This document shows, one piece after another, positions 1 through 64,000 of a stretch of 64,000 bases of DNA. The notes beneath the pieces were generated by a model, which searched no databases, had not been told where the DNA came from, and worked only from the letters and a program-made list of their open reading frames with translations. Where the stretch lies: NCBI GenBank assembly GCA_022496805.1, contig CM040091.1, forward strand, positions 24,108,336 to 24,172,335. The letters are read 5' to 3'. A program made the position numbers and the translations under genes. This DNA is from Pohlia nutans (Eukaryota; Streptophyta; Bryopsida; Bryales; Mniaceae). The stretch's first letter is position 1, and every line of letters starts with the position of its first letter.

Positions 1-202
1 TGCTAGAAACTCGCGATTTCAAATTTAAAAAATGTTCATTACCTACTATTTGATGGTGTGCCTGGATTGGTATTTAAGAGCACATCTCCAAGCCTTGGCA
101 AATCATATGAGATGGAGTTTCTCCATGTAATGGAATTTTGTCAGTACTATATGCCGTTTGGATATTTTCGCTTGTTCAAGTAGTTAAGTCGGCTTTCCCA
201 TA

Positions 203-524
203 GAGTGGCATCCCCATTAGTCAAATGCTCGACAAAAACTCTCATCTTCAGTCGGAGGGACCTAGTGTACAAAAGAAGAAGAAGAAAAGAGGTCGATTAA
301 TGTTTTCAAGTAAACGGGCACTGGAGCGTTCAAAGATGAGGCCTCCCAAACTAAAGTCTCAGGTGCAGGATGTTCACGAATGCATGCCCATGAGTATAGA
401 TTTTGGCGATGACGATGTAGCGGACTTGGGATGTTCTCAAAACATCATGTCATATAGCGATATGATAGACCAGGGGGAATCACTGCAAGACATCACAAGC
501 GATGAAGACGAGGCGTGGAAAAAT
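203..524 (+). CDS. Candidate internal exon, lysine-rich then acidic, unknown function
   Basis: I do not recognise this protein. An open frame runs from an AG acceptor just before 203 to a consensus donor GTAAGT at 525; the first ATG is at 225. The translation has a run of lysines near residues 17-22 (KKKKKRGR), then an acidic stretch rich in D and E towards the end. That composition resembles the disordered N-terminus of the ParB/methylase family. The donor is phase 0, as is the acceptor at 18986 of copy 1 of that family, so this could be its upstream exon across a very long intron. That link is inference; no homology supports it. It could equally be a chance open frame. Confidence 0.3.
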
Positions 525-530
525 GTAAGT

Positions 531-1450
531 AATATATTAAACAAGCTATATTATGTGTGCATTTTGTATTGATTAGTCATTAATCAAAACAAACTGGTCT
601 TAAATGTGACTATCACATGGGGATTAATTGGTCATACGTGTAAGTGGACTTTAAATGATAAGGTGGACTCATCCAGTGATTGTGACGTTTGACATCTATT
701 TTGATATGCGTTTAACGCCGTGGAAATAGCCTCGGCCCCGACGGCCGAGTACTTACTATGGCTTTGATCTAAAATATAGACAATTGTCGAGACATCAAAT
801 GTTATATCAACGACATCCCACTTGATATTCCCTCTGGAATGCTAATATTATTTGTTTAGTGCAACTTCATTTTTGTAAAATTAGTGAGAATATTAGCTAG
901 GGAAATTAGAGTAAAATTATCGAGGGAAATAAGTGTAAAATTAGCATAAACGTAGTAAGGATTTTTTAAGACTAGCTGAGGCTAGTGATCTGCCATTTGC
1001 AAAAATTCGAATGTACAGTAGCCTAGGTGTTGGGACTAGGGTTTCGGACGCATGAGTGCGGGTACTAAAGGCAGCACGATTAGGGTTTGAGTACCACTCG
1101 TGAGCTCCCTACGCACGGTGAGCCTCTGACGATGTGCTGCTCGAGCTTTCTGTTTGCATGCGGGTTGACTGCGTTGGTTACTCATGAATGTCGTGTTGTG
1201 TACAGGGGAAATCAAGCTCTTACGCGATGAGGACGACAAGGCAGAGATCGCAACCCATCGGCGATGAGCGCACCCCTGGAGTTCCAACGTCGGTCGCCAC
1301 GATTCGCGAGGTGGGCTTTTCAAAACCTTGAAACTTTTGTCTAAATTTCGCACTCAATGGTCTATTTGCACTCTAGGGTTAGAATCCAGAATCTAGTGCG
1401 CCGCATGCATGGAGAATTAAGGAGTGTTGTGGAGCTCTGGTTCTCCAACT
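531..1450. other. Non-coding stretch, no gene seen
   Basis: No convincing reading frame or recognisable element. There is one short perfect inverted repeat, CTCGGCC at 731-737 and GGCCGAG at 743-749, which could form a 7-bp stem with a 5-base loop. A minus-strand open frame at 1036-1353 has no recognisable features and I do not call it. Confidence 0.5.
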
Positions 1451-1494
1451 CAATTAGTGTTTGAAGCCAAATCGCGTGTGCTTACTAGAGTCCT

Positions 1495-1735
1495 TCGTGC
1501 GCGTGTCAAATACTCTTCATGCGCGTTCTGAGATCCTCATCGTGCGCGTGTCAAATACTCTTCATGCGCGTTCTGAGATCCTCATCGTGCGCGTGTCAAA
1601 TACTCTTCTTGCGCGTGTTGAGACCCTCTTCGTGCGCGTACTGCAAATCCTCTTCGTGCGAGTGTGATGAATATGCGCGTGCTGAAGTCCTCTTCGTTTG
1701 CAAGTGCGTACTGAGATCCTCTTCGTGTTAATCGT
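1495..1735. repeat. Minisatellite, about 45-bp unit made of two 22-23 bp halves
   Basis: The unit alternates a half containing GTCAAATACTCTT with a half containing TTCTGAGATCCTC. Both carry GCGCGT. Two clean 45-bp copies occur near 1500-1590 and decayed copies follow. The small open frames across it on both strands are by-products of the repeat. The 22-23 bp spacing is close to that of the larger minisatellite at 16.2-18.9 kb, which may share an origin. Confidence 0.7.
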
Positions 1736-2916
1736 GATACTGGTCCTCATCATTCTCAAGCGCGTGAATATTTAGTGCTCAGGGGCTATGCGTGCTATCG
1801 CCGTGGTGCTCAATAACTTTCGTGCTGATTCTAATGTTTTCAGTGCTAGAACGCGTGATCTGGTGCTGCACGTCACGTCTTCTTCGTTCTACTGTTCTGG
1901 TCATCCTCTTGCTTATGTATATGGACATAGAATCTCCTTGTTCTCGTGTTAATGTGCTCAAGTTCTTTTGTGATTTGTTGCTTATTTGAACTGGGGTCAT
2001 CCTCCAGCTGTCGGGTGCGTATTAGTCTCAATCCTCGCACGCGTAATTGACATGCTTGTGGGGGCACGTGATGACCACCTTGGCATTGCTCTGCCAATCA
2101 GACCCCCCTACCGTGGGTAAGCCCTTGGGGCCGATGCTCTATATCCGCCAATATGCTTTGATCAACATATTAGCCTTTGTGGTATTGCTCTCTGTGAGTT
2201 TGGAGGTAGTACTCGGTTTGGGTGCTTCAACTGCAGTGATATTGCTCATGGTGCTAGAAGTTATCGTTGTCATGATACTCGTGGTGCTCCAGCAGTGTAA
2301 GCTCGTGTCCTTCATTTTTAGTGATACTCGTTTTGGTAAATGTCCAGCAAGTGTAAGTTCTGGTGGTGATGATGGTCGAGATGGCCGTTTTGGCACTATA
2401 TTTGATGATCAAACCCGTATGCCATGGATTACCCCTCGGGACCGATGGTCCAATTTTTGCAACACAAATTAATCAACATAATCGGTGGAGGGTTAGAAAC
2501 AAGTGTGATGAAACTTGCCATAGGGATTGTCGTCATAGCCGTATTAGTGCCAGGGGTATTGTCGAGGTAGAGCTCGTGTTGCCGTCGTGGTGGTGCTCGA
2601 TTTCGATGTCATGGGGTCCTGATCAAACCACAGAACCATAGGATAACCCTCGGGACCATTGGTCTAAACATCCCACCACTGGTTGATCACCTAAGTTTAG
2701 ATCTGGGACGGTGCTCGTGGAGGATTCTCGCCATGCTGCCACTCGCAAGTAGCACCATTTGATGAAAACCTCCAATCAGGGTCTAAGCAATGTTCATTTC
2801 ATGCTCCCTCCACTAAGATTTGATGCTCCCTACACTAAGTGTAACTTCTTGAGAATTCAAAGACGGATAGAGAGTAAGTCTGTGTAAATTGGGAGCCTAT
2901 GACGGTCACGCTATTG
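1736..2916. repeat. Degenerate GTGCTCGT-type minisatellite, left half of a locus split by gypsy A
   Basis: Loose repeats of GTGCTCGT, GTGATACTCGT and similar words run through this stretch. The phrase CCCTCGGGACCGATGGTC near 2434 and a variant near 2645 recur right of the gypsy element near 16171, 16930 and 17240. Together with the GTCGT target duplication this shows that 1736-2916 and 16110-18950 were one locus before element A inserted. The open frames at 2047-2641 look like repeat by-products. Confidence 0.65.
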
Positions 2917-2921
2917 GTCGT

Positions 2922-3463
2922 TGTTAACCGAATATTAGTTGATATTCCTTTAGGCTAAGAGTAGGCTAGTCTATACCCGGCAGGAATAGACCCGGCAGGC
3001 GATACGTGGCAATACAGGCTGGTACAGACTAGTCGACCCAACTTTTCCGGTTGACCAGTCTGACACACTGTCAGACCAGTCTCCTATATGTACCTTCACT
3101 CTCTTCGGGAGAGTTGTTGCTATACCATTTGTACATCTTTTTGGCAGCCTCAGTTGTACTTCGTTCTTGTCTTAAACTCTTCTTGTGCGCACTAGTATGT
3201 TAAACTACTGCTGTTAGACTACTGCTGTTTCCTGCTCTTGAATCACTCATTGTGTTTGTATCTTAGTTAGTTGCAGTAGTCAGTGGGTATGCAGGAGTCG
3301 ACTTACTAGCATACTGATGCTTTTCCTTAGCCGACAGTCCATTCTTCTAAGTAGAAACCTCTTACTACTCCTCTCAATCTCTAGAAACTAGTCTAGAATG
3401 GAATAGTCTTGGGCGGAGTAGCTTCATTCGTTTAAGGTCAGTTCCTAAAAAACCCCCTTAACA
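2922..3463 (+). repeat. 5' LTR of gypsy A
   Basis: 542 bp, from TGTTAACCG to CCCTTAACA. A TATA-like CTATATGT lies near 3087 and is a plausible core promoter. The 3' LTR shows several single-base differences in the first 200 bp, so the insertion is not recent. Confidence 0.93.
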
Positions 3464-3465
3464 TT

Positions 3466-3477
3466 TGGCGACCATGC
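3466..3477 (+). promoter_or_regulatory. Primer-binding site of gypsy A
   Basis: TGGCGACCATGC starts two bases after the LTR end, the expected place for a tRNA primer site. The TGG start complements the CCA tail of a tRNA. I cannot say which tRNA. The same motif follows the LTR end of fragment B at 27461. Confidence 0.75.
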
Positions 3478-3925
3478 AAAGTTCAGCTCAGACGCTAGTC
3501 TTTCAGTTGGGCTAGTCAGATCCAGATCTAGATCTAGATCCAGATCCAGATCCTGGTCGATCCAGATCTAGATCCTAGTCAATCCTGTCGACTATCGCTA
3601 AGGCGCTATACGTCCCTGGGAAACAGCAGCCATCTGCTTCCTACACAAAAATCATATGTCTTGAGAAAAATCCAGAGCCCGAGTAGCCCAAAAGAGCCTC
3701 GGAGATCATTCTGTGTAACAGTCGACCAGGGTAGTCAACAGTCGATAATGCTACTGACCAGGAATCTGTAAGAGCAGTTGTGAACAAGGCTTACGGTGCC
3801 AAAGAGCAACCGACTAGGCCAGCACAAAAGGCTAGCCAATTAGATCTCAGAGCCCGACCTACCTAGCAGAGTCAGTTCTAAATCCCAGATCCAGATCTAG
3901 ATCCGATAACTGCCGCGTCGCTAGT
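3478..3925 (+). other. Gypsy A untranslated leader with AGATCC-type microsatellites
   Basis: No open frame. Short runs of CAGATC/TAGATC repeats lie near 3518-3575 and 3888-3906. The leader is conserved in fragment B (27471-27933), including both microsatellite runs, so they belong to the family and not to this copy. Confidence 0.7.
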
Positions 3926-5902
3926 ATGGAACGACCGCGTACACGAGCTACCGGTTCTCCCTTACCAGTCAAAGTAACTGCCGACCAGCTCTCTAACCCA
4001 CGTTTTCACAGAGAATGGCGAAATTTACAGTCGGAGACCGTTCCACCGACAGTAGTCCATGAGACTACCACAGGAATAGATCCCCGACCAACATACGAGA
4101 TTCGGCGGCAAGTCGCAGCATCGACCTCTACCGACCCGTCTTTACAACACTACATAGAGTTCACACAGGGAAGGATGAATACCCCGGAAGGTACCATTTT
4201 TCACGAAACCTCGGTACCAATGGGACGAGACATCCCAAATATGCCAACCCGACCCCTGGCGATTCTACCGACCATGTATACCACGAATCATCAAACCCGC
4301 CCGACTGTGGCGTTCAAGACAAGGTCAAACCCGACTTCTCCACGAAGGGTCCGGGACGACCCGCTTGACTTAACGGAACGACCTTCCAGTGCGCATCAAC
4401 GACTAGTAAGGTACGCTACCGAACCTCCCATCATTTTATATCAACGGCAGTTAGAAATAGATCAACTACGTCGTAATAGAGATGAATTAGACTCCTAACT
4501 GGCCAGTCTTTTATCCAGCCAGAACCCGACATCTGAGCAACTACACTCGGAATCTCAACCAGGTCGACCGGACCAGTCGCTTACATTTCACCAGGAACCC
4601 AGTTCTCCTGGTCAAATGAATAGTCGACCCGGATCACCGAGTACCGACAACCCATACCCGATTGGCATAGACGGCTTGGATAATGATCTAGTCGATAGGA
4701 TCAGACAGATCTATTAATCTAACTAACCAGTCCACCAAGTTGTTACTCGACCCAGTCTCCCGAATATCCGCACTCATATTCATGAGCCAAATATTCTATA
4801 TATAGATCAGCCGAGGGTAGCCCACACTACAACCCCCAGACTGTCGACCCCTCGGACTAGTCTACCACCTGGTTACCAAACTCAACCAGCGATAGGCATT
4901 CCTATGATTCAACCTATCAATCAACCATCGTTTTCACAGACGCATAATAGGCCCATGCCACAAAACCCATACAATCGACCGGTAGCTTCCCAGCCACAAG
5001 TCGTACCGTCTGTGACCCAGTACCAGCCCACCATACGTATGTGTGCATCTTGTGGTGGCTATGGTCACCTTCTCGAACAATACGCTCTATTCAACCCTCG
5101 GTCGATAGACTATTCGGTACCTACAGCTCAGATGCAGCAGCAGCCTTCCTACCCAGCAGCTACACTCCCGACTCGGACGACTGCTCGGAAACCGGTAGCG
5201 ATGCCTACCTACAAGGAAGGTAAGTGTGCCATTACGCATGTCCATCGATTTCTCAATGCCCTTACGTTGAATGGCGAAACCGATTCGGCTATTACTATAG
5301 CATTATTTGGAAATTCCCTAGTCAATGCTGCTAACTATAATTGGTTTTCGACTCAACGAACGTCATACCCACACCAAGAATTACATGGAATCCTAGAGGC
5401 CTTCGAACACCGCTACTAGGATATCGACAATGTTGATCAGGCCTACCTACGTTTCCGCAGTATGAAAGAGGATGCCAAAGAGTCGGTTGACAATTACTAT
5501 GAACGGATGATGAAACTAGCCAGCCAGTTTGAGGTCCTTCCGGCTGATAATTTCCTACTAAGCAATTTCTCAGCTGGTTTGTCAAAGTATCTGCAGGTAG
5601 CAACAATCGGACTACCAAGAACGACACTAGCCCAGGCCAAGAAATCGGCTAAGCTTGCAGAAAGCGGACTACCTAAGGAACCCGACTCGACCTCTACAGA
5701 GCGCACCGAGACTACCAAACGAGCATTTTGCAACCGATGCAAGAAGCCAGGCCATTTTGAACGCGATTGCTGGCTCAATCCGGAGAGCGAGATCGGAAAA
5801 AGGCGTGTGGCGGCTAATAGGACAGCCCCAGTAGCAGGATCTACACCACTGTCGACTACCGCCGAATCCAGGAGTCGACCACCCCGCGATAGCACACCAT
5901 GA
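3926..5902 (+). pseudogene. gag: gag polyprotein of gypsy A, interrupted
   Basis: Structural protein that would package the element RNA. Reading starts at an ATG at 3926 and continues through stops at 4496, 5417 and 5900. It contains a retrotransposon-gag-like helical region (about 5220-5660) and CCHC zinc knuckles: one near 5041 (C-x2-C-x4-H, last Cys replaced by Tyr here but kept in fragment B) and one near 5740 (C-x2-C-x4-H-x4-C). A third CCHC motif follows the last stop near 5920. The N-terminal 300 residues are polar and proline-rich. The stop at 5900 reads as a C to T change of an arginine codon. Inactive. Confidence 0.85.
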
Positions 5903-6940
5903 CGGATATTCCCTTGCTCTCTGTGCAAAACCTTGGACCACCCGACACACTTGTGTCCATTACTGAAGGATCCGAAGGTCGTCAAATTCCTTAATCAGCA
6001 GATCGAGACCAAGCCCAACACGTCGTCAGTAGTCATTGAAGAACTACCGAACACTACGGTTGGTGTCCTAACGGTCGCAGCGATTACCAGAAGCCAGTCG
6101 ACTACCGACCAGCCGACTCCTGACGAAACCACGGAGAAGACCGACTGGACTGCCCAAAAACTACTACGTGATCAAATGATGCAGGAAGTTCGTCAACTCC
6201 AAGCCGAGTTGGAAACAACAACTTCCACTAAAGACCCAAAGTCGACTGAGGACTCGCCGTCACTCGACTGGGATGCGGATGCATTACCGCAACAAACGAT
6301 CACTCTTCAAGACAACCCAGACCAACCGACTCTGGCCACAGTCGACGAAGGCAGCATTGCATTCGGCGCCGTCCTGCAGCAGATCCTCGACCAACTCCAA
6401 GACTGCAAATTGCAGGTTTCCATCCGTGACTTACTACAGTTATCACCGACCCTCACCAAACTGGTTCGGGATCGACTGACTCATCCAGACCCAGAGTCGA
6501 CTCCAGAGCTACCCTACTCGACTACAGAGGAGGTCAGGATCGCCGCTGCAGCAGTCATCGACAAACACATGCCAGTCATCACAGTCTCAGTCGGTAAAAA
6601 CATGGTCAACGACGTTCTGATCGATGGCGGTTCCGGCGTCAATGTGATCACCGAAGATGAACGCCGACGGTTGGGACTAGCCAAACCGTCACCCGCACCA
6701 TTCAACCTCAAGATGGCTAATTGCACCATAGCACGACCCAAAGGATTGATCAGGGATGTCAAATTAGACATTCATGGCATCCCCTATATAGTCACGCTTA
6801 TAGTCATCGACAGTACGTCAAGTCAGACTACTGGTTATTACTCTGTCAACCCTGGCTTCGACATGCCAAAGTCATACAAGACTGGGGCAACAATGAAGTG
6901 CAGATCATGGGCAATGGCACCGTCAAGACCGTCCAGATAA
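5903..6940 (+). pseudogene. Third zinc knuckle and aspartic protease region of gypsy A
   Basis: Begins with a CCHC motif (C-SL-C-KTLD-H-PTHL-C) near 5920, then a polar linker, then a retropepsin-like fold around 6540-6860. The active-site loop reads LIDGGSGVNVI, an Asp-Gly-Gly form rather than Asp-Thr/Ser-Gly. The family context supports protease: it sits between gag and reverse transcriptase and would cleave the polyprotein. The frame ends at 6940. A direct duplication at about 6949-7042 separates it from the RT frame. Confidence 0.8.
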
Positions 6941-6948
6941 ATCGACAG

Positions 6949-7042
6949 TTAGAATACTCACATGCTCTAGTCTGTTACAATACTCACGAGGCGGTTAGAA
7001 TACTCACGAGGCGGTTACATCACATGCTCTAGTCTGTTACAA
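6949..7042 (+). repeat. Local direct duplications between protease and RT
   Basis: The 18-mer ATACTCACGAGGCGGTTA occurs twice in a row and CACATGCTCTAGTCTGTTAC occurs on either side. This looks like a small rearrangement that also breaks the pol frame. Confidence 0.75.
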
Positions 7043-7076
7043 CTTCGCGGAAGGTATCACCGATGAAGAGGACATC

Positions 7077-8951
7077 TTGATGGCATCTGACCCGACCCTC
7101 CACACAATGGGCACAATCGACTGGAACCTCCTAGCTACCGAGTCGACAATCGACCAGCCTGGAACGGAACCGACTACGACGGCCAGTACCCCTAGGCACC
7201 AAGGTATTCAACATACACCAGGAACAATGTTGGTAGACGAGACACCAATACGAGACAAGCTGCGATTCATGGACATTGTCCATTGGAATCACAATGAGGA
7301 GGATCGACTCGACCATGTCAACGTCGGTACCTCTACTGACCCCAAGCTGTTGAAGCTGAACGCGAATCTGAGCCCTAGTCTCAGAGCTAGCGCAGAATCC
7401 CTGTTTAAGGAATACATCGGCATTTTCGCCTTCTCTTACGAAGATCTGCGAGGTATACCGGAACACATAGCGACTCATCGGATCGAGCTCGACCCGACCA
7501 TCTCACCTAGTCACCAGGCAAGATACCGGATGAACCCGAACTATGCACAAGCAGTGAAGGACGACTTGGAACGACTTCTAAAAGCAGGGTTCATCGCACC
7601 AGTCGACCAGGCGACATGGCTATCCCCAATAGTCGTGGTCCCCAAAAAGAATGGGAAACTACGGATATGCGTAGATTTCCGTCGACTTAATGCAGCAACC
7701 AAGAAAGACCCGTACCCCCTTCCATTCACGGACGAGGTACTTGACGCAGTCATAGGCTATGAAGCCTACTCCTTCATCGACTGCTTCTCAGGCTACCACC
7801 TGGTACGGATCGACCCGACCGACCGCCCCAAAACAGCGTTCATCACCGAGTGGGGCGCGTATGTATGGGTCGTGATGCCGTTCAGATTGAAGAACGCCCC
7901 ACCTACCTACCAGCGCATCGTCAACCAGATCTTCAAAGAGTACCTGGGCGACTTCATGAAGCTATTCCTAGACGATTTCAATGTCTACAGCGACATTGAC
8001 TCCCACCTACCGAAGCTCAGACTAGTCTTCGACCGATGTCGACAGTTCGGGGTAAGCCTCAATCCAGAAAAGTGTATCTTCTACGTTCCTTCTGGTGTAA
8101 TTTTGGGCTACATTGTAGGACGGGAAGGCAAGTTTTCGGATCCAAAGAAAATTCAAGCCCTAGTCGACATGCCATCACCAAAGGACGTCAAAGCCATTCA
8201 GACGTTCAACGGACTAGCCCAGTTCAACCGATGCTTCATCAAAAATTATGCCGCCATCATGGAACCCATCACCAAGCTGACCAGGAAAGGCGAACCGTTC
8301 GACTGGACGCCGACGTGCGCAACAGCATACCAGACCATCAAGGATCGATACCAGACTGCACTAATCCTGATCGGAGTCGACTGGTCACTCGACTTCCACA
8401 TACACACAAACGCATCCGACATCGCAGTCGGGGCTATGCTCGCACAAAACCCGACCGGCAACATCGACCGGCCGATAGCTTATGCTTCCCCACTACTCAA
8501 CAAAGCAGAGAAGAACAATACAACAACCGAAAAGGAAGCACTCGCAATGGTGTACGCCATCAACAAATTCCGCCATTACCTCCTAGGTAATAAGTTCGTC
8601 TTCTATGTCAACCACCTAGCGCTCCAGTACTTGATCAACAAACCTTAGGTATCGGGTCGACTGGCACGCTGGCTACTACTGTTTCTTGAATTCGACTTCA
8701 CTGTGGTTTATAAACCAGGCAAAACACATGAAGTAGCCGACGCACTATCAAGAAATGAAGGGGCCGAGCCAGCCATAGGCATACCCGACCAGACAGTCGA
8801 CGCACAACTCTTTTCCACCAAACCCGACTGGCTACACCCGATAGTCGACTACTTGACTACCGGGACTTTTCCAACCCACATGATGAAGGAGGCTCACAAG
8901 CGAATCGCTCACAAAGCCATTCCGTACCAAGTACTCAACGGACAACTGTAC
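7077..8951 (+). pseudogene. pol: Reverse transcriptase and RNase H of gypsy A
   Basis: Copies element RNA into DNA. The RT fingers and palm run from about 7560 to 8120, with VVPKKNGKLRICVDFRRLN, then CFSGYHLVRIDP and the catalytic FLDDF at about 7966-7980. The usual MPFGLKNAP motif has Arg for Gly. RNase H follows from about 8380 (LDFHIHTNASD, TEKEALAM). Two positions that are normally catalytic Asp read Asn here (TNASD and YVNHLAL). A TAG at 8646 sits where the family normally has Gln, and the frame resumes to a TGA at 8952. Both the stops and the lost acidic residues make it inactive. Confidence 0.92.
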
Positions 8952-8954
8952 TGA

Positions 8955-10088
8955 CTCGGCAAGGACCACCAGCTCCGACTAGTCCTGACCGGCAGTCAGC
9001 CGACAACAATCCTCTAAGAATTACACAAAGGCAACGCGGGAGGACATTTTTCTCATGACATCACTGTCCGGAAAATACTAGACGCAGGCTACTGGTGGCC
9101 GACTCTACACCAAGACGCTGTCCAATACTACCAGTCGTGTCATGAATGCCAGAAGACTGGCGGACTACCCAAGACAGTCTCCTCGAAGCTCGTCACCCAA
9201 CTACCCGCAGAACCGTTTATGAAATGCGGATTCGACTTCATAGGCCCCGTGAAGAAGACCCGACATACAGCCTGTCGATACATTTTGGTGGCTACCGACT
9301 ATGCCACCAAATGGATCGAGGCTAGAGCTCTCCGAGGAAACACCGCCAGGGAGACCGCACAGTTCCTGTACGAGGCAATTCTTACCCGGTTTGGATGTCC
9401 ACTCCACCTAGTAAGCGACCAAGGTACCCATTTTATCAATAGCACGGTGCACACTCTCACCGAGCATTTTTTACTCTGACACACGACTTCAACAACATAC
9501 TATCCGCAAGGCAACGGCCAAGCCGAGTCGACCAACAAGGTCATAGTCCGATTGCTCTAGAAGCTAGTCAACGAGAATCGAACCGACTGGGATTTACAGC
9601 TCCACACGGTCCTATTTGCTTACCGAACGGCATACAAAGTTCGCACGGGGCACACACCTTTCTAATTGGTGTATGGTCTGACGTCGTTGATGCCAACCGA
9701 ATACATCATACCGACCCAACAGTCGACATCGACTACCGACTTCACTCCCATGCAAGTACTAGCAGCACGAGCCGCCGAACTCGAGAAGTTAGACGAGACC
9801 CGACTGACAGCAGCCACTCACCACGGCGCACAACAGTGGAACCGAGCACAGTGGGCCCAGACCCAAGGTCAATCGACTCTATACAACGTAGGCGACTACA
9901 TCCTCTGGCACCCGAAAGGGACAAATGTCCATACCGGTAAACTTCGTAGCAAATGGTTCGGCCCATATCGTGTCCAGTATACCCTCTCCAAGAACACTGT
10001 CCTCCTAGTCAGCAGTCAACACTTTGACCCCGACCCAGAAGTAGTCAACGTCAACAAACTCAAACCCTACCGAGTTCTAGGTGATTAA
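8955..10088 (+). pseudogene. int: Integrase of gypsy A
   Basis: Inserts element DNA. An HHCC zinc-binding region lies near 9018-9165 (ELHKGN, GHF, CHECQKTG). The DDE core follows: FDFIGP near 9232 with the first Asp, LVSDQGTHF near 9408 with the second, and GNGQAEST near 9511 with the Glu. The C-terminal part from 9666 has a YILWHPKG and RSKWFGPYRVQY barrel-like region, and no chromodomain is visible. Stops lie at about 9015 (TAA), 9477 (TGA), 9558 (TAG), 9663 (TAA) and 10086 (TAA). Fragment F keeps CAA or CGA at four of these five places, so those four arose by C to T change. Confidence 0.92.
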
Positions 10089-10568
10089 CCTCCAACCGAA
10101 TTGACTAGCCCCCTCACTAGCAAATCAGAGATCAAGTCAACACTAGAACAAAATGAAGATGAGCCCAACCGACCGCAACGGACCCGACCCGACCTAGTTA
10201 CAGTTAGTCGACTCGACTGGTCGACCCGACTGGTCAACCCGACCGGTCAAACCCTAGAAGAGCAGCCATATTTATGGCCGCCGCCCTCACCTATCCTCTC
10301 AGTTATGAATGCAAGGCCCATTGGGCAGGTATTTAGCACTATGGCCGCACCCCTTCTTCCTCCTCTTGCTTGATCGCCATTAGCTTCCTCTCCAGCGGAC
10401 CCACAGGCCGCGCGCCTCCTATCTCCCATTGCTCACTCTCCTCCCTCCTTCCCTTCTCCTCCGGCCGACCGCCACTCCGCGGCTCTTGCCTTATGCATTC
10501 TTAGCAAGCGATTTAGACAATCACGAGTAGAACGGCGAAGAGTAGTCAAGCGACCCCGTAGCCCGACT

Positions 10569-13165
10569 GTGCGAGAGATAATCGAGAGTAGACTGAGTAG
10601 GAAACGACCGCGCCCATCGCCATTGCAGCCAACTGTGTGCGAGCCGACTTCGAGACTATGCCGGCCTTTCTCTTGTCTCCTTGTGCGCAGATTTGCAGCC
10701 GACCGATCGATGGCGAAAGGCAAGTCGACTGATCGCGGCCCCCGACGCCTCTGGTCCTCCGCACCACCGACTTACAAAATTCCGATCCGCACTAGGGAGG
10801 GACTCTACAAAACCCTCGCCTTTCAGTCAATACGGCGGATTCGGGAATGGCGCGAGTACGCCACTGAACACACGACCGAGGCCGATTTCATCAAGGCAAT
10901 CGGTGTTTCAGACTTTGTAGCACTCGACTGGGACAACCCTCAACGCGCGCCACACATGGAGCTGATCGAGGAGTTTGTCAACGCGGCGATAGTCGACCTC
11001 CCCAACAAGTCGATCACCGCTCGAGTCCGCACACATACAGTCACAGTCGACCCTACTGTGATACACGTGGTTCTCAAACTGCCATTTGGCACTACTATAC
11101 AGCCAATCGACCCTGCGGAGTACCCACAAGGTCGGTTAGAAGAATATTCTGCTGCCGGCAAGACTGCTGAGGGCTACAACATCTGCCACTGCGAACCCGA
11201 ACACCACAGGCGACTGACGGCATTCATTCAAGGCCTCGGGTTCAAACACAAGACGACCTACATCAGCAAGGAAATGCTCGACGTAGTGTGCACAGTCGAG
11301 GCCCTAATCGACCTCGCCATGCAATGGGACTGGGCGACATGGATGTTCAACTCGATCGCCATCGACATCAAGACGATGGAGACCACGAAGACCACAATTT
11401 GCCCTTCAGCCGAGGTATTGGACTTCTTCTTTGAGTCTTATTTTCCTAGCACTGACGAGGAGTATGCACACCAAACAGTCGCCCAGCAGAACACCAAAGA
11501 CCGACGTCGACAGTCGGAGAACTCGGAAAACAACTCCCAAGGACCCGACTACATCGTTTTCCAAGGCGAGCTTGGAGTCGACCGCACATCGAAGGACCAT
11601 GTTCGGCCTCCCCGACCAGTCGACCTAGGCCAAACATTGACAGCTCGACCCCCTAGTCGACAAACCACACCCGACCCAGTGGCACCGACAGCCACTACCG
11701 GGAGTCAACTGACCGCAGAGCGAAGGGAGACACGTTCCTCATACGCACGCAAGCGGGACCAGGAGCAACAAGAGAAGCGTTCAAAGCGAGGCCAACTCAC
11801 CCCATTGAGTCAGTTTATACCTTGACAGGTCGACCTAACTTCATCCGACAGCGAGGCCCAGTCGACTCCACCACCAACGCCAAGTGAGACCCCCATCCCT
11901 GATACACCTCCGCCCTCTCTATTCGACTTCGCCCCACTCAACCTCGAAGCGGCATATGGAGCGGCACCAACCGGCAAATTTCGCCAGCCACCGCCCTTCT
12001 CCCCCACGACTCGACCTCCGCCATCACCTGGGGTCAATCGACCCACACCCGACTCACCAACATCACGAGCCACGACATAAGCGAGAACGTCCAAGGAGCA
12101 GTAAGTCGATTCGAGGATGTCGGCTCCCGAGTGAACCTCCTCTTGTTTGAGGCGGTTCAAGCAAAAACCACCCTTCAAGCTGAGCTCGACCGCCACCGAT
12201 TGGAGAGTAGTTGACTGACCAAGGACTCCACAACATACAAGCAACAGGTCGACAACCTCACTAACGAACTGGCAAGACTCCGTACTACTCTCACCACCGT
12301 CACGGAGGAGAAGAGTCAGACCGACAACAGACTGGCCCAGCTAGAAGCCGACCTCCACACCAGTCGACAGCAGGAACAGAAACACCAGAGGGAGCTCGTG
12401 GTAGCACGAAACGAACTCGGAGTGGCACGAGCCGAGGTAGCAGCAACTCAACTCAGTCTTCAGCAAGCGCGGAGGAACATAGTCGACTCCAACAACCGAC
12501 TCGACCTACTACTCTAGGACAACGAGAAGTCCCGCCAATTTGCAAGTTGGGAGCTGCAATTCCACAAACTTCGAGCGCGCAAGTACGGACTCCGACTCAA
12601 GGCAGGAAACCGCATCAAGGTTCTCAAGCACACCCTCAACACCGACTGCCACCAGCTCAACATGTACCGCAGGCAACTCGACCAACTTCAGCTCGACCAC
12701 CCGGACTTGGAGATTCCAGCAGTCGACGAAGATGAAGAGAAGGATACGAGCCACCTCGAACCCGACCATTCGCTCTGGGAGAACCAGTCGACTGACGACG
12801 ACGAGGTCTTGACTACCGACGTCAAGTTAAGTGAGGACGACGACGAAGACGACAGCGAGTCGACCAATCAAGACGAGGATCGCGATAAGCAGCAACAAGA
12901 CCAGCAGCCACCGCCAGTCAACCCTCATGACACAGTGCAACAGCAGCCAGCAGCTCAACAAGCTCCTTCTTGACAGCAGCAGCAGGATCAGCAGCCACTA
13001 GCACCCGACCAGATGACGACAGCACCTACACCATCGGTCGACAACACCCCAGTCGACTTACCAGTAATCTCTTCACCACACTCTCTGGGGTTCGACTTCT
13101 CAGGAATGCCTCCAGATATCCGCCCGCCTGGCATGACCCTGGACTCTAGCGACGTCCACGACTGA
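10569..13165 (+). pseudogene. 3' ORF of gypsy A: plant-transposon-protein-like domain plus coiled coil
   Basis: Lies where Athila-type elements carry an env-like ORF; its function is not known. Residues about 48-290 form a globular region (start near MAKGKS; DFVALDWDN; ARVRTHTVTVDPTVIH) that resembles the plant 'putative transposon protein' domain; this is pattern-based inference. The C-terminal half, after a frame change near 12040, is a long coiled coil (LTNELARLRTTL) and then an acidic and Gln/Pro-rich tail. Stops are at 11823, about 12213, 12514 and 12971. No signal peptide or clear membrane segment is visible, so I do not call it an envelope protein. Family D encodes a protein with the same two-part layout. 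Confidence 0.7.
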
Positions 13166-13270
13166 GCTGGGTCGATTACTCGACCGCGGGTAATTTTGTC
13201 ATATCTCGTGAACATTTTTCCCTAGTCGCCTACCGGGGTAGTCTAAAGTCCACAGGAGTGTACTTAGCTC

Positions 13271-13283
13271 AGAGGAAGGGTAA
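13271..13283 (+). promoter_or_regulatory. Polypurine tract of gypsy A
   Basis: AGAGGAAGGGTAA lies directly before the TGTTAACC start of the 3' LTR, the expected place for plus-strand priming. The reverse complement with one extra G is at 53629-53641 beside the LTR of element C. Confidence 0.8.
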
Positions 13284-13490
13284 TGTTAACCGAATATTAG
13301 TTGATATGCCCTTAGGCTAAGAGTAGGCTAGTCTATACCCGGCAGGAATAGACTCGGCAGGCGACACGTGGCAGTACAGGCTGGTATAGACTGGTTGACC
13401 CGACTTTTCCGGTCGACCAGTCTGACACACAGTCAGACCAGTCTCCTATATGTACCTTCACACCCTTCGGGAGAGTTAATGTTATACCAT

Positions 13491-15761
13491 CACGGGGGGT
13501 TGACTCCTTGGGGGGTGTTGCATATCACGTGTGGCCAAGGGGTATTTTTTTGGGGGGTATTTTGTTGGCCTGGACTAATTAAATGGACCCTTCAATTACC
13601 TAATTTTCTAATTCTTCATGTTTTTAGGGTCCATATAATTACTTACAATTTTTGAAGTGGAGTAATATTTCAACCCCTAAATTTGTTGTAACAAATTAAA
13701 GTAAATCAAAAAGCCGAAGTTTGAAGATTAAAGACAAAAATCGTGAACACACTATACAAACAAAATACAAATGCTCCAATATACAAACGCAAATCGAACA
13801 AACCACATACAAATAAAACATAGCACCCTATGAAGACAATAGAAACCAAACGACCAAAAGCATACCAAGATTTTACTACCAACTGAAACATTGTGGAAGA
13901 GAAGCCAGAGCCATAAGCATTCTGGCTGAACGCAAGAACAATAGCCCACATGTGTTGAATCCAGCTCTACAATGAAACCAACTACAACACAGAACTACAA
14001 TGAAGAACAATGAAGAACAATGAAACTAACTTCAATAACATCAACCACATGTGTTGAATCCAGCACCTTCACAACCCTGAAACAAACACATGCATGCAAG
14101 ACTACTAAGAATCATCCCAAAGAAAAATATATGCATTACGGTGTGTATTTACAAATACAGTAAAATTTCAGTTTTTATACAAAAGCCGATTCCTACTTCA
14201 AGATACTTAGCCCTATCTAAAAGCCGATACATCCTGAAAACCTGCACAAATCATTTAAATACCTTAGGAATCGCCTGCGCCAAAACTAAAACCTACTCGA
14301 CATACAATATCAAAACTGAAGAAGTGGGATCTAGACAAAACCAGCAGCTCATTCACGCATTGAAGGGGTGACCCACACCCGTTCCATGCTCTGCCAATCT
14401 GCTCCCTTGGATATCAAAGCCTCAGCACCCCAACCAGCCTGCAGTTCACCTCGTAGCGCGTCCAGCTCCACATCTGCCAAATCGGAGAGGGGTGCGGTGC
14501 GGAGGCGATGGGACATGGGGCTCGAAAGCTCCCACGACTTCGACAGCAACACGATGTTGCGGTCAAACCTGTCAACAACGAAATCATCAGCAGTGGTTTG
14601 ATGGGGCCGATTCTCCCAAGTGAGGTCGAACTTCGTCAATCGCAGCGCTGTGTACTCCGTGTGGGGTGTCACCAGATCTCGCCATTCCCTGCAAGTTGCT
14701 AGTGCAAAGGGGATGGTACGCAGTTTAGTGGCGGGATCCACACCAAGATCTTGACAAGCCGCGCCATGGTTTAAGACACCCCAGAACTTCAAACTTCTAA
14801 TCGAAAACCCTTGAACTAACAGAATACTATACTTGCGTGCAAACCCTACTACCCTAAACACCCTAAACCGAAATCCTAAACCAACCAAGAGAGAAAATGA
14901 GACACCAGAAACCAATAAAACCCGTTGTATCAAACACAAAGACAAACAGACATCCAAAAACTAAACCCTAACAAAGCCCGCATACAGATGGACGTTGGCT
15001 CACTTCAACCCTAAACTTTGCATGCAAACCGTAAACCCTGGAAGAGACCCTAAATGACTCAAACAAGAAAAAATAAGACACCTCAGTGCTCACTCTGCAC
15101 TCTTGATGCGATGCTCCGACCATCAGCACACCCTTGACTAATCGGAACAACGCTCCTCAAATGAAGTCGTCTACGGCCCACCCTAAAGCTCACTGCTCAC
15201 AATAACTTCGTCTGTACGCAAATCAAGAACACAATCTGAAGAACAGTAACGCAAGAACAATAACGGAGGGCGTCTGAATGCCAAAACACAAAAACTTCAG
15301 CAAACCGCAAGCAAAGCTCAGAAGCAGCAGCCACCTGCAAAAAACCAAATGTCTTGAAACCCTAGGCGCAAACCCTCCAATGCTCACCCTCTTCACGATT
15401 TCATCCATCGAAACTGAAGCTAAACCCTAGAAACTCCAAATGTCATCTAACCCTAAAACCGCCAAAATAAACCAATACTGCATCCATCCGTTACACCCCC
15501 AGGAAACCACCAACTTTTCATCCATCTAGTAGTTCTATTTTCAGACTAAAGCCCTTTTTCTAGACAGTATGTTAGATATAAAATTGCAAAATTGAATGTA
15601 TTATCCATAACCTTATATTAGTTATAATCCAAATTCTCGTATTTTATCTATCCTATATTACCTCTAAAAAATTTCAAATTTTTAGCTCGTAATAATTAAA
15701 CACACCATATCTTTGGTTACACCATTCCAGGTAAATTTTTCTAAGTCCCCCCCCCCCCGGG
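13491..15761. mobile_element. hAT-like non-autonomous element, 2271 bp
   Basis: Inserted in the 3' LTR with an 8-bp duplication TATACCAT at 13483-13490 and 15762-15769. An 8-bp duplication is typical of hAT transposons. The ends are imperfect inverted repeats: CACGGGGGG on the left, and the complement of the right end reads CCCGGGGGG. No transposase is recognisable. The interior is AT-rich with many CCCTAAA-like words and one protein-like stretch on the minus strand. It inserted after gypsy A. Confidence 0.75.
14349..14957 (-). CDS. Protein-like stretch inside the hAT-like element, unknown
   Basis: A minus-strand frame of 202 codons. I do not recognise it. The last roughly 135 residues (14349-14760) look like a real soluble protein: balanced composition and segments such as CREWRDLVTPHTEY and DFVVDRFDRN. 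The first 65 residues look like translated intronic or UTR sequence. It could be an exon captured from a host gene, since hAT-like elements can carry such fragments. Alternatively it is chance. No acceptor or donor settles it. Confidence 0.3.
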   Translation of the reverse strand: MDVCLSLCLIQRVLLVSGVSFSLLVGLGFRFRVFRVVGFARKYSILLVQGFSIRSLKFWGVLNHGAACQDLGVDPATKLRTIPFALATCREWRDLVTPHTEYTALRLTKFDLTWENRPHQTTADDFVVDRFDRNIVLLSKSWELSSPMSHRLRTAPLSDLADVELDALRGELQAGWGAEALISKGADWQSMERVWVTPSMRE

Positions 15762-16109
15762 TATACCATTTGTACATCTTTTTGGCAGCCTCAGTTGTAC
15801 TTCGTTCTTGTCTTAAACTCTTCTTGTGCGCACTAGTATGTTAGACTACTGCTGTTAGACTACTGCTGTTTCCTGCTCTTTAATCACTCCTTGTGTTTGT
15901 ATCTTGGTTAGTTGCAGTAGTCTGTGGGTATGCAAGAGTCGACTTACTAGCATACTGATGCTTTTCCTTAGCCGACAGTTCATTCTTCTTAGTAGAAACC
16001 TCTTACTACTCCTCTCAATCTCTAGAAACTAGTCTAGAATGGAATAGTCTTGGGCGGAGTAGCTTCATTCGTTTAAGGTCAGTTCCTAAGAAACCCCTTT
16101 AACAGTCGT

Positions 16110-18950
16110 GGATGGGGTTGGTTCATATGGTATCAATGGCGCCGATGATCAACACCTGCCGCCAACGTTAGTCCCTCGGTACCGATGGTCTTCTGTAGCC
16201 ACATGCCTCTGATTATTGCGAGGGATGACCTGGTATGCGTGATGTCATGATGACGCGAGGGAGTCGTGGCGGAAAAAGACTCGGCATCGTGTAGGTCCTG
16301 GTCACGGTGTCTTTGCAGCACTCGCCACGGCGTCGTGATGACGCTCGCTCGGGCGTCGTGGTGCAAGAGGTCATGGTATCTTGGCGGTGCTCATCACGGC
16401 GTCATGGCGGTAGTCGTCACGGCGTCGTGGCAGTACTCGTCACGGCGTCGTGGCGGAAGTCGTCACGGCGTCGTGGCGGTAGTCGTCACGGCGTCGTGGC
16501 AGTACTCGTCACGGCGTCATGGCAGCACACGTCACGACGTCGTGATGGTGACCGTCGCGGCGTCTTGGTGGTGTTTGTCACGGCGTCGTGGTGGAACTCG
16601 TCACGGCGACGTGGTGGTGCTCGTCATGGTGTCGTGACGGTGCTCGTCACGGCGTCGCGATGGCGCAAGCCAGGGCGTCGTGATGGAACTGGTTATGGCA
16701 TCTTGGCGGTGCTCGTCACGGCGTCGTAGCAGTACTTGTCACGGCGTCAAGGCATGACGTGTCACGACGTCCTGATTGTCACTGTCACGGCGTCTTGGCG
16801 GTGCTCGTCATTGCGTCGTGGTGTAACTAGTCACGGCGGCGTGATGGCGACGTCGTGATGGCATCGTGGAGGGGACCGTTATGACATCGTGGTGGTGCTC
16901 AGTCTGTAGCTCCAGCGAGTTCCGACGGTAGCCCCTCGGTGCCGATTGTCTAAACTCGGAACAACCCCTTGATTAAGTCGAGTAGTGTGCTGCCATGGGG
17001 GAGCTTGTCAAGTATAGTATGGCCCTCGTGATCATGCTAGTATCGCGTGTTTAGGAATGCTCGACGCGCAATTCATGGCGTTGTGGTGGAACCCGTCATG
17101 GCATCGTGGCGGTGATTGTTACGGTGTCGTGGTAGTACTCGTAACGGCGTCATAGCAATGGCCGTCACCACGTTTAGGAGTTGCTCGTCTCAACTTCGTG
17201 GTTGTGCTCGAGTCCATAGCTCCAGTGATCAAATGCTTGAGCCGACGGTAGCCCCTCGGTGCCGATTGTCTAAACTCGCTACAGCCCCTTGATCAAGACG
17301 AGCGTTTTGATTTGTCTGAGGGAGCTCGTTATGGATGTTGAAAATTTGGCCAAGTGTTTGGCCAAGTAGGACTGTGGAATTCTGGCTAAGTGTTGAAGCC
17401 TTGGTTGTGGTGCTCGTCACGGCTTTGAGGTGGAACTCGTCGTCCTAACGTCAATGTTTTCAACACTGTGTCGTGACACTGCACGTCACGGCGTTGTTAG
17501 GGCGCGAACCAGGGCATCGTGGTGGAACTCGTCATGTTGTCGTGGTGGTGCTCGCAGCGGCGTCGTGGCAGTACGCGTCACGGCATTGTGGTGGGACCGT
17601 CACAGCGTCATGGTTAGGAACGGCACGTCGTCTTGGAGGTACTCGTCACGGCATGTTGGTGGTGCTCGTGCCCGTAGCTCCAGGGGTGTCAGCTCATGTC
17701 CATAGCTACAACAGTGTAAGCTTGTGTCCATAGCTCTAGCAGTGTAATCTCATGTCCAAAACTCCGGCAGAGTGAATGCGTGTCCAGAAGTGTAAGCTCG
17801 ATTCTAGCAGCTGTGTAAGCTTGTAATCGTGGTGCTACAGTGCTTATGACCATAGTGTAGTGGTGCTCGTCACGGCGTCCTAGAACTAATTTTTCCTTCG
17901 TGGTCGTCATCGAGATTTTAGCGCCCCTTGCGCTTGTACGTCAGCTTCGCTGATCTAGTGAATTTCATGCTTGTACTCTGGTGCTCAAAGTGATTTGGCC
18001 TGTGGTATGGTGCTCCCCATGCTGGTGGGAGTTTTATGGTGCTCGTCACGCTCATCATTCTGGCTCTTTTGGTACTCTTCACAATGCTCCAATCTCCATA
18101 TGGTGCTTTATGTGCTTGTGGAAATTCTGAAGATGTTTGATGGCGTAGAGGCCGTCATGGCCACGACCAAGACTGAACCCTTCGTTGTCCATATGCATTG
18201 GTTGTCTCGGGACCCTCGTGGTGCTCATCTTACACTCATACCGGTGCACGCAGCAGTGGAAGCTTCAGAAGTGTGAGTTCGAGTGCGCAGTAGTGTAAGC
18301 TCGTCCTCGCGTGTCCAGCAGCGTCAGTTCCTGCAGTGTAAGCTCGCGTTGTGGTGTTGTGCTGCTTGTGCCCTTGGTGCAGAGGTGCTTGTCATGGCGT
18401 CGTGGTTGTGCGCGTCACGGCATGGTGACGGCGTTGGTAATAAAGGACTTTTGGTGCACGTTTAGTGGTACTATTTTTGAATTGGTGGTTCTCGTGCCCG
18501 CTGGTCTTTGTGTGCTGGTCACGTGTTCTCGTGGTGTTCGTGAAGTTCACAAGGATAAGCCTGGTGCTCTTTGTGACCGATAGTTTTGGTGCTATGGTGC
18601 TCTTCGTGACCCCGTGTTATACTAGTGATAAAGTTCTTTGTGTATGCGCGGTGCTCATCCTTGTGAATTCGATACTGCCATCACGTTGATGTTTATTATA
18701 GTCAATGTAGCTGAGTTGCTAATCACGGTTCTCATCGTGCTCACCATTGTCTTATTTCAACTGTTTGGCTATCAATGATTGTGCTCGTCACGTTGGTATC
18801 AGTTGTATTGCTTGTATTGCCAGTTGTTTGTGTTCGTGACGGTGTTGATGGTGCACGTCACGGTTTTGTAAGTGCGTGGCGTGTTAGTGTTAGTGCTAGG
18901 GTTGGTGCTTGTGTAAGTGCTAGTTTTGTTGATTTTTGATGTTCTTAATT
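16110..18950. repeat. 23-bp minisatellite (CACGGCGTCGTGGCGGTGCTCGT type) and its decayed flanks
   Basis: Between about 16390 and 16800 the spacing of CACGGCGTC words is 23 bp (for example 16395, 16418, 16441). Outside this core the units decay. A longer unit containing CCCCTCGGTGCCGATTGTCT recurs near 16930 and 17240. Because 23 is not a multiple of three, the open frames across it are by-products. It is the right half of the locus split by gypsy A. Confidence 0.85.
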
Positions 18951-18985
18951 GATGTTATTAATTGTGTATTTGTTTTCGTGTAAAG

Positions 18986-21900
18986 GATGATATCTCACAA
19001 ACTCCTGAGCAGTTGGTGGGTGAGGATAGCCCTGGTCCTCAACCCTCTTTAGGTGGTGGAGATGAAGACGCCACGGATCATGATGCTGAGGAGGTTGAAG
19101 ATGATGAAGCAGCGTTGGGGGCAAGCGAAGATGTTATACGGAGCCGCCAGAAGTGCTGTGGCTACAATTGCCAACCTCCGACTCCAACCGGTGCATATTT
19201 CCCGGCATCACATCCTATTGTGTAGAATGGTTGTGATGCCGATGGTGAGACCTACTCTCTCATGTGATTTGACAAAACTCGAGGAGGAGTTTGTGCATGG
19301 CTATAGAGATGGTGCAACTGTTTTCTATGTGTCTGTTACCAATGAACAAGGTGATATTCAAGAGGTCACTCAAGAGGACAAGGTGAATTGGGGGCCATTG
19401 TGGGATGAAGAGAATGAGAAATTCAACAAATACCTCCGTGGTATTCCAGGGATGCAACAGTATGTTAATCGGATGTTCTTCGTGTGTGATGGGAACCACC
19501 GTAGAATAGCTTGGATGAACCACATTGAGAGACTGCATGAGAATGAGCCCTCATGGCACTACTCGGTTGATGCTATCATTCTTGACACTAAAGGGCGGAT
19601 TGGTCTTGTCATGCAAGTTATGCATGACATCAATAATTGAGTATTTTCTCACACAACAATCACTTGGTTCATGTTCTCTATATATTGTAATATGATTTGT
19701 GTTTATATGATCATATGTCGCATTTTCTTACTTAATGCTTCATTAGAATCATATACTATTTAATTGTAATAATTTTCTCTTTTATCGTATTCAAACTCTC
19801 TTTCATTGTATTCATATTCTCTTTCATTGTATTGATTTAGACACACAGAGGATTCACAAGTGAAGACCAGTGTGGTTCACACGTTGTTCAGGGTTAAGAA
19901 GTATGGCGTAATGCCATTGGAGATGTTCAATGAACTCCTTACTCCCGTAGAGATATTGAAATGTCAAATGAACAATTCAAAGCGTTCATGGTACCATTTG
20001 ACTGTTGAGGTGTTCACGGCCTTCATATTTCGGGTACATGCTTTACTTTTGTTATCAATTTTATCTTTAACATTTTTACAAACGTGGATGAGTATGACTA
20101 ATACTGATTGTTTAGCAATTGTTTGTGCATGTTTAGCATGAGATTGCTGTTGCTGCTGATCTAGCTGCTCGACTTCATCGTGAACAAACACATCCTGATG
20201 ATATATCTGGTGGGAGTATTGCTGCCGCTATGCGTGCAGCAATTAAAGAGAAGACGGCCAAGATGAGCGTCAAGCTTGGGAAATTGGCTGCCGTTGCAAA
20301 CCCTGCAATTGTAGCTCCCATTCATAAGGTTAAATGGTTAAAACTGTTCAACTCATCTGTGGCAACCCGTGAAGCATCTCGTTTCCCTCCCAAACCCTTG
20401 AATGAAGAGAAGTTGGGAATGTTTCTTGTCAAGGCTTGTTGGTGGGCTGGGGTATGATATTCATACACCATTTAATCTACTTGAGTTGATGTGTTCTAAT
20501 TATCGCTCATGATTCATATTTGAGTTCTAGTTAAGTTTGCGATCAAATGTTTACAAGGTCACTAAATAATGTTCATGAATATACTTCACAAATTGCAGAT
20601 TGAAGAGAAGGCAATAGAGTACTTTGATGATATTGTTTGTGCTGATAACATTACCATCTCCATGGACTCTCCTCTTGAGTCTCTATCGTTGAGTGCTTTC
20701 ATAGAGGAGTGGCGGATTCAACCTATCAATCAACCATTGTTTTCACAAGCACATGACAGGCCCCTGCCACAGAACCCGTACAATCGACCGGTAGCTTCCC
20801 AGCCACTAGTCCTACCGACTGTCACCCAGTACTTACCCACCATACCTATGTGTGCATCTTGTGGTTGCTATGGTCACCTTCTCGAACAATGTGCACTATA
20901 CAACCCTCGGTCGATAGGCTATTCGGTACCTGCAGCCCAGATGCAGCAGTAGCCTTCCTACCCAGCAGCTACACTCCCGACTTGGACGACTCCTCAGAAA
21001 CCGGTAGCGATGCCCACCTACAAGGAAGGTAAGTGTGCCATTACGCATGTCCATCGATTTCTCAATGCCCTTACTTTGAATGGCGAACTGATTCGGCTAT
21101 TACTATAGCGTTATTTTCTACAATCAATGTAATTAATAATATGAGCTCTTGCAAGTAAATTCATTGATTACTATGTTTGTGTATAATTTGTTCCATTATG
21201 ATTTGAAATGTGTTCATGTATAATTCAATCAAAGTGTTTAAATCCTAAACTGTGCTTTTGAAACTACGATTGATGAGTGATATGTTTGTATTTCAATTGT
21301 TCAAGTTTTGTTTGGAATGTGTTCATACATATATCAATCAATGTATCTAAACTCTAAATTGTGCTTTTGAAACTAACTTGATTGATTGTATTCTTTGTCT
21401 TCTAGCACAAGAATGACCAGTCCCGGGCGCATAAAGGTGACTTGAATTCCAGGGGATTAGTGGACCTCATGATCGTGGATATGCCTGAGGGTCTGCCAGT
21501 CCCTGGCGTATCCAATCTTGCCTCCACCGTTCCCAATTGGAACCAGGAACCTCGAGAATTCTTGCAACCAGTTTTCGATTTTGCAGATCAACACCTGCAG
21601 GATGATGGTGCTCTTATTATTATTTACCCTTTCCGATCAGCTACAAAATCGAAGATCTTGGGTTACTGCAAGAGCTATGGATTCGAGGTGAAGAAGGACT
21701 GGTGGGGAATGAACCCACGAATGAACCGTCTTCACTTGACATCCCCTACCAATCCGTTGTTGACAGTGAGTTTGTTTATAAAGCTAATGTTGACATTGAT
21801 TTACTTTGAAGTACTTTATATATGTTTTCCTAAACTTATGTAAGTGTTTTTCTTTTGCAGACCAATCGCTTTGGCATTTGTTTGGCGATCAGGGTCAAGG

Positions 21901-22911
21901 GTACTTGGGAACCATCATCTTTTGCATTCCAGCCAGTCCCTGCGCTTCTTCGTAACGGAGTAGATGTTGCACGTGACGACATCCTCCAGAACTACATGGG
22001 TAAGGATGACCATTTGATGAACGGGGAGGTGCCATGGCGAGGACCGCGAGAGAAATCTACCTTGTTCATGCAGATGCTGATCGAGACATGTTCTTTCCCA
22101 CGCGACGTGGTGTTGGATTGCACTACCGCGACTGGTTAGTAATTCTATCTCATTCTAAATTATATGTTTGAATTTTTGTCATTGTACATTGATTACATCT
22201 GTTTACTATCTCTCATTTATTTTGTCTACGTTTGTCTACTATCTTTCAATTTTTGTCCTTGTAGTTTGTTTACATTTGTCTACTTTGTGATTGTTTTTCC
22301 AGGCGCCTCTATCCACGCTTGCCGCAATGTGGACCGCCACATCGCAGCGCTAGAGGAGGACAAGGCTATATTTGATGTGGTCCTTGCTCCTCTCATTCGA
22401 CCCGCTGTGACATGTATGCCTCGCCAATCGAGGGTTGTTATTGGCTTAGATGACATGGACGATGAGGACATTGTAGCGGAGCCGATTGTCAAGAAATCCC
22501 GATTCAGTAAGTAAGTCGGTTTATGTTGTTGTTTTGCATTATTATTTGTAGTTCTTTGCTCGTGATTTATTTTTCAGTATTTCTAATACTATGGTTTTTA
22601 TTGCTTGCAGATGCGGCGGACTAAGTGCTCCAATTCACCGACCTTTCTTCTCTAATCCCGAGTTTTTTCCTAGTCCTCCTAAACCCTTCACACTGCCCTC
22701 TTATGCAGAAGGAATTGCAAGACAGTTTGCAGAGCAGTGTATTTCTGATCGTAGTCCACGCCCCGTGTTTGTTTCTGCTCGTGTTTTAGAGTTTGTTGAT
22801 CAGGAGGCAGTTGAGTCTGATGGTGAGGCATCCGGTAGTGATTGTAGTGACATAGAGGGGTCTATGTCCGGATCTTCTAGTCCCACGGCTTCATTTGAGG
22901 CTTTGCCATAG
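18986..22911 (+). pseudogene. ParB-like / DNA-methyltransferase-like fusion gene, copy 1 (broken chimera)
   Basis: Exons by splice signals and comparison with copy 3: 18986-19636, 19841-20033, 20137-20451, 20599-20714, then a gag fragment, then 21406-21765, 21861-22134, 22303-22510 and 22611-22911. The first exon is acidic, then has a ParB-like region (LRLQPVHISR, MVVMPMVRP, GNHRRIAWMNHI at 19491). The last four exons form a methyltransferase-like fold in beta-class order: a DMPE motif (21478) in place of DPPY, DDGALIIIYPF, then VVLDCTTATG split by an intron and ALEED. Breaks: a frameshift near 19150, the donor GT changed to TT at 19637, fusion of two exons with loss of an intron near 20310, and replacement of sequence after 20714. 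Enzyme activity is doubtful because the catalytic motif is degenerate. Domain calls are inference from motifs. Confidence 0.7.
20715..21116 (+). mobile_element. Gypsy gag fragment embedded in ParB/methylase copy 1
   Basis: Joins the gene exon right after a conserved Trp-Arg pair and matches gag of fragment B at 28914-29315 (offset 8199). It includes a CCHC knuckle (CASCGCYGHLLEQC) and a TAG at about 20949 where gypsy A has CAG. The right edge runs straight into the gene-family intron. Confidence 0.9.
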
Positions 22912-23469
22912 CTCTACACTCTTGAGTATTGTGACTATTATGTGTTATTTGACACAGATGTTTTTATTGGATTGTAGTGAGACTGAAAGGGCCACTACCA
23001 CTTTATTTGCATTCGTTGTCTATCTTCATATTTGAATGGTTTCACTCTTATTCAACCACCCTAACTCAATTCTATGTGCTTTTATAAATTCTTGTACATT
23101 GGGTTTCTTGATAGTTACAAACATTGAGAATTGAAAATATAATCTAAAACTACTCATATTTTGGTCTTTAAACCCTAAACCCCTAAACACTAAACTCACA
23201 AACATCAAATCAATTAAATGTCTTAAGATTTGAGAAATTCTAACACACTGAACTTCTATATAAAAGTGTTGACTCCACATTAGAATGTTACATGCATTTC
23301 CATTATCACTACATTTCACACATTTATCAATTTTGCCTAACTAATTTTTTTGACATACAATTTGTCTAAAACCGCACACATGTTTTCTCTAAACCATTTA
23401 AACCGATAGAAAATAATGCCTAAAACCCAAAGCCCACAGTCATAGGTCCACCAAAAAAAATTTGAAAAA

Positions 23470-23546
23470 ATTTGAAAAAGTCTGTGGGCTCTCAAGCTCA
23501 CAGGCTCCCGGGCTCCCGGGCTCACGCTCCCAGACTCACATGCTAG
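23470..23546 (+). repeat. GGCTC-rich tail ending in TGCTAG, copy 1
   Basis: Runs of GGCTC, AGCTC and GGGCTCCC follow an A/T-rich stretch and end at TGCTAG (23541-23546). Equivalent tails end at TGCTAG in copy 2 (31716-31721) and, on the minus strand, in copy 3 as CTAGCA (43987-43992). Sequences beyond these points are unrelated, so this may be the end of a mobile unit. Confidence 0.6.
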
Positions 23547-23556
23547 CACGTCCGCA

Positions 23557-25857
23557 CTTTCTTGGATCGCTAGTCACTTCGGGACATTCGAAGACAATAA
23601 CGTACCAAGCGACCATCATAGAAAAGTTCATTGAAGGCATTGGATCGCAGAACATGGTGCAAATTGCAACGGACAACGCATCTGTCATGAAGGCAGCAGC
23701 GGATCTCGTCACGATCAAATATGACCACATATACTTCCAAGGATGTGCTGTTCACGCAATGAACCTGTTATTGGGGGACATCGCGAAGGCAAAGTGGATA
23801 ACTCAGGTGTTGAAAAAGGCCCGGACAATCGTGAGGTTTATAAAGAAGAGACACATGCCTCTTGCAATATTTCGAGAGCATGAGAAGAAGTTCAGCCTAG
23901 TATTGGCAGGGAAAACTAGATTTGGATCAAATTTTATCATGGTGGATCGATTACTCGAGGTCAGACAGGCCTTAGAGCAGTCAATTGTGGACGAACAGTG
24001 GACGTCCTATGTCGTCACACTCCGAGACAAGCGGGGGGGGGGGGATCAAAGCGCGCACTATCTCTCGAGATGTGAGAAGGTATATACTGGATGATCACTT
24101 CTGGCAAAGATGCACTAACTTTCAGGAGGTGGTTGCACCGTTGATGTATGCACTGCGGGATTTTGACAGTGGGGAACTTTGTATGGGCAAAATTCGACAC
24201 ATCTTTCACAATGTGGAGAAACACATTGAAATGGTGAAGGATGAGTTCTTTCCATTGGACGGTGGAGAAAGCATTGATGTGGAGAAGCACTTCCGCGATC
24301 GATGGGCATTGGTCAGAACGGATTTACACGATGCGGGTGCACTTTTGAATCCGTATTTGCTACACGATAAGGAACTCGCAGACGATTTAGATGCCATCAC
24401 AGCATGCAAGCGTGTGCTTGGGAAATTATGTTCTCCAGAAACATATCCGGATGTGGTGCTAGAGTTTTTGGCATTCCGTCACAAGGAACCGCCATTCCAC
24501 AATATGTTGGATCCGAAACAACAGAAGTGTTCGCCTCATGCATAGTGGGATTTTGAAGGGGCATGCGGAAAGCTCATCGCACCAATAGCACGGAGAATCC
24601 TAGCCCAAACCGTGTCATCGTCATCATGCGAACGCAATTGGAGTAGTTATTCTTTCCTGCACAACAGGTCTCGGAATTGCCTCCAACAAAAGAGGGCTGA
24701 AGATTTAGTGTACGTGTACACAAATTCAAAGCTCCTCGCAAAGGCTAAGAGAAAGGATGAGAAGAAGTGGTACAACGAAAATGTATCATTAGAGGATTCG
24801 GATTCCGCTTCAAAAGAATCGGATGGAGATGATGAAGGCGATTGGGTGGGTAATCATGCATCAGACGAGGATCGCTGGGCTGATGGGCCTCTCGACGATA
24901 ATTGGAGTGATCAACTCTCTCCACAAAGGCCTGATTCCTCTCCAGCGATCAAGCCACGATGTATACGAATTTGCTGAGGATGGAGAGGAGGGCAATCACG
25001 TGCAAGCATCAAATGCCGACGATACCGGTGTGAATGTCAGAGAAGAGGACAATTCAATTCCGGCGTTGGGTGAAGAAGAGGGGGACAAACGTGGTGAAGA
25101 TGGTGGTACAAGGATTGACACTGTGCATGAGGGTGTTTCGAAGGACCCCAAAGATTCTGAGTTGGAGCTTTCTCCTGGACGAAAGGCCACAATGGTGAAC
25201 AATGGCCACTCCAAATGGAAAGGCATAGAGGAAGATTTTGGTCCAATCAGTAAGAGTCTGTTGAAGTTTGGAGAGAGAGATTCTCCTCGTGGACCTCGTC
25301 TTGAGGACCAAATGCAGAGGACCGCCCTTGCATCTAGAGCCTTATTTGATAATTCTAAAACACCAACACCCCGAGTTCCACTTGCATCTTCAACGGGATT
25401 GGTATCCCTTTCCAAAGCGGTGAATAAACGTGTGAGAGAATCCAATGGAGATTCGGAAAGCGACGGAAATTTGCCTTTATCAGCAGCTATAATAAAGAAG
25501 CCATCAGGTGTTTCCCCAAGGCACAATCAACGCCCAATGCAGAAGATAACAGTGAAGGAGACACTTGTGGGCCCGAAACATATATCATCGAGTGGAGAGA
25601 AATTTGGTGCAACAGGAAACAGCAGCGCTAGACGAAAAAGGCTCATGCAACCATTTGCTGCTTCTCCGCCAAAGCCAGGACGAGTTAAAACACCCCTTGA
25701 CGCAAGTGGATCCACATGGAAAATGAAGAGTATCCAACCAGTAAAGAAGGAGAGAAAGGAAAACGAGTATTACTCTCACAGTGACGACGAGTCATATGAT
25801 CCAGAGGACAGTAGCGGATCAGAGGTGAAAGGAGATTCTGATTACAGGGCAGATTGA
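23557..25857 (+). pseudogene. hAT-superfamily transposase relic with acidic C-terminal tail
   Basis: The N-terminus is missing: hAT similarity starts abruptly next to the copy 1 tail. Visible hAT features are SGHSKT, ATDNAS (a catalytic-Asp-type motif near 23670), FQGCAVHAMNLLLGDI and, in the C-terminal dimerisation region, SSSSCERNWSSYSFLHN near 24615. Breaks: a poly-G tract near 24032 shifts the frame, a TAG lies at 24543, and the frame changes again near 24950. The rest (to 25857) is an unusual low-complexity tail of about 300 codons, acidic first and then basic (KKPS, RRKRL), which ordinary hAT transposases do not have. It may be a real fusion or an unrelated downstream exon. Confidence 0.8.
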
Positions 25858-26474
25858 AAACTCAATAGCATTTATGTATTTTTGTAGAGTTTTTTTTATA
25901 AGATATTCTAGTATTCAGTAATTGTAGTTGTTTGGACAGGAGATAGATTTTATAAGTATATATTTCTGTAGTGATATGTATGACGTACATGAATAGATGG
26001 CAATATTTTGTTGACGTTCCCTTTATTGAATGTTTGTTTACATGCGAAATATAATAAATACAACTATTTTTATGTTTTATGTTGTTGGAACGAGAGTGGC
26101 TAAAACCCTAAACAAGGTCGCTATATTTTTAATACAATGAGGGCTCCAGTGACTTAATGAGATTTTAATTTATATTTTCCACCATTTCAATAACCCTAGA
26201 ACAGCCTGAAGTGTTCAGGGTTTAGTCCTTCAGAACCCCTAAACCGGCCTGGCCGTCCTCTAGTTGTCCGCGTGTCGTCCGCCTGCCTGGTCGTCCGTCC
26301 CGCCGTCCGCCAGGCCGTCCGCTACGCTGTCCGCTAAGCCGTCCGCAGAGTAAAAACCACAGCGGATAAAGTAAATCACAGTTTAGCCAGCGGACGCTGG
26401 CGTCTGGCCGCTCGGACGCGACGTCCAGACGTCCGGTCGTCAAACCGGACGCGATTTGGTCCAAAGACGTTCAA
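25858..26474. other. Region after the hAT relic, with a 12-bp minisatellite
   Basis: AT-rich sequence to about 26215 with no gene. Then comes a GC-rich segment with many GTCCGC words, including four near-perfect 12-bp units of the type GCCGTCCGCTAC at 26302-26349. A minus-strand open frame here follows from the repeat. I cannot identify the right end of the hAT element. Confidence 0.55.
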
Positions 26475-27328
26475 AGTGAGAACCATGCGTCCTCGCCTAC
26501 GAGGACGACCTTCTGGTGGTACCAATGGGCCCGTGGGATCCTTGGATGCTCAACGCATGAGTCCATTCTGTGCATTCTAAGGCGGAATCAGTTGGAGTTT
26601 GGTGCTCATGGAATCGTCTTCGGCTACGAGGACAACCTTCTGGCTGCTACCCATGGGCCCTTGGGATCTTTAGATGCTCAACGTATGAGTCCATTGTGTT
26701 CATTCTAAGTGTGAATCTGTTTGAGTTTGGTGCACATGGGGACGTCCTCGGCTACGACGACGACTTTTCGGCTGCACTCATGGGCTCGTGGGATCCTTGG
26801 ATGCTCCACGGATGAGTCGATTCCTGTTCATTCTAAGTCTGAATCAGTTTGAGTTTGGTGCTCATAGGGACGTCCTCGGCTATGATGACGACCTTCCGGC
26901 TGAACCAATAGGCCCGTGGGATCCTTGGATGCTCAACGCATGAGTCCATTCTGTTCGTTCTAGGTCTGAATCAGTTTGAGTTTGGTGCTCATCGAAACAC
27001 CTTTGGCTACGAAGACGACCTTCTTGCTGCATCCACGGGCCCGTGGGAGTCTTAGATGCTCTACAGATGAGTCGATTCTATTCATTCTAAGTCTCAATCA
27101 GTTTCAGTTTGGTGCTCAAGGGGACGTCCTCCGCTACAAGGATGACCTTCTGGCTACACCCATGGGCCCGTGGGATTCTTCGATGCTCCACAGATGAGTC
27201 GATTCTATTCATTCTAAGTCTAAATCAGTTTGAGTTTGGTGCTCATGGGAATGTCGTCGGCTACGAGGGCGACCTTCTGGCTGCATCCCTGGGCCTGTGG
27301 GATCCGTGGATGCTCCAAGGATAAGTTG
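26475..27328. repeat. Satellite, 127-128 bp unit, about 6.7 copies
   Basis: GGTGCTCA-type words recur at 26601, 26729, 26857, 26984, 27111 and 27238, a spacing of 127-128 bp. Each unit carries the short hairpin GTCCTCG-GCTA-CGAGGAC or a variant and the phrase GGGCCCGTGGGATC. The array abuts the gypsy fragment B. Open frames across it are by-products. Confidence 0.92.
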
Positions 27329-27329
27329 A

Positions 27330-29315
27330 TAGTAAGTTCTCCTTTATAGAAATCTCTTACTACTCCTCTCTATTTCTAGCGAATAGCTTAGCGTAGAGTA
27401 TTCTTGTGAGGAGTAGTCTCATTCGTTTAAGGCCGGTTCCTAGAAAACCCCCTTAACATTTGGCGACCATGCAAAGTTCAGCTCAGACACCAGTCTTTCT
27501 GTTGGGCTAGTCAGATTCAGATCTAGATCTAGATCCTGATCCAGATCCAGATCCTAGTCGACCGGGATCCAAATCTAGATCCTAGTCGATCCAGTCGACT
27601 ATCGCTAGGCTCTATACGTCCCAGGGAAATAGCAGTCATCTGCTTCCTACACGAAAATCATAAGTCTTAAAAAAAAATCTAGATCCCGAGTAGCCGGAAA
27701 GAGCCTCGGAGATCATTGTGTGTGACAGTCGACCAGGGTAGTCAATAGTCGATAATGCTACTGACCAAAAATCTGTAAGAGTAGTCTGTGAACAAGGCTT
27801 ACGGTGCCAAAGAGCAACCGACTAGGCCAGCACAAAAGACTAGCCAAACAAATCTCAGAGCCCGACCTACCTAGCAGAGTCAGTTCTAAATCCCAGATCC
27901 AGATCTAGATCCGATAACTGCCGCGTCGCTAGTATGGAACGACCGCGTACACGAGCTACCGGTTCTCCCTTACCAGTCAAAGTAACTGCCGACCAGCTCT
28001 CTAACCCACGTTTTCACAGAAAATGGCGAAATTTACAGTCGGAGACCGTTCCACCGACAGTAGTCCAGGAGACTACCACAGGAATAGATCCCCGACCAAC
28101 ATACGAGATTCGGCGGCAAGTCGCAGCATCGACCTCTACCGACCCGTCTTTACAACACTACATGGAGTTCACACAGGGAAGGATGAATACCCCAGAAGGT
28201 ACCATTTTTCACGAAACCTCGGTACCAATGGGATGAGGCATCCCAACTATACCAACCCGACCCCTGGCGATTCTACCGACCATGTATACCACGAATCATC
28301 AAACCCGCCCGACTGTGGCGTTCAAGACAAGGTCAAACCCGACTTCTCCACGAAGGGTCCGGGACGACCCGCTTGACTTAACGGAACGACCTTCCAGTGC
28401 GCATCAACGACTAGTAAGGTACGCTACCGAACCTCCCATCATTTTATATCAACGGCAGTTAGAAATAGATCAACTACGTCGTAATAGAGATGAATTAGAC
28501 TCCTAACTGGCCAGTCTTTTATCCAGCCAGAACCCGACATCTGAGCAACTACACTCGGAATCTCAACCAGGTCGACCGGACCAGTCGCTTACATTTCACC
28601 AGGAACCCAGTTCTCCTGGTCAAATGAATAGTCGACCCGGATCACCGAGTACCGACAACCCATACCCGATTGGCATAGACGGCTTGGATAATGATCTAGT
28701 CGATAGGATCAGACAGATCTATTAATCTAACTAACCAGTCCACCAGGTTGTTACTCGACCCAGTCTCCCGAATATCCGCACTCATATTCATGAGCCGAAT
28801 ATTCTATATATAGATCAGCCGAGGGTAGCCCACACTACAACCCCCAGACTGTCGACCCCTCGGACTAGTCTACCACCTGGTTACCAAACTCAACCAGCGA
28901 TAGGCATTCCTATGATTCAACCTATCAATCAACCATTGTTTTCACAAGCACATGACAGGCCCCTGCCACAGAACCCGTACAATCGACCGGTAGCTTCCCA
29001 GCCACTAGTCCTACCGACTGTCACCCAGTACTTACCCACCATACCTATGTGTGCATCTTGTGGTTGCTATGGTCACCTTCTCGAACAATGTGCACTATAC
29101 AACCCTCGGTCGATAGGCTATTCGGTACCTGCAGCCCAGATGCAGCAGTAGCCTTCCTACCCAGCAGCTACACTCCCGACTTGGACGACTCCTCAGAAAC
29201 CGGTAGCGATGCCCACCTACAAGGAAGGTAAGTGTGCCATTACGCATGTCCATCGATTTCTCAATGCCCTTACTTTGAATGGCGAACTGATTCGGCTATT
29301 ACTATAGCGTTATTT
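27330..29315 (+). mobile_element. Gypsy fragment B: end of 5' LTR, leader and gag, truncated
   Basis: The last part of an LTR (about 27330-27458, ending CCTTAACA) is followed by the same primer site and leader as element A and a gag that starts at 27934. A TGA at 28234 and a TAG at 29148 stand where element A has CGA and CAG. A one-base deletion near 29286 shifts the frame. The element stops abruptly at about 29315, where intron sequence of the ParB/methylase family begins. Rest of pol and 3' LTR are absent. Confidence 0.9.
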
Positions 29316-31721
29316 TCTACAATCAATGTAATTAATAATATGAGCTCTTGCAAGTAAATTCATTGATTACTATGTTTGTGTATAATTTGTTCCATTATGA
29401 TTTGAAATGTGTTCATGTATAATTCAATCAAAGTGTTTAAATCCTAAACTGTGCTTTTGAAACTACGATTGATGAGTGATATGTTTGTATTTCAATTGTT
29501 CAAGTTTTGTTTGGAATGTGTTCATACATATATCAATCAATGTATCTAAACTCTAAATTGTGCTTTTGAAACTAACTTGATTGATTGTATTCTTTGTCTT
29601 CTAGCACAAGAATGACCAGTCCCGGGCGCATAAAGGTGACTTGAATTCCAGGGGATTAGTGGACCTCATGATCGTGGATATGCCTGAGGGTCTGCCAGTC
29701 CCTGGCGTATCCAATCTTGCCTCCACCGTTCCCAATTGGAACCAGGAACCTCGAGAATTCTTGCAACCAGTTTTCGATTTTGCAGATCAACACCTGCAGG
29801 ATGATGGTGCTCTTATTATTATTTACCCTTTCCGATCAGCTACAAAATCGAAGATCTTGGGTTACTGCAAGAGCTATGGATTCGAGGTGAAGAAGGACTG
29901 GTGGGGAATGAACCCACGAATGAACCGTCTTCACTTGACATCCCCTACCAATCCGTTGTTGACAGTGAGTTTGTTTATAAAGCTAATGTTGACATTGATT
30001 TACTTTGAAGTACTTTATATATGTTTTCCTAAACTTATGTAAGTGTTTTTCTTTTGCAGACCAATCGCTTTGGCATTTGTTTGGCGATCAGGGTCAAGGG
30101 TACTTGGGAACCATCATCTTTTGCATTCCAGCCAGTCCCTGCGCTTCTTCGTAACGGAGTAGATGTTGCACGTGACGACATCCTCCAGAACTACATGGGT
30201 AAGGATGACCATTTGATGAACGGGGAGGTGCCATGGCGAGGACCGCGAGAGAAATCTACCTTGTTCATGCAGATGCTGATCGAGACATGTTCTTTCCCAC
30301 GCGACGTGGTGTTGGATTGCACTACCGCGACTGGTTAGTAATTCTATCTCATTCTAAATTATATGTTTGAATTTTTGTCATTGTACATTGATTACATCTG
30401 TTTACTATCTCTCATTTATTTTGTCTACGTTTGTCTACTATCTTTCAATTTTTGTCCTTGTAGTTTGTTTACATTTGTCTACTTTGTGATTGTTTTTCCA
30501 GGCGCCTCTATCCACGCTTGCCGCAATGTGGACCGCCACATCGCAGCGCTAGAGGAGGACAAGGCTATATTTGATGTGGTCCTTGCTCCTCTCATTCGAC
30601 CCGCTGTGACATGTATGCCTCGCCAATCGAGGGTTGTTATTGGCTTAGATGACATGGACGATGAGGACATTGTAGCGGAGCCGATTGTCAAGAAATCCCG
30701 ATTCAGTAAGTAAGTCGGTTTATGTTGTTGTTTTGCATTATTATTTGTAGTTCTTTGCTCGTGATTTATTTTTCAGTATTTCTAATACTATGGTTTTTAT
30801 TGCTTGCAGATGCGGCGGACTAAGTGCTCCAATTCACCGACCTTTCTTCTCTAATCCCGAGTTTTTTCCTAGTCCTCCTAAACCCTTCACACTGCCCTCT
30901 TATGCAGAAGGAATTGCAAGACAGTTTGCAGAGCAGTGTATTTCTGATCGTAGTCCACGCCCCGTGTTTGTTTCTGCTCGTGTTTTAGAGTTTGTTGATC
31001 AGGAGGCAGTTGAGTCTGATGGTGAGGCATCCGGTAGTGATTGTAGTGACATAGAGGGGTCTATGTCCGGATCTTCTAGTCCCACGGCTTCATTTGAGGC
31101 TTTGCCATAGCTCTACACTCTTGAGTATTGTGACTATTATGTGTTATTTGACACAGATGTTTTTATTGGATTGTAGTGAGACTGAAAGGGCCACTACCAC
31201 TTTATTTGCATTCGTTGTCTATCTTCATATTTGAATGGTTTCACTCTTATTCAACCACCCTAACTCAATTCTATGTGCTTTTATAAATTCTTGTACATTG
31301 GGTTTCTTGATAGTTACAAACATTGAGAATTGAAAATATAATCTAAAACTACTCATATTTTGGTCTTTAAACCCTAAACCCCTAAACACTAAACTCACAA
31401 ACATCAAATCAATTAAATGTCTTAAGATTTGAGAAATTCTAACACACTGAACTTCTATATAAAAGTGTTGACTCCACATTAGAATGTTACATGCATTTCC
31501 ATTATCACTACATTTCACACATTTATCAATTTTGCCTAACTAATTTTTTTGACATACAATTTGTCTAAAACCGCACACATGTTTTCTCTAAACCATTTAA
31601 ACCGATAGAAAATAATGCCTAAAACCCAAAGCCCACGGTCATAGGTCCACCAAAAAAAATTTGAAAAAAACTGAAAAATTTTGTGGGCTCTCAAGCTCAC
31701 GGTCCCCGGCTCACATGCTAG
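28914..31721 (+). repeat. Segmental duplication, right copy (partner 20715-23546)
   Basis: This copy continues leftwards into more gag, leader and LTR. It is therefore the more complete version, and 20715-23546 is probably derived from it. The right edge is the GGCTC tail ending in TGCTAG at 31716-31721. Confidence 0.9.
29316..31110 (+). pseudogene. ParB/methylase family copy 2, methyltransferase-like half only
   Basis: 5'-truncated. The exons that remain are 29605-29964, 30060-30333, 30502-30709 and 30810-31110, with GT/AG borders and matching phases (the third intron is phase 1, the fourth phase 2). They encode the DMPE motif (29677), DDGALIIIYPF, the WRGPREK segment, VVLDCTTATG and ALEED. 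The sequence equals copy 1 over this part. There is no ParB-like region and no start, since gypsy gag precedes the intron directly. The open frames of this half are intact, which fits a recent duplication rather than proof of function. Confidence 0.75.
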
Positions 31722-32741
31722 CACGCCCGCCGTACATGGATAAGTCACTCTCACTTATAAAATTCACAATAATTATGTGTGAGTCCGTTCTTAACATGAA
31801 AGATTGCAACAGAGAAGTGTTGACATATATCATTGCTGAACATCTTTACTTTCATTTTAGAAAATTTTACCTAAATTCTATTTAACTTTGAAGTCACACA
31901 CCCTCCAAAATCTCATTTTTGATTGTGCATTATACGGTTCAAAGACATACTATGATCTTCCAATGCCACCATTGGATGATTCTCTAATTTTGGCAAAAAT
32001 TTTGCACTCGAATTGAGAATAAATTTGAATGTACGATTACTTTCTAATTTAATAAATTATATTTCTGGCAGTATCAACTATAGTGGGAAAACCCAGTGAA
32101 AACCAATGAACCCGGCTATAGTACCCAAAGCGTTAAAGGGTTAAGAACTCCCTTCTCTACCGTTCTCTACAATCCAAAAAAGTTAATGTCCATTTTGGCA
32201 CTTCTGAAAAAAAAATACAAACACCTTAAAAGAAAGAAAATCACATAGGGGACTCATGAATGAATGCAAAAGAAAATTAAACCTTTGACGCACGTGTGCC
32301 CATATAATGAACGACATATAGATTGCAACCTTTCTCTCAACTACATCCTGTATAGTTTTTCATCCATCCAAAATTCTCTTGGTTCTAGTGCTAGTTGACT
32401 ATCATCTGTACGATACAAATCTTCAAAATAAGATATTATGATTTTTTTTAAAACAACATAATTGGTTTATGTAAAGTTTCATTCTGAGTTCAAAAAGTAA
32501 GACCTTTAAACATAATTTTCCAAAATAACTAGAATCAAACAACGGAAACCATACCATCTTGTACTGCATGTTATTCCAATTTCATTACAATATTTTTTTA
32601 ATTTTTTTGTGTTAATCTAGGATTTTTAATTGAATTTAAAGAGAAAACCTTGCAAAATTGATTGAAAAATATTAATAAAAAATATGATGAATCCAATTGT
32701 ACAAATGTGATCTTTACATTGACATTTACAACTTTGCTATG
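31722..32741. other. AT-rich spacer, nothing recognisable
   Basis: No gene or repeat I can name. Short open frames lack protein character. There is a CTATAGT inverted pair around 32070-32120 that might mark a small MITE, but I cannot define its ends. Confidence 0.5.
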
Positions 32742-32743
32742 TA

Positions 32744-33299
32744 CAGTAGGGTCCAAGGCAGAATGGCGTTTTTGGTATCCCAGTGGAAAAAAATTCAAGT
32801 GTGCCCACTTTGAAAGCCTCTAGAGAGATCAAAAATTGGTATTTTACCTTGAATTGTTTACCATGAACCTGAAATCAAGTTGTTAGTATGCCTACCAAAT
32901 TTCAAAGCCAAATAATTCACCAAAAACAAGTTATTCAAAATCTACCAATATAGGTAGCTGTGGAAAGAGTTTCACTCCTACCAACTTCGACACCCTCCTA
33001 AGAATTGAAAAAAAAATTCCTTACTTTGATGTTTTTTGGTAGAAACCAATTTGTGTTAATAATATATGGTAAAAATCTCAAGTCTAAAAAAATAGTTAAA
33101 AAGAAGATATTCCCAATCTACCAACATGTGTTATTTTGCGGTATGCTTGTGGAAATCATTTTCACTGCACAACCAACTTTGACACCCTCCCAATGGCTAA
33201 AAAATGGCCCATTTGCCATGAAATTCTTGTCACAAGATAAGCTACATGTTAATGACAAGTGTGCCAAAATTCAAGCTCAAAAAGCTTACATAAAAAATC
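32744..33299 (+). repeat. Left terminal inverted repeat of the Tc1-like element
   Basis: Matches the complement of 34716-35272 over its whole length with few differences. The frames at 33005-33382 (+) and 34662-34991 (-) are mirror images of each other in the two repeats and are not genes. Confidence 0.92.
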
Positions 33300-33698
33300 A
33301 AGAACATCCAAATTTAACTGTGCGCACTTGTCACATCCCAATGAATACACTTGCTAAGAATTTGAACACCACATACGCATGAAGGAGCTTTTGTTATCTA
33401 CATCAATGCTTGTTTTGAGAGTTGAATATCACAAGTGACTTGTAGAATGTCTGATGATTTGACAGGGCTTATTTGAAAGCAAAGGTATGCACATGGTGAT
33501 GTGGGAGTAAGAGTATGCACATGAGGGTTCATCTAAGAGGAAAGGTCTACACATACTAGTTTGGGAGTGAAGGTATGCACAAGCTGATTTGGGAGCACAT
33601 TATGCACATCAAGGTTGATTTGGGAGGGGAGCATGTATGGACATTTGATTAGGTAGTTAAAATTTTAGATCAAATTCTCAGCTTTAAAGTTGTGATTG

Positions 33699-34706
33699 AT
33701 GGCTATTCCAGATGAAATTCGTGCACGTATTGTGGGTTTGAGTGAGGGAGGGAAGAAAGGAGTTGAAATTGTAGCTATTGTTGGAGTCCCTGTTAGAACA
33801 GTTCAGAGGTTGGTGAAGAATTTTTGAGAAAATGGAACCTACAAAAGCAAAACGTGTGCCAAAAAATATGGAAATTTTTTTAGTGATAGAGATGTTCGTG
33901 GTATAAAACGTGTTTTACAAGCTAATCGTCGCATCACGCTCTCTGACATTACTAATATGTGTCCTACTAAAGTATGTAGAAATACTATTCGAAAGGCTTT
34001 ATATGATAGTGGCATTCACAGTCAAATTGCAGTCAAAAAACCTTTTTTGACACCTCGCCACATGTCTCAACGATTGGCTTTTGCTCAAAAGTATTGTCGA
34101 TGGAGTGCAGAAGATTGGGAGCAAGTTGTTTGGACAGATGAGTCCACTTTTGAAGTTGGAAAAAACTCTAGACAAATTCATGTTTGGAGAACTGTGTCTG
34201 AGCGCTATGCTTCAAGTTGTATAGTTCTAACTTTCAAGAGTGGGAGGACTTCTTTGATGATTTAGGGTGCATTTTCTGGAGGGCAGAAGTCACAACTTGT
34301 TTTTATGCCTAAAGATCGGCGCTCTGCAAAGGATTTTGTTGAAGTGGTTTACAATGGGGAGTTGCTTCATTTTATGGAAAAAGTACCACAAGGATTACTC
34401 ATGAAAGATGGTGCACCTGTCCATAGAAGCAAACTATGTGAAGAATGGAGGCAAGCACACCGTCTAGAGAAGCTTAATTGGCCCGCAAACTCTCCTGATC
34501 TCAATCCAATTGAGAATCTTTGGAAGATTTTGAAAAATGCAGTTCAACATGGTTCAATATGCCCTAAAAATACAAGTGACTTAAGAGTAGTTATTGAAAG
34601 AGAGTGGAAGATTATTAGTGGTCAAAAGCTCCATCTGCTATGTCATACCATGCCTACTGAGTTACAAGCAGTGATAGAGGCAAGTAGAGTACATACAAGT
34701 TTGTAG
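33699..34706 (+). pseudogene. Tc1-like DD34E transposase with two stop codons
   Basis: Cuts and pastes the element. 336 codons in one frame. A helix-turn-helix region is at residues about 1-115. The catalytic triad is WTDEST (Asp), MKDGAP (Asp) and NPIENLW (Glu), with 34 residues between the second Asp and the Glu, the DD34E spacing of Tc1-type enzymes. Stops are TGA at 33825 and TAG at 34263. The second stands where Tc1 transposases usually have Trp (MI-W-GAFS), which fits a G to A change. Length and triad are otherwise normal, so the decay is light. Confidence 0.93.
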
Positions 34707-34715
34707 ATTGTGAGT

Positions 34716-35272
34716 TATTTTTTTTGTGTAAGCTTTTTGAGCTTGAATTTTGGCACACTTGTCATTAACATGTAGCTTATCTTGTGACAAGAATTTCATG
34801 GCAAATGGGCCATTTTTTAGCCATTGGGAGGGTGTCAAAGTTGGTTGTACAGTGAAAATGATTTCCACAAGCATACCGCAAAATAACACATGTTGGTAGA
34901 TTGGGAATATCTTCTTTTTAACTATTTTTTTAGACTTGAGATTTTTACCATACATTATTAACACAAATTGGTTTCTACCAAAAAACATCAAAGTAAGGAA
35001 TTTTTTTTCAATTCTTAGGAGGGTGTCGAAGTTGGTAGGAGTGAAACTCTTTCCACAGCTACCTATATTGGTAGATTTTGAATAACTTTTTTTTGGTGAA
35101 TTATTTGGCTTTGAAATTTGGTAGGCATACTAACAACTTGATTTCAGGTTCATGGTAAACAATTCAAGGTAAAATACCAATTTTTGATCTCTCTAGAGGC
35201 TTTCAAAGTGGGCACACTTGAATTTTTTTCCACTGGGATACCAAAAACGCCATTCTGCCTTGGACCCTACTG
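34716..35272 (-). repeat. Right terminal inverted repeat of the Tc1-like element
   Basis: Partner of 32744-33299. The transposase stop codon (34704-34706) lies just inside its inner edge. Confidence 0.92.
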
Positions 35273-35274
35273 TA

Positions 35275-35451
35275 CATCGGCTTCATTTTTGTTATTCATC
35301 AAACATTTTATAACGAATCTTTTAAAAAAAACATAGTGAAAAAGAACAAAATAGTAAGAAATTCCTCGAGATCCAAGCCAAAAAAAAAGTTTTCTATTTC
35401 AAACATTGTAATCATTTTTGGTGAAATTTTCTAAAACTAATATAAATATAA

Positions 35452-35461
<10 letters not shown>
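35275..35461. other. Short AT-rich spacer
   Basis: No gene. It ends in a (TAAATA)-like run that leads into the TA microsatellite. Confidence 0.5.

Positions 35462-35544
<83 letters not shown>
35462..35544. repeat. TA dinucleotide microsatellite
   Basis: About 80 bp of pure TA. A shorter TA run follows the foldback element at 36925-36954. Tyr-Ile repeat frames here are artefacts. Confidence 0.97.
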
Positions 35545-35547
<3 letters not shown>

Positions 35548-36921
35548 TGACGAGCAAAACTGAGTATTGATTTGAAACTTTTCCATTCAAACAACCATAT
35601 CATGAGCATCAATGGGCAAAGTCCAAAAGTGAATTTGCAAAAGTTGTAGTGTGCGACATATGACACATTACTACCGAAGTTTGAAGAGAAACTCAATTGT
35701 GATTTGAAAGAAAATGAATTTCAAAGTTAGCCATGTCTAAAACTCGGTTTTGTGCGCTACAAGTTGGAAGTACTTTAAATTTTGTGAATTTTTTCTTATA
35801 GTTTCAATAAAACTTTTTGTGCCTTGACATGTTGGTATATATCGTTTTAGACTGTTGTACGCAAAAATTGAAGGAAGTTGACATTTATAGAATTTAAGAT
35901 ATCGACAATTTGACAAACATGCAAATGATGTTGGTTTTCACGATATTTGAATTTTTTTTTGGATTTGAGAGTTTGGGACTACATTGGCCATTGTATAGAG
36001 AGCATAGGTTGCAATATGACCATTGTTACATCTTAATGCCTTTACATTTGAAATAGTTGTTGAATAGCCAAAGTGTTCAATTTATATATTAGAGTTGTAT
36101 GATGCAGTTTTTTGGTTTGACTTTTTTGTACAAAGTCTAGGGTTCATGATGCACATACTCAATTAACTAATTCAAAAATTTGTTTTTTTTGTGTTCAGTA
36201 TCATCAAAATATTGTCAATTTTATGAAAGTCAGTGTAATTTCTGGCAGTTTTGAATTTTTTGATGATATGGAAAATAATATGTTTTTTAATTTTGATTTG
36301 TAGGATTGATTATGTGCGTCATAAACTCTAGTTTTCGTACAAAAATCCTAAACCAAAAAACTACATCGTATAGCTCCAATATATAAATTGAACGCATTGG
36401 CCTATTCAACAACTATTTCAAATGTAAAGGTATTAAGATGTAACAATGGTCATATTGCAACCTATGCTCTCTATACAATGGCTAATGCAGTCCCAAACTC
36501 TCAAATCGAAAAAAAAATTCAAATATCGTGAAAACCAACATCATTTGCATGTTTGTCAAATTGTCGATATTTTAAATTCTATAAATGTCAACTTCCTTCA
36601 ATTTTTGCGTACAACAGTCTAAAACGATGTATACCAACATGCCAAGGCACAAAAAGTTTTATTGAAGCTATAAGAAAAAATTCACAAAATTTAAAGTACT
36701 TCCAACTTGTAGCGCACAAAACCGAGTTTTAGACATGGCTAACTTTGAAATTCATTTTCTTTCAAATCACAATTGAGTTTCTCTTCAAACTTCGGTAGTA
36801 ATGTGTTATATGTCGCACACTACAACTTTTGCAAATTCACTTTTGGACTTTGCCCATTGATGCTCATGATATGGTTGTTTGAATGGAAAAGTTTCAAATC
36901 AATACTCAGTTTTGTTTGTAA

Positions 36922-36924
<3 letters not shown>
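35545..36924. mobile_element. Foldback element, about 1.38 kb, arms of about 600 bp, no ORF
   Basis: Starts CAGTGACGAGCAAAACTGAG; the complement of the right end starts CACTTACAAACAAAACTGAG. The arms match (about 35545-36150 against 36320-36924) around a loop of about 170 bp. The CAGT start and TA flanks suggest a non-autonomous Tc1/mariner relative. There is no coding capacity. Confidence 0.85.
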
Positions 36925-36954
<30 letters not shown>

Positions 36955-36958
<4 letters not shown>

Positions 36959-37373
36959 TCGTAGAAGAAATGGGCATTTGATATGCTTTTATGAAATGTA
37001 AGCATAAAAATTTGGGAACTAAATTAATTAATTAAGAAGTAAAACAGAAGTCCATGCCTCAAATTGCAGACAGAATTATTGTACTTTGCACAATCAAAGG
37101 ATTAAATGGCATCTGTGCATTCATGATCAGGCTGCAGCTTCAGTGCTGGCAATTATACAAGCCAGGATGTGCACTCAAAACAGCATCACCATCTCCTCAT
37201 TTGGCTTTCATGCTCTAACTGTACAATTGAGCTCATGCGTAGGATGCCTCAGATTTGCACTTCACAAAGGTGAAGACCTCAGAAAATTCCTCTAAAATGG
37301 GTTTCTACGACAAGCTTGCAGCTCTCCAATACATTTGAACTCCTTTGGACAATATAAGGACGTTAGTTCATAC
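36955..37373. other. Spacer, nothing recognisable
   Basis: No repeat or gene that I can support. It lies downstream of the host gene on the minus strand. Confidence 0.5.
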
Positions 37374-37621
37374 TAACCCCTAAGCGTCTAAAACGCCCAA
37401 TATGGCCATTTCCATCACTGAACTTTGCAACGATGGCATTTTCTCATTTTACCTCGGTTTTCTAATTGCAATACATCATCTTAGAGCTCTTGTTCTATAC
37501 TACAAGATCAACTGTGCCGATTGCATCAAACTGAAGTCATTTTCACACAAACAGATGATTTGCAGCAGGGGGTCCAATTTTCCTATACTACAGATAATAC
37601 ACAGTGGACGCTTAGGGGTTA
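37374..37621. repeat. Segment bounded by a 15-bp perfect inverted repeat (MITE-like)
   Basis: TAACCCCTAAGCGTC at 37374-37388 and its exact complement at 37607-37621 bound 248 bp. The right repeat supplies the stop codon of the host gene on the minus strand (TAA at 37619-37621). A clear target duplication is not visible. Confidence 0.6.
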
Positions 37622-40486
37622 AGGAGGTCTACTGTCGATCATACTAGAACCAGTTCTGAAAATCTGCTGCAACGCTCCACCTAACGAGATTTCTGTGCCA
37701 AGGGCAGTGGATGCTCGTGAAGGTGGTCGGGCTGTGCCGCGCAGAAAGTCAGGTCCTTGCTGTTCAACCCGCTTGCAAAGAGCTTCATATCTTTCGAGAA
37801 CAATGTTGAGTGCCCTCTTCATCTCCCGGACCTCAACCTTCAAGTACTGCACTGTAACTCCAAAGAACAAACAATCATCAGAACGTAAACCCCTAAAGGA
37901 CCAAGCGTCCATATTCTGGATGATGAGTGATAAATACTAAAGGACCAAGCGTCTATATTCTGCATGATGAATGATAAATATCCATAAGATTTCATTTATC
38001 AAGTCACTTATTGCAATCCAAAAAAGTACTACATAATTCTATGGCAAGATAGCTTCATGCATGTGTGAACTTTGTTGAAAGGGGATGATTTGTGGAATTT
38101 TTTATGCCTCATTTCATATTGAAGTGATTCACCAAAAGTTTCTAAGATCTTAGTTCAAAAGTGCTCTTGAAAAAAATCAGCTCATAAAATTATGCAACCA
38201 AAAAATCTCCAAAAATCACTACACTTAAAGTATTACATTTCAACACATCACAACAAATTTCATCCATAGATTTTCAATATCTTATTCGTAATCAAATTAC
38301 AAAAGAATTTTGAATTTTAAGTTTCAAATTTTATACAAAAATATTGGTGAAGGCAATCATAGATCTAACCATATGGATAGAATCTAAAATTCATAATGTA
38401 CAACTTTCATTCATACATATATCCTCCTAGGTCAAAATATCCCTCCTAGTTGCATTTTATAATGGATCTTTGCAGTTATCCAAATCTGGAGAGGGATATA
38501 GTCCTTTAGGGGTTAAAATATGTGGTATAAGCTACAGCAAAACATGCGAAACTGAAGAAGTAGATATACCATCTTGAAGGTGTACAGCACTAGTCTTCAT
38601 GACCGATGCTGAGTAATTGAGTCGCTGCAACAATTTCATTGCGACTGCTTCCACTGCATCTATCTTGAAACCAATTTCTTCCTGTGCCCCAAACAACGCT
38701 GAGTAATATTTACAGGAAATCTCAACACTGCTGACATATTGACATAGAAGTCTGTTTTTGAACAATTAAATATTTTAAAACCAAACAAACAACAAGGAAG
38801 CAACGCTTAACATCAAGTGATCAACCAAGTAGCGCCAATGAGCTGGCGGAAATGAATGTAAATTCATTGCAAGTCGGTACCAATTTTCTAATTGACACAG
38901 TGCAGTGCAGGCATTTAGTAACTGATTCCAGTCAGCTAATACTTGGCAATACTTGGCGGGCCCAAATAGAAATGTAGAAATAAGTACAATACCTGGTTCT
39001 TGCTGACCTTCGCAGCAGTGAGACGTTGCCAATCCTGATACAGAGATAGTAGTGCTGCAGTCGTGGTTGCATCTACTGCACCTATTCACAGGACAACCAA
39101 ATCATCAGAAATTTCTTCAGCCATTTGGAAGGAGTTATTGCCACAATCTGATAAGGAACCTCTGAACGTCCCTAGAACTAATCCATAAATCTTTCCTGAC
39201 TAAAACCCGAATCTAATATGCTTCCGTTAAGATAAAGTCAGCACTTCCCCCACCCCCGTTCCCTTCATACCGACTCTCTTTTGAAACAAAAGAGAAATTC
39301 CTATTCTCAAACACAGTAATGAAGGAACATAGTAGACTGGTCTGCCGTGTAAATTTTATTGATTACAGACCATAATCAACGGGACCAGATTGAGACAAGT
39401 TCCGCTGCAATAGAACGTCTGTCAAACTGCTCTCCCCCACCAGCGATTTCAGTAGAGGTCCTGCCTGTCCCCACCAAGAAAAAGATCAAAACTTTCATAA
39501 GCTTTATTTGTTTTGTTTGGGCAGCCGAACCCACCTGGTGGCCATGCTATGTTGTTTACAGAGCGTGCATGAGAGACATCTGGCTTTCTCTTCTTAGGCT
39601 CCACTAACAACGCCTACCACAAAAGAGCAACAAAATTCAAACTTCAGCATTCAAAATGATTCATGCCCCTGCAATGTCAGAGAAAGCCTTGACCATGAAA
39701 GTCTCTCACATACACGGTGGGGTTTGAAATCCACGGCTGAGTAAAGGATTAAATTACATCGATCGTGGAAAAGAGCCTGTACTACCTTCATTAACCCATG
39801 GTCTTAAAATGACCAATTCAATTGATCGTATTGTGAAACATATAACTCAGATGGGGTCAATGTTTATCAGCAAAGAACATTGCATGAGCTGGATATAAAA
39901 TAAACAAAATTGAACAAAAGAAAATCCCCATGTGATCTACTTAAAACTGCTTTAAAAACATATGAGACTGAATTTGGGCTTCTTGGTCCTATAAAGGTTA
40001 ACATGTTTAAATCCTCCTGACAAAATTAACAAAATCTACAAGATGTGTTATTGCAAATTCTCATATCATACAGTATGCATCTTTACCGACACGAAAAAAA
40101 TCCTCAAACCCTAAACAGAGAATTTGGGCACTTACAACGCTTAGGTTTTGAAGACGCTCTATACAAGGATCCAGCTCTTCGGAGCTCCGTCCCGCGTTGA
40201 TAGTCTCGATTACATCCGCCAACCCCTGTAGAGGCAAACCAATCGTGACTCACAAAATTAGAGAGGCCGTATTGAATCAAAAATTAGGGTTTGGGATTCT
40301 CTAAGGGTTGGCCTTTGGGTTTTGTAAATACAATAACCCCAAAATTCCATTGCAGGTGGAGCATCAAGCCACAACAAAAGATGAAACCCTAGGCAATCAT
40401 CCGACCCTGTTTACGCCCTGGCCCACCTAATAAGCAGAATTTGAGCATACCTCTGGGGAATCCAATTTGGAGTCCGTGGCACCCAT
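37619..40486 (-). CDS. Intact six-exon host gene, 212-codon protein of unknown function
   Basis: I do not recognise the family. Exons read in order on the minus strand: 40486-40451, 40225-40136, 39613-39535, 39081-38993, 38681-38570 and 37851-37619. All borders are GT/AG and every phase joins without a stop. The product starts MGATDSKLDSPE, has a basic patch (EPKKRKPD) and SVNNIAWPPG, then helical, probably coiled-coil segments (SLYQDWQRLTAAKVSKNQ, VEVREMKRALNIVLERYEAL) and a loose C-terminus. No signal peptide or membrane segment. The helical layout would suit a small complex subunit, but that is a guess. Intron 3 holds AATAAA words, so shorter transcripts are possible. The stop codon lies in an inverted repeat, which may have replaced the original end. 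Confidence 0.85.
37890..37985. repeat. 48-bp tandem duplication in the last intron of the host gene
   Basis: AAAGGACCAAGCGTC followed by a TATTCTG and GATGATGA-like segment occurs twice in a row with a few differences. AAGCGTC also occurs in the inverted repeat at 37374 and 37607. Confidence 0.7.
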
Positions 40487-43372
40487 GGCGAAACTCCCAA
40501 ACTGAAAAGCCTATCGAACTTCAAATCGCTGAAGACATGATCGAGTGCACACTCTCATAGAACAGCCTGAGCTCAATTGTGACCTTCACCCTTGTCTTTC
40601 GATCAAGGGCAATTGGCCCTAAACCTGGGCGAGAGATCTGTAACTTACGTGTGTTGAAATCCAAGTCCTATCATCTTACTCTGGTTTGCCTTTTGCCTAA
40701 AATAGAAATGTGATTGGGTCAAAATGTGAGAGGTGACTCTTTCTTTCGCTTCTGCATGGAGGAGGGCGATTCAGATCCAAGGGCATCACATCATGGGTTA
40801 TCTCCAGCGGATTCTAAAATGACGTGGCACTTTGATGATACGACATTCTATGCATGAGATATGAGCCAACGAAGTCCGGACGTTTCAAACTTCTAGGTTA
40901 CATGCATGGGCGGTCCAAATTTGCATACTTATTTTTGGATTTTGAGGTGACCTCCCCCAATTTGTAAAGGTTTTGATTTCAATAGTGAAAAAAACCACCT
41001 ACACACTATCACCATTTGGGAGATATAAATACTTGGACTTTCCACGGGGAAGTTACATACTACATACTTTTGTAAACCACCTGCGGTCGGAGGTCAATTA
41101 TAGGTGGGCTATTTATCTAAATTTCTTAAATAATTTTCACCCTATTAATAGATAAAATGGTACTTTGAGGCATTTTCCAAGACCCTATAGGTAAATATAA
41201 TTTCCACCATTAAGTTATTTTATAGACCCTATTATATTTATAAATTGGACCGTTTATCAAAATCCTGGATTTTCAGCATAAATTGAACTTAATCGGACAT
41301 AACAAAACGACAATAATACATGAACGTAACTTTCAAAGAATAACGACTGTGCTTAGTGCCTAAAATGTTTGATGGTAGGTTTAAGTGAGAAATGCATGTT
41401 GTGAGAGGAAACATGCGGCACTACCACCCCGTCCTAGCCTTGTGAATCTCATTTGTCACCTAATGCTAAAATTCATCATAAAGCCAAATAATTCAACCTT
41501 CATTTGTGGTTCATTCTAAGCCATTGGCTAACTTCGACAATTTTTAATCAATTGAGGCAATTCTCATTCAATCCAAAGATTTTCATTAGAACTCACATAA
41601 ATTCTTTGTTCTTCTGAATATTTGAGACCCTACTTTATTAATAAAAATAGAATACTACCTATACTTTTCACCTACCCTACTTTAGTTATAATACTGTATA
41701 GGCCATTTCATTCAGGCTATGGTATTTCTAAAATTTGTACAAATTTTTGCTCCAATGAATTAAATGTACCCTATATTTTTTCTCACGTGGTTTAATAAAA
41801 TTTTGAGAGTGACCTCCCCGGGGGACTTTCTAAAATTGAGTTGACTTTTTTTATATATGAGGAGTATGAACTTTTGGATATGACATACCCCCCCCATTTT
41901 AGAGCATTGTGATTCTAGTGGTGTGTTTAGATTTCTCCCAAAATGTACGGTTTAGATGTTATAGGAGGTGTAATAATGGCCTTTAGGGTTTCTAGAAACT
42001 TCTATTTTTGAAAATTTAAAATTTGGATGTAATCTACCTCTCCATTTTTGAGGGTTGTGATTCCAATGGTAAAAAAAACCACTATAGCACTATCACCATT
42101 TGGGAGATATGACAAGGTTGACTTTCTCCAAGGTTGTTGTTTTTGGCAGCCTAAGACTTTTAAAGTCATTATTTTGGAACTTTGGGGATACCCTCTTCCA
42201 CTAATTACGGCATTAGGGTTTAGAGTTTAGGGTACCTAGGACGGGTGGGAGGGACATCTCCAACCAGGGCTTTTTTTATTCTTTCCATACCAAACTTGAA
42301 CTTGATGCAATACATACAGGATGCCAACCAAATACACGTCACTGCAGTATCTTTGCAATGTTATTTTCCTCATAGTTTCAGACTTTCAGTGCATCACATA
42401 ATTTCAAATTTTGATATTTTAAAGTTAAGTCACTGCACTTTGCAAGTAACTCCTTTTCTTATGTGTATTAATTCTTGTATTTATAACTCTCAACACATTC
42501 AAAGAAAAATAACTCAACAAGTTTCATGATTTTGAGATCTTTGAAGCTAAAGCTTCATGAATCCAACATATTGATCTGCGATTACTAAGAGACTAATATC
42601 TTAATCAAGTCTAAATATTACGAGAAAATTCAATTCTCTCTGTAAAATATATAGTGCTATAAGTTGTTAAAAGGTGTTGTAAAGTTGGGTTGAAATCTTC
42701 TGAGAGGGTGTGATTCTCACATGTCCTCATGAAACAACCCAAAACCAAGGTAAAGAGTTAGTTTTGTAGACAAGGTGTCTTAAGATCACACAACTTGTTA
42801 TCACTGTCACAAAAAAAAACTCAATCACCATGCATTTAACACTGACTCAATTAATCAACTCATGCAACATTTATATTTGTCATGACATAACATGTTGGCT
42901 GGGTATATTAGTAGCCATAAGAGACACACTACATCACCTCAACTACTGTAAAGACCAATCCATGTGTTTTTGATCTTGCAAAACTACTTCAATCCTTATA
43001 CATGACATATACAGATTGGTGTTTGCTACAGTTAAGCCAAGTGATAATGTTGGGTTCAATACTGCAGCTAGACGATGTTATATTGGGAGACATATTCTGT
43101 TCAAGAATCACAGCTAGACCAAGTCCCGCTCAAAATTCAGCCTCTCTCTTAGCCCATGACCTTGAGCATGTGGAGCATGACTCATACTTGCTGGTCTACA
43201 TGATGGTCCATACCTGCAGGCCAACACTTGGCATTCCAAGGAAACTTTAAACAAAACTTCCCAGATTGTTGCCTTGTGTCACAAACTGTTGTTTGTGGAC
43301 ATGCTGTAATGATGCTTTGTGATTGAGAAGTTATTCCTCAATCAACGCCTGATTTTATCAGCTTTTTGTCCG
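40487..43372. other. Intergenic AT-rich region with a diverged dispersed repeat
   Basis: It contains the upstream region of the host gene and no other gene. A diverged motif of about 100 bp, including CACTATCACCATTTGGGAG, occurs near 40951-41055 and 42038-42140, with a shorter related piece near 41888. Runs of C occur near 41889. Short open frames are not protein-like. Confidence 0.6.
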
Positions 43373-43980
43373 TGTCGTAGCACGTGATACCGGATACTCC
43401 CCTAGAGCGCATTTTTTCGTGTTAACGGCGTTCGTAGAGGTGATTTCCGGGTTATCGTTCCGCGGAGATTCTGTGAAGTGAGAGGCCTCCGGAAATCAAT
43501 CCGGGGTGGCGGCTACTACCCTAGTACCACCGTCTGATTCCCTTTTTCTTACTTAATCGGGTCTTCCCCTTCTTACTGACTGTCCCGGTCTCTTTCCAAT
43601 CCGGTTTCCTCCCGGGGAGGAATCTTACCAGCCTCCTCTCCCCGGTCCACCTTTGTAACTCAATCCGGTTTAGTTTAGCCTTTGTTAACCCTCAGAGGGT
43701 TCTCCATTTGCATTAGTAGTGCTAGATTTAAAAGACACATCCCTCCCTACTGATTTAAGTGATGGGAACTACACTACTTTCCGGTCGAACTCACAACAAC
43801 TCTTTACTCCGGGTACTTATCGTATTGTTCTTCAACTGCAGGTTTCAATCAATCCGCACCCGGTCACAGAAGCGCAACCTGGTTTTCCCTTCCCTCAAAA
43901 TTACTACAACGATTTACTAACCGGAATAGACACTGTCCGGGGAGTCCGGAACTAACCTTGGTATCTAACTATCCGACTTA
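43373..43980 (-). mobile_element. Truncated end of a family-D element
   Basis: Starts TGTCGTAGCACGTGATACC, matching the terminus of element E at 55875 and the complement of the right end of element D at 53454. About 600 bp of the non-coding end is present, then it stops next to the tail of ParB/methylase copy 3. No ORF remains. Confidence 0.85.
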
Positions 43981-43986
43981 CGGGAA

Positions 43987-44597
43987 TGCTAGGACGTGAG
44001 CCTAGAGAGAAGAGCCTGAGCCTCTGAGAGCCTGAGAGCCTAGAAAATTTTCAATTTTTTTTCGTTTTTTTCTGTAAGGGACCTATAACCGTGGATTCAG
44101 TATGTGTTGAATTTGGGTTTAGGTTAAACTTCAAATTAGACTTTTGCTTACATGTATGCAAATAGTTTATGAAAAACTTAGGGTTTAGGTATCAAGGGTG
44201 TATCGTTCGAACATTGAAAAATTATACATGAACAAGAGAGTATACAAATCAATGAGGTTTAGGGTTTAGGATTTTAGCAACGTGAAGTACAACACGGATG
44301 GCATTTAATTGGAGTGGTTTAGAGCTTAAATGTGAAATCGGTATAATTCACATACTAAAACTATGCAAATTAATAATGAAAATTTGAGGGTCTAAGGGTT
44401 TAGGGTGTAGAGAGGATACATTCAAAATTGCAACATGAACAAAGGAGTGAACAAATCAATGAGGTAAGAGAATAGAATGGTTTAGCAATGTGAAGTACAA
44501 CACATTTGTAAAAATCCAAAGTAGTGGCCCTTTTAGTCTCACTACAAATATAAAATAGAAAGTAGTACAAATATGTGGAGAGAGCATGAAGTTGCTC
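43987..44597 (-). other. 3' flank and GGCTC tail of ParB/methylase copy 3
   Basis: On the minus strand, downstream of the stop codon, AT-rich sequence with TTTAGGG-like words leads to a GGCTC/CTCAGG-rich tail (44042-43993) ending in CTAGCA at 43987-43992. The order matches the flank and tail of copies 1 and 2 although the sequence is diverged. Confidence 0.6.
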
Positions 44598-47500
44598 TCA
44601 ATCATCACTAGAATTACCGGTAGCAGTAGATCTTGAGCAAGAGCTAGATGTAGAGCGGCTCGGTGAACTAATACCATCACAATCAGACTCCTCAGCCTCA
44701 ACATCAAAGTATACAAGTGCGTCAGAATTCAACACCTTTGGCTTTGGAATGTGATCCCTAATACCATGTCCTGCAAGAGCCTGTGCAACAGGCTCAATGT
44801 AGCACGGCAATTGAAAAGGTTTAGATGGACTCTCAAGAAACTCTGGCCTTGCAAAAAACGGCCTCTACACGGTAGAATACATGCTCTTCATTTTTCTGCA
44901 CAAACAAAAATCAACATGAGAACAATGTGATCAACATTTCATCAAACAAAGTATCAATTATAATTTTTGAATTCAAACTTACTTACTGAATCGAGATTTC
45001 TTCAACACTCGAACGACCGCTGATGGAACTGCGTCTGGGTCCTCTGATGCAGATGATGATGCAACGACTGCAGCGGGTTCGGATTTAGGGGCACGTCGCA
45101 TAGACAAGAGCAATCCATCAAATAGCTCTTGGTCCTCCTCGAGTGCCACAATGTGGCGTTGCACGCGGCGGCATGCCAACAACGACGCACCTAAAACCCG
45201 GCATAGATAAAAAAACACGTATAACAATTAGCACGAGTAAGTGAAAGAGAAATTAAAACAAATAGAAAGAAAAAAATAATAATACAAGAAATAAAACCCA
45301 AGTAATACTAAGAAAGAATGTTAGAAATATAAACCTGTCATAGCGGTGCAATCTAAGACAACATCGCTGGGGCGAGAAGAAGCCGCGATCAACATCTGTA
45401 TGAACTGACTATCCTTCTCACGAGGACCTCGCCAAGGCTGATTTCCATTCATTTTTTGTGAACTCTTGGTGGTGAAATTCTGTAACATGTCATCACAACC
45501 CACATCTAATCCAAGAGCCTCAAGCGCAAGAATAGATCGAAATGCAAACCGTGCGGGAGCACCCTCGGGCAACACACGAACCAAGAGGTAAATACCAAAA
45601 CGCTGAGTCTGCAACATATAGAATTAAAAGAGTTTGCTAATAGTAATAGCAAAACAATAACGAATTTTGAAAAACTAGGTAGTGTAGGAGAATTTACCGT
45701 CTTGAGATGGTTTACTGGTGATGCCAAATGGAGCCTATTCATGCAAGTCCAATCCTTGTACAATGTAAAACCCGTTGCATTACCGTAACCAAGTATGTTA
45801 GCCTTGGTTGACTGCTTATATGGATGCACAATGATGATAGCGCCATCATCAACCAAGTAATTGTCTGCAAAATCAAAAATTGGATCAAGCCAATCGTCCT
45901 CAGCTGCATTCCATGGTGGAATCTGTCCCGGCGGATCCGAGATGGTGGGAACGGGTAGGTTCTCGGGCATGTCCACAAGAATTAAATCTACACATGGATC
46001 TTTGCACGACTGTCCTTTGAATACTCGTGGGCGGTCCGCTTTGTGATACAAAACAAAAAACATACACATGCTAATAAATTAAAACTGCCACACAAGCTTC
46101 AACAAAATAAATTGAAGTATAAAGAGTCGAAGAAGTATGTCAAACAGCATACCTCATCCAAAAACCTCTGAATCTCCTCAAACATCTTTGAAACAGGGTC
46201 ATCTTCATTCTGTGGAAGAGCAGCTGCAAGGGATGTGTTGAGTACCAACTCATCGATGTCCTGGTCCTCTCCTAAGTCCACTACATCACGAATTTGGCCA
46301 CAAAAGGCCTTGTCTTGTGATAGCTCCAAGTATCCAGAATCTCTCTTAGTACCCCGCTGTTCCTGGTTCTTGTGCTGAGATTCTGCATCAACAACACTAG
46401 AAGAAGAAGGCTTTGGGACTTCTTGTACCTTTGGATTCTTCTTCTTATCTTCTTTCTTGGCAATTTTCTCTGCTTGCTTCTCAATCTTGGCTTGCTCCCG
46501 GGCGGCTACCTTCTCTTCATGTTGAGTAATCTTCAACGCCTTCTTCTTGTCTTCAGCTTCAACCTTGGCAATGAGTTTAAGCCGCGCCTCCTCATCAAGC
46601 TTCTCCAAATCACCAACCTACCTTTTCTTGAAGGCTTCAACCCCCTTGAAAACGTTAACAAATGCCTTGTCCCAAAGCTTCACTCGCCAAGACTCTATGA
46701 ATTGGGAAAGTGTCCTGGGCTCTGCTGGGACATCCATGTTCAAAGGAACATTGTCTTTGTGGACAATTGTTTCAAACAATTCCACAGCGCAATCCTCAAT
46801 CTACAAACAATTAAGTGATGAGTTTTAAACAATAGAATTACATAGTATGAAAGTAGAAAAAAAAATTTGATAGAAAAACTTACCCCAGCCCACCAGGCGG
46901 CCCTCACAATAAAGGAATTGAGGCGTTCATCGTTAACTGGCCTCAAAGGAAATCGAACTGCCTCTCGTGTATGCACCGAGGAGTTCCACCACTTTAGCCA
47001 TCGGAGCTTGTGGTGAGGAGGAACAACAGATGTAGCAATCAGCTGAAGCTTGTCGAGAGTTAGCTCCAATTGCGAGGCATTCAAACTCCAATGCCTCTCA
47101 ATCTGATAACAAAGTGAAATTCAAGCCGTGAGCAACAGAAATACATGTAAATTTAAGACAAAATGAATGTAATAAATTGTATTATACCTCTTGCAGAAAC
47201 TCGGGTCCATGCGCTGGATTCGCCACAGGTGTCATCTTCCCTAACTTGACAATCAGTTTTGAAGTCCTATCCTTGATGCCCATCTTCATTGCAGCCGCAA
47301 TGCCTTCCCGAGTAACATCTTCTGGTTTAGTCTCCTCACGATAAACAAGCACAGCTAAGTCACCAGCAGCAGCAATGTCTTGCTGAAACAAGGCCCCAAA
47401 TACAAGGATATTAGGAGTATAAATTTTAATACTAAAATTCACACATTCACGTGAATGAAAAATGCCATAGAGGAGTGAAAGCAGAAAGATTACCCTAAAC

Positions 47501-48446
47501 ATGAGACAAGTAAAAATGTCCTGTTGTAAATTTGTCCATCCTCTCTTAACTGAATTGCGACATCTTTCCAATTCCTGGGGGCTCAAAAGCTCTGTGAAAT
47601 GACTCAGCGGCATTGTCCCAAACTTTCGAACCTGATAGAGCTGATGAACTAGGTTTGTTTTCACGTGGGAAAACTCTGTTTGCCTAAAGGACATGGACCA
47701 CATCATTCAGAATTAGGAAAAGTACATAATGAACAAAAAATCAAAATGTAATGAACAATAAAATTTGAAAGAAAGTATTTCCGTAGGAAACTTTATACTC
47801 ACTTGTTTATGTCATTCATGACGTTCATGAGAACACCAAGTCGACCTTTGGTCTCCAAAATGATAGTGTCCACGGAGTAATGCCATGACTGAACGTCATT
47901 GTAGAGCCTCGTAATATGGTTCATCCATGCAATACGACGATGGTTACCATTACAGATGAAGAACATCTTACCCTTTATAAATCGTAAAGCATCTTGAGAA
48001 TCGAGATATTGATCAAACTTCTCACTCTCAGAGTGCCAAATTGGTCCCCAATCACTGCAGTCCTTGGATGTCACGTGATCCCCTTCATCTTGCTCGTTCG
48101 TTAAAGACTTATAAAAAACACAAGCACCTTCACGATAGCCATAGACAAATTCCTGCTCAAGCTTGACAAGGTCACTCTGCAGAGTGGGCCTTACCATAGG
48201 CATGACAACAAGCCTACACAAAGGAATGTTATGGCGAGAAATATTAAGCGGCTGCAAACGTAGGGCTGCGAGCGCTGCAACGGTGTTGATCTTCTGTGAT
48301 CGCCGAATGCCATCCTCACTGAAACTATCCACAGAGGCAATGATAGGAGAGTCATCGTCCTCATCCTCATCCTCAACTCCAATCGCGGGTTGAGGAGACT
48401 CAACGTTCTCATTTGCACTGTCTGTGTCATACTGCACCTGAGGAAC
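44598..48446 (-). pseudogene. ParB-like / DNA-methyltransferase-like fusion gene, copy 3 (most complete)
   Basis: Minus-strand exons: 48446-47803, 47683-47494, 47382-47188, 47102-46884, 46800-46153, 46045-45698, 45608-45335, 45190-44983 and 44896-44598. Domain order: acidic start; ParB-like region (LRLQPLNISR, LVVMPMVRP, GNHRRIAWMNHI); helical middle; Lys-rich coiled coil (EAEDKKKALK, about 46530-46400); methyltransferase-like fold with DMPE (45962-45973), DDGAIIIVHPY, WRGPREKD, VVLDCTAMTG, ALEED; Ser-rich acidic end. The motif order is that of beta-class N4-cytosine/N6-adenine methyltransferases, but the catalytic DPPY-type motif is DMPE. Breaks: in-frame TAG at 46618-46620 and 44865-44867, and the acceptor of exon 6 reads TAT instead of TAG (46046-46047). 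The first exon or exons are missing, cut off by the gypsy LTR at 48524. Confidence 0.72.
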
Positions 48447-48523
48447 CTGTATAAGAGGAATTGAGAACAATATACATTATGAGTTTAAATCTAGAAGGAA
48501 CTGTATGACACAGACAAGATTGA
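48447..48523 (-). other. Intron remnant upstream of copy 3
   Basis: Ends in the acceptor CAG next to 48446. The gypsy C LTR begins at 48524, so the upstream part of the gene is gone or lies beyond the inserted sequence. Confidence 0.6.
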
Positions 48524-48971
48524 TGTTAAGGGGGTTTTCTAAGAACCGACCTTAAACGAATGAAGCTACTCCGCCCAAGAGTATCCCACTCTAGACTAGT
48601 TTCTAGAGATTGAGAGGAGTAGTAAGAGGTTTCTGCTAAGAAGAATGGACTGTCGGCTAAGGAAAAGCACCAGTATGCTAGTAAGTCGACTCCTGCATAC
48701 CCACAGACTACTGCAACTAACCAAGATACAACCACAAGGAATGATTCAAGAGCAGAAAACAGCAGTTGTCTAACAGCAGTAGTCTAATATACTAGTGCGC
48801 ACAAGAAGAGCTTAAGACATGAACGAAGTACAACTGAGGCTGCCAAAAAGATGTACAAATGGTATAGCAACAACTCTCCCGAAGAGAGTGAAGGTATGTC
48901 AAGCCTCGTTTATTCAGAAAACGGACAGTTAGGGTTTGCAGGGCAGTAAAAGGTAACCCCAGCTGCCATAA

Positions 48972-51900
48972 ATGGGAGAAATGGCGTCCCTAGGGGTCTC
49001 TTTAGTTATTTGGAGAGAGTGGTGCTCTCACGCGCGCCGCAAGTGTTTACTACGGAATCTGAGAATGGCGGCGGACCGGACAGGAGACCGGATGGGAAAC
49101 CGGGGGTCGGGGAACGGGCCTCCGCCGGGCCTGGCCACGATCCGGGAGTTGAACTGGGCCGCCTTAAACTGGGCGGCTCACTGTTCATTCCTTCCCGGTT
49201 CCTCCAGCCCTCCGTGCACACCCGTTTTTGCACCTCCGGAGAGCGTTAGGGTTTCTATTTCGCACCCGAAGAGAGGGAGCAGTGAACAGCCGGTGTGTGA
49301 GGAGTTTGAGCACCCGGGAGAAAGCGAAATTGAGCACCCGGGGAGAAACAGTAGCGCGAGGTTAGAATTTGGGAGAGGCGAGCACCCGGACAGCGAGCGC
49401 CGCCATTTCTGGTGGAATTTACGGAGGGGAGTCGGTGTGGAGCCGGGAAGAGAGGCGCGGGGACTCCTGGAGGTCAGGCGCACACTACGGAGGCGAGAAG
49501 GGAAGCGTCCGGAGCGCAAGGAGCGCAGTTTACCGGCGAAGGAGCTGCGCCATTCTCAAGGGAGTAAAGAAGTGCGTCCGGAGTCTGCAGCCATGGCGCG
49601 GAGCGAAGCCGGAACGAAGATTACGGAGAAGCGCATCTGTCCGGACATCCCGCCGCATGAGGGGGACTTGGAAGAATTGATGAAGGACCTCGAGAACATG
49701 GGGTGCGCGGGGCTCTTTGGGAGAGTGTGGGATGTGCAGGATTCCCGGATGCTGGAGGAAATTGAGGGCGGGTCTATGTTGAGTGCCTTCCGGACGACCA
49801 TCCGGGCGAAATATGGGAGCTGGACCCGGGAGATGTGGAGGGAGCTATACGGCTTCCCGGACACGAGCATAGATCTGGAACCGGGAGGCAAGGGCGACTC
49901 GGATTGGGTGAAGGCGCGATTCACCCACATTTCGGACCACGACGGGTTCAAGGTGGCGGACTGCATTATACCCCGGGAGCAACGGCTGCTCCAGTATGTG
50001 GTGCCCATCCTTAATCCGGAGAAGCCCACCACCGTCACCGTAACGCTGGCCCGGGGCATCTACTCCGCTCTGCTCCGGGGGAGAAGGATCAACTGGGCGA
50101 TCCTGCTAAACCGGAATACGCAGAAGTGGGCGGTGAACCTGGACAGTAAAAAGGGGTGTCCGTTGGCTCCATTTCTCCACCACCTGTACGAGAGACATGG
50201 GTGCCTCACGGAGGAAGAACGGAAGAGGCTGGAGGTTATGCCCATTCCGGGGCTGAAAAGCCCGACCAAGAGGAGGGCAGTTCTTTCGGGTGGAGGAACA
50301 GGGACCAGCAGACCCGGGTCGTCGTCACGACCGGGTGAAAGGAGAATGGCTCCACCAACCTCCCGACCGGACAGGAGTAGGATCCGGGGAGAGGAGCGCA
50401 GGAAGGACAAGGAAGACCGCCCGGAGAGGAGTCAACCGGGAGGGGCCAGCGCTGACTCGGAGCAGAGGACGAAGAGGAGAGAAGACCGGCCCGAGAGGGG
50501 CCAACAAGGTGACGCCCGGCTACGTCAAGATGAGCAGCAGAGGAGGAAGGACCCGGAAACAGACCAACCGGGGGAGGCAAGGTTGCAGCAGGAGCTGAGA
50601 ACGAAGAGGAGGGAGGATCCGGAAGAGGAGGAGGATTCTCCGCAGCCGAAACTGACCCGGAAGAAGCCGGTGAGGAATCAGCGAGGAGGCTCTACCCAAG
50701 AGCAACCTCAGGTGACCCCGGTGGTGGAGTCCAGGCCAGAGAAGGAGACGGGTCCCACTCTAGCATCGCCACAGGGACAACCTTAAGCAGATTCCGGATT
50801 CATGGATGAGGACCCTGCCCCGGAAGTTCCACAGGAACGATTGGTGAAGGGAAAGCAACCAGCAGAGGAGGCAGGTACGTCTCAAGTGCGACTTCCGGGC
50901 CTAAAGAGGAAGTTGGTCTTGGTTGAAGAGGAGGAGCCGGAGGGTCCGGAGACCACCCCTAGGAAGGACAAAGGACCCGCCCGGAGGAAGACAACCCCGC
51001 TCAACAAGCGTCCCAAGGAATCAGGGGGCGACGGGGAGGAAACAGGAGAAGAGGATGACCGGAGGCAGGGACCACCGTTGGAGGAAGAACCGGAACCGAA
51101 GGAAGGGGAACAGGAGGCAGGTCCACCCGAAGGTGTACAGGAGGAAGGAGAGGCCCCACTTTGGGCGGAGCACATACTCCTGCAGACCCAGATTGCCCTG
51201 GACATGGTGATGGAACAGTACACTCCCATGTTCGCTGCACTCCGGGAGACAGGAACTCTCCTCCGAATAGAGGACGCTCTGGAGTATCTGGCGCGGATCC
51301 GGAAGCTCCAGAGGAAACTCATCCGGAGTAGGGAGAAGGAGAGCAAGTTGGCTGGACAACTGCAAAGTCTCCAGGAGGATGAGAGCGAATCCGTCGCTCT
51401 CTTGAAAGGTTTGAAGGAGGAGCTACAACGGAAGGTGGCGTACATCAAGAAAATGGAGGCCCAAGTGCAAAAGAACGAGTTGCAGATCCGGGAACAGGAG
51501 GAGACCATCCGGAGAATAGGGAAAACAAGTTGGCAGTGCATCACCAAACTGTCGGGGTTGTTCCACCCGGATGGGGAGGCACAGATGAAAGCCCGGCTGT
51601 ATGAAGAGAAGGTAGGCCAGCTGGGATTGGAAGGAGCAGCCCGGATGAAGAACGTGGTCCGGGAATATTCGGAGATGGTGGAGGCCTATTTGATGGAGTT
51701 CCGGGAACTAGCAGAACACATGAAGGGGAGCTCCTCCGATGAAGAACCGGGTCAGGAGGAGACAGCCAACCGGGGCGATAGAGTAGGGCCCGGGGAGGGA
51801 CTGCAGGGGATGTTCAATATGTCCGCAGATGCTCCTCAGGAGGGTGAAATCGATTGGTTGATGAGGAAAGGGAGCTCAACACAGGAGCACACCTCCCGGG

Positions 51901-52202
51901 TAAGACTGGATGTGGAGCCAATCCACATGGTCCGACCTGCCGGAGTGAGTCCTGCGGAAGTCCGGAGTTTCTCGGAAGAAATGGAGGCGATGGGCGTCCA
52001 GCCGGACCAGGTGGAGAGGCAACAGGGTGGACAAGGAGGTCGCCCGGGTAGCCCACTGGGAGGTGCGCAAGTGGGCGAACCAACCGGAGGACGACAGGTG
52101 GAGCAGCCGGCTAGGCACGAACTACGAGGAGCTCGGTCCACGGATCCGATCGTGGTCGACAGTCCGGAAGTCCAGGAGGGGCAGCCAATGGAGGATGAGT
52201 AG
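48972..52202 (+). CDS. Family-D ORF: plant-transposon-protein-like domain plus coiled coil, one internal stop
   Basis: 1077 codons in one frame with a single TAA at 50784-50786, so it appears as 604 and 466 codons. In element E the equivalent position is a sense codon, so the stop is specific to this copy. Residues about 220-420 form a globular region (GCAGLFGRVWDVQDSRMLEE, YGSWTREMWRELYGFPDT, NWAILLNRNTQKWA) that resembles the plant transposon-protein domain and the 3' ORF of gypsy A in layout. A charged, Arg/Glu/Pro-rich linker follows, then a coiled coil (about 51170-51560 and 51640-51730) and a loose tail ending PMEDE. Function unknown. I see no enzyme motif. Confidence 0.75.
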
Positions 52203-53454
52203 CTGTTCGGGACTGTCGGGGGGGGTCGGAGGCAGTGTTCCGGGTTTTGTGGATCTGACTATTTAGAGTAGGGCCTTTTAGAGTAGGTAGAGTAGAAGAC
52301 TTTTTGTTGAAAGGACTTTTAGGGCTTTAAATGCTAGTGGCGGCTTAGGATGAGAATTGGGCCGTGGAGAAGGATCCCCTGATTTCCGGATTCCGGGTTT
52401 TTGGGATCTGAGGATCTCCCGGATCTGGGCTTCGGGGTTGGCTTTTTATCAAGGAATGTTTCTCATTCCTTGGGTCTTTTGTGTACTACTGTTCCGTGTA
52501 AATGAGTAGAGGCGCATGTTCTTTCCACAAACTGTGTGTGTGTGTGTGTACATGTGTGTTTGTTTGTGTTATTGCCCGGAACAGTGTCTCAATTAGTCCC
52601 TTGGTAACCGGGTGGATTAGCCGGGTTCTGGTGTAAGAGTCAGTTCAGAGACCGGGTAGAAGATTTGGGAGAATTAGGAGTGTTTGAATGCGGGGTTTTC
52701 CGGAACTGGTTGCAGGAAATACTCTGGGTTAGTGGCTGAGTGAGCCGGAGGGGGTACTCCGATTCTTTCAGAACTCCTGGACGGGTAGTTCAGTAGAGGT
52801 GCCAGCATCCGGGTAGATCTTGTAATTGCAGGGTACGGGGAAGCCAGAGTAAAACGGGTCGTGAGGAATTCCATCTCTTCTGGACACCCCGGATACTGTC
52901 CACCCCGGTTAGCAAGTCGTTGTAGTATTTTGAAGGGGGAAAACCGTGTTGCTCTTGTGTGACCGGCTGGGGGTTTGGGATAAATCCACAGTTGAAGGAT
53001 AATGCGGGAAGTACCCGGAGTAGGAAGTGAGTTTGGATAATCAGGAAGTTGTGAAACCCCTATCACGTAAATCAGTAGGGGAGGGTGTGACTTTAAATCC
53101 AGCATCCTTAAAAAGGCAAATGGAGAACCCTCTGAGAAAAGACAGAGGTTAAAGGGAAACCGGATTGAAAGGGTAGGATAGACCGGGTGGAGTAGGGTTG
53201 GCTAAACTCCCAATCCCGACAGATACCGGATCTATCCATAATCGGATTAGTCAGTAGGGAAAGTCCGGTTTGAATAGAGAAAAAAGGAGTTAATTGGTGA
53301 ACGGGAGAGAGTAGTCACCAATCCGGATCAGTCCCCGGAAACTTCCCACTTCACAGAGTCTCCGCGGAACGATAACCCGGAAATCACCTCTACGAGCATT
53401 CCTAATACGAAAAAGTGCGCTCTAGGGGAATATCCGGTATCACGTGCTATGACA
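52203..53454 (+). other. Family-D 3' non-coding region
   Basis: About 1.25 kb without a gene, present also in element E (complement of 55875-57081) and in part at 43373-43980. A TG dinucleotide run near 52532-52548 is kept as CA at the equivalent place in E (about 56707-56735). Confidence 0.7.
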
Positions 53455-53628
53455 AGGTACATATAGGAGACTGGTCTGACAGTGTGTCAGACTGGTCGAT
53501 CGGAAAAGTCAGGTCAACCAGTCTGTACCAGCCTGTACTGCCACGTGTCGCCTGCTGGATCTATTTCTGCCGGGTATAGACTAGCCTACTCTTAGCCTAA
53601 GGGAATATCAACTAATATTCGGTTAACA

Positions 53629-53837
53629 TTACCCTCCCTCTGAGCTAAGTACACTCCTGTGGACTTTAGACTACCCCGGTAAGTGACTAGGGAAAAATGT
53701 TCACGAGGAATGACAAAATTACCCGCGGTCGAGTAATCGACCCAGCTAAGGTCGACTCGTCACTCGTGGACGTTGCTAGAGTCCTGGGTCATGCCTAGCG
53801 AGCGGATATCTGAAGGCATTCCTAAGAAGTCGAACCC
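53629..53837 (-). mobile_element. Gypsy C internal remnant: polypurine tract and end of 3' ORF
   Basis: Complement of about 13090-13283 of gypsy A, next to the LTR. It stops at about 53837, where a plus-strand gypsy sequence begins, giving an inverted junction with a few bases of shared sequence (CC/GAC). Confidence 0.85.
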
Positions 53838-53842
53838 GACAA

Positions 53843-55059
53843 CAATCGTCCAAGAATTACACAAAGGCAACGGGATCACATGTCCGGAAAATACTAGACG
53901 CAGGCTACTGGTGGCCGACTCTACACCAAGATGCTGTCCAGTACTGGCAGTTGTATCATGAATGCCAGAAGACTGGCGGACTACCCAAGACAGTCTCCTC
54001 GAAGCTCGTCACCCAACTACCCGCAGAACCGTTTATGAAATGGGGATTCGACTTCATAGGCCCCGTCAAGAAGACCCGACATACAGCCTGTCGATACATT
54101 TTGGTGGCTACCGACTATGCCACCAAATGGGTCGAGGCTGGAGCTCTCCGAGGAAACACCGCGAGGGAGACCGCACAGTTCTTGTACGAGGCAATTCTTA
54201 CCCGGTTTGGATGTCCACTCCACCTAGTAAGCGACCAAGGTACCCATTTTATCAATAGCACGGTGCACACTCTCACCGAGCATTTTTTACTCCGACACAC
54301 GACTTCAACAACATACTATCTGCAAGGCAACAACCAAGCCGAGTCGACCGAAAAGGTCATAGTCCGAATGCTCTAGAAGCTAGTCAACAAGAATCGAACG
54401 GACTGGGACTTACAGCTCCACACGGTCCTATTTGCTTACCAAACGGCATACAAAGTGGGCACGGGGCACACACCTTTCCAACTGGTGTATGGTCTGACGC
54501 CGTTGATGCCAACCGAATACATCATACCGACCCAACAGTCGACATCGACTACCGACTTCACTCCCAAGCGAGTACTAGCAGCCCGAGCCACCGAACTCGA
54601 GAAGTTAGATGAGACCCGATTGACAGCAGCCACCCACCATGGCGCACAACAGTGGAACCGAGCCCAGTGGGCCCACACCCAAGGTCAGTCGACTCTATAC
54701 AACGTAGGCGACTACATCCTCTGGCACCCGAAAGGGACAAATGTCCATACCGGTAAACTTCGAAGCAAATGGTTCGGCCCATATCGTGTCCAGTATACCC
54801 TCCCCAACAACAGTGTCCTTCTAGTCAGCATTCAACACTTTGACCCCGACCCGGTAGTAGTCAACGTCCACAAACTCAAACCCTACCGAGTTCTAGGTGA
54901 TCAACCTCCAACCGAATTGACTAGCCCACTCACTAGCAAATCAGAGATTAGGTCAACACTAGAACAGAATGAAGATGAGCTCAACCGACAGCAACGGACC
55001 CGACCCGACCTAGTTACCGTCGGTCGACTCGACTGGTCAACCCGACCAGTCAAACCTTA
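53843..55059 (+). pseudogene. int: Integrase remnant of fragment F
   Basis: Keeps FDFIGP, LVSDQGTHF and QAEST (with Asn before it) of the DDE core and the C-terminal barrel-like region, but has lost part of the zinc-binding region. A TAG at about 54374 is shared with gypsy A. At four other positions it retains CAA or CGA where A has a stop. The frame ends at a TAG at 55057. Confidence 0.88.
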
Positions 55060-55370
55060 GAAGAGCCGCCATATTTATGGCCGCCGCCGTCAGCTATCCT
55101 CTCAGTTTTGAATGCAAGGCCCATTGGGCAAGTATTTAGCACCATGGCCGCACCCCTTCTCCCTCCTCTTGCTTCCTCGCCATTAGCTTCCTCTCCAGCG
55201 GACCCACAGGCCGCGCGCCTCCTATCTCCCATTGCTCACTCTCCTCCCCCTTCCCTTCTCCTCCGGCCGACCGCCATTCCGCGGCTCTTGCCTTATGTAT
55301 TCTTAGCAAGCGCTTTAGACAATCACGAGTAGAGAGGCGAAGAGTAGTCAAGCGACCCCGTAGTCCGACT

Positions 55371-55874
55371 GTGCGAGAGATAATCGAGAGTAGACTGAGT
55401 AGGAAACGACCGCGCCCATCGCCAGTGCAGCCAACTGTGTGCGAACCGACTTCGGGACTACGCCGGCCTTTCTCTTGTCTCCTTGTGCGCAGATTTGCAG
55501 CCGACCGATCGATGGCGAAAGGCAAGTCGACTGATCGCGGCCCCCGACGCCTCTGGTCCTCCGCACCACCGACTTACAAAATTCCGATCCGCACTACGGA
55601 GGGACTCTACAAAACCCTCGCCTTTCAGACGATGCGGCCGATTCGGGAATGGCGCGAGTACGCCCCTAAACACACGACCGAGGCCGATTTCATCAAGGCG
55701 ATCGGCGTTTCAGACTTTGTAGCACTCGATTGGGACAACCCTCAATGCGCACTCTGCATGGAGCTGATAGAGGAGTTCGTCAACGCGGCAATAGTCGACC
55801 TCCCCAACAAGTCGATCACCGCACGAGTCCGCACACATACAGTCACAGTCGACCCGACTGTGATTCACGAGGTT
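55371..55874 (+). pseudogene. N-terminal part of the gypsy 3' ORF in fragment F
   Basis: Close match to the start of the gypsy A 3' ORF (MREIIESRLSRK, MAKGKSTDRGPRR, DFVALDWDN). It is truncated in the middle of the TVDPTVIH segment by the insertion of element E. Confidence 0.85.
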
Positions 55875-58800
55875 TGTCGTAGCACGTGATACCGGATATT
55901 CCCCTAGAACGCACTTTTTCGTATTAAGAACGCTCGTAGAGGTGATTTCCGGGTTATCGTTCCACAGGGATTCTGTGAAGTGGATAGCTTCCGGAGATGG
56001 TCCCGGACTGGTGATCTCTCTCTCTCTGTCACCAGCTGAATTCCTCTTTCCTACCTAACCGGGCCTCCTCCTACTGACTGACCCGGTTACGACTAGATCC
56101 AGTTTTCGTCCGAGTTGGGAATTTATCCAACCGTACTCTGCCCGGTCTATCAAAACAACTCAAACCGGTTTATATTAACCTCTGTTTTCCTTCAGAGGGT
56201 TCTCCATTTACATTTAGCTGTGCTGGATTTAAAGACACACCCTTCCTGCTGATTCAAGTGATGGGAAATTCACTACCTTCCGGTTATCCTAACTCCGTTC
56301 CTCTATTCGGGTAATCCCCGTACTGCGCTTCAGCTGCATATTCATCCCAAACCCACAGCCGGTCACTTAAGCGTAACCCGGGTTTCCCCCTTCTACAAAT
56401 TACTACAACGACTTGATAACCGGGATGGACATTTACCCAGGGTATCTAGAATTGATTCGACTCCTAACAGTTCATTTTACTCTGATCATTCCGACTCTCT
56501 TTATCACATGGCCTACCCAGGTTCTGGCACCTCAACCGGACTACCCGTCTAGGAGATTTGAAAGGACTGGAGTACCCCCTTCGATCCACTCAGCCACTAC
56601 CTCGGATCACACCTTGCAACCGGGCGCGGAATAACTAGATCTACAACAGAATCCGATCAAGGCTTCCGGTTACCAAGGGACTTAATTGGACCACCATCTC
56701 AATCAACAACCACGTACACACACAGACACACACACAGCCGCTCCGGTTGTAGAAGAGTATGCTTATGATCATTTTTAAAGAGAAAATGGTACACAAAAGA
56801 AGACCCCAGGAATGAGTAACATCCCTGGATAAAAAGAAAACACAAAGCCGACTAGATCCGAGAAACCCGCAGATCCGGAAAAGCCGGGGGGGGCAACCCC
56901 TCGACTTAGTTCTCTTCCTACGCTGCAACTAACATTAGAATCCTAAAAACTAACTTCCAAACAGAGTCCTATCCTACTTCTTTAAAAAGGACCCCGTTCA
57001 AAGTGGTCGGATCCACTAAGTCCGGGCCACCAATTCCGGGACTCCGATGATTCCGGACAGCTACAGGTCTACTTGCGGCTGCTATTCCTCATCTTCCGGG
57101 CTCCCTACCACGATTGGATCTGCCGGCCTATCTCCCCGAGTTCCGCGCCCCGCCGACTGTCCCTCCTGTTGCTTTTCCGCCCTGTCCGGGTGGACATCCA
57201 TTGCCTCCATACCTTCGCTCAAATCCCGGACTTCTTCTGGGCTTACTCCCGCGGGTCTGGCCATGTGGATGGGCTCCACATCCACCACGGTCCGGGAGGT
57301 AGGTTCCTCCTGATCCGACTCCTCCTCCGAAGAGCTCTCTCGGATGCATTCCGCAAGTACCCGGAACTCCACCAAATATGCTTCTACCTTGTTCGCGTAC
57401 TCCCGGACTACATTCTTCATCCGAGCTGCTCCCTCCAATCCCGGTTGAAGGACCCTCTCGTCGTACAACCGGGCCTTCGTTTGGGCCTCCCCATTTGATT
57501 GGAACAATCTGGATAGCCTGGAGACGCACTGCCGGCTTGTTTCTGCTACACTCCGGATGGTATCCTCTTGCTCCCGTATCTGCAACTCCTTCCTCTGTAC
57601 ATGGGCCTCCATCTTGTCAATGTAGGCTACCTTTCGTTGCAGCTCCTCCTCAAATCCCTTCAAGAGAGCCGCCGATTCGCTCTCTGCTTCCCGGATACCC
57701 TGCAGTTGTCCGGTTAGCTCATTCTCCCTCTCCCTCCTCCGGATGAGTTATCTCTGGAGCTTCCGAATCCGCGCCGGATACTCCAGAACGTTGTTCATCC
57801 GGAGAAGAGTCCATGTCTCCCGGAGAGCAGCGAACGTGGGGTTGTACTGCTCCGTAACCATGTCCAGTGCCACCCGTGTCTGCAGTAACATGTCCTCCAT
57901 CCGGAGCGGTTCTCTTCGTTCCGCTGGCACATTTCCAGATGGGCCTGCCTCCTGGACCGGTTATGTTTCCGCTGGCATTTCCTGCTCCTGGTCCCCCTCA
58001 TCTCCGGTTTCTTCTTCGTCCTCCCCTGCCTCCTTGGGACGTTTGTTGAGTGGGGTCACCTTCCTCCGGGCCGGTCCCTTCTTCTTTCCTGGCGTGGTAT
58101 TCGGTCCTTCCGGTTCTTCCTCTCCCTCAACCAGGAGGACTAACTTCCTCTTCCGCCCCTGGGATCGCGGCTAGGACGGACCTCCCTCCTGGTCTATCCG
58201 GTTCTCTTCTTCCATGCGCTCCTGTGGAGCCGCCGGAGTAGAATCGTCCTTCATTGGTCCGGGTCCCTCTACCGGTTGCTCCTGGGGCAGGGGTGGAGAA
58301 GGCCTTGTCTCCCCCTCTGGCCTGGACTCCTCGATCGGATTCAACCGAGGTTGTGTCTGGGAAGGACCGCCCACCTCCGGTTGAGGAATTGCCTCTTGTC
58401 CTCTCGCCGGCTTCTTTCGGGTTAGCTTCGGCTGTGGAGAATCCTCCTCCTCATCCGGATTCCCCTCCCGGGCCCTTGTTCTCTGCTCCGGCTGATGTCT
58501 CGCTCCACCCGGTCGTTCTAGCCCCGGGTCCCTTCTCCCTTCCTGCCGCTCCTCCTGCTGCGGCCTGGCGACACCCGGTCGGCCTCCCTCCGGGCGGTCT
58601 TCTCTCCACTTGGTTTTGTTCTCCGGATTGGGGCTAGAATTGCCCAGTGGCCTTCTTACCGGTTGGTCTTCCTTTTCCTTCCGGAGCTCCTCTCCTCGGA
58701 CTCTGCTCCTATCCGGTTGGGTTGCAGGTGGAGCCATCCTTCTCTTCTCCGGTCGGGACGACGAGCCGGTTCTGCTGGTCCCCGCTCCTCCGCCCGGAAG

Positions 58801-60205
58801 CGTTGTCTTCTTCTTGGCCGGGCTTCTCACCCCCGGAATAGGCACTTCCTCCAACCTCCTCTTCTCTTCTGCCGTGAGGCACCCATGTTTCTCGTACAAG
58901 TGGTAGAGAAATGGGGCTAATGGGCATCCCTTCTTGTTGTCGAGGTTACCCGCCCACTTCTGCTTGTTCCAGTGGATCAGGATTGCCCAGTTGATCCGTT
59001 TCTTCCGGAGAAGGGCGGAGTAGATACCTCGGGCCAACGTCACAGTGAGGGTGGTGGGCTTCTCCGGATTGAGGATGGGCACCACATACTGGAGCAGCCG
59101 TTGCTCCCGGGGTATAATGCAGTCCGCCACCTTGAATCCGTCCTTGTCCGGGAGATGACTGAACCGCATCTTCACCTAGTCCGTGTCGCCCTTGCCTCCC
59201 GGTTCCAGGTCCTCGTTGGTGTCCGGGAAGTCGTACAGTTCCCGCCACATCTCCCGGGTCCAACTGCCATACTTCGCCCGGATGGTTGTCCGGAAAGCGT
59301 TCACCATGGACCCGCCCTCGATTTCCTCCAGCATCCGGGAGTCCTGCACATCCCACACTCTCCTAAACAATCCCAAGCACCCCATTTTCTGGAGGTCTTG
59401 CATTAGCTCGTCGAAGTCTTGTTCTTGTTGCGGGATGTCCGGGCAGATACGTTTCTCCGGAATCTTGGCCCCGGCTCCCCTGCATACCATGGCTGCGGAC
59501 TCTGGGCGGACTTCTTCACTCCTCCGGATGTGACGCAGCTCGTTCTCCAGATGCGCCCTCTCTTTCCTCGGTAAACCTCGCGCCTCTCGCTCCGGGCGCT
59601 TCCCTTTCCGCTTCCGGGGTGTTCTTCTAACCTCCCGGAGACCCCGCGACCCTTTTCTTGGCTGCGAACTTCCTTTCTTCCTCAAATTTCGCCGGAAATG
59701 GCGGTGCGCACTGTCCGGAGGCGCGCCTATTTCAAATTCTAACCTTGCGTCGCTGTCTCTCACCGGGTGTTCAGTTTCCCTCACTCCCGGACGCTCAGAA
59801 TCTGCAAAATACGGTCGCTCAATGCTCTCTTCTTCCGGTCCCACACTATCAATTCTACTGCTATCCGGAAGCTCGAAATTCTGCTGGCGCGGACAACTGG
59901 AGCTGTAAAGAGTGAATGAACAGTGGGTCGCTCAGTTTAGAGCGGCCCACTTCAATGCTCCGACCGTGACCGGGTCCATCAGAGACCCGTCCACACCCCT
60001 CCGGTCTCCCATCCGGTATCCCACCGGAACCTGCTGTAAATCTAGTCCTGAAATAATTCCTCTAGGCTGCGCCCGGATTTTACTCTCTCTCCAAATAAAT
60101 AATTGGGCCATTATGGCCACTACTCCTCCTATTTACGGCGGGAAGACTACTCCTAGTTGCCCTAGAAACCCTAAGTAGCGGCTTTCGGTAAAACGAGGTT
60201 TGACA
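55875..60205 (-). mobile_element. Family-D element E, 4331 bp, minus orientation
   Basis: On the + strand it starts TGTCGTAGCACGTG and ends AAACGAGGTTTGACA, the same two termini as element D. The left flank is gypsy F, with AGGTT directly before the start. The right flank is satellite (CCTCG), so the expected duplication is missing. Either the right side was rearranged or the satellite array moved in later. Confidence 0.85.
57082..60120 (-). pseudogene. Family-D ORF in element E, several stops
   Basis: One frame of about 1013 codons with stops at 59929 (TGA), 59176 (TAG), 58171 (TAG), 57961 (TAA) and 57748 (TAA). The first two stand where element D has Trp (ALNWAAH, DSDWVKA), which fits G to A changes. 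The same layout as in D: variable N-terminus, globular region (MLEEIEGGSM, WTREMWRELYDFPDT), charged linker, coiled coil (about 57800-57350) and a tail ending SPEDEE. The retained similarity over 1000 codons indicates that the family once had a protein-coding role. Confidence 0.8.
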
Positions 60206-63200
60206 CCTCGTAAGTCATCCTCGTGGACGAGGACCTATCCATGGTCCTCCATTTCAAAGAATACCAAACTGGTTGTTCAAAATTTAAAAAAAATTTAGCA
60301 CAACTGAGGGGCTCGTGACTGGGTGAGAGAGCCACCCCACACTTACTGTGAGTACCTTTGAAGTCATCCTCGTGGACGAGAACCTATCCATGGTCCTCCA
60401 TTTCAAAGAATACTATACTCGATGTTCAAAATTTAAAAAAAATTAGCACAACTGAGGGGCTCGTGACAGGGTGAGAGAGCCACCCCACACTCACTGTGAC
60501 TACCTTGAAAGTCATCCTCGTGGCCGAGGACCTATCTATGGTCCTCCATTTCAAAGAATTCCATACTCGATGTTCAAAATTTTAAAAATATTTAGCACAA
60601 CTGAGAAGCTCGTGACAGGGTGAGCGAGCCACCCCACCCTCACTGTGAGCACCTCCAAAGTCATCCTTGTGAACGAGGACCTATCCATGGTCCTCCATTT
60701 CAAAGAATACCAAACTCGATGTTCACATTTTTTTTTAAAATAGCACAACTGAGGGGCTCGTGACAGGGTGAGAGAGCCACCCCACACTCACTCTGAGCAC
60801 CTCGAAAGTCATCCTCGTGAACGAGAACCTATCTATGGTCCTCCATTTCAAAAATACCAAATTGGATGTTCAAAATTTTAAAAGAATTTAGGACAACTAA
60901 GGGGTTCGTGACAGGGTGAGAGAGCCACCCCACACTCACTGTGAGTACCTCGAAAATCATCCTCATGGACGAGGACCTATCCATAGTCCTCCATTTCAAA
61001 GAATACCATACTCGATGTTCAAAATTTAAAAAAAATTAGCACAACTGAGGGGCTCGTGACACGGTGAGAGAGCCACCCGACACTCACTGTGAGCACCTCG
61101 AAAGTCATCCTCGTGGACGAGGACCTATCCATGGTCCTCCATTTCAAAGAATACCATACTCGATGTTCAAAATTTAAAAAAAAGTTAGCACAACTGAGGG
61201 GCTCGTGACTGGGTGAGAGAGCCAGCCCACACTCACTTTGAGTACCTTGAACATCATCCTCGTGGACGAGGACCTATCCATGGTCCTCCATTTCAAAGAA
61301 TACCAAACTGGATGTTCAAAATTTAAAAAAAAGTTAGCACAACTGAGGGGCTCGTGACTGGGTGAGAGAGCCAGCCCACACTCACTTTGAGTACCTTGAA
61401 CATCATCCTCGTGGACGAGGACCTATCCATGGTCCTCCATTTCAAAGAATACCAAACTGGATGTTCAAAATTTAAAATTTTTTTAGCACAACTGAGAGGC
61501 TCGTGACATGGTGAGCGAGCCACCCCACACTTACTGTGAGTACCTTTGAAGCCATCCTCCTGAACGAGGACCTATCCATGGTCCTCCATTTCAAAGAATA
61601 CCAAACTGGATGTTCAAAATTTTAAAAGAATTTAGCACAACAAAGAGGCTCGTGACGGGGTGAGAGAGCCACCCCACACTCACTATGAGTACCTCGAAAG
61701 TCATACTCGTGGACGAGGATCTATCCATGGTCCTCCATCTCAAAGAATACCAAATTGGATGTTCAAAATTTAAAAAAATTTAGCACAACTAAGGGGCTCG
61801 TGACAGAGTGAGAGAGCCACCCCCACACTCCCTGTGAGTACCTTGAAAGTCATCCTCGTGGACGAGGACCTATCCATCGTCCTCCATTTCAAAGAATACC
61901 AAACAGGATGTTCAAAAATTTAAAAGAATTTAGCACAACTAAGGGGCTCGTGACGGGGTGATTGAGCCACCCCACTCTCACTATGAGTACCTCGAAAGTC
62001 ATACTCGTGGACGAGGACCTATCCATTGTCCTCCATTTCAAAGAATACCATACTCGATGTTCAAAATTTAAAATAAATTAGCACAACTGAGGGGCTCGTG
62101 ACAAGGTGAGAGAGCCACCCCACACTCACTGTGAGCACCTCGAAAGTCATCCTCGTGAACGAGGACCTATCCATGGTCCTCCATTTCAAAAATACCAAAC
62201 AGGATGTTCAAAATTTTAAAAGAATTTAGCACAACTAAGGGGTTCGTGACGGGTTCAGATAGCCACCCCACACTCACTGTGAGTACCTCGGAAGTCATCC
62301 TCGTGGACGAGGACCTATCTAGGGTCCTCCATTTAAAAATAAACAAAACTCGATGTTCAAAATTTAAAAAAAAATTAGCACAACTAAGGGGCCCGTGAGT
62401 AGGTGAGAGAGCCACTCCACACTCACTTTGAATACCTCGAAAGTCATCCTCGTGATCAAGGACCTATCCATGGTCCTCCATTTCAAAAATACCAAACTGG
62501 ATGTTCAAAATTTTAAAAGAATTTAGCACAACTAAGGGGCTCGTGACGGGGTGAGAGAGCCACCCCACACTCACTGTGAGTACCTTGAAAGTCATACTCG
62601 TGGACGAAGACCTATCCAATGTGCTCTATTTCAAAGAATACCAAATTGGATGTTCAAAATTTAATAAAATTTAGCACACCTAAGGGGCTCGTGACAGGGT
62701 GAGAGAGCCACCCCACACTCACTGTGAGTACCTTGAAAGTCATCCTAGTGGACGAGGACCTATCCATGGTCCTTCAATTCAAACAATACCAAACTGGATG
62801 TTCAAAATTTTAAAAAACATTTGCACAACTGAGGGGCTCGGGACACGGTGAACGAGCCACCCCACACTTACAGTGAGTACCTATGAAGTCATCATTGTGG
62901 ACGAGGACCTAACCATGGTCCTCCATTTCAAAGAATACCATACTCGATGTTCAAAATTTTAAAAGAATTTAGCACAACTAAGGGGTTCGTGACAGGGTGA
63001 GAGAGCCACCCTACACTCACTGTGAGTACCTCGAAAGTCATCCTCGTGGACGAGGACCTATCCATGGTCCTCCATTTCAAAGAATACCAAACTGGATGTT
63101 CAAAATTTTAAAAAAATTTAGCACAACTGAGGAGCTCGTGACATGGTAAGCGAGCCACCCCACACTTACTGTGAGTACCTTTGAAGTCATCCTCGTGGAC

Positions 63201-64000
63201 GAGAACCTATCCATGGTCCTCCATTTCAAAGAATACTATGCTCGATGTTCAAAATTTAAAAAAAATTAGCACAACTGAGGGGCTCGTGACAGGGTGAGAG
63301 AGCCACCCCACACTCACTGTGACTACCTTGAAAGTCATCCTCGTGGCCGAGGACCTATCTATGGTCCTCCATTTCAAAGAATTCCATACTCGATGTTCAA
63401 AATTTAAAAAACATTTAGCACAACTCAGGGGCTCGTGACACGGTGAGCGAGCCACCCCACACTCAATGTGAGTACCTTTGAAGTCATGCTCGTGGACGAG
63501 GACCTATCCATGGTCCTCTATTTCAAAGAATACCAAACTGGATGTTCAAAATTTTAAAAAAAATTAGCACAACTGAGGGGCTCGTGACAGGGTGCGAGAG
63601 CCACCCCACACTCACTGTGAGCACCTCGAAAGTCATCCTCGTGATCGAGGACCTATCCATTATCCTCCATTTCAAAGAATACCTAACTGGATGTTCAAAA
63701 TTGAAAAAAAAATTAGCACAACTGAGGGGCTCGTGACAGGGTGAAAGAGCCACCCCACACTCACTGTGAGTACGTCGAAAGTCAAACTCGTGGATGAAGA
63801 ACTATTTATGGTCTTCCATTTCAAAGAATACCAAACTGGATGTTGAAACTTTAAAAAAACTTAGCACAACTGTGGGGCTCGTGACAAGGTGAGCGAGCCA
63901 CAACACAGTCACTTTGAGTACCTTTGAAGTCATCGTCGTGGACGAGAACCTATCCATGGTCCTCCATTTCAAAGAATACTATACTCGATGTTCAAAATTT
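60206..64000. repeat. Satellite array, 148-149 bp unit, about 25 copies, continues beyond the window
   Basis: GTCATCC words recur at 60214, 60363, 60511, 60660 and 60808, a spacing of 148-149 bp. Each unit carries TCCTCG-TGGA-CGAGGA followed by a second inverted pair, GAGGACC and GGTCCTC, an A/T-rich TTCAAAATTTAAAA tract, and GAGGGGCTCGTGACAGGGTG. Units differ by point changes and small gaps. Open frames on both strands repeat from unit to unit and are not genes. Confidence 0.95.

Follow-up and report, generated by a model that had tools for sequence, protein, structure and literature searches.

A Mutator-superfamily transposon in the moss Pohlia nutans with a spliced accessory gene of ParB-type and methyltransferase-type domains

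The window, a 64,000-nucleotide stretch of the Pohlia nutans genome (assembly GCA_022496805.1, contig CM040091.1, positions 24,108,336 to 24,172,335), carries on its minus strand, from 48446 down to 44598, a spliced gene in which ten exons are recognisable, most with GT/AG borders. Introns had been claimed for this gene in a sequence-only reading of the window, and the GT/AG borders, kept in relatives, bear this out. All the protein strings quoted there are also present on the minus strand of the interval: VVMPMVRP and GNHRRIAWMNHI in the exon at 48446–47803, DMPE and DDGAIIIVHPY in that at about 46045–45698, VVLDCTAMTG in that at 45608–45335 and ALEED in that at 45190–44987. The features of the gene, of the transposon remnant around it and of its partial relatives in the window are the following.

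43981–48523, minus strand: transposon remnant with the gene-side end, terminal ...CATTCCCG at 43981; truncated at 48523 by an LTR-like repeat (48523–48896)
43981–44016, minus strand: gene-side terminal inverted repeat, about 36 bp, imperfect
47803–48446, minus strand: exon e1, predicted ParB/Srx-fold domain, GNHR as Box II GxxR
47494–47683, minus strand: exon e2, GT/AG borders kept in relatives
47188–47382, minus strand: exon e3, GT/AG borders kept in relatives
46884–47102, minus strand: exon e4, GT/AG borders kept in relatives
46624–46800, minus strand: exon e5, 3' part removed by the deletion at 46621–46624 (from comparison with other copies)
46153–46621, minus strand: exon e6 remnant, lysine/glutamate-rich linker, junction stop at 46618–46620
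45698–46045, minus strand: exon e7, methyltransferase-type domain, motif IV is DMPE, AG acceptor of a relative absent
45335–45608, minus strand: exon e8, with WRGPREK resembling motif X and VVLDCTAMTG resembling motif I
44987–45190, minus strand: exon e9, with ALEED resembling motif II, and the C-terminal tail
44598–44895, minus strand: last exon (start approximate), apparent in-frame stop
16352–16843, plus strand: tandem array with a 23-bp unit, upstream of copy 1, five CTCGTCACG sites
about 19053–22821, plus strand: copy 1, older subfamily, broken, 52% identity over the ParB exon
29614–31020, plus strand: copy 2, partial, duplicated from copy 1 (methyltransferase half)

The copy at 44598–48446 is a broken transposon remnant. 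About 410 bp are missing from it at 46621–46624 and are present in eight of the nine other copies that reach this place. The stop at 46618–46620 results from this deletion, at whose junction it lies, and a nonsense mutation at 46618 was rejected for this reason. Unlike copy C23_1.38, this copy lacks the AG before exon e7, its last exon has an apparent stop where C23_1.38 has CAG, and the LTR-like repeat cuts it at 48523. This repeat is the same as that bounding a probable LTR retroelement at 3121–16104 (direct repeats 3121–3463 and 15762–16104, 97% alike). In L009 a conserved frame upstream of e1 (L009:6600–6976), which we infer to be the probable first coding exon of the accessory gene, contains a basic run, KRRKKRGR, that could be a nuclear signal.

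Three copies had been counted in the window, and three are present, but it had been missed that all of them are broken or partial. Copy 1 has lost the e1 donor and carries a retroelement fragment at 20715–21116. A 2.8-kb duplicated stretch (20715–23515 and 28914–31712, 99.7% identity) includes half of copy 1; near it, 3352–5308 and 27347–29315 are 94% alike. No transposase was found near copy 1: none of 120 transposase relatives matches the window at E 1e-3. The neighbourhood also contains an inverted repeat (32739–33297 and 34720–35277, 559 bp, 99.1% identity) that resembles the termini of a further mobile element, open frames at 23417–24545 that by eye resemble a hAT-type transposase, a 127-bp tandem array (6.6 copies, 26488–27326) and a 149-bp tandem array (25.5 copies, 60205–64000) that continues to the window end.

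Exon e1 is predicted to fold like ParB/sulfiredoxin, and its model has overall the ParB/Srx (ParB-CTPase) fold. The Box II motif GxxR is at a helix start (GNHR at 167–170, helix 168–181), and the final helix of the A1 consensus holds HDINK as a candidate for Box III (ENxxR). Box III is often absent in non-canonical ParBs (PMC12704722). That the two-domain gene is more than a chance resemblance follows from 49 relatives of the ParB exon, from the relatives and DNA-methyltransferase matches of the 3' half, and from the ParB/Srx fold. It is the fold alone that reveals ParB: neither Pfam, PHROGs nor PDB sequences give a sequence-level ParB match, and the nearest is DndB (one of 46 members, 0.094). 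Pattern scans of viral contigs with A1 and A3, and of bacterial and archaeal genomes with A1, confirmed no relative.

The 3' half of the gene matches beta-class DNA methyltransferases (CcrM, profile positions 18–231, E 1.8e-5) and has their permuted motif order, IV, X, I, II. With Pfam PF01555 the window copy gives 8e-6, at 26.4 bits against a cut-off of 26.7, and three of five members match at all. Four relatives of the linker-plus-methyltransferase half were found; P0003 and P0004 span methyltransferase sequence, and the other two cover the linker only. The claimed union of a ParB-type fold with a beta-class methyltransferase-type domain is thus upheld by the predicted fold of e1 and by the CcrM match. 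The catalytic motif (S/D/N)PP(Y/F/W) is replaced by D(M/I)PE in all five aligned members. DMPE is found in each of the nine genome copies with readable e7–e9 (window included; 11 copies looked at), in copy 1 of the window and in P0003, and P0004 has DIPE, so that the statement that the motif is DMPE in all copies holds for the genome copies read. Motif I is DCTAMTG in the window copy and DVNAGVG in P0004. For bacterial and eukaryotic amino-methyltransferases, one study gives SPPY, DPPY, NPPY, DPPY/F and DPPW (PMC8885841). The altered motif IV argues against normal amino-methyltransferase activity; since it keeps D and P, the domain may have a changed activity instead. The DNA-binding or regulatory role suggested earlier is plausible as a non-catalytic one in view of the derived DMPE motif.

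The genome (697.8 Mb, 332 contigs) was searched once with exon e1, and 40 of 278 candidates, window included, were scored. All 40 places are 84–100% identical and dispersed. Ten further copies were fetched for comparison with the window copy (11 in total). Homology among them extends past the gene and then ends sharply. The gene-side end, ...CATTCCCG, is shared by eight of the 11 copies (window included), which are those that reach it, and the flank differs in each. All five copies whose reading extends to the opposite end have CAACGACGCTACC at its start. This end and the gene-side end are imperfect inverted repeats of each other, and GAGCCTAGAGAGGAGAGCC is exact in 9 of these 13 ends. A target site duplication of MULE type (8–11 bp) is present: it is a perfect 10 bp in one of the four copies with both ends read. 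In the other three, the copy's own flanks are mismatched, and comparison between copies gives one perfect 9-bp word, common to the left flank of one copy and the right flank of another, and one 8/9 match (40 end pairs compared), which we infer to reflect exchange between copies on one chromosome. On contig C7, copies L030, L031, L011, L018 and L020 have split target duplications, a sign of exchange or inversion between copies.

The other strand of the element encodes a transposase, from which the spliced ParB/Srx and CcrM-like gene is divergent; the carrier is about 14 kb or more in size. The predicted model of this divergent transposase, made for a transposase relative, is closest to the Mutator-like ISCth4 transposase and to a GCM DNA-binding domain, and its RNase H core is of the IS256/MULE (DDE) type. 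By Pfam, Transposase_mut is a weak match (2 of 42, 0.034), and the MULE and SWIM profiles give no match; a CxC...CxH pattern was seen by eye in L009:1016–2086. Given the dispersed copies, shared ends, target duplications and transposase fold, the gene at 44598–48446 is almost certainly the accessory (second) gene of a multi-copy Mutator-superfamily transposon.

Most copies read have tandem arrays between the probable first coding exon and e1, and the array unit varies by subfamily. Subfamily A has a 160-bp unit in 1.8 to 41.7 copies, two B copies have units of 85/309/394 bp, C22_8.5 has short degenerate arrays, and loci fetched later have units of 116 bp, 74 bp and 24 bp; one of the ten fetched copies, C3_16.6, has no such array in 10 kb upstream. 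The three discovery units have in common seven 6-mers where 0.83 would be expected (P 0.0004), two 7-mers where 0.075 would be expected (P 0.0104) and a single 9-mer in which one base is free, CGTNACGAG, which is CTCGTNACG on the opposite strand (P 0.033). No exact 8-mer is common to the three unit consensuses; the full discovery arrays share six exact 8-mers and no 9-mer. CTCGTNACG was a post hoc choice, and its free-centre form had emerged before the held-out loci were seen. It occurs in the unit of two of the three held-out array types (shuffle P 0.0057 and 0.0013) and is absent from the held-out type C18_21.6 and from the second array of C10_19.3; the form first examined, CGTSACG, has no occurrence in the C10_19.3 arrays. 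Two more loci, with array types already seen, have 17 and 31 CTCGTNACG sites within 4 kb, where about 0.1 would be expected. Outside the arrays, the gene sides of A and B (4,900 bp each) and the transposase side examined (6,079 bp) have no site, and the 2,390 bp preceding the array have two. The window has 15 sites, of which 11 lie within 16436–18784. Three others (61649, 61947 and 62540) are in the 149-bp array, which could belong to another element.

The idea that CTCGTNACG is better conserved than the rest of the arrays is unsupported: relative to the median 9-mer it is above in seven of 11 arrays (in one of these for some sites only), equal in one and below in three. Furthermore, some units have other sequence in common (B with C11, and C10 with C11), so the array units are not all independent. 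With C or G at its free base, CTCGTNACG contains TGACG, a host bZIP site. The recurrence of this motif in the arrays is best treated as a lead.

Selection was estimated as dN/dS on concatenated exons, with e6 excluded since a gap in the reference copy breaks the frame of that exon. For the accessory gene, the comparison of subfamilies A and B gives 0.17–0.21 (three pairs), with single exons ranging from 0.15 (e7) to 0.41 (e9). Within A the values are 0.39–0.97 (21 pairs), and one B pair gives 0.51. The accessory gene was therefore under selection while the subfamilies parted, and less so, or not at all, in the latest spread. When eight exons were checked by projection on the reference copy, nine of 11 copies (window included) had in-frame stops in them; the window copy belongs to the two that have none there, yet it is broken in other ways. 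The transposase has dN/dS of 0.17–0.42 (four pairs). Two A pairs allow a direct comparison of the genes, with 0.17 and 0.20 for the transposase versus 0.46 and 0.42 for the accessory gene. Because of this weaker constraint and the stops in most copies, the accessory gene may be dispensable for recent movement.

The explanation of the whole that we favour, at slightly better than even, is that this Mutator-superfamily accessory gene encodes a self-targeting, probably non-catalytic anti-silencing factor. The protein would recognise DNA of the element that encodes it, and its likeliest target would be the tandem arrays before the ParB exon, where CTCGTNACG recurs. Its ParB-type domain would bind nucleotide and then spread or cluster on the arrays in a ParB-like manner, and the bound protein would keep host silencing off the element, the role that VANC has in VANDAL. 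With DPPY changed to D(M/I)PE, the methyltransferase-type part would more likely bind DNA or SAM, or block host enzymes, than methylate. A ParB-type clamp on arrays would fit the job of VANC, which binds motifs in tandem repeats. A VANC-like mechanism for the ParB–methyltransferase-type protein has a chance that falls a little short of even. A more elaborate version, speculative as a whole, is that a VANC-like system was built independently from prokaryotic parts: a ParB nucleotide clamp would load at CTCGTNACG in the intronic arrays and spread along its own transposon, and the methyltransferase domain, with its conserved D(M/I)PE, would be a non-writing sensor of DNA or its methyl state.

Alternatively, the protein could bind its own element and deposit N4-methylcytosine or N6-methyladenine there, as proposed for algal transposon proteins. 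This would suit the architecture and strand, which are as in Sola1-1_Ec32 (PMC12477816), the conservation of the domain (e7 dN/dS 0.15 between subfamilies) and the GxG-like motif I (VDVNAGVG) retained by relative P0004. An active writer is unlikely, however, given that all members read have D(M/I)PE as motif IV, in place of the S/D/NPPY or DPPW listed in PMC8885841, and that motif I is DCTAMTG. It is equally unlikely that the protein is a mudrB-like transposition co-factor, working with the transposase at the ends or in integration and not on silencing: the second gene of a MULE can be required for integration, as with mudrB (PMC6446971), and the accessory gene is divergent from the transposase, but the recurrent motif lies in internal arrays and is missing from both the transposase side and the two gene sides examined. 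The sequence-only reading saw here a eukaryotic host gene family descended from a bacterial or phage fusion. Its domains, introns and DMPE motif stand, and the introns and conserved coding frame would suit a host family; the exact ends, inverted repeats and target duplications common to the copies, and the decay of close copies under little constraint, make such a family very improbable, and for the copies read it was rejected in favour of a transposon accessory gene.

ParB–methyltransferase proteins on transposons are already known: such an accessory protein is described for the Sola1-1_Ec32 transposon of the brown alga Ectocarpus, and green and red algal examples are cited in that paper (PMC12477816). 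In both elements a two-domain ParB–methyltransferase protein lies opposite the transposase. In Ectocarpus the carrier is Sola1, whereas the carrier here has a GCM and IS256/MULE-type transposase. The gene described here has D(M/I)PE as motif IV, and arrays precede its ParB exon. Among the literature matches listed, there is no report of a Mutator-type carrier with a ParB–methyltransferase protein, nor of a GCM carrier, a D(M/I)PE motif or arrays for such proteins.

A possible functional parallel is VANC of VANDAL, an Arabidopsis MULE. VANC binds motifs in fast-changing non-coding tandem repeats, introns included, and removes silencing (PMC5735166, PMC10398659). Both genes are second genes of MULE-superfamily elements with such arrays; ParB or methyltransferase domains are not described for VANC in the cited passages, whereas the window gene has both types. 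The mudrB gene is likewise the second gene of a MULE element, the autonomous MuDR. Phage ParB–methyltransferase fusions are usually without introns. Those with an N6_N4 methyltransferase (PMC12704722) have the same two domain types and are prokaryotic. Bdelloid N4CMT is a permuted beta-type amino-methyltransferase with introns in a eukaryote, but unlike the window gene it belongs to the host, has SPPY and carries a transposon-silencing chromodomain (PMC8885841). Precedents for transposon-borne DNA methyltransferases are DNMT-carrying retrotransposons and the Dam-like methylases of DIRS, which, unlike the window element, are retrotransposons with other methyltransferase classes (PMC5890265). 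The moss element brings to this kind of protein a different superfamily (a GCM/IS256-type Mutator), many copies, measurable selection and arrays resembling VANC targets. With concrete candidate target DNA, and with an active site that is altered yet conserved, the role of such proteins for transposons becomes directly testable.
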